From contig OX031061.1 of the NCBI GenBank assembly GCA_943736015.1, forward strand, positions 53,202,192 through 53,266,191: a stretch of DNA of 64,000 bases. The letters run 5' to 3'. The notes under the pieces were generated by a model, which ran no database searches, had not been told where the DNA came from, and was given only the letters and a program-made list of their open reading frames with translations. Made by a program: the position numbers and the translations under genes. This document shows positions 1 through 64,000 of this stretch, in pieces. Numbering within the stretch: the stretch's first letter is position 1; each line of letters opens with the position of its first letter. Source of the DNA: Tridacna crocea (taxonomy: Eukaryota; Mollusca; Bivalvia; Cardiida; Cardiidae).

Positions 1-90
1 CACTTTTACGATGCTCTTGTGACGCTTAGAGTCCATGGTCAGTTCGCTACGCAAATTTTGAGCATGGTCGAAACAAACGCCATGAAGTGG

Positions 91-208
91 CGATCACGAA
101 TCTTCCGATACGCTTCTATTACGATACATTTCTGTTGCGCTGTTGCCATTCTTGTTTCACTGAGCTTTGATTCGCAGCGTATTGACCAAATTTCGTGGAG
201 CATGGTAG
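91..208 (+). CDS. Candidate signal-peptide exon (weak)
   Basis: An ATG at 91 opens MKWRSRIFRYASITI followed by HFCCAVAILVSLSFDS. A basic start and a hydrophobic core fit a signal peptide. A possible donor (CTAC/gtgtat) would leave in phase 1, matching the entry phase of the first Ig exon. The donor is poor and the next exon is 4.3 kb away, so this could be chance; the true first exon may lie outside the window. Confidence 0.2.
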
Positions 209-209
209 G

Positions 210-1076
210 ACTACGTGTATACTGATGTCATCATTGGACTCAAAGGGGCCCGCAGAATGAACACGCTCACATTTTTGCCGATAGCAAATTATTATTCATT
301 CACTCGAGGCTAGTACCAAAAAGTAGATCTCAAGCCTGCTTATGCTGCTACGCCAAATAGACTTCACATTAGATTTGCCAGACAGTTCGTTCATTTGCGA
401 TTGTGTACTTGCTAATATCATAGCTTAAAAGAATGTTCTGTTTCAACTGCATATATACCTTTTTGGAACCCAGCTGTAGTCGCCAGTTTAAATATGAGAT
501 TTTTTTTTCCAAATTTGGGCCTGACTAGTACCGGTCTCCCATTTAGATAGACAAATTTCACTGAACCGCATTTTACCTGGAAAAAGCTTACATTGTATAT
601 GTATATATTTATCAGGTATGAATTACATTTGTACATCTTTGAATTTACTGAATGACAAATTGTCGTCATTAGATTACAGTGATCAAAGAAAATGCCTCAA
701 TTCTCTAACATTTGCTAGCCTTTTCCCTTCGCATACAAACATCTAAAATTGGGCTTGATGCAAGAACATTCAACATTTGGGTTTTTTGTACTGACAAAAT
801 GATGACTGTTAACATTTTTTGGCTTAGATACTTTGATGTCATAGTATAAACATGTAACATTATAAAGTAGACAAAAGAAATATGATTCTTGATACATTAT
901 AGGTGCATTCAAACTGATGAATTTACCTGTATACAATGGAACTATTTTTTGGAGACTCTTTACTAATCAGAATCTTACGCCAATTTTAACAAAAATGGCT
1001 GAACTCATGAATGATGACAGCCGTTTTGACACACCGATGGGTCTTAGTTTATAAGATTAAAAAACAAGTTATGGTC
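210..1076. other. Non-coding, AT-rich, nothing recognised
   Basis: Short open frames only, without splice sites of quality or protein likeness. A small hairpin element and unique sequence follow to 1903. Confidence 0.5.
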
Positions 1077-1471
1077 CTTTAAAGGTGGCCCTTCAGATTT
1101 TACAAAAATACCAAAAAAATCATCCTTATACTCCCAAAGCCTTATAATTATCATTCATTTAACCCCAGTAGTCTAAAACTATCCCACAACTAGATACCTT
1201 AGAGATTTACTACAACCAAGGTCGAAACTGAAGGGAAAAACGGTCTATTTTTACATGAGCAACTCGCTCATTTACATACTGGAAATATACAGACGAAGCT
1301 TCAAACATAGCATCCGAAGTTCAAGACATTATGTAAAATAATTACATGTTTGTCATGTTATGGAATTTAATGGTCATTAGTCACGTGCAAGTCACTTAAC
1401 ATTTCCAAAATGTTTTTTTGTTTTTTGCGGGAAATCTAAAAATAGTTTAAGAGGCTATCCACCTTTAAAAG
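1077..1471. mobile_element. MITE with CTTTAAAGGTGGC ends, copy 1
   Basis: The left end CTTTAAAGGTGGC is inverted at the right as CCACCTTTAAAAG. It aligns with 58037-58447 (shared CTTATACTCC, GGTCTATTTTTACATGA, AATAATTACATGTTTGT). About 395 bases, no coding. Confidence 0.75.
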
Positions 1472-1902
1472 ACATTTAAGCTTTTCAGAAAATCCCTCTC
1501 CTTCACATTTCCTATTATTCAGTCTGATTGGCCGTATGCTGTTTGGACAGCACACAAAGTAATCGATATTGGTCTTTCTTTCACCGGCGTTTGTGTCGCC
1601 ATTTTGAGTTCTGGTCATGTGACGAAAGTATCAAGTAATAACGGGCCACTTTCTGATCCCACTGCAGAGGTGAATGTGAATGATCCGGAGTGCAAGAGAG
1701 TATTAGTCTTTGTCCTACTTTTCTATCCAATCAGAACGCTCATATTTGAAAATTTTTGACCGTCTATCTTCCATAAACTACCCAAAGCAGGTTTATTTTG
1801 ATCATTTATCCATTTAAACGTCGCAGTTTATCTGGAGTTTATCTGGATTTACTGCGCATGCGTACCTAAACCCTACCCCCCTCATTAATATTCAACAATT
1901 AC

Positions 1903-2134
1903 TTAACCCTCTTCCAAACAAGCCTTTGTTTTTACCTGTCTGCAGTAGTCTACAAGTCTTTTGAAAACATTGTGGGAAAAGGAGAAATTGCTTGTAACGA
2001 GCAATTTCTCCTTTTCCCACAGTGTTTTCTGTCCGTTCGGATAATTTTCAACAATTGTTATGAAAGTTAAAATTGTCGTCTGCAAACTCTTCAGTTTGGA
2101 AGAGTCTGAAATTTGTCGTTTGGGAAAGGGTTAA
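1903..2134. mobile_element. piggyBac-like MITE with central hairpin (copy 1)
   Basis: TTAA at both ends, then CCCTCTTCCAAAC at the left and GTTTGGGAAAGGG at the right. A central perfect hairpin lies around GGAGAAATTGCTtGTAACgAGC. TTAA target sites with CCC...GGG termini are the signature of piggyBac-type elements. 232 bases, non-coding. Confidence 0.82.
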
Positions 2135-2503
2135 ATTAGGTCTAGCACATACCAAGTAGATCTACAAGTTACGCCGTTGAAAAAAAAAAAAGTAAAACAC
2201 AGATACAATCTATGTAATAAAAGCCGATCAATTGATCTAGATCTATATGGTCGGTTGTCCTCTGAAACATACCACCTGAAGCTTGAAATAAGCTGTTGTT
2301 ACAGGGTTTAAGAAATAAATCGACGATATGTTGAAATGTTAAGAAAAAAATAATGCTGTGCAAGTAAATCTGTAGAAATTTTCATAGACTGAGTGTAGTC
2401 GTTACTTCCTCAAAATCTTGGTCAAATTCTGCCATATTTCACATTGTTTAACACTGGCGATAGTCAAGCGTGAACTGGAAATGAAGCTGATAATGACGGT
2501 TCT

Positions 2504-2709
2504 TTAACCCTTTGCAATATGACAAATTTTAGACCATTCCAAATTGAAAGCATTGGCAGATATCAAATTTTGAAAGTGGAACAAATGAAGTTGAGTTTTT
2601 TGACAGGGTAGAAAAAATTGTAGTAACCGGAGAAAATGCCAATAACCAGAATTTTCTCCTTTTCCAAAAATAAACTTCCTTCCCAATTGATTGTTTGGTA
2701 AAGGATTAA
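2504..2709. mobile_element. piggyBac-like MITE (copy 2, diverged)
   Basis: TTAACCCTTTGCAATATGAC at the left and TTTGGTAAAGGATTAA at the right, with a decayed central hairpin (GGAGAAAATGCC...AATTTTCTCC). Same family as 1903-2134, only 370 bases away. Confidence 0.75.
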
Positions 2710-2907
2710 ATACTACGTGGTCGTGTACGCGGTTTAGCCGGGCCGATAAATTACGTCATATTTAGCGATGATGCAATGATGACGTTTCTTTAGCGAATCA
2801 GCCAACTCCATATATGGGTGAAAGGGCATTTCTTTGTGAATAGTGGATTCCTTATATGGAACATTATTTTGGCAATGATGTAATGTGGGCGGAAAAAGTC
2901 TAAGTCA

Positions 2908-3018
2908 GTTAAACGCTAAGAAGTTCAAAATTAAACGATTTAAACAGCCACAGTCGGTCGCTACGCTCCCTCCTTTTGGCTGTTTAAATCGTTTAATTTT
3001 GACTTCTTAGCGTTTAAC
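2908..3018. repeat. Palindrome with 43-base arms
   Basis: GTTAAACGCTAAGAAGTTCA and onward is inverted at the right, ending CTTCTTAGCGTTTAAC. The loop CAGTCGGTCGCTACGCTCCC is unpaired. No second copy was found in the window. Confidence 0.75.
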
Positions 3019-3225
3019 TATTACATCAAGCTATTGAACCTGCAAATGTTCAGTACTATAGTGACGTCACGAACTTACGTCATTGTTACGTCATGAACCA
3101 GCAGTTTTGCCGCGCTATAGTTATGAATGAAATGGACATTATATAAATACGCAATGTTAGATTTTCAATGAAAAAAGCAGTTAGTAACGTTCAAGTGCAT
3201 ATTTGTTCTCTGTGATATAGAATGA

Positions 3226-3373
3226 TAAGGAATGAAGAGATTTTTTTTTTGTTTTCATGGAGGTATGAAAAAAAAAAAAAAACCTAATCACACTTTTGTA
3301 TGAAAATGCAGTGTGATTTTTTTTTTTTTATACCTCCATGAAAACAACAAAAAAAAATATCTTCATTCCTTAA
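3226..3373. repeat. A/T-run palindromic element (copy 1)
   Basis: TAAGGAATGAAGAGA followed by long T and A runs is inverted as TCTTCATTCCTTA. The centre contains CACACTTTTGTATGAAAATG. A shorter copy lies at 3871-3963 and a half copy at about 3585-3620. Confidence 0.72.
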
Positions 3374-4511
3374 ATAAACATTATTTGTAATGAAAAAGAA
3401 ATTACGCATGTATTGTTTCACTTATGAAAACTCGTAACATTTCTGTCTATTATTACATACATTTTAAAAACTTAATGTTAGCAATCAAACATGTAACACA
3501 TAACCTTTATTACACAAAACATCATGTTATAATTTAATATCAGTTGTTTTCATGAACGTTTGTATGTTCTGATTGGCTGAAAAAAAAAATTCATAGCTCC
3601 ATGAAAAAAAAAAAAATCACCTTGTGCCGGAACTACTTTTGCTGAAGGTTACTTTTGCGGGTCGTACACACTGCTTTTGCTACTTTACTTTCATTCTGTT
3701 GGTTAATTTTCAGTATTGGAGATCTGAAAACTGCTTCCCTATTATATTATTGAGACATACAAATAAGAGTGGAAGGGACTTTAGAAACTCCAACATTCAA
3801 TTTAAAACTAAAGAAAATGAATGTAGTTGAATTATTTCTGTGGCTGTATGTTGTCTGTTATATCAAATTATAAGGAATGAAGAGATTTTTTTTTTTTTTT
3901 CGTGGAGGAATGAAAAAAAAGTAATCACACTTTTGTATGAAACCGCTTCTCTTCATTCCTTAAATAAACAGTGTTCTGTTCAGAGAATCATACTGGTTTG
4001 CATATATTTACCAATGTCAATTTTTCAAGCTTTGTCTGAAACTCAAAATTAAAGTACAACACATAGATGTAACAAGTGTAATTTCATGGAGACCGGAACA
4101 TATTTCACTGACAAATATTTTGAAAACAACTCTCAGTCTGTTTTAGATGCTTAACTTGATTTTATAGCCATGTTAACAAGTGCTAGATGGCAATATTCAT
4201 TTATCTTCAAGTATGCCCCCGTACAAAATGAACGAATTTCACCGTAACAATGTAGTCTCGGTAGCAATGTTCAACTGTTTATTTTACTATTGTGTCAAAA
4301 GATAATGAAGATGAGAGCAACCAAACCTTCTTCCTGAGGATTTGAACTATTCAAAAGTGTATTCAAACCAACTATATAGCAGCTATAGTGTTACCTCCGT
4401 TCATTTTTTCGGGGGTGGGGGGTGGGTAGATAGATCATGTTCTAGGCTATTTATAGGTATTTGGTTTGATTTAATCACAAAAGTTTCACAGTCTCGCGTA
4501 TATTTTTATAG

Positions 4512-4787
4512 ACGGTCCCACTAAGCCGGTAATTCATTGTGAACAACACCTCATCACCGGCCAAACTGTTGACGTCATTCATGGGTATGATCTGTCTCTC
4601 ACGTGTTCTGCAAATGGAGATCCTCCGCCCAAGTATACTTGGAATGAAGGTGCAGGGAAGAATATTACAGTGGCTATCAAGATGGATAACTTGGTATACA
4701 ACTGTACAGCCACTAATGAGTTAAAACCTGACTATGGCAATCAGATATCTAAGTCAGCGTCAAGTATTGTCCATGTCAATCGACTAT
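4512..4787 (+). CDS. Exon: Ig-like domain 1 of the receptor
   Basis: The acceptor is tttttatag and the donor CTAT/gtaagt. Phase 1 to 1, 92 codons. The B-strand cysteine lies in LSLTCSANGDPPPKYTW, which is followed by the C-strand Trp and the F-strand cysteine in YNCTATNE. N-glycosylation sequons NIT and NCT are present. This is the first exon I can place with confidence. Its phase-1 entry requires an upstream exon, so it is not the start of the protein. Confidence 0.85.
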
Positions 4788-5339
4788 GTAAGTTATATTA
4801 ATTGGCATTATTTCATATACATAAAAGCAGAATTTTTCCTTTTTCTTTTAGGTTTAAAGAGGTAAAACAAGTTTTTTTGCATGCTCAGAAAAAGAGATCA
4901 ATAAAAGCTCGACCTTAGCACAGTGTAAAAAGACCAATACTTCTAGCGTATCATTTAAAGAATTAAAGAAGAGGTAAATTTTTCAAATCATTGTTTGTTT
5001 TTACATCAGTCGAGTGATAGATAACAAAGCAAATATTTGTCCTCAATTTATACATAATGATCTGATCGTTGTAATAATACAGAATGCGATTTTTTCTTAC
5101 TTTTTCATATCTTAACTTGTTCAGACTTAACGGACTAAAGTATCCGACCAAGAGCAAATATACGAGATATCTCATTCTGTGCAATCGTGTAATTGTCTGG
5201 GGTTTGTCAGGTTGTATTAAACCTATCTTATCTATAAACTATTTCAACGACTAAATATTCTACGATAAGGTAACATTTTTGGATCTTAAAGAAAAAACTC
5301 TTACTCGCATACTTTGCCGACATACTGACCCCCCCACCT

Positions 5340-5377
<38 letters not shown>

Positions 5378-8300
5378 CTAACTACTCGAGGGAAATTGTA
5401 GACTATTGCAATATTTTTCTTATGCAGACAAACCGCACACGATGCCAGTTATTAAATACAATAACACGAGTGAACGAACTTATAATCTGACACAGTGGTT
5501 TAAAGTCGCTGAAAATTCATCCTTCAGTATGATTTGTGATAGTTCTGACGGCCAACCTCCACCTAGCTACAAATGGACTGGTGCGGCGAGTTCTGTGAAT
5601 GGATTTCTTGATATCAGAGAAATAAAGCGATCACCGTCTATCGATGCTGATGGAACATCTTACTACCAATATACCTGTATAGTGCAAAATGAAATGGTCA
5701 GTACCTGCGGAGATCGATCACGGAACGGTACTCTAATTCGAGATGTGACAGTAGGTGTGCTTTGTAAGTATGATAACCTTATCTTTTTCATATAGAAATA
5801 ATCGTTCGTCTTCGGTCCATTTATTCTCCGGAAAAAAGTAAGAACAGTCAAAATACTGGCTTCAGTATTCAATATGTAATCTTCGCTATTTAGGTATCAT
5901 TAGTAAAAACAGTAACGCAAATAGATATTTGCAGTTGGATCAACTTACACCTCAACCATAAATGAGTTGAATTTTTAAGCTTCTTTCACTAGGTTAACTT
6001 CACAGTTTACAAACCAGTTGTAGATTACAAGACTCAAGCTCTTTCCCTCTCTCTAATGAACTATATACATGAATTACATGTATGTCCAGTGCAGTGCATT
6101 CAGAAACTACTTCATATTAATTTATGTTCATCCTTATGTAGTATTTTTAAAGCGGAGTCACCTACAGTATTCTTTATACTGAAATATGTATTTGACTAAT
6201 TCTCAAAGCCCTTACTTTACCGTCAAAAGGTCCTGAATTGTTATATTATTTGATCTCCTCCTGCTGCCGATTTTTAGGCCGACTTCTAGCCCTTTCATAC
6301 ATTCCTTTTATTTCTTTTTACCTGTAGTGTGTCGCTAGGATATAGAAAAATCAAGCTGATAAATCCGCGATGCCGACAGTTTTCTTTTTTGTAGATATTT
6401 TATAGCCTGCGAAGTCATCACCATAAAAAATGACGGATTTTTAGTAATAAGATAATTTCACCTACAGTTATCTTTGAATAAGTACATGAGCTATGCTCTG
6501 AGAAAAGGAGGCGTAATGCATCTGCGAAAAGTATCGAGCCATGCAGCCTGCGCAGTCAGCAAAGGCTAACCTGGGCCGAAACATTGTGCTATAAGTCAAT
6601 TTTCTGTGTGTACAAGAACCATTCTACCACCTAATAAAGTCGGTTCTTTTAAAAAAGTGGCTATTATTGATCACTGACTATGTGTTATGTGTTGATTCGT
6701 CCGGTATTATGTATCACGGAGATGCATTAAGCCCCCTCTTGCCAGAGCATGGCTCAAATACATATTTTTTCTTTACTTTTCTTATCCTTAATTTTCTCTG
6801 CAAAAACTCGTTTGACGTCTAGGCGATTTTATGAATAAAGGTTTCAAGCGTACCAGCGGATTCTCATTTACGTGATGACATTCTATGTTTTTTCAAGGCA
6901 AGTCAAATTTCAGAAGTAGTCAAATAGATGTTGTGCTAGGATAATGATGATTATAATTGTTTTCGTTGTTATCGTTATTATTTGCAAATTTATGCGTTTG
7001 GCAATCAATTGTTAAAATCATTTCATAAATTTTTCCGACCCTCATGCTAGGTTTGTAACACGTCATGGTTTAAAGTAAGGGAAAAGAAAGATAAAAAGAA
7101 CTGTTTTTAATTGTATCATGTGTTTCCTTCACTAACAAAGATCCAGCCGTGTTAGACCCACATTATAATCAAACTGCTGAAGAGGGAAAAGACGTTTTTC
7201 TGAGTACAACAGTTACAACTCATGGCAGTCCCAGAGAAACATACAAATGGTTGTATAGTAAAACAGAGATTGGAAGTAAAATTGAACTGGCTAACAGTCT
7301 TACGCATACTATACAGAACATCTCCAGGAGTGAGGCTGGATTTTATACTATAGCGGCCACAAATCTCTTCGACCCTACTGGTTTTCCGGCTGAAGATAAA
7401 ACTGTATCACAAACATTCTATTTGAATGTGTTTTGTAAGTAACTGATAACTACACATTTTGGTGGTTTTCGATTCAGTATAGATTTCTGTGTAAATATGT
7501 CTCAGTGGTCAGCTCTATTTAGCAATCAACCTTCTGATAGAAAGCAAATTCATCGGAGTTAATCTGTAAAGAGTGGTCACCTGTCTTGGGAAAGCACAGT
7601 TTTAATGTTGCCTGTGTGCTAGTTTAATACAAGTTTCAAGCATAAGAAAATATTGATTTGATGTTATTAATGCATTTATATGCACAACTTTGTTTTAAGG
7701 TAGTGGACCCGTAATACTTCTATTGCAGCATGGCATAAAATTTCTTGACAGTTGATAAAGACAGATTTATACAGATATCATATTTTTGCACATTTTTAAC
7801 CGACGAGGAATTCCTTTGACGACTATCTTGAAATTATTTGTTGATACTTTTTATTAGTTTCCAGAAAAGGAGGTCACTCTGATTTTTCTTTGCAATGAGA
7901 ATATAGTGGTTTTGGATTTTTAAATGATAATTCTAGGAAAGATAAAAGGGAAAAATTGGCTAGGTGAAAGTAATATAATAATATTCATTTTTAATCTTAG
8001 CAAATTTTGTAGGGTAATATTACAGTTGAAAGAGCTGTTTTCTATTACGGATCCACTAAGTTAGTATTCAAGGATTTACCGATGAACAGGTTAGGTATCA
8101 TTTTTGTTTTATCAATCTTTTTTTATTTTGATTTTCAAACAAACAAAGACGGGAATGTGCGTGGCCTTGTGCGAATTTCGTTCATATGACAAATTTGTAG
8201 ATATGCATTCAGATTGTTTTTTTTTACTACGTCGGTTTATTCTTCCGTGTATTCTTATTGATTATTACAAGTGTGTGCTTCAATATTGCATAGTGAAACT

Positions 8301-11300
8301 CGGAATAATGTTTAATCAAACCATGTGTCATTTTTTTTTCCAGACTTCTTTTCTAGGAGCAATTACACAGAGATAGGAAAACTGATTGTATATGTATAAC
8401 AAAGGGCAACGCATTTTACGCTAATATTTCTTGCCATCATTTATGAAAAAATCCACTTGAAATATCAGAGGTAACCCGTGATATGCCAATTGATTGCTAT
8501 TTTTATATTACTTCCAGATACCACAAGTATTTCTCACTTTACAATCGGTGGGCAACAAGATTACTCAACTTACAATGAAAACGATACCGATATAGAATTT
8601 AGATGCCATGTTGATAGTAATCCCTCATCTGATATGGAGCTGTTTGCAGTAACATACAGAGATGACGGAAGAATAGCAGGGGAAAAATCGACATTTGCAC
8701 TCGTGTATACAATACATACTGCGACATGCTTTGACATGGGGATATACCGTTGTACTGGAAAGAATAATTACACAAGGACACCCGTTTCAATGGAGGCACG
8801 ACTTTTTGTGAGATGTAAGTGATTCTCTTTTAGGATGGATTTGTAGGCAGGCATGCAGCCACGCACATACCGGACAATGAAAATCAAAGATCATATTGCA
8901 CACCCTGCGCAAACTTTATTACTCTTAATCTTTACAAAAACACACAAAAATTTACAGTAAGTTAGTCATAAATTACTCCAGCATCTCTACTGAGACCCCC
9001 TCCCTAAAGATTTCTTGGCTAGGAGGGGTTCTAAAAAAGGCACACAGAACGTTGGCTTCTTAACGCACTCATAGAACCAAAGTGATATTCCATTTTCGTT
9101 ACTAGTCGGTGAATCTTAATGGCGATCTAGGTTAAAATCTTTGAAGCAGAAATCTGGCGATGAAATAAAGATTTGAAATGTCAGATAATGTAATATATTT
9201 GAAAATCATCAATTCATAGCTGATAATATATTGTTGCAAGATAAAGCCAGTCACACGGAGAAAAATCGAAACTTTTTTCAATAAACCCCTCCCTCTTCTT
9301 TATTTTCGCAGTACTTCGCCTGTTTGTAAAATCGTTACGGACTCTTTCCCACGATGTTCATTCATAACCTTGAAAAATACTACTCGTAGTTATCATGTGC
9401 CTTGTCCTCCGTATTTCTATCTCATTATCCATTTTTACACGAATACCATACATACAAACAAACTAATCTGGATGAGAAATTATTTTCGATGCCAGGTCAC
9501 CCTATCTTTTTTCCTAATTTTAAAATGCATTTTTCTGCAAGTGACTTGTTATGATCGATTACACAATGAGAGACTGTTATCTTTATGATTATTTCCATAC
9601 TATTGAATGTTATGTCAAATGCATTTAACAATTGCATTTTTTGTGTGTGGGTGCGTGTTGTGTGTATGTGTATGTTTTGTCGCTTTTGGGCATTTTAAAA
9701 ATAACTGTGTAACAAGCGGTACCTGCAAATGAAAACAAAATGTGTCCTGCATGGCTCAGTGAGGCAGATATAGAAATTGTAATTCGGGTTTGAGAATGAA
9801 TGAATATTGTTTTACTGCCCGTCGACACCAAAGGTCATTGGGCGCACTGACAACTAATGATACGCATTCAATTGTTGATACTGTAAAGTTACAGCAAAAA
9901 TAAAGCTCTTAGCTGTGTAAAAACTAAAAGAACAAACATTCAAATGACTTATAGTAAAAAAAACAATTACATTCAATAGAACCCAATATTATATATATAT
10001 ATTTTGAAGAAATTTACCACTTTTGAGAACTGGAAAATAGATTCGAACTTTACAGTATCAAATAGAATCAATAGATTGTCAACATGAGAAAAAAAACACT
10101 TTCTCTTGTAAGAGCAAAGGCTGCACAGTGTACAAGTTCATGTTTGACAGTAAGAGATGCACTGAAGCAAATACACTGTGGTGCTTCTTCTCCTTTGAGA
10201 AGTTACCAGTGCGTAATAAGTGCGTCATATATGTATGACCGAAGATGGGCCAAGATTATTTCCTCGCGGCGATTGTCCACAATCCTGGAGGCCACACGAC
10301 AAGAATTCACTGTAAACAACTTGTTATTTTGTTTACTGGGTTATTCCATGATTGCTGCCATACCCTTTTATCAAAATCATTGACCAATGGTTTAAAAGTT
10401 ATCAAAGGCAAAAATCAGGTGCCAGTGCCTTCTTTGTAGCTCAATCTGTCTCTTTATTGCAACTTAAAATACCAGTGTGGCTGGGAAGCCAACAAAATAC
10501 AAGATCAGCAGTAACAGAGATTCCAGAAATTTTGTTAAGCTGATTAACTATCAACGGATTGTCCGTTCTCTCATTTTCGAGTGCTGACATAGGTGATAGT
10601 GAATCAGTGAAAATAGTGTAGCGCCAGTAAGCGAAACTGTTTTAATTAACCATTGAGTATAACAGCTGCCGCGACTTTTTCTCCATCTTTTGAACCATTT
10701 GTACAAATGTGTTCATAGTTGTAATGCTGCTCTTTAATCTCAAGAAATTGGTTCTGAAATACTAAGGTATTTGTTGTAGCTTTTTTAATTGGCAGCAAGA
10801 CTAAATAAAAAAGGTTGAGTTCCTTGAAGTCCATAAAGGAACGTGTGAGATTTTATGTTCAGCCACATTCTTTAGATCGAAATCAAGTAAATGTACATCG
10901 TCTTCGCAGCGCATACTGAATGGCGGTATAACTCTTTCCCTCATCTGTATGCATACAGAGGTTCAAACACAACTTTATGCGTAGGATTGTCAGGAAGAGA
11001 TTTTAACTTAAAATAATATTACATTGAAAGTTCCTTCCTACGTATATTCAAAGATGGTACATTTGCCTCTGCATATAAACTATTTACAGGGGATGTTTTA
11101 AAGGTGCCAAGTGATAAGCGTGAACTCTAATGTGGAGAATGCAGTTTACGAAGGTACGGTTGCCTCGCTAACCCGTATACAACGCAGCCGTAATCTAACT
11201 TGGAAAAGACACGGGATGTGTAGTCTCAAAAAAACTTTTATGTCAGCTACTCAGTCCATGCTGGGGACGACACGTAAAGGATTAAGAGCTTTCTTGTAAT

Positions 11301-14300
11301 TATTGCTCAGGTAATTGATCTGAGGAATAAACGACAGCTTAGAGTCAAATAAAACACATTATAATATAAATTCAGGGACGACCCAAATGTGTATCCCATC
11401 TAGCATAGTTCTGGGTCTAGATGATTTTTATTTTTACTGGCAGAAATGCATGAATTTGGTCTTGGATTTATGCATTGTTTAAAACTTGTGACTGCCGTTC
11501 AATGGTATGCATATCCATGGACCTATAGCAAATGAAAAATCGTCAATAAAAAGCATTCCACGATACAACAGACTCGACAATATTGTTTATCTGACACTAT
11601 AGAATGCAACAGAAAGAATGCCTCCCAAGGTTCATGGGGTTTGGGATAAGTATTTCCTACCCGTACGCTAAACTGACGTTCATTCAGAAATGTCGAAATG
11701 AAATGAGCAATACTTTCCAAAACGTCTAGCTTACCGGTTACTTTAAGTATATTTAGAAAGTACAGGGTGTTTCGTATTATCTGTCCTTATTCTTGGAGTC
11801 AATATTTTCTACTAATTACAATCAAACTGAAAGACAAAATGAGATTTCATCTGATTTTTAGTACATAGACATTACTGTTTTAATAAACATTGAGCCACCA
11901 ATAGGCCTCCTCCTCACCCAGAAGGAATTTTCAGCAGTATTATTTTCTGAAACCCCAATGTCTCATGAGGACTTTGTCACAGTTTGCCATCTAACGATCG
12001 GGACTTTTGCGAATTATAGAGGTCAAATGTCATGAAGTACGCAGATGCATACAAGATACCAAAGAATCGCAGTTCTGGTTGCATTTTCATTATATTTTCT
12101 ACATTTGTCAGAAACATGTACTGATGGGTTCATACACTCGTATTTATAGTAAAAAAAAAATTCACAGAGAAATGTGTCTAGAAAAGGAATTTTGTTTGAA
12201 TCAAATTTCATGACATTTCCTGGTATTAAAGATATTAACAGTGTTTTGCAGTTATCACTTCTATGGTCCACGATGATTTGCCACATCGAATTGTACTGTA
12301 TTAAACCAAGTGTATAAAGTTGTTAAGATGTTTTTTCTTAATGGTGGTCCTTCATAGAGTTCGAATCTAATATGAAGTTGTCTGTTTTTGAAATGATAAC
12401 ATTGATATTAATCAAAGGTGCCATTTGTATTTAAAAAAAAAAAAAAACAAAAAAAAACCCTATGCCTACATGTTTAAGGTACTTTCTATTTATGTCTGTT
12501 GACTTTGTTTAAATCTTTTTTTCTGTATACCTACTGTTCAGTAGACAAATATATGTGTTGTACTGTCAAGCAAAGCTTAAATTATATTAAACATATATTT
12601 TGAATTTTCTGAAAGTGCCACACACATATTTTGTATAATGTAGGTCCTTTTACCATCTGTCATGCTCACTAGATCTGGTGTTATTTCATGTTTATAAATT
12701 ATTCTTTTTTGTGACTATGTACAACTGTGTACTTGTCCTGTAATAAACTTTTGTTCTGTTCTGTTCTGATATTTACAACAGATCTTTCCATGCTATATGA
12801 CAGTCCATTTACTATCACATTAATGCAGTCATTACTGTTATCGAATCCCCCATGACATAGTTAGAATATATTTCACTTGTCAGCTAAATCATTGGTATTA
12901 TTTATATTCTATACGATCTAATACAAGTATTGCATGCCTATGATACTGGGAGTATCCTGTAAATATCATGAAAATTCAATAAATGTTTTGTTCTATTCAC
13001 AATATGACATTTTTACTACAACTGAAAAAAAATCAGAATCTGTGCAAAGAGGGCTTGAATAAAACCTTTTCTGAAACACTCTGGGCTTGTTATTCTCTCA
13101 ATAATTCAAAGGTAGCATTTTGCAAAACAGGATTTACTTTTCCGTCACAGCATAGACTGTGGGAATAACAAAGCAAGTTAGAAAAAAACAACTATGACCC
13201 CTATCAGATCACTGATCATCTCTTTCTGCAGATGGGCAATCATTGGTGCATCAGTCATATGGAGTAGCACAGCAAAAAATGCAGCCCATCATTGCATAGG
13301 AAACAATATCCTGGAAATAACAATAACCCCATGATTGTAATACCAAATGAAAAAAAAATCCATCTGTTAATGCGCAATGATACAGTTAGGCTGATATTGG
13401 ATGACGTGTCTTAGTATAGTGCAGCAGGCATATTCATTTTGAAATACGACAGGTAAATTCATATGCATGTTTGATAGAGTTAAAACAAAACTCATGCACA
13501 GGCCTTTTGTCCGAAACAGAAATGAGTAGAGTTTCTAATCATCTATCAAAAAGGTAAATAATAACTAACCAGTTAAAATATCGCAAACGCTTCTGTCTCT
13601 GTTAGATGTGTACAATATCAATCAAGCTTTACAAAAAAGCATGTTTTGAATTTATACAGATGATAAACCTCTACAATACATACAGTGTAAATGAGTAAAG
13701 GAAGACATAGCCCTAAAACTATGCATTCAGAAATCAAGAAGTTATACATATGCAAGAAAAAGATTATCTGAGCAATAAAAGGATTGCCATGTGAACGATG
13801 ATAATTTTCGTCACCTTTACACAAAAAATATGTGAATGACAAGAAAATAAATAGTACATGGTAACACACAAAATGACCTTCATTACAAAGTTAACATAAT
13901 TGGGAGACAAAATGGACAAACATACATTGAAAAAAACATGGCTCTTCATTGCATAGTTTAAGACATAAACATATTATTTAAAACTCAATAGATCTACATC
14001 TCATTTCCAACATTCATACTTATTCATGTTTTTAAGTCATGGCAAATTGTTTCATATCATCTCTTTGTTTCTTTATCTTAAGCAGTTAACATAACTCGGA
14101 ACATGTTAGAACAGAAAAACAACAACCACAGTTTTTATTACAAAAACATGTTGCCACAAATATGAAGCATGAGAATGATGATGGTCAAAGTTTTACTGAG
14201 CAAAATACAAGCATGAATGACATTCACTGTGTCACTTTTGTCCTCTGTAAATGAATACTGAACTACAAATTTCGATAACAAGTGCATCCACCCTTTTGAA

Positions 14301-17300
14301 ACATCAAATCCAACTAAGAAATTCAACTCATGATAGTGAATCACATAGCTAGCAAATCACCTGATTACTTAACTGATGTGTGTAAAAAGTGGCTCAAGAT
14401 TAGTAATAATATCTCTCTGATTTCGGCAGTTACACTCGTGCATATGTATCATGTATTTAACTAAAAACGCGGATATGGCTGTAGGTCATACCTTTGCTAC
14501 TTTGTCAATGCAGGTTCAATTTTTAGGATTTTAATATCATCAACCGAGAGAACTGAATTGATAAATTAATAAAGAAAAAGGGCACTGTGGATAGATTATG
14601 CAATGTCTTCCTCGTGAATAAGATCAAGATATATTTTACTTTTGAACTTTTTAGTCCGTTTGTTAGATTGAGTTAGACGGTACATAATGTATCAGTAACT
14701 TCACTACTTTGATCTACATTAAAAATTTCTGTTTTCTGTAATGAACATATCAAGACAATGAAAAGAAGCATATCACAAATTCTTACATATTTATTTTATC
14801 TAAAACAAAGACATGAACCACCAGATAATTGGTGAATTCTCAGCAATTTACATAAAACATTAGGAAGTATATAAATGGTCTCTGGTTACAAGTGCTTCCA
14901 TTTCATCTATGGATATGACAAATTGATGTACAATAAATCTGAAATTGCCACTTTGGGTGCTTCTAGGATCTATTCAAGGCATTTTTGATCAAGAAAATAT
15001 GTTTATCTGAAAAATATCCCAGTAGGTTCTCAAATTATGGTTTTTGCAAGCTTAAATCATGAAAAATCAGTGCTGTCAGTGCTTGCTTTGATTTTCGTTA
15101 AATTCTCTCCTACTTTATAAGAAATGTATAGGATTATCTAAAAGTAAGCTAATTACATTACTTTAGATCATATGGGACTTTCACAGGGTACAACATTTCC
15201 AAAGAAATGTCAATTGAGGACCAGCTGATAGGGTTAGGGTTTGAGGTGCACTTGATAACCTTTGACCTCTTTAACTTTCAAAGCCTCACTGGCCAGGTGA
15301 CAAACTTAAGGTAATGTGCTCAGGAGACCTTAGGATTTAAGAAATAGTAGTCCCGAAAATTGCCCCTGGAGGGAGACAAACACGCTGCTGGCTCATAAGT
15401 CTATAATAGTTATTACACTGCACTTTTACTGACAAAAACGTCTACACTTAGCAGTTTTGACGTCGAGGTTATTGTGAAAGTATGCCCCAAGCTCTTTTCA
15501 TTTCTATCTTTATTGCAGCTTTAGAATCCAAAGTATCCCATGACAGCGAGTTGTGCACCTTTTATAATGCACCTTACGCTCTGAGGGTCGGAGTGTGCAG
15601 CCATTCCTGTAAGAAAATTAACTTACGCCAGTTTGCTTTTGAAAGTCTATTTCTCTCTTGGCATGGGAATGAATGTTTAGATTTAGATTTATTTTAGTAT
15701 ATTCAGGCCACCGGCCCATTATACATATATACAAAGTGTACAATATGTAAACATAGTTATCGTTACATATGCAAACTTACATTTTACATGGAAAATATAC
15801 ACAAATCTCCTATTTACCAAATAAACCCTGACTGTATGGCCCTGAGTGTTGTTTCTGATCATTTAGCTTTTCCTACATGAATGTTTTCTACAGGATTATT
15901 TCCCTTCGTTTCAGCCACAGTTAATTTGTCGTCTGCAAATACTTTCAATCTGGACCAGCAATGTTTTAGTGCCATAGTCTGAATCAGTATATACATTTCT
16001 CCATGATATAGTCAAAATAAATTCACATATGATGGGAAAGAAAGGAGTAAGCTGAAGAAGAAGGAGAAGAAGAAGGAGAAAATGATAATAATAATAAATG
16101 CATATATCCCTCGACCTTTAATCAAATAGACCCTAGTTATATGATCATGAAATGTGGAAAGCAGGAAATGCTTTAACTGAGTATTTTACTTTTCCTACAA
16201 TGTTTCCTACGTGATAAATTCCTATAATGTAAGTCAATTATTTGTCGACTGCAAATACTTTCAATTTGGATCAGATCAGTAGTTTTGGTCTTGTAAACAG
16301 TCTAAAGCACTATATCCGTATAAATTTGTACAACTGATTTCAATTAACATTTAATGTACACATTCCTCGACCCTTTACCAAATAAATCCTGGTTAAGTAG
16401 CATTGTAGAGTGGAGAGCGTTTTTCACAATGTTTTCCACAAGAACCATTCCCATCGTTTCAATTGCTATTGACTTTTCATCTGCAAATACTTTCAATTTG
16501 AACAAGATCAATATTTTATAATCTAAATAATAAAATGCAATATACATGTAACAATAATTATGATTATATAAGGCAATAATTATATACATTTAATAAGAAG
16601 AGAAACTGCATATCCCTCGACCCTTCACCAAATAAATCCTGGTTATATAGCCTTGAAGTGAGGAAAGCAGGAAATGCTTTAACTGTGTATCTTCATTTTC
16701 CTGCAATGTTTTCTAAAAGATCAAATCCCATCATTCCAGTTTCAGTTATATGTCGTCTGCAAATACTTTCAATCTGAACCGGGTCACAGTTTCTTAGTCC
16801 AGTAAACAGTTATATCAGTAAACACATATAAAATCTGCACAACAGATTAACCGGGTTTATCGTCAAATATACAATAACATTTAACATTAAACCAAAATTA
16901 ATGGAGATATCTCTCGACCCTTTACCAAATAAATCTTGTTTATGTAGCATTGCATAAGGGAGAACATTTTCCTACAATGTTTTCTACAAGTTCAAATTCC
17001 ATCGCTTCTGCTTTTGTTCATCTAGTGTCTACAAATGCTTTCAATTTGAACAAGATCAATACTCCTTGTCTAAGTAGTTTGATGCAATAAATATATGTAA
17101 TAATAATTGTAATCAAACACAAATTAAAATTTAGCCAGAAAAAGAAATACACCTACATATTCCTTAATCCTTTACCAAATGAATCCTGGTTATATAGCCT
17201 AAAGGTAGGGAAAGCAGGAAACGCTTTAACTAAATATTTTCACTTTTCCTACAATGTTTTCAATGAGACCTAACTCTATTGTACCAGCATCAGTTTTGTC

Positions 17301-20300
17301 GTCTGCAAATACTCTCAAGTTCGGCTGAATCACTATTTCCTAATCAGGTAAATAGATTAACCAGTGTAATGTCAAGAATACATAAAAAAATGAACTTATC
17401 CTTCAACCCTTTACCAATTTAACCCTATATGGCTCTGAAGTGGGAGATACATTTTCCTACACAGTTTTTCAGAGACTATTTCCCGTCCTTCCAGCTACAG
17501 TAATTTTACCGTCTCCAAATACTTTCAATTTGGGCAAGAACAATATCTTTGTAAATAGTTTAAAGCAATATACATGTATGAAATGCAGACAGTATCTTAA
17601 CAGTCGAATACAATTATTGCCAAACATAAATTTACAACTCAAAATAAGTAAAAAAAATTAATTGTGCTATATAGCCTTCTGTTTAGGGAGGTGGAAAAAT
17701 ACTTTTTACTCATCGTACAATGTTTTACATACATACATACATACATGCATACTTACGCATATACATACGCTCAAACATACGCACACACATACGTACATAT
17801 ATACATACATACACACGTATCACTGCGTATTTTGATTTTCTTTCACTTTCATTATTGCTGAGATGTAAATGGCAATTTTACGTACAATTGATTCATTCTC
17901 GTTTTGCATTAAGCTATAGAAACTGTCTAATGTGGGAGGACCCCTATACCAAGTATACAAATATCGTCTTCGTTCATTCGTATATTGATAACAATTAAAA
18001 AAAAGCATGGAATTCATTTTCAACACAGATAATACCATAGTTATCTAGACAAAAAGTACAGTTTCTATTTTCTCTTACTATTCCCATATGCCTACCGATT
18101 TCTATCTTAAACTTATGGTTAGAGCATCTGAATCTAGCCAAATATTTCCAAAGTGAGAAGGACAAACCAACATACAGGTATTTCTCAGGATTTAACATAG
18201 TTTTAAAGTGTTTATAGCTTTCACAACGGGTACTATTGTTAATGGATTCTATCCAATTTTGCTGTATGCAATCTTTCAGCCTCTGTTTAAAAATTTTAAG
18301 AAATAATTCAGGATCTCCAACCCCTTGTGAGAGCCAAACAATACCAAAACCAAATCTATATAAAAGTTGTTTAATTGATGTTACCCAAGTTACCCTTTCA
18401 ATTTCATCCAGACTCTTTAACATTTGTTAGCAATTCTTTGGTAGTCTGTGGTCTGGCATATGTAACAATTTCAGCCAATATTTGATTGGTTTTAGGTGCT
18501 AGTAAATTCACAGTGGTAATCTCCCACACTCACCCAAGACCATACAATCATTAGTTGATGAGCGTACACCAGAAAATCTTTACAAAACTGAATTTGGACT
18601 CTCTCTACGGCTTCTATATAATCAACCCCCCATATTTCTCCACCGTACAGTAGAATGGGCTTAACCATACTATCAAAAAGTTTGAAATTTTTTCTGGTAG
18701 GTTTTTATTGCTAAAATGCTCTTCTTAGCTTGTGCTGTTAATTTTAAATGCGCCTTTCCCCACGATAATGTATGACTAAAAGGTAATCCCATATACTTAT
18801 AAACAGAAACCACCTTTAATGGTTGCTGGTTGTATGTCCAATTTTCATAACTGCGAAGTGGGCCTCCATTTCTAAAGACGACTACTTGTGTTTTGCCTAA
18901 ATTAACTTTCATACCCGTAAGATTACAAAATTCTGAAATAGTATTAATTTGCAACTGTAGATTAATTGCAGTATCTGCGCAATTTGCAATATCATCAGCA
19001 AATAATAAGCACAAAACATCAGGAGTTGTTTCGTTTACAAATATGCCCCTGTGTCCTCTATCTTTTAACAGGGTAGATAACTCGCCTATGTATAAATTGA
19101 AGATGCTTACATCCCCTTGTCTGGAGCCAATGTTACAATTGAATGATTCAGTCAGTTTGTCTTTTACACGTACATGGCAATTCATCTCAGAATACATAGA
19201 AACAAGAATTCTCAAAATATTGCCGTGTAAACTTTTTTTTTCAGACAATTAAAGAGATCTATGTGGTTTATAGAATGAAATGCTTTTAAAAAATCTACGT
19301 ATAATACGTAAAACCGTCCACCTGGTTTGCTTATATACTTTTGAATCAAACTCTGTAGAGAAAAAATATTGTCAGTTGTTGAATACCCAGAGCGAAAGCC
19401 TGCTTGCGTTTCATCTAAAATATTGTATATTTCTGACCATTTACATAACCTATCGTATGTTATGTTTGAAAATATCTTATACATCACATTAAGTAGAGAA
19501 ATTCCTCTGTAATTTGAAGGATCATTCTTAGCTCCTGTCTTGTGTACCGGTACAATAATACTATTTCTCCACATGTCTGGGAAAGTTCCCGATGACAAAA
19601 TGTGATTAAAAAGTGAACATAAGATTGGGGCTATATATGAGCTAGTGTTCTTGTAAAATTCTGCCACGATACCATCAGTACCTTGAGCTTTTCCAGGCTT
19701 TAGCCTATTGATACTTTGATAAAATTCATCAATATGGATTGGATTATTTAAGATATAGCTGCTATCATCCTCTACATTCATTTCATACACAAAATTGGAT
19801 AAAGATGGTTGATTACTTTTACTGAGGAGATTTTTGAAATACCCCATCCAGTCTGCTGCATTAATATTGCTAATCTAGTTAACTGTACCAATATTTTGCT
19901 TCAAAATTGACCAAAAAGTCTTAGGATTATTTCTAGCTGAAACAAGTTTGTTTCTCTCACTATTTTCATAGGCAATTTTTTTGTGTAAACATAATGATTT
20001 AAATGTCTTACGAAGATTAATATAATTACAGTAATCATCTTTGAGGTTTGTTGCAAGAAATCTACGCAAAGCAGAATATATTTCAAATATTTAGCATGGC
20101 TACATTCCTCATCCCACCATGGTTGATTTACAGACGTGGAGTTAATTCTATTTGGCTTAACCAGCATCTGTCTACCAGACCACTGATACAAATGAACAAT
20201 AGACTCAACAGCTCGATTTACATCGGTACTGGCATAATGTATCAATTCTTGAGAGACTCTATGAAACTCTCGCAAAAAGGATATATTAAAAGACTGAGCG

Positions 20301-23300
20301 TGTCTTTCATTCCATAAGTATTTAGAGTAAGACAATAAATTATAACAGTCTAGCTGCTCAGATCTATCTGTAGCTTGGTTAAAACTCAAAGTAGAATGAA
20401 TAGGTAGGTGGTCAGATTCGTCCCTGTCTAAAATTTTAAATGAATTTACATGTACATGTGGGAAAAGGAGGGTAGATGCAATATGGTAATCCACAACACT
20501 GCAGCCATTGCTCGTTAAACAAGTAAAGTTTCCATCTACATCATCGTGCAACCTGCCATTCATAATATCAATATTGTGCACACAGCACAAGTCTACAAGA
20601 GTTTTGCCAAATAGGTTACGTCTCTCGGAGTCTTTATTATTTCTTTCTACAGAAAATGTATCTGAAATATAATCAGTGTCTGGAATAAAAACAAAGTTTA
20701 ATGTATCGTCTGGTATATAATCCAATAAATTTTTTGTTCGAGCACTGAAGTCTCCAGCTACGTACAAATAACAATGTGGGTAAAGCTGTCGGATAGATGC
20801 AATGTTATTTTCTAAATTCACAATACCATTTCTCTCTTCCAAATTCTCATACATAACCGATCCTTCCGGTGAAATATATGTAATAAAGATAATAATGTCT
20901 TCCATATCTTGGAATATACCAGATTTTACATATAAAACGATACAATCTTTGAATTCAGACTTAATACGTGTAATGAAACTTTCTTTTAGTAATGAATTTC
21001 TTATGTAAACACCGACGCCTCCACTGTTTCGGAGAGCTTTTCTAGGTTTTTCACGTATACAATCAAAATAAGTGAACTGATCGAAGCAATTTGCAAATTC
21101 ATCTTTAAAGTCACTCCATGTCTGTTCTAAGCCTATAATATCGTATTTCGATAGAAAATATACAAAACGACTTTCTGAAACATACTTCCTAAAACCACAA
21201 ATGTTCCATGTGAGAATGTTTATGTTTACGTTATTGTGTGTACTCGAACCTTGGCCCGCGTGCTATTCGTCATCAAGCGCTGAACCACTATAAGGCGCTG
21301 ATTGGTCAGATCTTCCCATCTCATTTGCATTTCTTTCCCGGGCGTTTCTTATTGGCTGTTGATGAACTCTGTGACCCCATGTTCTCACGATTTCATTAGT
21401 CCTTTCGTCGTATTTGTACGTTTGGCCATCCACTATCAACTTATCATAATTTAATCGTGCGTATGAACCCTTTGCTCTTGCCTCTGCTAAACGCTCTCCA
21501 AGTATCTTCCTATGTTTCAAAACGCGCTCCGTAAAATCCTCTTTCACGGAAAAAGGAGAATCCCTCTCGAATCGTTGTCTTGCCCTGTTCAATATCATAT
21601 CCTTGTCTTTGTACCTGCCAAATTTAACTATTATAGGAGTTCTGTCCGAATGTTTACTACCTAATTTGTGTGCCCGCTCTATCTCTACATGTTCTTGATC
21701 CGGCATGTCCAGTTCATCCTTAATAAAATTGCGAACCCTTTGCTCAGTTACCTCCCATGTGTCATTCAATTCACTGCGAATACCATAAATTCTTAAATTG
21801 TTACGCCTCGAATGACTTTCTAGCGTGTCCATCTTTGTATACAATTTACTAAGCTCGTCTTTTATTTCTCTGTTCTCTATTCTGAGCTTTTCATTCTCAT
21901 CTCTCAAAGCAGAAATTGAACTCTCTACTCCACCCATTTTATCATTCAATGTTTTCAGGTCGGCCTTAACCTCGTCCTTCAATTCTCGTAGGAACGACAT
22001 AATTTCATTATCCTGCTCCCTTTGAATGTTTGTCTGTTTTCTACTACTTGCTGTTGGAGAATTAGCCTGTGAGAACGAAGGCGAAGCTAGTGACTCAGCA
22101 AATGATAAGGTTTTTTGCCGTTGTGGTCGGGTTGGTCCGGGGTTAGTTTCGACATCTCCACCCAGTGTAAATAGTATGGATATGAATAAAGTCAATCTGA
22201 GAACATTACTCACTGTAGCTCTTGCAAAGCAAATTGAGTCCAATTTAAACCTGCACTTTCTAGGCATAGAAAACAGTCCAATCAGTATCCTGTATACGTT
22301 TATATCAACACCCATCTCAAATTTCAAAAATTTCTCGAAGCCAGTTTCAAAAAGACGCCATTACACCACGAACGATAACCCCTATGTTCAGATAGCCCTA
22401 TTTACTGTGTCGATATTTCCTCACCGTCTACGAAAAACATGGGAACAATACAGCATTTGTGCTGAAAGAAAACAGCCTAATAGGTAATTGTCTCAGGGTG
22501 AAGCAATTTTTCAATATGAAAGCCGGATTTCTCTATTGCTTTAAACTCAATTTGCTGCTGTAAACCTGTACGCCCCTAAGATTATCTTTAAACAATAGGT
22601 TGACGTTATTTGAAGTTACAGAATTGACGTTATGCAGGACACTTGTTGTGAAATGGACTTGTCAGAAAAAGTATAGTGTATCAAAAATGTTTAGATAATG
22701 TCTGTGTATTATATACGTGTACCTACTGAAATTTCATTGGTTCTGCAAAAAGGTGGAAGCTTTCCATTTATCTTAAAATCGCATGTGTAGATAATATTCA
22801 TGATTGAATTAAGGACAGATATTGTGAAATACCCTGTATTAAACAGAAGTAATTTGCAAAATCATATTTGACGTAAGCGCTTGCTTTACGGAGATAGATT
22901 CTCAATTTTGCCACTAGATAGTACGTAATTTTGGACAGTCATATAAGTTTGCAGCTGCGCATGCGTCGTGCATGACATGCGCAACAAGTTAAAAATAAAA
23001 GCCCACACGACAAGGAACAACAACTATAACAAAAGGGACTGTTTTTGCACGTAGAAAGAAATATAAAAGAGGCGTTTATAAAACTGCGGCTGTTACATTT
23101 TCAAAGTTGTTGAAAGAATAATCAATAAGGTTTTTTTTTTTTCCTGTGAGCAAAACGGCGAATTCTTTTCAAACTGTGGCATTACATTTATTGGTTTATT
23201 CTGCAAAAAGTTGCAACGAATGGCTGGTATCTTTTGCTAGGCTGAAAGAATTTCTATAAAAAACAAGACAAGTAGCGGTACATGTATTTATAAAATCTGG

Positions 23301-26300
23301 TTTGTACAGCAAAAACATAGCGGAATAGTCATGCTGAAAAAATATACAGTTTGATTTTCTTTCGAATATTTTATTTCGATTAGGGCGTTTCTATCACACC
23401 GGTACATGACAGGCAAAACAAGTCTCCCGTCTGATTTCCTAGCGTGTAAGCGACATTTTTGTACATACTTCTTTATTATACTGCAAAGAAATTTCTCGTG
23501 ATCTGATTGGTTAACATGCCGGGAACATATATCATGTTCCCTGGCAAAAACCACGGAAAGCCGGTTTCCCTTTTGAGTGCCCCGTAAACATCACTACACG
23601 TGCAACATAGCATCCAAACTGGTGGCGAACATCGATCATCAGACTGCACATTTATGTACCAAACTTCACGTTTTAGTGACATCAGTTTCAAGTGACGTCA
23701 GTTTTCATTACATTTGGGGCACTCAGAAGGGAATTTCTATTTTGTCGGCATACTCGATTCGTGAGATTATAATATAGGAAAATTTCGCTTCACGTACTTT
23801 GAAAGGGTAAAACTTTGCAGTATAATAAATTTGTTGTACGATCAGGTGGCAAGGGACTTGGAAACTTGTTCACGGCTGTCAAATCATGTCGCAAACTCGC
23901 CTTCGGCTCGGGGCGACATAATTCACCACAGCCGTGAACAAATTTCCAAGTCCCCTGCCACCTAACCGTACAACTAATAATGTCAATTCGTTTTTAAGCG
24001 CGTTTACTCTAGGTCCCTCTCAACGAATCGGCTCTCTTGTAAATACTACCTTACTTATTATACTGCAAAGAAATTTCTCATGAGCTGATTGGTTAACATG
24101 CTGGGAACATATATGTCATGTTCCCTGGCAAAAAACAGGTAAAGCCAGTTTCCCTTTCAGTCCCCCGTAAACATCACTACACGTGCAATACAAAATCTAA
24201 AATGGCGGCGTCGATCGATCACCAAACTGCACATTTATGCATCAAACTGCACGTGACGTTAGTTTCAAGTGACGTCAGTTTTCATTAAATTGGGGCACTT
24301 AGAAGGGAATTTCTATTTCGTCAGCATACTCAATTCGTGAGATCATAATACAGGAAAATTTCGCTTAGCGTGCTTTGAAAGGGTAAAACTTTGCTGTATA
24401 ATAAATTCGTTGTACGGCCAGGTGGCAGGGGACTTCGAAATTTGTTCACGGCTGTTTCAAATCACGTCGCAACCTCGCCTTCGGCTCGGAACGAGATGAT
24501 TTAACACAGCCGTGAACAAGTTTCCAAGTCCCCTGCCACCTCACCGTACAACTAATAAAGTTATGCTTATAAAAAGGGGGAGGGGGCCTTGCAGGTACAT
24601 CTGCAAAAACCATCGAACAATGTCACCCAGAGCATTACTCCAGGCTGACCTGGATCGACACTTTTTGTTGTAGGTAAATTTTCGCACGCTAGAGGACCAT
24701 CGTGTCCAATGATTCGACAGTTTTTACACAAAATTGATCTATATTATACGACAATATACTTGATATTATGTATTACGAAAATGCCTTTTCACAGAGCGTC
24801 ACTCAAATAGTATCGATATTTCAGGTACCCCTAGGCCCAGATACAGAGTGTCACAAAATATCACCTTCTACAGAGCTTTAAATGATTCTGTCACCCTAAA
24901 TCTATCAGTGATAGCTTACCCAGAACCTTCACTAGAACATTTTAATTGGGAAAAAATAAATAGAACAACCACTACAAATATGACAAATAGGGCCAATGTC
25001 AACATCAGTGTTGTCAGTCTTGAACCAAGCCTCACCATACACAGTTTACAACAGAAGGATTTCGGACAGTACAGGCTTAGGATTACTTACAATATCTCGA
25101 GGTCCTATTATCACTATTTCTTCATTCATCCTCCAGGTACGTATTCTTGCTTATTAATCACGCTGTCAAACTTGTTTGGATATGAAGGTTTGAATCCATG
25201 TCAAACTGTGTGAAATAATATTCAGTTCATTTTATGTGGCTCTTGTTACTGATAAATCCCCAATCACACCAAACTAGATCTTAGAACGTCTTACCCGTCC
25301 TGGCATGATCGGAAATCGGGTTGCGGTCGGGACAGAACGTGTAAATTTGATGTGACGGGGGTATAACGATCGAAATTACAGCACCATTCATCTAAAAAAA
25401 GAAATAGACAAACTACGACGGCACATCCTTTATTTGGCGAAAACTCCGAATGCCAGCAAGTGAACTGTGGTGCGTGCGACATTTCACCTTGTATTAATCC
25501 CAACTTTACTTATATTCAAGTGCAATTACATTGAGTATAGTCGGAATTAATTTGCTTACCATGAACCAAGCTGCAGGGTCGCAGGGGGATGGGGGAGCAG
25601 TTGGATTTGATTTTAATACAAAACATTAGACTACGCCTATTGAAAAGGGCTATCAGTTGATGTCACCAATGTCGTCTTATTGAGGCTGAATATCATCTTG
25701 TTTACATTTACATATTCGACATCGGTCAAAAGTAACAAAACGGGTATATGCTTTACGAGCACCAACAAATGTAAACAAGCCGTGGCATACCGAGAAATCC
25801 GACATGAAATAAAAAATAAAAGCAACTCACCTGTTTTAGAGAATACCTTAATATTTTTTTTACGGTAATTTGAATTTGTTGGTACAATATGAGAAAAATA
25901 CATGAATTGCGGTATGAGTGTGGACCGGAATAGTCTGTTATACAGGCTTGAAGACTTTTTTTTTCAAACGTCTACTGAAGTTCACACTTACTTGAATCTA
26001 GAGTATACCACATTTTTCTGTCCTAAACCTTGATGCAGAGAATTGTTTATATATATAAAATATGTGTGCTTTATCCTCACGTATTATTCTCAATGGACAA
26101 CCACAATCAAACATTTGTTTATGAGAGTAATACGGCAGATTTGTTGATTAACATTTAAATATACAGTACAACCTGTATTCAGAGACCACTCAAGGGAAGT
26201 ACTGAAATCGGTCTCTTACAGCAGGTGGTCTTTAAATACAGGTTATATTAGGTTAATGTAAGAAGGGTTGTTGTATCAGAACAGTGGTCTCTTAAAGCAG

Positions 26301-29300
26301 GTGGTCTCTTATTGCAGGTGGTCTCTAACACAGGTTTAACTGTATTTGACTTTCAGATAAGCCACAGGTACCAGCTACCTTTACCCTTATACATGACATT
26401 TTATCTGCAACAACGGCAGGCTTGGAATGGACACCTGGATTTGACGGTGGTCTGGAGCAGATATTTTATATTCTCTACAAAAAGGCTTCTGACGTTTTAT
26501 GGAACTACATAGCTGTCTCAACAAACACAGTAAATTTGACAGGCCTTGTTCCAGATACCTTATACAACGTAAAGATGTTTGCAAGTAACAGCTTAGGAAA
26601 TAGTTCCGAGACTGTTAGTCTTAATTTCACAACAAAAGAAGGTGAGGGTCTAATTTATCCCCACTAAATAAATTAATATTTAACCTTTTACTCCACAGAT
26701 ACTCATTTTGACGTATCAACAACAGACAGCTTTTGAAAACATTGTGGGAAAAGGAGAAATTGCTCGTATCGAGCAATTTCTCCTTTTCCCTCAATGTTTT
26801 CCACTCAATCAGATATTTGTATCCTCATTTGTCCATATTTTAACATCATATCTTTATTTCCTGCTGAAATGGAAGAGCGTCAAATTGGCATATTAAGTAA
26901 AGGGTTAAAAATGGGCCATGCTCTGTGAAAAAGGGGTTTAATGCATCTGCGAAAAGTATCGACCTGGATCAGTGCGTAGTGTGCCCAGGCTAACCTGGGC
27001 AGAGAGCTTTCGCTATTGGTTAATTATCGGTATGTTCAAGGACCAGTCTATCTCATGATTAAGTTGGGTGTTACAAAAGGTAGATACTATAGGTACATAA
27101 GTATGTGATGGCTTGTTTGGTACTAAAGATGACAGAGTTGCATCAAGCCCCCTTTTGTCAAAGCATGGCACATTTCTGTATATTACTCAAAATTTGCTAG
27201 GGATCACCCTAAAAGATTCACCCTTAATCTATATGTGGCATGTATCATGTATGGATTTACAATATGTTACATTGCTACACTGATCAGTAAATTAACCAGT
27301 GGAAACGGATATCTAAGCCTTTACCTCGCAATGCCGATTGTTAGAGACTCTGAGAAAGAAGCCTTTGGAAAATATTGTTGGAAAAGGATAAAATGCTGCA
27401 TACCAGCATTTTCTCCTTTTCCAACGATGTTTTCTACCCCATGCCAGACGGCGCAGTTCACGTTGCATATAGTTTTTGGTCAGCAAATAATTTCAACTTG
27501 GACAAATCTAGAACTTTACAGTATGATAAAGAGTTTATGCAAACCTGTTGTAACATATAAACCCATACAGAAATATGTAAGTGATCCCTATCAAAGTGTG
27601 AGTAGTATATATTACATTTTAACTGATGAAAAAAAAACGCGCTGATCTTGATCTACATAGTAATCGTACTGGCCGAGAGTTGATGTCAGCAAAAAAAGTT
27701 AAAAAATAATCGTGTTATGTTCCAGTGTTTACTTATTTGAATGGTTGCGTAGTGATGGTTATGATTTAGAGAGAAAACCTTACACGTGAAGAGCCAAGAA
27801 AAACGGCGAAAGATATTTCGTTTCATAGAGATTTGCATGACTCAAAACACATAAACACGGGTTTCTTTAGGAAAAGACATGAAACAATGCGGGAATACAC
27901 TAAAACGAACTTCTAAACAGCCACTTTTGTTTCTCTTGCAATTTGGAGCAAGTAAAAAAATGTAAATTAAAACAAAATGTGACATATATCTGGACGTTAA
28001 CCATGGTATTGTGATGAAAATATTCTCGTTTTTTGCCAACAGAAAAACTCTTTTTTTTTTAAAAAAAAGGTAGAATAGTTATTTGCGCACGCGTGGTGTC
28101 TATCAGTCAAAATAGTTTAAAAAAGAGAAGCATAAAATACTGATCTTTTGTAAGCAATACGAAAAAAACATCAAAATTATTTTCTGTGAAAAAAAATGTA
28201 ATCCGAAAAAACAAGCTTGAATTTTCAAAGCTTGATTTTTCAATTTACAATGTTGGGTGAATAAACAACCAATAAGTTTCTTCCACGATAAAAACTCGAT
28301 GAATTATTTTCAGAATTTGGCTCGGGTATTTTTTCAGACCAGTCAATTAATCTGCAAATAAACGAAACCAAATAAGTTGTCCTTTTTATAGGCAGCGGAC
28401 GCGAGAAAAGGTCTATAGGAAATTATAGCTTAAAGTTGCCGTTAAGAAGTTCTTTTCAGTGTGGAACAAAATTTTGGTTTCTAGTATCGTTTAATTGTAT
28501 CACAGTGATAGAACTTTATACTACATATTTCATGATAAAACATATACAGGTAATTTCTAATTTGGGATATTTGAATGCCCTGCTCGACCGATTTCGTGCT
28601 TTAACGTCGAATAAACCATTTGATAAACAGTTCCGTATTTTAACGACCCCCGGGGAAGAAGTTATTTGAAAACATTGCAAGAACAGGGGAAAATGCTGGT
28701 AATCAGCATTTTCTCCCATTCAAATGTTATCTATGCCTACCTTAAAAAGAGAATAAAACTCCACAATTTTAAGTTTTTTGTCTGCAAATACTTTCCTTTT
28801 TGTCAAGCCTAAATTTGTTTATTAGGTAAAAAAAAGTAAGCCATATTACATGTATATTGTCTTTCACTAACGGTATCGCCTGACACGACTATAGAGTTAC
28901 AAATAAATCTATCAATCTCTTTTAGGTCAAATGTTTATTTACTCTTCAAACAGGCGATTTAACCGTTCAAAATGAACGGCGCGACAGCGTATTACGGACA
29001 AAGCTCGTAAAGCGAAGCGAGTTATGCGATAACAACGTTTTACTTCCTATAGAAAAAGAATTGCGACTTTTGTTTTAGTTCTAGACTTAATTCAAATCAA
29101 GATTGTTATTGTTTTGACCATGGAGTTGTCAAAAAGCAGGCAACAAAAATTAAAAAGCAACAACCGAATTTGGCAATCCACACACGCTGGCAAAATGAAC
29201 TTCAGGTTAAGCATGGATAAGGTCACTTGCTGTCATAACAGGTGCTCTGGTTCACATGGGACACATGTATACATTTACGAGAGAATAATACATTTTATTG

Positions 29301-32300
29301 CAATGACTTCTGAAAATCCTAAAAAAAATATTGTTTGAAAAGCTTAAATTCAAAGTCAAGCTTCATGATTTAAAGATCCAGTTTGTTGTGTGATTTCTTA
29401 GATATTTTTTCCAGAAATGATTCATAAAAAGAAAGTAAATATTAATTTACTGATATATCCCCGCTTTTGACATTAAAGACCATAAAGGAAATAATATAAT
29501 AGTTTGTGTCAGTATATAATTATTGAATTTTTAGATTAGCAACGTTCCTTCTCAACCTTCGAAATTGGATTTTATACATGAATGATTTGTACGATGTTGT
29601 AGACCATTTGATTCGATTTAATAAGTCAAATTGTGCTACCGTTTTATGCAAATCGTTGAGAAAAATAAAGTATTAAAATACTTTATCCTATTTACAGAAT
29701 CTGACAAGTCATCTCCCCCAATAGCTTTGATTGGCGGTGCTGCAGGAGGCGGAGCAGCGATAGTTGTTATTGCTGTAGTAGTTTTGGTGGTGATATTTTA
29801 TAGAAGGAGTTCAAGCTTTAACGGTTGGTTTTAAAGTTTAGTCCACTGTTTTAAACTTCCTACAGTTTCAAACGATATCATTGAAAATTGGAATACAGTA
29901 AGAACTATATCTACCAGCTAAGATAACAGGTACATGTATGTTGAATTCATCAGAAATCTTACAAAGTCGATGCCTTCCTGATATTTATACCAAAATATAT
30001 ACTACTCAGACTTTGAAAGGGATCACCTACATATTTCTGTATGGATTTGTATGCTACAACAGTTTTGCATATACTATTTACCCTACTGTAAAATTCTAGA
30101 TTTGTCCAAACTGAAAGCATTTCTGGCCGAAAACTATATGTAACGTGCACTACGCTGTCTGTCATGGGGTAGAAAACATCGTTGGAAAAGGAGAAAATGC
30201 TGGTATCCAGCATTTTCTCCTTTTCCAAATGTTTTCCAAAGACTTCTTTTCTCAGTGTTTTTAACAGTCGACATTGTGAGGTAAAGGCTTAAAGATCCAT
30301 TTCCACTGGTCACTTTATTGATCAGTGTAGCATAAATGAAAACCATACATGATACATGGCACATATACATTAAGGGTGAATCTTTTAGGGTGATCCCTAG
30401 CAAATTTTGAGTAGTATATATTCGATATATTTGAAAACATGTACAAAAGACCAGAATGCATGCCTTTTGATTCAGTCAGTTTTATGGATTTATAATTATG
30501 TGATGACTTGCTTTGTAGATTATCATGCATCGCGGAGATGCTTTAAACCCTCTTTTACCGCAACATGGCTCGAACATTATTAGTTGTACGGTCAGGTGGC
30601 AGGGGATTTGGAAACTTGTTAGGATTGATGGTAGATCTAGATCCAGTCATTGCGAGAGGTGTCATTCCTGTCTCTGCACTGATCTCTGTTTCAACGATGG
30701 ATGTGTAGGGAAGCAGGCGGGATGAAAAAAGAAAGCCACATAGATCTAGTCTATATTCTGAATTTAGCGATATAAGCACTCTGATTTTAAAGAAACCCAA
30801 GGCAAAAAGTGGGTAGACCTGTGCACTAACGAAGAAATGAAAGATTTTTTTTCCTTTTGTGTGTAGGTCTATATTCAATGCGGGGGCAAGAGCACCTACC
30901 ATGTGTTCATGAAGTTCTTTTTACCGGTACTCTCCTCAATATTAGTATTCTTCCCAATCTACTGACCGATTCCAATCAAAGTGTCTCTTATAGATCTATA
31001 TATGTAGATCTTCGTGAAATGAGGAAATGTTCCCGTAAAATGCTCTTTACAAGTATGTGAACTAATAATCATTTCAAGATATTTTTCTGGACATAAAGAA
31101 ATTGCCAAGGAACTGTCTATATTTCAAGTTGTTAAGGAAACCAGGGACAGTTCGCCCTATTTCGCAGGTATAAATTTACGAAAATGCTTTTTACTCTGGA
31201 CGACGCTCAAAATTAGTTTTTGCAAAGACAAAATCCGAATTCAAACCCCTTGATTTCAAGATCTAGAATCTAGGTCGTCATTTAAATTAATAGATATTTG
31301 TTCCACAAATTTCACCACTCGTATTGAGGCTTTGCCTTTTTCACATTACGCTGAAAGTAAGTAAGAAACAGATAATCTGTACTTATTAAGCTGATGGATT
31401 TTTAAGTAATCATGTCATTGGTAGATGTTTATTGTCATTTTTTACCAATCAAGTACTTGTGCGAAAGATCGTCATACGTGTGAGGCTGTGCGAATAACCT
31501 GAAGACACTTAATTTTTAGTCATTCCTATTTGAATTTAGACTTAAACCCGTAACGAAGTCAGGATTTCAATTTTAAAAAAAGTCTAGAAAGATGTTACCG
31601 CAAAACGGGCTTGGCTCGTTATGAAATCTGGAATAACGTCATCGTTATGTGACCTAGATATAAAATGACAATTATACAAAATCTTTTTTCACAACTTAAC
31701 TACATGTAACTGTTACTGACACATATATATAAAACAATGGAATAACACAACCGGTATTAGAAGTCTGTTCTATACACTAAGAATGGAGTAGATCTTTTAA
31801 AGCAGATTTCACATGGACTTCCTTAACTGCGATAGAAAAATGTCTAGGTCACTGATACTGAATGCGGAAAAAGGTAGAAACAAACTTTTAATTGGTACAG
31901 GTATTATCCTCTGTAGCGTAAAAGTTCGGCTTTTTCATATTATAATCATCATTTGTTTCTTTGTTTGGTATATCAAAGCTGTTTTCATCAGCAGTTCAGT
32001 GACATCTAGGCGTCCAGTGAACTACCAGAGTATCATCCAAATGCACTCTGCACACTACTTTTTCCCGTATAACCATGTTAAGTGAGTGGTTAGAGATGAC
32101 TATCTTGTTTTAATGATTTATATCAATTTTTGATAAGAGCACTGTGGCAGGTATTGGTAGCCTTTCCTTTCAAAATGGCTAAAACAAACTTTACTATAGT
32201 TTTTCACCTGTATTCTATGTATAATATACATTATCTGCTTTTTTTTCTTTCCAGATTCAAAAGGCGATCAGAGCAGGTTAGCTTTATTTAAGAATTGCCT

Positions 32301-34939
32301 TACTTATAGTATTTTATACATCAATTTATTGTTTTTGGTTTTTATACAGTGGTTCGTAAGCAGCCCGTATTTCACACCCATATAAAGAAATAGGCATCAA
32401 ATATCCTTAACATAGATGAAGGTTTAATTGTCTGATCAAATATACTCTGTTTGAAAGAGAAAAGAACTCTCCTTGCTTTTAAACTTGACGATTTTCTGCT
32501 GAAGAAAATTTTCTGTATTACTTATAATCACCGCAAGATACTTATACTGTTTTACATGTTCTAATTCAATATCACCCACATAGAATTTGTATCTGGCCTT
32601 GTATATTCGACCTCCTTCCGAAAATGTCATTATTTGCTATTTATCAGCATTAACTTTTAGACCCCATTTAGTACAATAATCATTTATTGTCGTAAATTAT
32701 TTTGAAGTTCATCTGGAGATGTGGAAAGTAATACAGTATCATCTTCATACAGCAAATGCTTACTATTTGTGTCTTGCAACGTTGGGCCATCTTTTGTATC
32801 CAAATTATTACCGATAACATTAATAAAAAATGTTTAACAAAAGTGGACTTAATACAATACCTTGATTGAACACCTTGTTTCACGTTAATTGACTCTGTCG
32901 GCATATCTTTACATTTAACACGAGATTTTGAATGTTGATAAATATATTTCATCAGTTTGTAAACTTTGCCATTTATACTGGCTTTTTGCAATTTTAACAT
33001 TAATCCATCGTGCCAAACTGTGTCAAATACCTTTCTCGGTTCGATAAAACAGCAGAATACATCTAGTTTATTCTGTCTACCTGTTGTTTTGATGTCATTA
33101 TCGACAATCGATTTAAGTATAAATATCTGGTCTGAAGTACGAAATGATTTTTTTTTTAAACCAGCTTGTCCTTTTTTGATAAAAGACCTGTCTCCTAGAT
33201 AATTTGAGATCCTTTCAATAAGAATATGACAAAATAATTTTCAAAAACAGCCATTTAATATGATCCCGCGATAGTTGTTAGGTTCAGTAGCACAACCTTG
33301 CTTGTGAATTGGCACAATGATACCTTTTGTCCAAAAAGCAGGAAATGTATCAGTGTTCAGTAGAAAATTGAACAGTTTAAGTATTGTTGAATTAATAACG
33401 GGTAAAGCTGATTTAATCATTTCATTTTTATCATGTCAAATCAAATAGATTTAGTATTTCACAATTTTTTACATGCATCTGATAGTTCTTTTTCAGTAAT
33501 TGAATAATCTAAATTCCCTGCTTGTGCAGTTTTTTCACGATCTAGAATCTCATCTTTCACAATTCTTTGTCTTTCTGTATCGACTGTACATGTGTTATCA
33601 TTCAAAAGATTATTAAAATGCAAACACCATTGTGTACGACTGATTTTTTCGGCCTTATCTGGTGGTAGAGTTTCATTTTTCAATTCATTAATAATTGTCC
33701 AAGCATTTTGCGGATCATATTCCATTATCGGGTTTAATGTAAGTGTTAATGAATCTCTATAATGTCTACCTTTATATTTTATCAATCTTTTGTATTCTTT
33801 ATAGTTTCTGGACTAATTAATCGCAATTGATTATTACTCGTATTTCAATTAAAAACATGTTTTTATCTATTTCAAATCCTTAAGCATAATTCTACAATCA
33901 GTATCATACCATTTCTTACATGGCTTGTGTAGGGTTTTTCTTTTTTATTGAAAAGTTTTTCTTTTCAGTGATTTATTTCCAGCAAATATCATAGCATCCG
34001 TAATCATCTCAATTATATCTTGAATGTTGAGCAAGTTAGTTTCAAGTTCTTTATTTTTTTCATCCATTTCATGCAATTTACTCTTATCATCTGCCGATTC
34101 AAAAGCTTCTCGATATAGTATTTTAGATTTTCATTCCAAATAAAATGCATCAGGCAATGTCAAATTATGGACGTATTTGCTCTAGAGAAACCGGTTTCGG
34201 TTCTAGACCGGTTTCATAAACCAGTCATTTTTTATCGAAACTATTATGAAACTAGTTTCGGTTTTCATTTTTTTTTTTTTTTGGGGGGGGGGGGGAATGA
34301 AACCAAAACTATTTAGCGAAACAATCGAAACTGTCTGATATGGTAGTTTCGATAGTTTCGTCTGCGCTGAAAGCGCTAATGGCAAAGGGCAGGTGGAAAG
34401 TGCATGTGCGTAGAACAATTTGTATTCAACCATTAAATGTCCATTTAAAAGGTGAGGAAAAAGGTTGTGTACTGCTGCACCTTCCTCTCCCCCCATGCAT
34501 ATACAATCACTTTGAAGCAGAGAGAGATGATGCATCCACATGCTGTATCCTTATGTTGTAAAAATTCAAACAAGAGATACATATAGATCTACTATTTTTT
34601 CCAAGTGCCCCGTATGAAGTCCAAGTCCATATCAGTACAAGGAATAGTTGAAAAAAAGGTTGCACTGATTTTCATGACTCTTCAAAATGAGAAATTAAGC
34701 AACAAAACTAAGGTAGGTTTGAAAGGCACTTTATGTGAAGCAGATTCTGTGTGATCCCCCTTCCCCCAAAGAAAAAAAAATAATAAAGATAAAAATAAAT
34801 AAATAAATAAATATTATTTTTTCTTAAACCACTTTAATTGTATATATTGTCATTATTTAATATTTCAAGGTTAGTGTTTTAAAAGTTTTTTTTTCCCTCA
34901 CTTTCCCGTTCTTTGCTTTTTTCTCCCCCCCACCCCCGC

Positions 34940-34986
<47 letters not shown>

Positions 34987-37900
34987 TTTGCAAAAGAGTA
35001 ATAAGAAGACCATGGCATAATTTGTGGATGAACCAAGTGTGGATGTCAATGTTCGGCTGCAGTTGCTCTACCTATGATAACTACTAAACTAGCCCAAGTT
35101 TGAAGTTAACATGATGGTTCACAACTACTCCCATTAATGACAGAGATATTATAAAGTGTCAAAATATCTGAACTTTTAAAGTCAAAAAGGACATTTATAA
35201 CTGTTTCAAAAATACTTTCTTTGATTACTGTCCGTGTTGTATGGGTTTCCATTTTGATAGTTGACTCCAATCCGAGTTTGATATGAAAATCTTCAGTAAT
35301 GACGGAGAGATATCTTAAAACGGAAAAGATTTTTTAGTGCTATGGAAATGTCTAAATGTTTCCCTCGAAAAGAGCGGGTCTAGAGATCCAAGCTATTCCA
35401 TAGGATGAAAACTTGCACTTTGACTGTCAAGTTTTTTTTTTCCAAACTGCAATATGGATGAAATTAACAACACAATCGGAAACAGAAAAATGCCCAGGAG
35501 AAGCAGGTTTTCTTTTGACTGTGAAAAACGTTTTTCGAAATTTCATGTATACAACAAAACACGGTCACATTTATAATACTATCTCTGGCACTTTCTCGGT
35601 ATATGTAGACACTCTCTCAATTTCTAATTTACATTACGGATGAATAACTTGCAAGGTAATAAGTAGTTTTGAAGGGTGCAGGCACGTAGGAAGCAATTCA
35701 AGATTGGGCGGGGGGGGGGAATTTTGCGTCGATTGAAACTCTGCGCGACAAATTATTGGGGGGGGGGGGGGCGGGCTGGGGTATGTTGTTTAAAGCCAAT
35801 CAGAAACGACAGTTGCAGTGTCAGCAAATCAGACAGCGAACAGTGTGTATTTATAGATTAACATAATGTTCAGCTTTCATGAAAAAGTCTGAAATATGGT
35901 TATTAAGGCTAGACTAGGCCGTTAGCCCCGACGAACCACTTCAAGTTGATGGTCAAATAAAGCCCTGTTCATGCACAAGCCTTGCTTGAAGTAATCAATG
36001 CTGTACTTCAGAATCCCATAATTATCCAAAATAAGTTTCCAATCATCGACCTTGTATGCCTTATTTCAATGACAGAAACATGATCAGTGTTAGTGGATGA
36101 TGCCAGAATTTGCCTTTTTTTGTTGTATATTAGGTAGAAAAAGTCGTTCGATGGACTTTGCCCGACAAGGGCAAAACAGGCCGCCATTTTGAAACTTAAG
36201 CAGTGAAACTACTCCTTTTTTTTATGAAACCAGAACTTGTCTTGGTTTTGTCAAAAGCATTGCAAAAACTGATACTGAAACCAAAACTAGTTCCAGTACA
36301 ACAAATACGCCCTATTGTCATTGTCGTAATAATTACTATCCATTTCATATCTTAGCTTTAACTGCATTGATATTAAGCAGTGGCCCGAAAAAAGACTAAG
36401 ATCGTGCAGTTTCATTCTGAAAATTAAACTAGACAAGGAACCATTTGTTATGAAATAGTCAACGACACTGCTTCCCCTAATACAGGTAGTATGGCAAGTA
36501 AACTTGCACGTCAAATTACCCAAGGTTAGGCAATTCAAGATATACATCTGGTTATCAAGACAAACATTTGTAAGACTTTTTTCCGTTTTGATTGATGATG
36601 TTTTTGTCATGAGTGACTCTGGGGAGAACAAATTCAAATCTATCATCGTGAGATAAAGGCAAATGTGGATCTTTTTCCTTCTCTAAAAAGTCAACACTAT
36701 CTCCTGTCGTTTAAGTCACCACATAACGTGATTTTCCTTACAAGAAAAATGTTTTATCTGTTTCTCTAGTTTTTGCAAAATATGTTTTTGTGCATTTTAC
36801 CAAAAGAAGAATTGGATGGAGGTACATATGCAAACGAAAGGTAAAGGTCACAATTCAAATTATACATAATCGTCATAATATTTTCTCTTAAGATATTTCT
36901 CTATGAAAGAACGCCTTTTCTTCTGGCCATAGTCTCTATAGTGGTCGTAAGTGTAGTTGTCATGAGTTTTATAATATCTATTTCAACCGTATGTTTGCCT
37001 TCTATTCTGTTCGTCGTTGTCATAGTGGCTACATCTATTAGTTTGATGATAGTTTCTCCTCTTATGCCTAATATAAGGGCCCTCGCGATTTAGGTCAACA
37101 TGTGTAGTTTTCGAACGGTACGCTCCGTCATGTCTATGTCAATAATAAGTGCTTTGCCTATGATTATAATACGGTGTAGTAAGGCGTCTGGCCCTTTGCT
37201 TCTCTCCGCTTGATGTAGAGCGGTACCTCTTTCGTCTTTCAGTTATAGAAATTCATATCCACTCATTCATCCTACTTTTAATCGTCCAAACGTGTGCAAG
37301 TTAATACGTGTATTAAAAATCACTAGAAGTGAATTTACACTGAGAGAATACAAACTGGCGTACAGGACTAACGGCCTTTCACTGCCTATCCAAAACTATT
37401 TCGCTGAATTCAGGTTTCGACCCATTTAGGTACAGTACATTTGAAGTTCGTTTATTTGCATTTCTATGGAAAATTTTTGCTATCTTTGCAAATTATTGCT
37501 AAAATACCTTTATTTTATTTAATAATAGCATTAATTCACGGTTTTCTTTTTGTCGTTAACATTGGAAGAGGCCCTCAAAATACTTTAACACCCTCGTGCT
37601 TCGCACTCGGACGTAAAAGCATTTTTCAGGCCTCTGCAAATGTTAACGACCTCAAAAACGTGAATTAACCCCATATTATTGCATAAAGTGTGCCTTTCTG
37701 GCAGTTACAAGCATGTATAAACGGGTAAAAATCGGGTGTTAACGGGAGAAAACGTGTATTAATCAGTAAATTCACGCGCCGTTAACGCCCGGCTTTATAC
37801 TATCAATATCCTCGATTCGGGCCTATCTTGTAAACAACGTTTGTCCTTGTCAGATTTTTCCTAGACCCCGACCATCAAACTGCAGGAATTTGTACCATAC

Positions 37901-40900
37901 TAGATCCTTTTCATGGCATGTGTGTGACGATATTAGTACAGCACAAACAAATTTTTGCACAGAATCTCAGTTTAATCGAGATCTGATAAAAACTTCACCC
38001 GTGAAATTTACTCTAAACCAGCTACATCCCACCCACTTCTTAATATGATCGGTCTGCCTCGCTTGATGTAGATCGAACCCACTGTCGTCTTTCAGTTTCA
38101 GAAATCCATATCCACTCATTCATCTTAATCGTCCAAACATGAGCAAGTTTATCCTATACAAGTCCTGTTTGTATTAAAAATCAACAAAAGTGTATTTACG
38201 CCGAGAGAATCAAAACTTGCATACAGGACTAGCGGCCCTTCACTGCTCGTAACCAAAACTTCTTCGCCGACTTCCGGTTTTGACCGGTCTTTCCACAGAG
38301 GCCCTCAAACTACTTAAACACCTTGTGCCTCGTACTCGGGCGTTAAAGCATTTTTCAGACCTCTGCGAATGTTAACGACCGAAAAAAAAACGTGATTTAA
38401 CCCTATATAATTACTCAGTAGCTAATGTATTTTAGCCATGCTCTGCGGAAGGGTGTTTTATACATGTCCAAAAATGCTCGACACATATCAACCTGCGGAT
38501 GGCAGTCAGAGCAGACTGGTAAGGTTCAAAAACGTTTACTACATGTAAATGTCCTATGTGTCAAAGATCCATTCTACCTTATGATTCACTTGTTAGACAA
38601 GCGTAAAAACCCTCTTTCTCCGCAGCATGACTCTCTTTACTTTTCAAAGGCAAAAATCTAACATTTCATCACACTTTTATTACAGAACAAACCCAACAGA
38701 AGACGATGGCGGGTATTGTAATACAAGTGGTAAGATTTCATTTGCATGATATTGTTGTAAAATGATAGACTTTTTCAATTTATAACAGCTCACATCCGTC
38801 AAAATAATTCATGTCTTAAATTTGTTGTTTTATTCATAAATCGAAAGAAAAAAAGAACAGAAAATGTTTTCATTACAATATTTCGAATATGTTAAATAAT
38901 TAGCTTTAAATCGATTTAATGAACTCAATCATTATCATTTGCAATTTCACTTTCAGATATATTAAGACATAATCTTTACTCATATTCTTTTTGCCCGTGA
39001 AGAGTTAACATAGGACTATTTTATGTGTGGTAAATTAGCCAGAGAAATGTGATCATGTGCAGTATTTTAAACAAAACATTGCTATCTATTTAAGGTGGAC
39101 TGTTTAACAGAGGCAATGAGACATATTATAATATTGACAGGTACGTATACTCCCTGATTTTTCTGTATCTTTTGATCAACTAAGGTATTTTATAAATTGT
39201 ATTTCGTTCCATCATATTTGATTACACAACATGGCACACAAAAAACCTGCAATTTAGTAAGTTTATTATTTTGCTATGAGTTCTCCCCGTAAACAAGACT
39301 TTTTTGTTGTATCAAAAATCATTAGAAGTGAATTTACACCGTGAGAATAAAAACTGGCATACAGGACTAACGGCCCTTCTCTGCCTAACCAAAACTTTTT
39401 CGCTGGCTTCAGGTTTCGACCCATTTAGGTACAGTACATTTGAAGTTCGTTTATTTGCATTTCTATGGAAATATTTTTGCTGTCTTTACAAATCATTACT
39501 AAGATACCTTTATTCTATGCAATAATAGTATTAATTCACGTGTTTTTTGTTTCGGTCGTTAACATTAGAAGAGGCTATCAAAGTACAGTAATACCCTCGT
39601 GCCTCGCACTCGGCCGTTAAAGCATTTTTCAGACTTCTGCGAATGTTAACGACCGAAAAAAACGTGATTTAATCCTATATAGTTACTCAGTAGCTAATGT
39701 ATTTTAGCTTTGCTCTGCGGAAGGGTGTTTTATACATGTCCAAAAATGCTCGACTCATATCATCCTGCGGAGCGCAGTCAAACCAGACTGGTAAGATTCA
39801 AAAACGTTTACTACATGTAAATGTCCTATGTGTCAAAGATCCATTCTACCTTATGATTCACTTGTTAGACAAGCGTAAAAACCCTCTTTCTCCACAGCAT
39901 GACTCTCTTTACTTTTCAAAGGCAAGAATCTAACATTTCATCACATTTTTATTACAGAACAAACCCAACAGAAGACGATGGCGAGTATTGTAATACAAGT
40001 GGTAAGATTTCATTTGCATAATATTGTTGTAAAATGATAGACTTTTTCAATTTATAACAGCTCACATCCGTCAAAATAATTCATGTCTTAAATTTGTTGT
40101 TTTATTCATAAATCGAAAGAAAAAAAGAACAGAAAATGTTTTCATTACAATATTTCGAATATGTTAAATAATTAGCTTTAAATCGATTTAATGAACTCAA
40201 TCATTATCATTTGCAATTTCACTTTCAGATATATTAAGACATAATCTTTACTCATATTCTTTTTGCCCGTGAAGAGTTAACATAGAACTATTTCATGTGT
40301 GGTAAATTAGCCACAGAAATGTGATCATGTGCAGTATTTTAAACAAAACATTGCTATCTATTTAAGGTGGACAGTTTAACAGAGGCAATGAGACATATTA
40401 TAATATTGACAGGTACGGATACTTCCTGATTTTTCTGTATCTTTTGATCAACTAAGGTATTTTATAAATTGTATTTCGTTCCATCATATTTGATAACACA
40501 ACATGGCACACAAAAAAAGCCCTGCAATTTAGTGAGTTTATTATTTCGCAATGAGTTCTCTTTGTTAAAAGATGTTTTTAATAGAAAAGATATTGGATAA
40601 ATTTGTAAATTACATGAACTATATAATGAATTAAGTAAATTACACATGTGAAAGTTATCTAACGTTATATTTCTTTAGTTCATATTTTTTCACACGTATC
40701 CCCATGATTTTTGCAGGAATCCATACGAGGAGCTACGGCACCCTGACAACCACAATCAAGAGTATGAGATGCTTCACTGCGGGGATTCCAATGCTGGTAA
40801 CTTCAACAATATTCAATTGCTGTCATAATACCAAATTTCATGTTTCCGGGTGTCCACAATATCGACCTTAAGTCTTATCTTGCTATATAAGTGAAAGGAA

Positions 40901-42987
40901 ACTTTCAAGCTGGAAGTAAAAAAAATACACTAATTTTGTTATTAAAAAGGTAATTTCTGGGGAAAGTTATCTCCTGAACGGACAGTGTAGATCCAATATC
41001 AGACTGCGCGTTCTGTGCAGTCTGATATTGATCTACACTGTCCGCAAAAGGTCAGCGACCCCCACTTAGCAGTCTAGAAGTTAATCGTCTTTTCAGAAAA
41101 AAATCATTTTAATCCTACATTGTATGTGACCCTTGCTCTATGAAAAGTGTTAAATGGATCTAAAAAGGTATAGACCTAGGTCAGCCTGTGTAGTCTGCAC
41201 GGACTGACCTGGGTCGTAACTTTTTGCTAGTGTTAATATTTCTTCAAAATGGCAAAATGGCCAGTCTACCTGCTGGTTTGAAGGTTGTTGTACGGAATGG
41301 ATATTAAGGATGTATGACATTAAATTATAATTTGATTAAGAATTTGAAATAATGTAATACGTAGTAGGACAGTACTATTTGATTCTGTCAACAGTGAGGC
41401 GATTGTTGCCTTCCTTAAGAAGAATGGACTTTATACAAAACTGTGATATTGTTTTAAAACATTTTATTCCTATTCAGACTTTTTTCTTTCTATCACTGTA
41501 TACTATCCAGTTTATTTTCTTTATAGAATATTTCTATTATGCCATTTATTATTTAATCTTTACCCATATTTTTACGGACGGAAGACGCCCGACGCAAGAC
41601 GGACGACGGATACCGGGTGATCCTGAAAGCTCCCCTTGACCATGTTTTGTCCAGTTTTTTTTTTTTTTTTTTTGTTAAATTACTGCCGAATCCTGCGTTT
41701 GGTCTACACCATCATGCCATTTGTTGGTTTAATCATGGAACCAGAGAAATAGTTCAAGAGGGAATTTTCCTGATACTGCTCTGAACTGACACCTTTACTG
41801 ATTGCGGCAAACTCTAGCATCCTATTGTTTACATTGTTAGTAATTCAACTCTGTAAAAGTCAAGATCGAATCATTCCGCACAAATTAAGTCTTTTAATTG
41901 ATATCGGGTAAAGGATGATTATTTCCTCGTATACGTTTTAACCTTTATGTAGGTAAGAGCGACTTACGTACTTTTTTTTCGGACAGTGTGGATCAAGATC
42001 AGACTACAAAGAACGTGCAGTCTGATCTTTGATCTACACACTGTTCGATTAGGAGAATTTTTCCCCTAAAAATACATTTGAGAAAGCAAATTCTATTTTT
42101 TTTTTAAGTCTTAAAAGTTTATTTTCACTTATTTAGCAGGTCGATTTAATCTACGCGAAAATGACTTGTTTTCAAGATATTTTTGAACAGATATAATGTG
42201 CTAGTTTTAGTGCACTAACAGTGAATAGATTGTATTATTTAAATGAGATTCTGATACAATTACAGTATACCAAATTTGCGGCTATTCATATGACGCGAAA
42301 TCACATCCGCCGAATAAAAACATCTACCGTTGATTTATTTCATGCTTTCCGGTAGGATATCGAGAAATAGCAGTGAAAATATTTTTCGATCTTACACTGG
42401 TACCACCAGTGAAAATACCGATTTTCACGTTCTTGTTGCCTAGGTAAATTGCGCGTGCCTAACAACCAGATGGGAAATATGACGTCATATACCTTAAATT
42501 TCTCGCGCTTGACGTAACGTTGCTATGCGGGAGAGGTACGCCACGGGGAATAAGGGAAAAGAACTGTACCGGATTTTGATAAAGCTCCTCCCAGAAAGGG
42601 TAAAAAGCATGAAATAAATAGAATATTTGTTTTTTTCGGTGAAAGATCGAAATTTATTTCATCTCGTGAACACCATCGGTAATATTTTCACGAGTGGCTG
42701 CGCCACTCGTGAAAATATTACCGATGATGTCCACTCGATGAAATAAATTTCGATCTTTCACCGAAAAAAAACAAATATCCTCTATATCTTGTGAGTGGTG
42801 GTAGTTCTATACCAAAATTATTGTTTTCAAATATTGTATACGTAAAAAAAAAATCCGGAAAAAAAAAAACCCCACTCCTTTTCCTTTTTTCACTTCAGGC
42901 GAAGCAGAATGCAGACTCCCGACAGATAAAACATACGAAAACCTGCGGCTTTCACCTATCAGGAAGAAAACTTCGTCTGCAATATGA
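4512..42987 (+). CDS. Ig/FN3 single-pass receptor with tyrosine-motif tail (14 exons seen, 5' end missing)
   Basis: Join 4512-4787, 5428-5763, 7141-7434, 8518-8814, 24825-25136, 26357-26641, 29698-29823, 32255-32276, 38686-38729, 39095-39140, 39958-40001, 40367-40412, 40717-40796, 42899-42987. All junctions are AG/GT, and the frame stays open for about 765 codons to a TGA at 42985-42987. Order: five Ig domains, one FN3 domain, a transmembrane helix, and a cytoplasmic tail of about 120 residues. The phases fit throughout: 1-1 for the first seven exons, then 1-2, 2-1, 1-2, 2-1, 1-2, 2-1. The tail holds seven tyrosine motifs: YCNT and YYNI twice each, then YEEL, YEML and YENL. By family knowledge this is a cell-surface adhesion or immune-type receptor signalling through SH2 proteins; the ligand is unknown. 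The first exon enters in phase 1, so a signal-peptide exon must lie upstream. Exon joins are my inference from splice sites and phase, not from transcripts. Confidence 0.85.
5345..5375. repeat. (TC)n microsatellite before the Ig2 exon
   Basis: About 15 TC units, 52 bases upstream of the exon. It could lengthen the pyrimidine tract region but lies beyond the usual branch point. Confidence 0.9.
5428..5763 (+). CDS. Exon: Ig-like domain 2 of the receptor
   Basis: The acceptor is cttatgcag and the donor CTTT/gtaagt. Phase 1 to 1, 112 codons. The core is FSMICDSSDGQPPPSYKW (B-strand Cys and C-strand Trp), with YQYTCIVQNE carrying the F-strand Cys. It closes with GTLIRDVTVGVLC, the usual G-strand of an I-set/C2-like domain. 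Sequons NTS, NLT, NSS and NGT suggest dense glycosylation. A long (TC)n tract ends about 50 bases upstream of the acceptor. Confidence 0.88.
6488..6755. mobile_element. GAGC(C/T)ATGCTC-type MITE
   Basis: Left end GAGCTATGCTCTGAGAAAAG, right end inverted as CCAGAGCATGGCTC. The inner part contains AATGCATCTGCGAAAAGTAT. This family is the most frequent in the window: other copies lie at 26914-27171, 38436-38640 and 39700-39910 (inside the exon duplication), with partial copies near 30443-30574, 41120-41300, 46440-46640, 50500-50700 and 51700-51860. Confidence 0.72.
7141..7434 (+). CDS. Exon: Ig-like domain 3, lacking both canonical cysteines
   Basis: The acceptor is cactaacaaag and the donor TTTT/gtaagt. 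Phase 1 to 1, 98 codons. The Ig pattern is clear: VFLSTTVTTHGSPRETYKW has Ser/Thr where the B-strand Cys should be, and EAGFYTIAATN has Ile where the F-strand Cys should be. The C-strand Trp and the D/E-x-G-x-Y corner are kept. The frame is open and the splice sites good, so this looks like a working domain without the core disulphide rather than a decayed exon. Confidence 0.85.
7701..8057. mobile_element. TA-flanked MITE, copy 1
   Basis: TA-GTGGACCCGTAATAC at the left; the right end, reverse complemented, is TA-GTGGATCCGTAATAG. TA duplications and this layout fit a Tc1/mariner-type non-autonomous element. It lies in the Ig3-Ig4 intron. A second copy lies at 60422-60781. Confidence 0.78.
8518..8814 (+). 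CDS. Exon: Ig-like domain 4 of the receptor
   Basis: The acceptor is ttacttccag and the donor AGAT/gtaagt. Phase 1 to 1, 99 codons. IEFRCHVDSNP has the B-strand Cys and CFDMGIYRCTGKNN the F-strand Cys with the D-x-G-x-Y-x-C corner. The usual C-strand Trp is absent (DMELFAVTY instead). An additional Cys sits just before the corner. Sequons NDT and NYT. The 16 kb intron that follows is the longest in the gene and is filled with repeats. Confidence 0.85.
8815..9789. other. Start of the 16-kb intron, unique AT-rich sequence
   Basis: No repeat or exon recognised until LINE B begins near 9790. Confidence 0.5.
9790..11765 (-). mobile_element. LINE B: degraded Jockey/I-like LINE with RNase H domain
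   Basis: Minus-strand fragments in order. RT end (about 11720-11600: FLNERQFSVRVGNTYPKP). Post-RT segment (about 11330-11130: KLSFIPQINYLSNNYKKALN). RNase H (about 10780-10480: ICTNGSKDGEKVAAAV, SDSLS, FCWLPSHTG). C-terminal segment (about 10290-10090), where reading across frames resembles the usual ILARLRIGHTRLTHSYLL and CxxC...H...C motif. The 3' UTR ends in a GACGGGCAGTAAAAC-like tail with ATTC repeats near 9790. Many frameshifts and stops; 5' truncated at about 11765. Older than LINE A. Confidence 0.8.
11766..15518. other. Intron sequence between LINE B and the tandem array
   Basis: Mostly AT-rich unique sequence. A poly-A run lies at 12434-12465. A TAATAAACTTTTG followed by TTCTG pentamers (about 12741-12768) looks like the 3' tail of a + strand retroelement whose body I cannot identify. 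ACAGGGTGTTTCGTATTATC at 11764 resembles the inverse of 22804-22850, perhaps one more dispersed element. Confidence 0.45.
15519..15608 (+). CDS. Candidate cryptic or alternative 90-base exon in the Ig4-Ig5 intron
   Basis: A good acceptor (ctttattgcag) and donor (TCCT/gtaaga) bound 90 bases that are open in the phase 1-1 frame required between Ig4 and Ig5. The reading is LESKVSHDSELCTF, then YNAPYALRVGVCSHSC. It contains no Ig fold and no motif I recognise, so it may be a chance match. If used, it would insert 30 residues with several cysteines without shifting the frame. Confidence 0.25.
15811..17600. repeat. Seven-monomer tandem array with alternating subtypes
   Basis: Monomers of 239-303 bases begin near 15811, 16118, 16373, 16618, 16917, 17168 and 17407, each with a TTTACCAAATAAAtCCTGG-like start. 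Each also contains a GTCGTCTGCAAATACTTTCA-like block and a TTTTCCTACAATGTTTTCt-like block. Monomers 2, 4 and 6 share GAAAGCAGGAAATGCTTTAAC; monomers 3, 5 and 7 lack it and share other bases (AACAAGATCAATA). This is a two-monomer higher-order repeat. The shared blocks match the TTAA-flanked hairpin elements elsewhere in the window. Confidence 0.85.
17724..17819. repeat. ACAT-type microsatellite at the 3' end of LINE A
   Basis: ACATACATACATACATGCAT and degenerate ACAC/ATAC units. On the minus strand it is the (ATGT)n tail of LINE A. Confidence 0.8.
17820..21262 (-). pseudogene. LINE A ORF2: endonuclease-reverse transcriptase, broken
   Basis: Starts in the same frame as ORF1 immediately after its TAG: NVNINILTWNICGF, then GLEQTW where related elements have QETW, so the catalytic Glu appears moved or lost. 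The first in-frame ATG (20903-20905) lies inside the endonuclease. The frame shifts near 20070, meets a stop at about 19875, shifts again near 19240 at an A/T run, and again near 18675 and 18030. RT motifs are still readable between the breaks. The C-terminus has CTFC and NEFHAFFNC-like residues of the usual zinc knuckle. Dead as a protein, but young enough to read through. Confidence 0.85.
21263..22315 (-). CDS. LINE A ORF1: 2A-leader, coiled coil, RNA-binding fold
   Basis: Intact frame of about 350 codons from the first ATG (22313-22315) to a TAG at 21263. Order: a hydrophobic leader (NVLRLTLFISILFTLG, about residues 40-55); a 2A motif GGDVETNPGP (22134-22163); a long charged coiled coil (KDEVKADLKTLNDKMGG and onward); an L1-ORF1-like RRM region starting ESHSRRNNLRIYGI; and a C-terminal domain around RPIIVKF-like PIIVKFGRYKD. 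By family knowledge the protein binds element RNA. 2A sequences make the ribosome skip the Gly-Pro bond, so the leader would be released co-translationally from the RNA-binding part. Confidence 0.88.
   Translation of the reverse strand: MGVDINVYRILIGLFSMPRKCRFKLDSICFARATVSNVLRLTLFISILFTLGGDVETNPGPTRPQRQKTLSFAESLASPSFSQANSPTASSRKQTNIQREQDNEIMSFLRELKDEVKADLKTLNDKMGGVESSISALRDENEKLRIENREIKDELSKLYTKMDTLESHSRRNNLRIYGIRSELNDTWEVTEQRVRNFIKDELDMPDQEHVEIERAHKLGSKHSDRTPIIVKFGRYKDKDMILNRARQRFERDSPFSVKEDFTERVLKHRKILGERLAEARAKGSYARLNYDKLIVDGQTYKYDERTNEIVRTWGHRVHQQPIRNARERNANEMGRSDQSAPYSGSALDDE
22490..23472. other. Intron sequence upstream of LINE A, nothing recognised
   Basis: AT-rich. AAGGACAGATATTGTGAAAT at about 22812 is shared (inverted) with 11764-11800. 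No exon. Confidence 0.45.
23473..24561. repeat. Two tandem copies of a compound inverted-repeat element
   Basis: Copies at 23473-23982 and 24055-24561 (offset 582) share almost all bases. Each has a front part bounded by TTATTATACTGCAAAG and its inverse CTTTGCAGTATAATAA, then a large hairpin. The hairpin's arms read GTACGATCAGGTGGCAAGGG... and its reverse complement, around a loop rich in CTCGCCTTCGGCTCG. A broken third copy starts at 30583. Confidence 0.8.
24825..25136 (+). CDS. Exon: Ig-like domain 5, lacking both canonical cysteines
   Basis: The acceptor is cgatatttcag and the donor CCAG/gtacgt. Phase 1 to 1, 104 codons. VTLNLSVIAYPEP lacks the B-strand Cys, HFNWEK keeps the Trp, and LQQKDFGQYRLRITYN keeps D-x-G-x-Y but has no F-strand Cys. 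It is very rich in sequons (NIT, NDS, NLS, NRT, NMT, NIS). With domain 3 this makes two cysteine-less Ig domains out of five. Confidence 0.82.
25137..26160. other. Intron between Ig5 and FN3, nothing recognised
   Basis: Unique sequence; two opposed open frames at 25640-25900 lack protein likeness. Confidence 0.45.
26161..26344. mobile_element. 184-bp MITE ending 12 bases before the FN3 splice acceptor
   Basis: The left end ATACAGTACAACCTGTATTC, then AGAGACCAC, is inverted at the right (GTGGTCTCT...GGTTTAACTGTAT). Internal copies of GCAGGTGGTCTCTTA. Its right terminus lies just upstream of tgactttcag, so the branch point of this intron probably falls inside the element. Confidence 0.72.
26357..26641 (+). 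CDS. Exon: fibronectin type III domain
   Basis: The acceptor is tgactttcag and the donor GAAG/gtgagg. Phase 1 to 1, 95 codons. FN3 signs: KPQVPATFTL at the A-strand, GLEWTPGFDGG with the B-strand Trp, then VNLTGLVPDTLYNVKMFA, the classic L-x-P-x-T-x-Y-x-V pattern, then ASNSLGNSSETVSL. It is the only FN3 domain and sits between the Ig domains and the membrane. The exon is squeezed between two small transposon relics, ending 12 bases upstream and starting 38 bases downstream. Confidence 0.88.
26680..26908. mobile_element. piggyBac-like MITE (copy 3) just after the FN3 exon
   Basis: TTAACC... to ...GTAAAGGGTTAA, with a hairpin around GGAGAAATTGCTCGTATCGA. It begins 38 bases downstream of the FN3 donor site, in sense orientation within the receptor's intron. 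Confidence 0.78.
26914..27171. mobile_element. GAGC(C/T)ATGCTC-type MITE, second full copy
   Basis: Left end GGCCATGCTCTGTGAAAAAG, right end CAAAGCATGGCAC, and AATGCATCTGCGAAAAGTAT in common with 6488-6755. It lies back to back with the 430-bp MITE at 27179. Confidence 0.72.
27179..27612 (+). mobile_element. 430-bp MITE, copy 1, carrying an internal hairpin element
   Basis: Ends TATATTACTCAAAATTTGC and (reverse complement of the right end) TATATACTACTCACACTTTG form inverted termini of about 30 bases, both reading into TAGGGATCAC. A decayed TTAA-type hairpin element lies inside (27320-27520). An inverted copy lies at 29997-30420. Confidence 0.78.
29698..29823 (+). CDS. Exon: juxtamembrane and transmembrane segment
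   Basis: The acceptor is cctatttacag and the donor AACG/gttggt (a weak but legal GT). Phase 1 to 1, 42 codons. A short SDKSSPP linker precedes a Gly/Ala-rich start (ALIGGAAGGGAAIVVIAVV) and a Val/Ile-rich helix. It ends in YRRSSSFN, whose arginines mark the cytosolic side. The exon length is a multiple of three and symmetric, so skipping it would give a soluble receptor still in frame. Confidence 0.88.
29997..30420 (-). mobile_element. 430-bp MITE, copy 2, inverted relative to copy 1
   Basis: The reverse complement of this interval matches 27179-27612 along its whole length, including the nested hairpin element. The two copies flank the membrane exon (29698-29823) in inverted orientation, with 2.4 kb between them. 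Confidence 0.78.
30575..32254. other. Intron after the membrane exon, mostly unique
   Basis: A broken arm of the 23.5-kb hairpin element lies at 30583-30622. An open frame at 31813-32085 has a hydrophobic stretch but no splice support in the receptor's phase. Confidence 0.45.
32255..32276 (+). CDS. 22-base micro-exon of the cytoplasmic tail
   Basis: A very strong pyrimidine tract ending ttttcttttccag precedes ATTCAAAAGGCGATCAGAGC plus AG, followed by gttagc. It enters in phase 1 and leaves in phase 2, encoding DSKGDQS and part of an Arg. It is needed to bridge the membrane exon (phase 1) to the next tail exon (phase 2). That phase match is the main support. Confidence 0.7.
32340..34167 (-). 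mobile_element. LINE C, 3' half: reverse transcriptase remnant
   Basis: Minus-strand readings include a pre-RT segment (33785-33459: NPIMEYDPQNAWTIINELKN); RT blocks 33000-32680 (KASINGKVYKLMKYIYQH); an active-site box reading LLYEDDTVLLS near 32740, where the usual A of YADD is E; and the post-RT block 32630-32440 (YKYLAVIISNTENF). Many breaks. The element continues beyond an inserted 2.1 kb element at 36312. Confidence 0.78.
34168..36311. mobile_element. 2.1 kb inverted-repeat element inserted in LINE C (non-coding)
   Basis: The left end cgtatttg plus an aaaccggttt-rich stretch is the imperfect reverse complement of the right end (...ccaaaactagttcc, ending caaatacg). Both ends carry repeats of an ACCGGTTT/AACTAGTTT-like motif. 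LINE C reads up to both borders, which defines the insertion. Inside are a (TGTC)n tract, two poly-G runs (about 35706-35716 and 35757-35771) and no transposase I can recognise. No clear target-site duplication. Probably a non-autonomous DNA transposon, superfamily unknown. Confidence 0.65.
34941..34986. repeat. (TGTC)n microsatellite
   Basis: Eleven or more perfect units, inside the element inserted in LINE C. Confidence 0.92.
36312..37260 (-). mobile_element. LINE C, 5' half: endonuclease remnant and basic ORF1 end
   Basis: Minus-strand readings: CGDLNDR near 36730 and GSSVVDYFITNG near 36470 are APE endonuclease blocks; FAYVPPSNSSF lies near 36830. Upstream (37250-36890) a Tyr/Arg/His-rich reading such as YNHRQSTYY, KTHDNYTYDHYRDYGQKKRR fits a basic ORF1 C-terminus. 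The same element as 32340-34167, split by the insertion at 34168-36311. Confidence 0.7.
37280..37680. repeat. Third copy of the repeat flanking the duplicated tail exons
   Basis: This stretch (TTTCGACCCATTTAGGTACA and nearby, then a TTAACGACC/TTAACATT-rich part) recurs at 38160-38400 and 39310-39680. It therefore flanks each duplicated unit on its left side. Such direct copies are natural substrates for unequal crossing over. Confidence 0.7.
38686..38729 (+). CDS. Tail exon A, copy 1 (YCNT motif)
   Basis: The acceptor is tttattacag and the donor AGTG/gtaaga. 44 bases, phase 2 to 1, encoding TNPTEDDGGYCNTSG. The Tyr followed by x-Asn fits a Grb2-type SH2 site (pY-x-N). It is repeated almost exactly 1272 bases downstream. 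Confidence 0.78.
39095..39140 (+). CDS. Tail exon B, copy 1 (YYNI motif)
   Basis: The acceptor is ctatttaag (weak) and the donor ACAG/gtacgt. 46 bases, phase 1 to 2, encoding GLFNRGNETYYNIDR. YYNI fits both Y-x-x-I and pY-x-N. Exons A plus B together begin and end in phase 2, so the pair forms an insertable cassette of 90 bases (30 codons). Confidence 0.75.
39958..40001 (+). CDS. Tail exon A, copy 2 (YCNT motif)
   Basis: Exactly 1272 bases downstream of copy 1, with the same splice sites. It differs by one base (GGG to GAG), giving Gly to Glu just before the Tyr: TNPTEDDGEYCNTSG. The acidic residue before the Tyr would suit a kinase substrate site better. Confidence 0.78.
40367..40412 (+). 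CDS. Tail exon B, copy 2 (YYNI motif)
   Basis: 1272 bases downstream of copy 1. One base differs (CTG to CAG, Leu to Gln): GQFNRGNETYYNIDR. The splice sites are unchanged, with donor ACAG/gtacgg. It leaves in phase 2 and joins exon 40717-40796 without a break, as copy 1 joins exon A copy 2. Confidence 0.75.
40717..40796 (+). CDS. Tail exon C: YEEL-x9-YEML, ITAM-like
   Basis: The acceptor is gatttttgcag and the donor GCTG/gtaact. 80 bases, phase 2 to 1. It encodes NPYEELRHP, then DNHNQEYEMLHCGDSNAG. The two Y-x-x-L units are nine residues apart. A textbook ITAM has six to eight (some tolerate more), so this is ITAM-like by spacing only; each unit alone could also act as an ITIM- or hemITAM-like SH2 site. 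It is the most motif-dense exon of the tail. Confidence 0.85.
40979..41048. repeat. GGACAGTGTAGATC hairpin family
   Basis: GGACAGTGTAGATCCAATAT and its inverse TGATATTGATCTACACTGTCC, with GCAGTCTGATAT arms. Copies at 41981-42051 and 52838-52911; weaker ones at 48486-48545 and 53072-53130. Confidence 0.75.
42332..42779. mobile_element. TTTATTTCATGC element plus long palindrome (copy 1)
   Basis: TTTATTTCATGCTTTCCGG at 42334 and AAAAGCATGAAATAAATAG at 42603 are inverted ends. A palindrome with arms of about 75 bases follows (42622-42779; centre GAGTGGCTGCGCCACTC). It sits in the last intron of the receptor gene, directly before the terminal exon. Related copies: 50922-51410, 54945-55084 and (inverted, partial) 46700-46990. 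Confidence 0.75.
42899..42987 (+). CDS. Terminal exon D: YENL motif and stop
   Basis: The acceptor is tttcacttcag. It enters in phase 1 and reads EAECRLPTDKTYENLRLSP, then IRKKTSSAI and TGA at 42985-42987. KTYENL is a third Y-x-x-L and also pY-E-N, a Grb2-type site. It lies about 115 bases downstream of a long palindromic repeat (42622-42779). Confidence 0.82.
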
Positions 42988-43129
42988 TTGCATCTTGCTT
43001 TGCATTCATTCCCTTGTATTAGAACATTCCTTGTAGTCGAACTTTAATACCTTAAATGTAATGCCCTTATCTTTTTTGACAAATCAAACTGTTTGTTTGT
43101 TTATACCTATGCATGTATAAACTATTTCA

Positions 43130-43135
43130 AATAAA
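43130..43135 (+). promoter_or_regulatory. Likely polyadenylation signal of the receptor gene
   Basis: AATAAA lies 143 bases after the stop codon of the terminal exon. It is the first such hexamer downstream, giving a short 3' UTR. No transcript evidence is available. Confidence 0.5.
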
Positions 43136-45780
43136 TGAAACGAACACACCTTTTACTGCTTTATCAACATCTGGGTACTTATTCAATACCCACTGCACAT
43201 GCAAATATTTGAATCGACCGAATAGAGATAAATATATCTGGGAAATACATTCTTCCTTTCGATTGCCAAATGAGATATTAAGTACGTTCCATATTCATAA
43301 TGGATCTGTTAAGAGTGTATGGGAAATCAGACACAGATGTATATCAACAAGAAATGTGAAGGGTGCCGGTGGTCTCCCAGAAAATGCCCTTGTAAAACAC
43401 TTTTTGAAACAATCTTTGTTATGTTAAACAGAATAAGCAAAACCCGTACGTACCTTTTTTACAAAAAATAATATGCTATTCATACATGTATATATGTGGG
43501 TGTGTAGGTGTATATATATATATATTTCCTGTCATTTTTGAGTCGCCTGCTCGCGGAGCAACCAGGCTCTCATAGTTTTCATACTGATCTGTGGGGTGAC
43601 GTAAGCATACTTCGGGCCTAGTACTGCTTCCTTTCCCAAGTTCCGATTTACGAGATGAGATATAGCTTTTTAATTATCCGTCGAACAGGTCAGTTTTTTT
43701 TTTCTCTGGTAGATAACTTACAAACTGTGCCTGTGTGATAATGAATATGTCTATAAAGACTGAAGTATCTAACGATTCTGTCAGGGATAATCTGTAAGGA
43801 ACAGAGAGCACCGCATGTTGTATATTGTTTATGTCTATCATTGCGAGTACCGGGAGTACTTTGATCATTTGTTGCTTCGGTACTACTTTTGGAATGCGTA
43901 TTCTTAATTGAATAAATCATAGATTTTAATTTCAATTATTGTTTATGTTATCTTGAATGTATGCATTTTTGTTTGTTACATTTTGAAATAAGTACATTGT
44001 TCAAGCACGGCAATGGCTCAATATGTTTTTTTCCTACCTATAATGCTAACGACGCCCGTATACATTTGAAAAAAAAAAACTAGCTTTCCAGAGATCCGGT
44101 CTCATGCCAAACACAACAGGTCGACTTGTGGAGGCTCTTGAACGGACCAGCTTCAAACAGCCCAGCTTCAGAGAGGTTTAGACTCATTCCAAGCCCGATA
44201 GGCAGACTCGGGAAGCTGCTTGAACACGTCCACTACAGACCCAGCCTCAAACGGACAAGTTCCCAGCATTTTGAAGCTGAAAAGTGTTGTCTTACAGTTC
44301 GCGCTTAACGACGGTTTTAAGCAAGGTTTATATCCGTCTGTTTAAACCAAAGACAGAAATCTGAGTTTGACACTTTGTCTTCTGCGTCCGATGGATAATC
44401 TATCAAGACAATATTTTGACGTTTTTAGTGATTTTAGTTTCAAATTAAGCGGGATCAGATGACAAGAGGAAAATTCTATATATTGCCAGGAACTTACAGT
44501 TACCCTACCGGAGAAACAAACTAACTCATCATCATCATAATTCATAACTGATTCAAATCTTTGAAACAATCATTTCGTACAGAAAAGCACGTTATAATAA
44601 ATCGCTTACACAGAGCCATCAAGTGTAATTTGCGTATCTAAACTGAACAAGTGAGCGGACATACTTAACTGTACTTTCAACTACGAGCATCTTTTCTGCT
44701 GGAAGCTTAGACCATTTGTTGAGAATACATGCACTTAGTTTGAATTGTTTGATTATTATCTATTAGCACCATGGACCAACGTACAACATCGAAAATCGGA
44801 TCCTGCTGTCAGTGCACGCCCAAAACCATAGGGACTCGATCCAATATCTTTTTTATCTTGTGAGTAGATATATACCTGAGGTCAAACTTGACCGAAGGGC
44901 AAATATTACCGGGTTCGAACTAAAGTCAAGGGTCAATTTCGCAGGTCGGACACGACCGTGCAACTGGGACACCACTCTACTTTCAGGGTTAAATGCCACC
45001 TCTTAGGTATAGACAGTCAGTTTTCCTAAATGTAGTAAGAGTTAAAATTATTAACACATTACAATCCATTACTTTGATCTATAAAAATTCATGAGCAATC
45101 AAATGGAGCAGCGCGCAATCATAGGAATGAACAAGCCATGGAACAAATTGGTTTTGGAACGAAAAAGCCCAGGGTCAATAGGCAAATTTGTATCATTGCG
45201 CCAATAAAAGGGTTTGAGCGAGAGAACCTCGTTTCATTCATAAATAAATATAACAACGATCGATGGCCTCAGCCAATGTAAATTAAAATGCTTTTTCAAA
45301 TTACATAGCTGTGTGCCACCGAAAAACTCATTTGCCTCAGAAAGAATTAGTTTAACTAGGTTTATTTTCTTCGGCTTTGCACAAAATAAGATACATGGTT
45401 ATCAAAATTCAATCTTGAACTCATAGTGGTATTGTCTTCGACAAATACCACAAAAATTGTAGACATGATAAACTGGGAGGGGCGCATTCCTATTTGTTAG
45501 ATTATTTCCCTTACCAGATAAAGACTAAAGGTAACCAAATAACAGATTGGTCCTTTTACCTGTATTCCTTTGTTTTTATTCTTGATTCCATTGGGGTTGT
45601 TACGATAAATATAGCATGATTTTTAATATATATATGTCAGGTCTCTTTGTAGTTTGAAATCATATTCTATTTTAAATCATCAGAATGTATGTATATCTAT
45701 TTAAACCAATAACACTAGATTAAATTATAAACTATCTCAAAAACATGGCTGTGTAGTGCAAGGAAATCAAGGATAAAAAC
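43136..45780. other. Intergenic region after the receptor gene
   Basis: One ATG frame of 104 codons (43113-43427) overlaps the poly-A signal and has no protein likeness. A TA run lies at about 43510-43526, and a weak tandem repeat at 44098. Otherwise unique. Confidence 0.45.
44098..44262. repeat. Two diverged tandem units of about 76 bases
   Basis: GTCTCATGCCAAACACAACA... and GACTCATTCCAAGCCCGATA... each continue to a CTTGAACgGACCAGCTTCAAAC-like block. Weak repeat, no function seen. Confidence 0.5.
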
Positions 45781-46236
45781 CAAGTACAGGTAATCCCCAT
45801 ATCAGGACCAATAAAGAACTGGAGAGGGACCATGGAAAATGATAATGTTGTAATTGCGGTTTAACTGATGGAATTTGCCATAAAACGGGTAGAAACCATC
45901 GTGGGCAAAGGAGAAAATGCCGGTTTATATCATTTTCTCCTTTTCCCAAAATGTTTTCAAAAATCTTTTCATCGGGGTCGGATTGTGTGGTAATGGTTAT
46001 TTTCCTAGGAAACCATTTGTTATATTTATGTATACATTTTGCATTTAAGAGAAAAACAGAGCTTCATTTTTCCCCCTTGTATTATTGTACAATTGGTGTA
46101 AAATCAGAGTTTGATTCAATTAAATCATTGAAGTTAAATCCGTGGTTTTATTTGTTCCTAACATTTATGAAGAATTTAGGGGGGAGGGGAAAGAAGAAGA
46201 AAACAAAAATAAAAAAGACATGGCTTAAACGATTTT

Positions 46237-46298
46237 AATACTAATAATAATGATTATTATGATATTAATAATAATAAAAATAATAATAATAATAAAAC
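46237..46298. repeat. AAT/ATT microsatellite
   Basis: TAATAATAATGATTATTATG and AATAATAATAATAATAA; simple sequence. Confidence 0.85.
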
Positions 46299-47179
46299 AC
46301 TCACAAAAAGGTAAAAGAAACGAGAGAGTACTTTTTATTTTACTGAATCTGAATGAACAATATCCGTGGTAAGAAATTGTTAAAAAACCATAACACTTGT
46401 AGAACAGAAACGAGCAATGTAAAAAGTTTTTTTTTATTATCTACAGAATGTATCGATCCGTGTCAGCTTGCGCAGTGCGCGCTGAAGCGAAAATGTTTGC
46501 GACATGTGTTTGTAAATTTCCTTTATGTCAAAGGACAGTTTTATATTCAGATCGAATTGATTGTCCGATTACATGATATTTATGAATCCGTAATTATGTG
46601 ATAATTATTCAAATCCCCTTCTGCGAGAGTATGGCTTAAATGCATGGATTAGATACAATAATGAACTCAAAAAGAAAAGTACATAGTGGCAATAAAAGAG
46701 ATACAATTAACTCACAAGAGAGAGCCACGAGTGAAAATATTTCCGATCGACGAAGTTAACGAGATGAAACAGATTTCAATCTTTCACCGAATTAAAAGAT
46801 TCTGTCTTTTTCATGCTTTTAACACCGATTTCATTTGGACTTTCGTCAAAATTCGGTAGTTATTTTCGCCATTATTTCCCCATGGCGTCCCCCTGTTACT
46901 TTACAATGAAATACAATATTACGTAAAGTGCGAGAAAAATAGGGTATATGTAGGTAGATTACTTCATCGTTTCCTCTGGTTGAATGGCTCGTGATTTTCA
47001 CCTAGGTGACCTTTGCGTGGGAATTACTGTTTCCGCCTTCCATTGAAGAGTAAGAAAATATGAAATAGGAGAAAACATGAAATATCAAACTATAATCCAC
47101 CATTATTACTCGATAACCTACCGAAAAAACATACAACAATGAGTATCAGAAACTAGTGCTGAAAAACTTACAACAATGA

Positions 47180-47258
47180 GTCGGTTTACTTTAAAAACCT
47201 CGTAACTACAGCTTGAAACAAGCTGTAGAACTTTACGAGGTTTCTGAAGTAAACCGAC
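47180..47258. repeat. GTCGGTTTAC hairpin (copy 1)
   Basis: Arms GTCGGTTTACTTTAAAAACC and onward, pairing with the far side through AACTACAGCTTG/CAAGCTGTAG. Similar perfect hairpins lie at 47554-47630 and inside a TTAA element at 54241-54315; a decayed one lies at about 2251-2332. Confidence 0.75.
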
Positions 47259-47553
47259 GATGTATTAATTTTTTCCCATAAAATACATAGTTGAAGAAGG
47301 CAATAATATGAAAAACTTATATGACCATCAGCAGTGTTGAAGCGTCTAAGAGTGGTCTTTCGGAAGATACAGATCAAGATCAGTATGCACAGATCATGCA
47401 CCTTGTTCTTGAATTTATACTGTTATACTGTGAAAGTTATATTGGCCAATACGGTCTTGTATCTGAAAGTTTAGGTGTTTAATTTCCTAAACACCATACT
47501 TGATCGTCAAGATTTTGAGTCCGGAAACTCGAGCTGAACTGTAAAACATATAA

Positions 47554-47630
47554 CGTCGGTTTGCTTCCAAAACCTCGTAACTACAGCTTGTAACAAGCTG
47601 TAGTTACGAGGTTTTGGAAGCAAACCGACG
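47554..47630. repeat. GTCGGTTT hairpin (copy 2), near-perfect
   Basis: CGTCGGTTTGCTTCCAAAAC through CTACAGCTTG, loop TAA, then the exact reverse complement to GCAAACCGACG. Arms of 37 bases. Confidence 0.78.
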
Positions 47631-48155
47631 ATAAGCAAGAGAGACATAGTTGGTAAAGCTCTTGATCTTTAAATCTCATCTTGGACTCAGTCCCCTCATG
47701 AACATTGTTTCAGCGATGTTTAAATGGAAAATTGGCCAGTGGCTTGGAAAGACCATTGTGTGAAGTAATGGAAAAAACATCAATAGAGACATGGATAAAT
47801 GCTCTGATCATATAAATGCTCTGATCATAACTGAAATAAAGTTGGAAATAGCTTTAAACTGTATGCTGTATATTTGGACAAAGTAATCCCATGTTTTAGC
47901 GATCCTTGGCACTAAGGCTTTTCAAACAGTGTTCTTCTTTTCTCAAAATGATATTTTACCCTTTCAACTTGAATCACCTCATCTAACTTTTTTCTCTGGG
48001 AATGCTGTATATTTGGACAAAGCCTTTTTTTGCCAAAGACTTATACTCCATAAAAGCTAAAGATAAAAGAATCGCCAAAAGCTAAAATACAAAAAAAAGC
48101 AGCATAGCATATACATTTAGGATATCTGCTGCAAAATCCAGTATATTCAACAACG

Positions 48156-48367
48156 TTACATAAGGCTATCTTGAACTTCTTTTCCTTCTTTTCTTATCAC
48201 ATTCTCCATTCCAGCCTGCTTTTTGCTCTGGAGTTTCTTAGAAATCCATGAAGAGACCCTTTTCACAGGACAGCAGGCTCGGCCAATGGCGAATACAACG
48301 CACAGCAACAACAGTATGCATAACGCTGTGAGAACTATGACAACGGGTGTCGAATGTTCTGGCTCAT
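48156..48367 (-). CDS. Terminal exon with transmembrane helix (minus strand)
   Basis: 70 codons including the stop, entered in phase 1 after ttgtctttctag. The hydrophobic run (VVIVLTALCILLLLCVVFAI) is followed by GRACC, where a juxtamembrane Cys pair is a possible palmitoylation site, and by many Lys/Arg. This exon is the best supported part of the minus-strand gene. Confidence 0.65.
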
Positions 48368-51300
48368 CTAGAAAGACAATTGAAATGTAGAGAAACTCTG
48401 ATATTAAAACTTGTGTCCAAGGAAGAAACAACATTCGATTCTAACTGTAAAGGCGCCTTTCCCAATTTAAGATGCATTTGCAGCCAGTGTAAGATAAAGA
48501 TTAGACTGAAAAAAATACAGCCCGATCATCGATCTACACAAGGATTTGCGATCCCTGATCTGCATCATCAGCTTTGCTGAGACAATCTGGACAAAATTTA
48601 CCTAACCTTGCAATTTGTCTGAGTTTTATTTCTTCACACAAAGTGTCTACTTGGTTTACTTGACGATTTGAAGTTTAAATATCTTCCCTCGTCAAGGGTA
48701 GCTTGAGTCCCAATCCCCTCTTTTTTTTTTCCTATGATTCGCACGTAGATGTGTTAAAAATGAAGGTATGGGGACATCAGACTACAACCAGTAAGTAACT
48801 GTATCTCTTCGACTCAGTCAGCAAGAGTGAACAGAGCAAGGTGGTGATCGTTATCCTTGGATAGTTCAAATAGAGCAACTTAGTGATTGTTACCCTTGCC
48901 TTATGCAGATAGAGCAGCGTGGTGATCATTACCCTTGGATAATGCAGATAGAGCAACGTAGTAATCTTTACGCTTGGCTAGTACAGATGGAGCAACGTTG
49001 TGATTGCTACAATTGGCTAGTGCAGATAGAGCAACGTAGTGATGATTACCCTTGGCTGGTGCAGATGAGGTTTGAAATATCGCCGAAAAACAGTCGAAAT
49101 CTCAATCTGATTTCAAAAGATGGACGTATATTTACCCACTCATAAGGTCCAGAGATAACGTTAATGATGCATTTTCGGCGAGAGGTAGTAGTCTCGTGTC
49201 TATTTGATTTTTAATTTATTTAGCACTGAATGTACATAACATGTTTATATAGAAAGTCAAATATGGTGGAAATGCATAGAACCATAGCAGGCACATGGGC
49301 ACCAAGGGTATCACAAAAAAAGGGAACGAATCTCTTATTTCTCCTGCTTAGGCCTATATGACAGAAATGTCTCGTATTAAAAACAAACATGATTGATATT
49401 TTTCCTAGGAGTACTAGTTAGCAGTTCGAATGCTGATGTTTACAAACATGATACATCAAAAAAAGACTGAGATGTAATATATATTCATGTGTCTATTTTT
49501 AACAATGTTATGGGTAAAAGAAATGTCGTAATTTAAGCTGGGGGAATTATTTCCCCGTTACAGTGAATATTTTCTTCCTGCCGAAAATCTGGAACTACAT
49601 TTTTTTCGATGCAATGACTAGTTTTAAAAGTAGCATTCGTTGGCAAAATAATAAGCTTGTGCTTATTATGTGGAAATATTTGCCTCAAACCGGAAAGGTC
49701 TGGAAAAATAACTCGTGCCTTAGAGCACCCGTTATTTTCGCATACCTTTCCCTTTTTCGACAAATATTTCCTTATATATATCTTAACCACAAGCTGATTA
49801 CATAAACTTTATGAAATAACCATACCTCCATGATCTCTGGGAGCCAACTCTCCACCTTGTTTCTGAAAGAAAACGTTGACACATAAACTAAATATATTGA
49901 CAAAACTCTGCGAAAGATAATTAACTCATATAGGCCGTTGGTCCATAAAAGGAAAACCAAATTTTCATTATCGGACACCGTTGTTATAAATAGCACATTA
50001 GTGATACCCTCTTTATCGCCGTTGTCTGCGCATGTCATATTCTTAGAAGATTCAACCTGTCTACTATGACGCATCACCCTTCCCCCTAATGCTTGGGAAA
50101 AGTAATGCTTATATCGAAGCTATTAGCTTATATTACCCAAGCATGTAGAAGCTGTTTTAATAAATGGTCGATGCATAGGTTACATGCTAGCCGATTATAG
50201 CTGAATGAATCGCATCAGGTAGCATTTCATTGGATAAACGTTTACTTCATTTTGAAAGTAATGATTGTTGTTTTGAAAATTTAGTCCAGCATGTCCAAAT
50301 TAGATAGATGTATATTTGTAGAATGTCATCTAGTGGGAGATAATGTCTTCAGCGCCGTACATGGAGTCGCCAATGTGCTATAGTCGATAGAAACAGTGTT
50401 AATGACAATTTGACTGTATTCAATAATATATAGGCAATGCACCAATATGCCGTAAGTGCTCGATGATTGACCAAGGAAAATCTCAGTGTTCCGTGGTAGA
50501 CCAATAGAGCTTGACAGGCCTGTGGTTTAATGCATCTGCAAAAGAAATTGACCCATGCCACCTTGCGTAGTCTGCGCAGGTTGACATAGGTTGAACCTTA
50601 CTGCTACTTCCAAAATTTACGGGTATTAAAAGACCATAATTTCTACCTTATGATTCTGTCTGTTAGTAGACGAAGTTATTATTTTTTTTTTTTCGCATCT
50701 GTAATAGGCTCTCATCCCTACAATATTTTTCATAAATTTTAATTGTATGATTTAGATTTAAAATGTTTAATTTTACCTGCTTGGATATTTTGGGCTTTAC
50801 TGTGCCTTTAAGGACACGGCCACCAATACAAGACCTCAAAATCTACGAATTCTATACTTTATCATTGAGCTATACAAGGCCCTTTAAAGAAGTGAAGAAC
50901 TTTTGAACGGTTAAAGAAAGACATTTATTTCAAGCTTTCCGGTAGTTTATCGAGAAATAACTGAAATATTATCGATATGTCATGGATTAGACCAGTGAAA
51001 AATACTAATTTTATTTTCTAACTCTTCAATTTAGGCTGAAGCACTAGTTTTCGCGCACTAGTGACGTAATTCAAATGCGCGGGCTTCTTAACCAGAAGAA
51101 GTATGACGTAATTTACTCTACATTTCTCGCGCTTTACGTAATAATGTGTTGTTATTCGTTGGGGACGCGCCACGAGCAATAACAGAAAGAACTGTACTGG
51201 AATATGAAGACAGTTCCCCTAAAAAAGGGATAATAGCATGAAATATATAGATTTTTTTTTTTTTTTTTTTTGAAAGAGCAAGACTTTTTTCTTGTAAACA

Positions 51301-51497
51301 TCTTCGGTAATATTTTCACTCTTGGTTTCGCCACTCGTGAAAATATTACCGAAGATTTTTACTCGATGAAATGAATTTCAATCTTTCACCATGAAAAACA
51401 AATGTTCTCTATACCATTAACTCAGTGGTCTGCATTCCCGACGTGATGTTCATCTTGGAACCTCTGATTTCAGCCAGTTCTTCGTACTCTGTAGCGG
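48156..51497 (-). CDS. 3' end of a minus-strand membrane protein gene (three exons)
   Basis: Join complement of 51415-51497, 49826-49862 and 48156-48367. Exon 1 (acceptor tttatttcag) reads ATEYEELAEIRGSKMNITSG, then MQTTELM and leaves in phase 0 at ATG/gtatag. Exon 2 (37 bases, tttctttcag to GGAG/gtatgg) reads KQGGELAPRDHG. Exon 3 (ttgtctttctag) reads DEPEHSTPVVIVLTALCILL and on through a membrane helix to RACCPVKRVSSWISKKLQ, ending EVQDSLM and TAA. The phases match at both joins. The basic run after the helix suggests a type I protein with a short cytosolic tail of about 40 residues. Alternatively, exon 1 may itself end a gene, because a TAG follows its donor by one codon; its YEEL would then be a cytosolic motif like the + strand receptor's. 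No family was recognised. Confidence 0.5.
48837..49069 (+). repeat. 42-bp minisatellite, open as a 14-residue repeat
   Basis: About six 42-base units. In the + frame from 48837 they read EQGGDRYPWIVQI, EQLSDCYPCLMQI, EQRGDHYPWIMQI, EQRSNLYAWLVQM, EQRCDCYNWLVQI, EQRSDDYPWLVQM. The frame stays open to 49145. No splice acceptor or start with context is convincing, and a TGA lies just upstream. It may be a repeat that happens to be open, or a piece of a repeat protein. Confidence 0.7.
50922..51410. mobile_element. TTTATTTCATGC element plus palindrome (copy 2)
   Basis: ATTTATTTCAAGCTTTCCGG to AGCATGAAATATATAG, then a palindrome with centre GGTTTCGCCACTCGTG. It ends within ten bases of the donor of the minus-strand exon 51415-51497, so that exon's downstream splice region abuts the element. 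Confidence 0.72.
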
Positions 51498-52569
51498 CTG
51501 AAATAAAAAAAAAAATAGTAAAAATTGTTTTCTGCACTTTTGCGTAGCTGTAAAAGCTAACTTTTGACCTAATTCTTTGTATTGGTCTCGAGTAAATTAA
51601 TAACAGTTTGCAATTGGTCTAAAATGCAGACATGTTTATTCTGCGGCCTTTTCCAGACCTATTTGCGGATCCATTCATGATACCAATACTCTATAATAAG
51701 GAGGGTTCAATGTATTTGCAAAAAGGTATCGTCTTAGCTGCGCCTGCACACTCTGCGCAGGCTCACCTAGGTCAATACTTTTTGTTATCGGTCAGTTTTC
51801 TCTGCATGTCGAAGGATCTTTTTTATAACCTTTTTATCCAGTCGATTACTAGTATTAGACAAGATTCTTATGAATCTACAATTGTTAGCACTGAAAGACG
51901 AATCAAATCGTGTCACAATTACTACGATTTACCTTCGGAAGGAAATCGGTTCAGCGACCTCTTGGTTTTAACTTGTGCACATTACTGACGGTGCTACACG
52001 ACTTGGCGAAATAGAAACAAACTGACAGAAAAGTAACGCTGCAAACTACGAGCATTATCTCCTGCTAGATGGCTTTCTAAAAATACTCATCTAATTTTGG
52101 CATTCTGGGTACAGAACCGGACTACATTTCTACGCGACAACCGTTACTTTGAATTTCAAACTGAAATAGGCTTAGGTAATGCACATGTACTTGGTGTACC
52201 GTGTTGATCTATTTTTAGATGCTGCATACAAAGATTTGCAGTAATCGATCGTATTTTTTTTAATAATTTTTGCCAGTAAATACTGTAATAGTATAGAGAA
52301 ACCTGGAGATTTCCCCGCCCCCGCCTCTGCCCCAATGATGGGGGGAGTGATGCATCATATAAGACAGGTCGAATCTTCGAAGAATATGACATGCGCAGCC
52401 AATGAAACTGCGCGTACTCTTAAATCAGGACATAGCCAGCCCAAAATAAAATGTGTGTAAGTTGAACCCTTCTCTAGCTGAATAAATAAAAAAAAAAATA
52501 GAAACGTTTAAGCCTATAGTTAAAATTCAAGTTTTGTTATTCCAAAAGTAATGTTTCACCCATTCACCA

Positions 52570-52690
52570 ATCATCCATCTTATCACTCATTCACCCATCC
52601 ATCCACACACTCGTACATCTATTCATCCATCAAAATATCCATCCATCCATCCATCTATCCATCCACCAAACCAATCATCCATCTCGCCAA
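52570..52690. repeat. Imperfect (CATC)n microsatellite
   Basis: Interrupted CATC/CATT/CACC units over about 120 bases, best at ATCCATCCATCCATC near 52645. Confidence 0.85.
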
Positions 52691-53517
52691 ATTACGATGC
52701 CGTTGAGTGCACATCAAAATTTCAGGTGTTACATTTATCCTTCTAAAGTATCATAAACGAAACTTTCAAGCATATTGTAAAAACCCAAATATTGCTACCT
52801 CAAACGTATATTTTTCTTAATTCTTTAGAAAAATATCTCTTTATCGGACGGTGTAGATCAAAGATAAGACTGCACGTTACGTGCAGTCTGATCTTTGATC
52901 TACATTGTCCGCAAAAGGTCAGCGCACTTAGCAGCCTACGGTTTAAAGTCACGCAGTTTATTGGTTTTTATTTATTAACAAAAGGTAAACCAACATAACC
53001 GGAATTCCAGACGTATGACAAATCATATATTTACCCTTACCACTCTAATCGTGGCACAAAGATCCTTTTTTTGGACAGTGTAAATTAAAATCATAATGCG
53101 CAAATCGTGCTGTTTGATTTAAAATCTTCATTTTCCCTTAAGCAGATTTAATAATAGATAAATAAATTAAAAAAAAAGAATAAATAAATAAATAATCACA
53201 AGTAGCAATTGGCTTCTGCTAGCGACTTCGAGCTTTTATTTCACTTATTTAATAGGTTATTTAATGGTTTTAAATAGAGCTCCCAAAACCACCTATTCTT
53301 TTGGACGGTTTTTCTGTTTCTGTTTCATAGATAAAACGCAAAAGACGATTGTACGGTTATATAAACCTGTCTTTTTTGTCTAAAGCAATTGCAACCGTAA
53401 CCTTTGACCCAGAAAAGCTTGAATAAACTTGTATACTAAGTACAAGTTTCCGGAAAAGATAAGTCTTTTCGAATAACTGATCAAGCATGTTTTATTTGCA
53501 CTGGAAAACAGTGTCGA

Positions 53518-53745
53518 TTAACCTTTACCAAACGAAAAAACTTTAGGCTGGTCCAAACTGAAAGCACATGCAGACGACAAAATAAACGTAACTCAAAAAT
53601 TGAAATTTGGTTCCCAGCAGGGTAGAAAACGTTGTGGGGAAAGGAGAAAATGCTGATTACCAGCATTTCCTCCTTTTCCCACAATGTTTTCAAAAGGCTT
53701 CTATCTCAGGTCGTAAAAACCAGGGATTGTTTGGTATTGCACGTA
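53518..53745. mobile_element. piggyBac-like MITE (copy 4)
   Basis: TTAACCTTTACCAAACG at the left, then AGACGACAAAATAAACGTAA. A central hairpin lies around GAAAATGCTGATTACCAGCA. The right end GATTGTTTGGTATTGC has lost its TTAA. Confidence 0.8.
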
Positions 53746-53929
53746 GATTAGTTGCTTCATTGTTGGCCCAACTTGACGGGGTCATATATTGTGATATTTT
53801 TAGACCACACAAATGATGTATTTTCAGCTTAAATTAAGTTGGTGAAAAAGAAAGTTGTTTTGTGCTTGAAGTGATAACTAGAGAAGCGGAGAGAGTGTCG
53901 ACTAAGATTAGACCATGTGTACCATTCCT

Positions 53930-54167
53930 TTAACTCATTACCAAAACGATAAAATTTTAGGTATGTCTAAAACAAAAGCACTTGCAGACGACAAAATACA
54001 TGTGTAAAAGTGACTGAAATTTTGAAATTTGTTTTGTGAAGGGTAGAAAAGATTGTGAGAAAAGGAGAAAATGCTGGTAACCAGCATTTTCTCCTTTTCC
54101 CACAATGTTTTCTAAGGGCTTCTTTCTCAGGGTCGTCAAAAGTAGGGGTTGTGTGGTAATGGGTTAA
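53930..54167. mobile_element. piggyBac-like MITE (copy 5)
   Basis: TTAACTCATTACCAAAACG to GTGTGGTAATGGGTTAA, TTAA intact on both sides. Central hairpin GAAAATGCTGGTAACCAGCA with long perfect arms. 238 bases. Confidence 0.82.
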
Positions 54168-54179
54168 AACTCAAGAGGA

Positions 54180-54504
54180 AGAGCTATTGTTCCTGTACCA
54201 AACGACACAATTTTAGGCTAGTCCAAATGCAAAGCAATTTGTCGGTTTACTTCAAAAACCTTGTAGCTACAGCTTGACACAAGCTGTAGTTACGAGGTTT
54301 TTGAGGTAAACCGACAAATTGCACACGACAAAATACGAGTAAGTATGACTCAAAACTGAAATCTGTTATCGAAAGCCGGGTAGAAGACATTGCGGGAAAA
54401 GGAGAATATTCTAGTTATCAGCATTTTCTCCTTTTCCTACAATGTTTTCAGAATTCGCATTCCCCAGTGTCATTTAAACTTGCGGTTATGTAGTTAAGGG
54501 TTAA
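54180..54504. mobile_element. piggyBac-like MITE (copy 6) with a nested palindrome
   Basis: TACCAAACGACACAATTTTA at the left and GTTAAGGGTTAA at the right. It is interrupted at 54234-54322 by a second kind of palindromic element (GTCGGTTTACTTCAAAAACC and its reverse complement). The body resumes as TTGCACACGACAAAATACG, so the second element inserted into the first. Confidence 0.78.
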
Positions 54505-54944
54505 CATTAGATTATTTTCTTTTAGAAGTAACATGTCTTTCTGGTGGAAAATGGAAAATTCCATCGGCATTCGTTTGTCACGTGTTACCCCGTTTTTAAC
54601 ACTCTTGGTGCAGAATTCAGTTTCCATAATGTTTTGCACCCGTTCAAAAAAAGGAATACCATATATGGGCCATGTCGTCTGCAAATACAAGTGCAGAATT
54701 TTGTCTATGGTAGATTAAATTTCCTCCCCAAATAATCGGATAGGTTGAAAAGTGAGAATCTAGTTTACCTATAAACCTACCTAACCTTGCTCTTGCTATT
54801 GGTTGTATGACGTCTTCAAAATTATAATTAAAAGTTTATGTTATATCGCAGCGGCCAGTCTACCTACTCATCTTTCCTGGATTTTTTTTCCCAATACTCC
54901 GCGCAATATTCTTACCAAGCTCCTTCCCAACATAACCACCGTCG

Positions 54945-55084
54945 ATATATAGAGGATATTTTGTATTTTTCGGTGAATGATCGAAATTTATTTCATCTCG
55001 TGAACACCATCGGTAATATTTTCACGAGTGGCGGAGCCACTCGTGGAAATATTACCGATGGTGTTCACGAGATGAAATAAACGG
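54945..55084. repeat. Palindrome of the 42622-42779 family (copy 3)
   Basis: AGGATATTTTGTATTTTTCGG, then a near-perfect inverted repeat with centre GAGTGGCGGAGCCACTC. Arms of about 60 bases. Confidence 0.72.
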
Positions 55085-55639
55085 TCGTCACGTTGTCTGT
55101 GCATGTCATATTCTTCGAAGATTCGACCCATCACCCCCCATTATTGGGGGGATTGTAGTAATACGCGCTACAAAGTAGCAATGGAGAAAATGGCTTTTAT
55201 CGATACGTTTGAGGAAAAGTCAGGCCTGATTTCGCTCCAGATTTCTCTAAACTGCTGATCCTAGCTGAATGAATCGCATCAGGTAGCGTTTTATTGAGTA
55301 AACGCTTATTTTAGTTCGAAATTCAAGTAACGGTTGTCGCGTAGAAAAGTAGTCCGGTTCTGTACCCAGGATGCCAAAATTAGATAGATGTGTATTTGTA
55401 GAATGCCATCTAGCGGGAGATAATGACGGCCATCAAACCTAGATCTATTTTCAATGCACTAAAAAGTTACCGATACGCCTGTTACGTCACGAGGTATTTT
55501 GATCTGGAAAAATACATGTTAACTCCATCGAAATGACTGAAATTTTCCATTTCCATTGCCACTCTAGCCACTGAAAATTTCGTCAAGAACCAAGAAAATA
55601 GTATTCATTGTTTAGCCCTGCACCACACTGTCTCGTACG

Positions 55640-55800
55640 TTTACGAGTCTAAACGTTTTGAAAACAATGTGTGGAAAAGGAGAAAATGCTGGTAACCAGC
55701 ATTTTCTCCTTTTCTCACAATGTTTTCCATACTTGTACGTAAAAGTCCCATCATTTGTACACATTTTTGAAATGTCGTCTGCAAGTGTTTTGACCAAGTC
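55640..55800. mobile_element. piggyBac-like MITE, partial copy
   Basis: The central hairpin (GAAAATGCTGGTAACCAGCA) and the right-side block (AATGTCGTCTGCAAGTGTTT) are present; the TTAA ends are not clear. Further partial copies with the same hairpin lie at 28640-28830 and 45880-46000. Confidence 0.65.
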
Positions 55801-55937
55801 CAGTTCTCAAAACAAAAGGCGTAACACATGTGGTTTACCTAACCAGATTTGTCTTTGATAGGGTAACACAATGCGGGGCGACCAGAGAGAAAGGTCTCTC
55901 ACTTTTGTTCGTCCAAGTTTCCAAATGCCTTTTTCCA

Positions 55938-55962
55938 GGGGGGGGGGGGGGGGGAGGGGGGG
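55938..55962 (+). repeat. Poly-G tract
   Basis: Seventeen G, one A, seven G. A strong candidate for G-quadruplex formation and for sequencing error in length. Confidence 0.85.
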
Positions 55963-56100
55963 CGTCAAAACACACGGTTTTGTTGTAATTGTCTGTGGCC
56001 ATTGAAAATGAACGGTGCACTTCGAAAAGGATGAGATTGGGGGGGGGGGGAATGGGGGCTTATTTTATTTCCAAAATTTCGAAAAATTTGTAAAGGAGGG

Positions 56101-56400
56101 GATGGGGGGAAGGGGTGGGGAAGGGGGCTTATTCTATTTCCAAAACTTCCAAAACGTTTAGGTGCATGTAATCCTGCGCAGACTGGGTAGAAACCATAAA
56201 ATGTTTTATACAATTCTTCAGTTCACTTATTCGTTTGTAATTTGAGCCAGGATGGGGGGGAGGGGGTGGGGAGGGGGGCTTATTCTATTTCCAAAACTTC
56301 CAAAACGTTTAGGTGCATGTAATCCTGCGCAGACTGGGTAGAAACCATAAAATGTTTTATACAATTCCTCAGTTCACTTATTCGTTTGTAATTTGAGCCA
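56101..56400. repeat. 150-bp G-rich tandem duplication
   Basis: Units 56101-56250 and 56251-56400 are almost identical from GGGGGCTTATTCTATTTCCA to TTTGAGCCA. A diverged third unit precedes them (about 56035-56100). Each unit starts with a G-rich run able to form a quadruplex. Confidence 0.88.
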
Positions 56401-57070
56401 AGTCTTATTTCCTTTTTGCAAATGTCTTAAACCTGTATACATTATTATAAAATGTACCTTTTAATGAAAGTTAAACTTCGAACCGGTTATAAAGATTATG
56501 AAATAGCACTTACCTTTGTACTTTCAGGAAATAAACAGTTCTTCTTCTGCAGTCTAAAACAGTGTATCTTTATAGTGTGAATATCGAAAGAATTGTCACG
56601 ATTACTACGCAAAATAGATCTAAATCGATCTATTCCCCTTTAGAAGGGGTATTTCTTAGATTTTGAAACGTACTGATTTTTGGTGATAGCGAGGCCGGTA
56701 TTCAGAGAGATAATGGAAAAATACTTGATGATAGGTGTATTTTTAGAAGCGCTAAAATTCAAAGTGGGGTCTCCCAAGAATTTGTAAGTGAGGTGTAGAC
56801 ACAGAGAAAACGATATATAACTATTCCGTAATACATACCTACGATGCACCACTATGGTGTTATATTGTGTTCAGTGGTCGACCATGGAAAATTTTATTAT
56901 TCTATGATGGATCAATGGAAATTCAAAGGCATGTGATATAATAAGTAACAGAATTATCAGATAGAATGGGCCTTGGAATTGCAGAATTTTGACCAATAGA
57001 AAATGGTTCTGGCTCAATTGTTCCTTTTCTAATAGTGTATTCAAAAGTTGTGAACCAGAGCTCGAGATAA

Positions 57071-57233
57071 GAGGGAGTGATGGTATTCTAAATCCTTTAT
57101 TTCTCGTCCAAACCCTATGTTTTGGGTACTCATTTGAATCGACTCGATGAGACGATTCTAATGAGTACCCACAACATAGGATTTAGTGTAGAATAATTAA
57201 TATTTTAAAATTTGAAATCAAAATCACTCCCTC
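57071..57233. repeat. Imperfect palindrome around GGGTACTCATTTGAATCGAC
   Basis: Outer arms GAGGGAGTGAT / ATCACTCCCTC and inner arms TATGTTTTGGGTACTCATT / AATGAGTACCCACAACATA. 163 bases in total; probably another small inverted-repeat element. Confidence 0.65.
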
Positions 57234-57754
57234 TACCTGGTGCTCTGCTGCGAACTTCAAAGAGGGCATGACCAAATGTCAGATATATTTTTTGGGGGAA
57301 TGGAAGAAAACCACAAGAAATACCTACAGTTTGAATGATAGATCTATTGTATTGTTTGAGTCCAGACATTTCAGTCAAAAAGGCGTATTGGTTTACTTGA
57401 AAATACAGCAGATAAAGTCGTAATTGTTTCTCTCATCTACGGTCCGAAGCACATATCTTTTTTTTTTAATAAATCACATCACAGCCCATGTCTAATAATT
57501 ATCAAGAGCAGTAAAACAGAACTTCTCTCTACAAATACGTTAGCCATTCAAAGTTTGGCAGAAGCAGCTGACGTCTTCATCAGCTCTGAAGTAAAGCGCG
57601 TGGAATGAAAAGTAATGGACGAAAATTGAGGAACAACCCCCGAATAAAACTAGAATAAAACTGAAATAAACGCTCTTTCTCTTTTTATCCGACGCCATTA
57701 ACTGGCTTGCTTGTCAGGCGTGCCAAACTCGCGTTTACAGAAAGGTCAATTTTC

Positions 57755-58035
57755 GGTTCATATCGTGTAACATCGACATTTTCGCAATGAATTTTTGGCC
57801 ATTCTCGACAGTTTCAGTCCTTGAATATCAGTCCTTCAACCCATCGGTAAATATCGTGCAACATCGACGTTTTCGTAAAGGCTACTTGACAAACTCGGCA
57901 GTTTTCGCCTTTGAATATGAAAGGTAGGGGCCGTAGACTCATCGGTATATATCGTGTAGCTTTGACGTTTTCGGAGAGACCATTCGGTCAATCTCGGCAG
58001 TTTCCGGCTTTTAACGGAAGAGTTTGGGGTCGTGG
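57755..58035. repeat. About 110-bp minisatellite, three diverged units
   Basis: Each unit contains a CATCGGTA(A/T)ATATCGTG-like block, a CGACGTTTTCG-like block and a (A/T)CTCGGCAGTTT-like block. A minus-strand frame is open across two units, but the third is not, so coding is unlikely. Confidence 0.7.
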
Positions 58036-58036
58036 A

Positions 58037-58447
58037 CCTTAAAGGTGGCTCTTCAGATTTTGGGACGAAAAATTTAAAAGAATACAAAAAAAGGATCCTT
58101 ATACTCCAAAAGCCTTATAATTTTCATTCATAAAACCCCAGTAGTCGTAAATCGTCCGACAAGAGAAATTAGAGATTTACTTCAGTCTAGATCGACATCG
58201 ACGGGAAACATGGTCTATTTTTACATGAACAACGCCCATCTACATAACGGCATTATACGGACAAAGCTTCAAACATTGCGTACGAAGAAGACATTATGGA
58301 AAATAATTACATGTTTGTTATGTTATGCAATTTTAGCGTCATTCGTCACGTGCCAGTCACTTAACATTCCCACAATGTTCTTCTTTTTATTATTATTTTT
58401 GGCGGGAAATCTAAAAATGGCTACAGAGGCTACGCAGCCTTTTAAGG
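58037..58447. mobile_element. MITE with CTTTAAAGGTGGC ends, copy 2
   Basis: Left end CCTTAAAGGTGGC, right end GCAGCCTTTTAAGG. Aligns over its length with 1077-1471. Confidence 0.75.
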
Positions 58448-58814
58448 GAATACTGTCAATTATTGATGATTTGTATTGTTTTTTTCATATAAACTTCAGT
58501 CATATATATATCTTTTAATTTGGTGGGGTGTGAAAATTCTAAATACCCACCGTTAAGTCATTTATACATGTAATAACGCTCGTAAGGCAAACATTATTCT
58601 GTACGTTTACATAAATTTCAAAAGCAGTAATATGAAATTTAAAAAAAATGGAATATTTAAACCTTTTCCACATGAGATAATTATGATTCTCCTAATTATC
58701 TCCAGATGACAAATACATACTAACAGTAGGCAAAAAAACATAGTCTTTCTGGGCCCGTATTCACCAACCATTCTCAAGAACGTTCTTGGTCTTATTCTTC
58801 AAGATTTCCTGACT

Positions 58815-58884
58815 GTGAAAGTAACAGAACGTCTGATTGGCTAAACCATCCGGTTTAGCCAATCAGACGTTCTGTTACTTTCAC
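58815..58884. repeat. Perfect 33-base-arm palindrome
   Basis: GTGAAAGTAACAGAACGTCT, then GATTGGCTAAACC, four-base centre, and the exact inverse. Contains a CCAAT-type ATTGG on each arm. A single copy was seen. Confidence 0.78.
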
Positions 58885-59062
58885 GAACAGAAGAAAATGC
58901 TGGGTAGTAGCATCCTATTCCCAAAATAATTTCTAAGGATTTCTCCAACTTAAGGTTTTGATAAGGTTTCTATAACTTTACTAAAAATATTTTCCCTGTG
59001 TTATTGTTCACTAAAGAAGTCTAGGGCAGAGACAAAATAACATTAGACCATGAGCAATATAG

Positions 59063-59344
59063 GACAAAAGTAGTTGGTTGGTTGTATTTGGGTTTAACGC
59101 CATTTTTAATAGCTAAGGTCATATCATGGTGGTCGGTGACGCACATGGGTTTCCTGGCTTGCTCACACAGGTACTAACACAACTTTCTTTCCAAAGCCAC
59201 CGACTACTTTTCTCACATGCTTCAGCAGAGGTGAGAGGCGAAAATACGCCGGAAAGAAAGTTCGCCTCAACCGGGTATCGAACTCACAACCACCAAGTCA
59301 TGAGTCACCACTGAGCCACCAGGGCGGGCGACAAAAGTAGTTGG
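59063..59344 (-). mobile_element. tRNA-derived SINE with perfect 15-bp target-site duplication
   Basis: The minus strand reads a tRNA-like head with an A box (TGGCTCAGTGGT, 59307-59318) and a B box (GAGTTCGATACC, 59274-59285). A unique body follows, then a tail ATGGCGTTAAACCCAAATAC plus AACC repeats. GACAAAAGTAGTTGG occurs perfectly on both sides (59063-59077 and 59330-59344). The intact duplication points to a fairly recent insertion. The 3' tail resembles that of LINE B. Confidence 0.9.
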
Positions 59345-59556
59345 GACAAACGGGATAAAGTGATATCTTCACTAGTGACGGTACCATATCGTCACTAGCG
59401 GTGTTGTTCACTGTGAAAAAGCGGAAAAAATACAACATTGAGAAATCCCAGAAATTCAGTGCCGGAAATATGCAAACATCATATATACACGCACGTCATT
59501 GTATATGTCTGAGGGTCATTAAGTGCGTCCGTGCCCTTCTTCAAATCTCCTCACCG

Positions 59557-59786
59557 TTAACCCTTTACCAAACGACAAAAAGTTAGACTAGTCCAAATTC
59601 AAAGCACTTGCAGTCGACAAAATAAACGTAACTCAAAAATTGAAGTTTGTTTCCAGCAGAGAAGAAAGCATTGTGGGAAAAGGAGAAAATGCTGGTTGCC
59701 AGCATTTTCTCCTTTTCCCACAATGTTTTCAACAGGTTTCTTTTGCAGGGCCGTAAAAACCAGGAATTGTTTGGTAAAGGGTTTAA
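59557..59786. mobile_element. piggyBac-like MITE (copy 7)
   Basis: TTAACCCTTTACCAAACGAC to GTTTGGTAAAGGGTTTAA, 230 bases, hairpin around GAAAATGCTGGTTGCCAGCA. The best preserved copy in the window. Confidence 0.85.
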
Positions 59787-60421
59787 ATCTAGAAATTTAA
59801 CCAAACCTAGACCAATAGCCCTATCATCATTTAGGAACGGGAGGGGAGGGGGGGAATACAGTAAGCTAGACCACTGTACACGAATAGTAGTCCAGTCAAA
59901 TTGTGAGAAGACCCAAAACAAATTGCAACACAAACACTTTTTTCGTTTTCAACATCCTTAGGGACACCTTTTTAACATATGTAAAGTAGGACGAAATCGG
60001 AGGATATGAAATTTGATTTTTTAAGCTTTTTTGAATTCGTATGAATTTTGCCATTTTAAACTTCATTACAGCTCATCTCGCAAGTTTTACATGTCATTCC
60101 TACTCGATTTTTCTCTTGAAAGTAACAGTAAAACCCACTAGCAACTTGTTACAACCTGCCCGCCATGATTTACATATAAGGCAACATCCCTTCTGTCAAT
60201 CTATATAGTTCTACACTGCAGTTGGTTTACCCCACCCACCAATACAAAGGAAGGGACCACTGTATATATACAGTAAACTAAGGTTGGACAGTTGAAATAG
60301 TTAACTTACATTTTTATTGTGAATAAATTTTTGTTTGTTGAAATACTGATTAGTACTTCAGGCCATATTTTTCTCTTTAAATGTACAGAAACTTGTCGGT
60401 AACACTTTGTTAAGGTACATG

Positions 60422-60781
60422 TAGAGGACGTGTAATACTTCTAGTGTAGCATGGCATAAAATTTCTTGACCGTTGATAAAGACAGATTTATATAGATATA
60501 ATACTTTTGCACATTTTTAACTGACCAGAAATTCCCTTGATGTCTACCTTCATATTATCTGTTGATACATTTGTTAATCTCCAGAGAAGGGAGGTAATTA
60601 TCACATCTCTTAGTAATGAGAATAGAGTGGTTTTACATTTATAAATGATAATTTCAGGAAGGACAAAAATGAAAAAGTGGCTCGGTGAAAGTACTTCAAT
60701 AATACGCATTTTTAATATAAGCAAATTTTGTAGGATAAAATAATATAGTGGAAATAGCTGTTTTCTATTAAGGGTCCACTA
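60422..60781. mobile_element. TA-flanked MITE, copy 2
   Basis: Aligns end to end with 7701-8057 (for example GCATGGCATAAAATTTCTTG in both). Right end AGGGTCCACTA. 360 bases, non-coding. Confidence 0.78.
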
Positions 60782-63545
60782 CGTAAGAGGTGTAAATTTG
60801 GTATTGAAAAAGCGAGAAGGTATTTTTGCGGTCCGAATATAATATACCCATTTGACTGCCATTCCACATTTATTTATAATTGTTGCAAGTTAATGATCAT
60901 GTGACATTCCAACTTGCATTTGCAAATTAGCATGAAAACTAGATTTACAATAATTCATAGGCTACGTATCCGTGTAAGACAATACCGCAAGAAACCTCTT
61001 TTAGTATTCTTCCAACAAATGGATACGTTAGCAGATATTGTCTTACTCTTTACAGATATTAAGTACAGAGTTCCACAGAGATACACTAGGGATATTTCCT
61101 TTTATGTTGCATATAAAATTATCATCAAAATAATATATAAATCTTTTTATATTTTAGCATTGTATGATAAAAAAATGTAGAAATATGATACGTCATGACT
61201 GTCTATCCTCAGTTCACTCCGTCCTCAGTTCACTTGCAAGATGTAACTGGGATCAATAAAAATTATCAAACATGTTTGTTTCACTGGACTTGTGAATTCT
61301 ACTCTTCTTCAGGGGCTTAAAGTTAAGTGAACCTTACATGGATAATTTAACTTTTCAGGATTTTTCCCATCATCTCCACCTGCCATTCGTGGTGATAACG
61401 TAAAAGATTCACCCATTTTGTAACCATTCTGAAATTCCGTAGAACACCCCATTATCATTTTGCCTCTGTTCACAGGACAGAGAGCTGCGGATCTGAACTT
61501 GCACTGACGTTACTCGTATACATGTATATAATCCATCAGAATCCAATATACATGTACATGGCGTTTTCCTATTTCCAAAGAGAGAGTGTACATGGTTCAT
61601 GGGCCGTTTCTAATGGCACGGTCACAAATTAGGAACTGCCAACGGACAGTGCGCCTTTATCCGGAATCGGGGCAGAATGGGATTGCACCAGCCCAGCCCA
61701 GCGGCAGTTGCAAATGAACAAGAACAGCTGAAAATTTTGTCAGTAGGCAGAGTTTGTTGGAGGTTAAGGTACAACTTAACAGTTAACGGCAACAACAACA
61801 ACAACAAAACCCATGTCATCCGGGCATCTTTTCAAATAGGCACTGCCTTTTACTTATTGTCAGGGTATCGGACGATTTCTATGCAGGCAGCATGCAGTAG
61901 AAGTCTTGTCTGACTGGAGCCGCCCGGCTTACATGTAACTAATGAAAGTTGAGATTCCAAATTCTCTATTGTCGGGATTTTGTTTGCATTATAATCAGAA
62001 GAAACATTCTTTTGAAACGGAGGCTGTGTGGAGCGTTTCTTCAGCAAAGAAGAAACATACTTGTTGCCACAGCAGTTTACATTGGGAAAGCTGGAGAAGC
62101 CTACGAAGAAAGCTCTGTTTAAGTGAAAGCCTTGCTCTAATGTGGGAGTCATGAGTAGATTCCAAGTCATAACTTCACCTGAAACTGGATAAGATTCTTG
62201 AGGTTCTCGAAAAGTTGGCGCCTGGTTTAAACTGGCCAAGAATCTGCGCTTCTTGGCAAATTATATTCTTACAGCAGTCTTGCCATTGGCTTTACCTTGT
62301 CCTTCTTTGCTGGCAATTTTATCATTAGTAGTCGATATAAATCTACTGATAGACTGAAGTAACCTTGATGGTCTCAGTGCAGTTACCTCCTGGTTCACGC
62401 ACGGAGATCAGCAAACATATTCACCACGCGGACGTCATTCGATTGTCAGCAGGTCACCCATCCCAATACCACCTAGTATTCAAAACTGCTTGTTTCCAAA
62501 CTTGGTTGAATATTATCCAACGATTCTTTTATTTGTAAACACGCAAGGAAATAATACTGGATCAAACTGCAACCTGTCCCAGTCCATAATTCACTGATAT
62601 CTATCCTACTTCATCATCAAAGAACTAGATTTGGCTGGTTGCATGATGTCTCCGTCTGAAATTATTAGAGCTTTAAGTTTCTCCTTGGTAATACTGTTGC
62701 AGATATTGTCGTACCTCTGTAGACACTCTGCTTTCATAACGTCAGCTTTTATGCAGATGTACTTTATCATTCATTGCATAGTTTGTAACTTATCAATTAG
62801 TCTTTTCTACGTATAAGATACGTCCCAGACATGTGTCTACTGGTTGGCTATGAAACATTTTACCATAGTGCACACCTAAATTCAAAAGATGCGGTAGAAC
62901 CTTAATTATTTAAAAAAAATGCCCGATGTCATTCAGTTATCATAAAAGACCTGCTGGCATTTTTTATCAAGAGAATATTTTGGACAACCCTTGCTTATGG
63001 CTTTTGAACACGTGCATGCGAATATCATTTGCTTAACTTGGAAAATGAGTCCCTTATCAAGTTTGACAGATACCAATCACAAAACCAGTATTATGGCTTT
63101 TTCGTAACTTAAAATGGCAACAAATTGGATAAGAAATTGTTGCTGGAATTCAAAATAAGATAAGAAAAAGAACATTATATGGTTGAATAACGAAACCTAA
63201 AAGTTGGAACTTTGTATGTCTGGGTTACAAATCTAAGTTGCAAGACTTACAATCATTGTTCAAATGGCAGCTTTGCTTGAAGACATCTATGGGAGTACTT
63301 GTGTTTAACCTTTAATTGACTTAATATGCCCCTGCAGTTGATAGCGGTATGTTACCTTTTTTAAAAATGGTGGTTCAAGGTTTGCTTATTTATAGAAAGC
63401 AATAAGGTAAGTATAAGACCAAAAAGATGTTGTAAATTGTTTAATTATCATAAGTTGAATTATTACCTGCATCTTGTCAAAAACATCCAAACACAGTTTT
63501 CTAAACTTAAACCCCAATGATTCAAGTTTATTCCTACGTTTTTAG
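60782..63545. other. Right edge, unidentified, partly GC-richer block at 61380-62260
   Basis: The block 61380-62260 has long minus-strand frames (61850-62239, 129 codons) and CAACAACAACAA near 61791. It shows no domain I can name and no good splice sites; it may be a dispersed repeat or a retroelement fragment. Confidence 0.35.
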
Positions 63546-63666
63546 TGCGAGTGTTGTTTGGCAGGACACTTCAGATCCCAAGCCTGTTACTGGTGAAACC
63601 AAAGAAATACACCAATATGTGAAATGTCACAGTGGTATGACTAAAACCAAGCTGATCGTTGCATAA
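63546..63666 (+). CDS. Possible terminal exon at the right edge (weak)
   Basis: After ctacgtttttag, the frame entered in phase 2 reads ASVVWQDTSDPKPVTGETKE and on to KLIVA and a stop at 63664-63666. Composition is plausible, but no family is recognised and no partner exon was found. Confidence 0.2.
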
Positions 63667-63670
63667 AAAG

Positions 63671-63893
63671 TCATTCAACCAAACGTTCAAGTTTATTCAT
63701 AAACGATTTTGTTGTTTCACAAAATCTACGATAAGACCCAGATTCGGCATTCACGATTCCATCACAAGACATTATGCCAGACTTTATCAAATGACAGCCA
63801 TTGAAAGAATGTGTGTAGGCTTTTAATAAGCAATTATTATCATATAGGGAATGATCATGCACATAACAGTTCACTTCCCCCCAAAAAATTGAC
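63671..63893 (-). CDS. Possible terminal exon on the minus strand (weak)
   Basis: After ttagattttcag on the minus strand, a frame entered in phase 1 reads SIFWGEVNCYVHDHSLYDNN and on to NKLERLVE and a stop. Five cysteines, no recognisable domain. It lies immediately beside the + strand candidate, so at most one of the two is likely real. Confidence 0.2.
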
Positions 63894-64000
63894 ACTGAAA
63901 ATCTAATACAAAAAGTAGTGGGTGGGGTAAGTTGATATTGGCTCTATCATTATTTTAAGTAAAAAAAACAGAAAGAAGAAAGAACAATATTTCAAATAAC

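What the first reader, a model, noticed from the sequence alone, without database searches (positions are those of the whole stretch)
38150..40560. In-frame tandem duplication of a two-exon signalling cassette in the receptor tail
Seen: exons A (44 bases, phase 2-1) and B (46 bases, phase 1-2) occur twice, 1272 bases apart, with intact splice sites. Together they add exactly 30 codons, and the outer phases are equal, so the copy keeps the frame. It doubles the YCNT and YYNI motifs. The only two exon differences both change the residue, one placing Glu before a Tyr. Inference: a recent gain of phosphotyrosine sites by unequal crossing over, with the 37.3/38.2/39.3-kb repeat as a likely substrate.
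Basis: partly seen in the sequence, partly recalled or inferred. Interest (0 to 1): 0.85.

Follow-up and report, generated by a model that had tools for sequence, protein, structure and literature searches.

The report
Repeating signalling exons in a receptor tail
An animal cell-surface receptor gene carries a small pair of exons, coding for tyrosine signalling sites, that is repeated twice in one gene copy and three times in its near-identical twin on the same chromosome, so the number of signalling sites appears able to change by whole units.

Summary
Exons A (44 nt) and B (46 nt) occur twice, 1,272 nt apart, with intact splice sites; each pair adds 30 codons in frame. The gene encodes Ig domains, one FN3, a transmembrane segment and a tyrosine-rich tail.

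New here: a second, intact copy of the gene lies about 200 kb downstream on the same chromosome, in a large duplication (mostly 98-99% BLAST identity), and carries three A-B pairs. Both loci share the same first and last unit types, so the first cassette duplication predates the gene duplication and is unlikely to be an assembly artefact. The unit core is far more alike between units than the left flank, as gene conversion would give.

Each pair adds two YxN motifs (Grb2-SH2 type): 5 here, 7 in the twin.

Most likely a recombination-prone array that sets docking-site number. No RNA, reads or binding data were available; exons are not less variable than introns, so selection is not shown. Species not identified.

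The parts
4512..4787 (+). Ig-domain exon (first one found; upstream exons and signal peptide not established)
   Evidence: AG/GT borders; Pfam Ig_3 best stretch lies here
5428..5763 (+). Ig-like exon
   Evidence: borders; Ig by inspection, Pfam counts 4 Ig_3 stretches without printing where the others lie
8518..8814 (+). Ig-like exon
   Evidence: as the previous one
24825..25136 (+). Ig-domain exon (I-set)
   Evidence: borders; Pfam I-set best stretch lies here
26357..26641 (+). fibronectin type III exon
   Evidence: Pfam fn3 1.6e-7
29698..29823 (+). transmembrane exon
   Evidence: hydrophobic run in the translation, by inspection
32255..32276 (+). 22-nt tail exon before the cassettes
   Evidence: splice sites and phase; recognisable in an older relative
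37309..37676 (+). R1, copy of a dispersed repeat of about 370 nt
38169..38408 (+). R2, internally deleted copy of R, left edge of unit 1 (right end approximate)
38686..38729 (+). exon A of unit 1 (GGYCNT)
39095..39140 (+). exon B of unit 1 (TYYNID)
39308..39680 (+). R3, full-length R at the junction of units 1 and 2; mosaic, right end R2-like
39958..40001 (+). exon A of unit 2 (GEYCNT)
40367..40412 (+). exon B of unit 2 (TYYNID)
40717..40796 (+). tail exon C (YEEL, YEML)
42899..42987 (+). last coding exon (YENL) to the TGA at 42985-42987

Best explanation
This is a tandem array of a symmetric two-exon cassette in the cytoplasmic tail of an Ig/FN3 single-pass receptor. Each cassette, if spliced in, adds 30 codons with two YxN tyrosine sites of the Grb2-SH2 type (YCNT, YYNI). 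The array was founded by ectopic recombination involving the dispersed repeat R. It was carried along when the gene was duplicated, its core has been homogenised by gene conversion or unequal exchange between units, and its copy number now differs (2 here, 3 in the twin gene). Functionally it would change the number of adaptor-docking sites, and the Gly/Glu difference before YCNT would change how fast that site is phosphorylated. Shown: array, frame, splice signals, twin gene with three units, unit relationships. Inferred: recombination history. Not shown: inclusion in mRNA, phosphorylation, adaptor binding, benefit.
For: Exon borders and open frame for both gene copies. Five cassette places in the genome, two plus three (patterns). 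Twin gene intact: 7 differences in the 1,654 nt of the seven exons before the array, 1 in exon C, none in the last exon. Unit types: U1 pairs with P1 and U2 with P3. Core (-139..+500 from A) against left flank (-379..-140), same intervals for each pair: U1-U2 11/640 against 20/239 (p 1e-5), P1-P3 6/640 against 20/239 (p 1e-7), P1-P2 6/640 against 22/240 (p 1e-8), P2-P3 2/640 against 12/239 (p 7e-6). R3 mosaic: of sites where R1 and R2 differ, all 8 from R3 position 311 to 374 match R2, while left of 311 22 of 34 match R1, 8 R2, 4 neither. A tail with one cassette has 3 YxN (shuffles p 0.024) and 4 YxxL/I (p 0.0004). Literature: YXNX sites of LAT bind Grb2-SH2 and their number sets cross-linking (PMC3291652, passages); Gly at -1 makes LAT Y132 a poor ZAP-70 substrate, Asp/Glu speeds it (PMC8085316, passages; PMC7517355, passages).
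Against: No RNA evidence of inclusion. Among five units the exons are at least as variable as the surrounding core (4/90 against 11/550, p 0.25), and 3 of the 4 exon changes alter the residue, so constraint is not shown. In the seven upstream exons 5 of 7 differences between the twins alter the residue, and their rate (7/1,654) is not significantly below the non-exon rate (259/35,691; p 0.18). No R copy was found right of the last unit, so the founding crossover needs an extra assumption (a polymorphic or lost R). The control pair U2-P3 (the same unit type in the two genes) also tends to differ more in the left flank (6/640 against 7/239, p 0.05), while U1-P1 does not (7/640 against 3/240, p 1.0); a locally faster-evolving flank could explain part of the contrast. 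SH2 and kinase preferences are taken from mammals.
Confidence: 0.6

Rival explanations
1. The two gene copies are the two haplotypes of one locus placed in series by the assembler; the array is then a 2/3-copy allelic length polymorphism of one receptor gene. (The rivals are not all mutually exclusive.)
For: Identity is mostly 98-99% by BLAST and varies along the block (0.1-1.9% substitutions per 2 kb; printed as 100% over 9,452 nt upstream); structural differences such as a transposon-like insertion in one copy. In pearl oyster, Ig genes differ in copy number between haplotypes (PMC9646362, passages).
Against: No N run in the 332.8 kb that hold both copies. About 107 kb between the copies has no match to copy 2 in that stretch at 92% identity or more over at least 350 nt. 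A 10-kb piece of that interval has further copies at 90-95% elsewhere on the same chromosome, so the zone holds duplications beyond two haplotypes. Block order differs between the copies.
Confidence: 0.25
2. Neutral exon duplication: the units come and go by recombination, and splicing includes one or more without consequence.
For: Exons are not less variable than introns; few changes and no selection signal; the symmetric pair is tolerated by the frame.
Against: All ten exons in the five units keep splice sites, frame and the three cassette tyrosines, though at 1-2% divergence few losses are expected anyway; motif density of the tail is above shuffles.
Confidence: 0.3
3. Cassette pairs are alternatively spliced to make isoforms with 0 to 2 (or 3) pairs, so the array is a switch rather than a fixed valence gain.
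For: Any whole number of pairs, and a direct A1-to-B2 splice, keeps the frame (phases).
Against: No transcript data; regulatory sequences were not looked for.
Confidence: 0.3
4. Local assembly artefact: the second unit is a misjoined allele of the first.
For: Short tandem repeats can be misassembled (general knowledge).
Against: Units differ by type (R2 against R3, left side 8-16% apart), and the second locus has the same ordered types.
Confidence: 0.03

Closest known systems
Ig/FN3/transmembrane genes clustered in non-syntenic, copy-variable regions of the pearl oyster genome (PMC9646362, passages seen)
   Same: Ig domains, often with FN3 and TM at the C-terminus; Ig gene copy number differs between haplotypes of one individual
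   Different: There whole genes and Ig-domain number vary; the passages seen do not describe repetition of tail signalling exons
Oyster CgIgIT2, five Ig domains, TM and an ITAM (review PMC11999971, passages seen)
   Same: Ig receptor with tyrosine motifs in the tail
   Different: No FN3 and no repeated cassette in the passage seen; the YEEL/YEML spacing here (9 residues) is outside the usual 6-8 (recalled)
LAT/LAB/LAX adaptors with several YXNX sites (PMC3291652, passages seen)
   Same: Several Grb2-type sites in one membrane protein; Gly or acidic residue before a tyrosine matters in LAT (PMC8085316, passages)
   Different: No Ig ectodomain; sites not known to me as a tandem exon array (recalled)
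Duplicated, alternatively spliced exon of alternative oxidase in Crassostrea virginica (PMC5589949, search listing only)
   Same: Tandem exon duplication in a bivalve gene
   Different: An enzyme, not a receptor tail; no docking motifs
H. pylori CagA EPIYA-C repeats (PMC4623810, abstract and opening text seen)
   Same: Whole-unit copy variation of a phosphotyrosine docking segment changes SH2-protein binding
   Different: Bacterial effector without exons; no kinship

Membership tests
Ig superfamily receptor with FN3 and TM | Ig domains | tested here: met
   Pfam Ig_3 2.4e-20, 4 stretches
Ig superfamily receptor with FN3 and TM | FN3 domain and single TM segment | tested here: met
   fn3 1.6e-7; TM by inspection of the translation
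Ig superfamily receptor with FN3 and TM | signal peptide | tested here: inconclusive
   a simple scan gave no convincing candidate: one short, weak one of fitting phase (3817-3856) and one of other phases
ITAM receptor | YxxL/I-x(6-8)-YxxL/I | tested here: not met
   YEEL-x9-YEML (sequence); consensus recalled
ITIM receptor | [SIVL]xYxx[ILV] | tested here: not met
   residues at -2 are N, Q, K for YEEL, YEML, YENL and E for YYNI; consensus recalled
Grb2-SH2 docking tail | YxN motifs | tested here: met
   5 in the window gene, 7 in the twin
Grb2-SH2 docking tail | binding when phosphorylated | not testable with these tools
   needs peptides and protein
Tandem exon duplication array | homologous exons in tandem with splice sites and frame | tested here: met
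Tandem exon duplication array | expression of the duplicated exons | not testable with these tools
   no RNA held

The most novel reading that the evidence does not exclude
A receptor tail whose adaptor valence is set by a recombining exon array: individuals or gene copies carry different numbers of 30-residue double-YxN cassettes, kept alike by gene conversion, with a Gly/Glu toggle before the tyrosine that tunes phosphorylation rate, so that the signalling gain of an immune-type receptor evolves by whole units, as EPIYA-C number does in CagA.
Probability: 0.2. Interest if true: 0.8.

Novelty: new variant of a known kind. Interest (0 to 1): 0.52.

Why it matters
Copy variation of Ig-domain number and of whole Ig receptor genes is known. 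A recombining array that changes the number of intracellular tyrosine docking sites while keeping the frame would make 'does docking valence evolve by unit number?' directly testable in natural gene copies, with two near-identical receptors that differ chiefly in tail unit number as a ready comparison. Three searches of the held open-licence library bear on prior reports: (tandem exon duplication with bivalve) listed one paper, on alternative oxidase; (duplicated exons with tail tyrosine or phosphotyrosine terms) listed none. That is a narrow search, not proof of absence.

Tried and rejected
Looked for A-B in older relatives (FN3 80% and 70% identical at C6:49.00 and 49.79 Mb; their TM exons found too). 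In 6.4 kb fetched from the first the TM exon and the 22-nt exon are recognisable, but A, B and C were not found within 16, 16 and 28 substitutions; the stretch ends about 3.5 kb past the 22-nt exon, short of the 6.4 kb at which A lies in the window, so this is inconclusive. Pattern searches gave no A or B near those loci: exon A pattern 7 matches, 5 of them the known units; exon B pattern 51 matches against 70 for the reversed control, the 5 without mismatch being the known units; a stricter B pattern 5 matches, all known units. Exon C and the last exon matched only the two twin genes (4 matches). A more diverged cassette would be missed.

'P2 is a fresh copy of P3' was considered: the core fits (2/640), the left flank does not (12/239). 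Either P2 is an older unit with a converted core, and the window locus lost a middle unit, or the flank is hypervariable; not resolved.

'Simple crossover between flanking R copies' was rejected as stated, since no R was found right of the last unit in either array; a polymorphic or lost R is an inference. Structure prediction was not run: it would not bear on the tail.

Paper searches without any paper. One search listed 8 papers, none of which looked like a primary report on the oyster receptor from its listing; the primary paper named in the review was not held.

Full report
Observation. Exons A and B are present twice as reported: A1 38686-38729, B1 39095-39140, A2 39958-40001, B2 40367-40412, start-to-start 1,272 nt, AG/GT borders intact. 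The exon model from the first Ig exon found at 4512 to the TGA at 42985-42987 is open and in phase; A runs from phase 2 to 1 and B from 1 to 2, so each pair is a symmetric insert of 90 nt. The two exon differences, GGG/GAG and CTG/CAG, change Gly/Glu and Leu/Gln. The N-terminus was not established.

The gene. Pfam finds Ig domains (Ig_3, 4 stretches, 2.4e-20) and one FN3 (1.6e-7); a transmembrane segment follows, by inspection. With the tail left out, PDB matches are generic Ig/FN3 adhesion, receptor and muscle proteins (39 distinct sequences at E up to 0.01, among them titin, NCAM2, RPTP-delta, contactins), which say little about its role. The tail holds YCNT and YYNI twice, then YEEL, YEML and YENL. 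A tail with one cassette has 3 YxN and 4 YxxL/I; shuffles reach these in 2.4% and 0.04% of 100,000 trials.

A twin gene with three units. The assembly that holds the window (1.049 Gb, 31 contigs) has five cassette places, two in the window and three about 200 kb downstream on the same chromosome. Most of window 1-44927 recurs there, in blocks with short interruptions: 98-99% BLAST identity up to 37796, 96-97% over the arrays, 88-89% at the right end. The match continues upstream of the window (9,452 nt, identity printed as 100%). The twin gene is intact, with three A-B pairs in frame. It differs from the window gene at 7 of 1,654 nt in the seven exons before the array (5 change the residue), at 1 nt of exon C and at none of the last exon. 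The non-exon rate is 259/35,691, and the contrast with the seven exons is not significant (p 0.18). Further right, the duplicated blocks are in another order. About 107 kb between the copies shows no match to copy 2 in the 332.8 kb examined, at 92% identity or more over at least 350 nt. A 10-kb piece of that interval has other copies at 90-95% on the same chromosome. No N run occurs in the 332.8 kb. I therefore favour two real loci over two haplotypes in series, but reads are needed.

Unit history. Call the window units U1, U2 and the twin's P1, P2, P3. Along the unit U1 is like P1 and U2 like P3, with P2 sharing the R3-type left edge of U2 and P3. Hence at least two unit types existed before the gene copies parted. 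I compared the core (-139..+500 from A) with the left flank (-379..-140) in the same way for seven of the ten unit pairs: U1-U2 11/640 against 20/239 (p 1e-5), P1-P3 6/640 against 20/239 (p 1e-7), P1-P2 6/640 against 22/240 (p 1e-8), P2-P3 2/640 against 12/239 (p 7e-6), U2-P2 7/640 against 15/240 (p 6e-5); the two same-type pairs serve as controls, U1-P1 7/640 against 3/240 (p 1.0) and U2-P3 6/640 against 7/239 (p 0.05) (U1-P2, U1-P3 and U2-P1 were not tested). Homogenisation of the core by conversion or exchange is the simplest reading; a faster-evolving flank is a partial alternative, as the U2-P3 control suggests.

The repeat R. R (39308-39680) is a dispersed repeat: the own-genome search had 1,124 first-look candidates and scored 40, the 35 outside the two arrays being 84-85% identical. 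Within the 332.8 kb it was found only at the two arrays. R2 before U1 has an internal deletion; R3 before U2 is full length. At sites where R1 and R2 differ, R3 matches R2 at all 8 from position 311 to 374 and at those beyond the repeat proper; left of 311 it matches R1 at 22 of 34, R2 at 8 and neither at 4.

Polarity. The Glu before YCNT occurs in U2, P1, P2 and P3; the Gly and the Leu are peculiar to U1. P2 and P3 carry Ser in place of the preceding Gly. By parsimony the window's first unit lost an acidic -1 residue rather than its second gaining one; no outgroup cassette was found to test this.

How it would work. Mammalian YXNX sites in LAT bind the SH2 domain of Grb2 and their number sets cross-linking (PMC3291652, passages). 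A Gly before LAT Y132 makes it a poor ZAP-70 substrate, and Asp or Glu there speeds phosphorylation (PMC8085316, passages; PMC7517355, passages). Transferred to this gene (inference), each cassette adds two docking sites and U1's YCNT would be the slow one. CagA shows that whole-unit repeats of a phosphotyrosine segment can raise SH2-protein binding steeply (PMC4623810, abstract and opening text); this is an analogy only.

What speaks against function. Across five units the exons vary at 4/90 sites against 11/550 in the rest of the core (p 0.25), and three of the four exon changes alter the residue. No RNA was available. Neutral turnover of a tolerated exon pair is a live rival.

Known background. 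In the pearl oyster, genes with Ig domains, often with FN3 and TM, cluster in regions that differ between haplotypes (PMC9646362, passages), and an oyster Ig receptor with an ITAM is reviewed in PMC11999971 (passages). The present tail is not a canonical ITAM (spacing 9) or ITIM by the consensus as I recall it.

Noticed in passing
window 37792-37796; twin copy C6:53434187-53440848: A 6.7-kb insert with long ORFs (1154 and 768 aa, minus strand) that look like a non-LTR retrotransposon by inspection (no family search) lies in the twin's tail intron, flanked by GCTTT; the window has the empty site.
   Followed up: partly
window 42334-42784: About 450 nt with a palindrome (69-nt arms 42630-42698 and 42702-42770, 94% complementary) in the last intron, absent from the twin gene.
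   Followed up: partly
C6:53315001-53325000 (L020): Its first 4.5 kb have further copies at 90-95% at several places between 53.0 and 53.33 Mb of the same chromosome, a zone rich in duplications.
   Followed up: no
window 18-22.4 kb, minus strand: ORFs that look like a fragmented non-LTR retrotransposon (by inspection) in a gene intron, shared with the twin copy.
   Followed up: no
window 1-37796 against the twin: Substitutions between the gene copies are fewest at the left (0.1-0.45% in the first 6 kb) and 0.4-1.9% per 2 kb further right, not monotonic; the match upstream of the window is printed as 100%.
   Followed up: partly
C6:49.00 and 49.79 Mb: Two older relatives of the gene on the minus strand of the same chromosome (FN3 80% and 70% identical); their distal tails were not seen.
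   Followed up: partly
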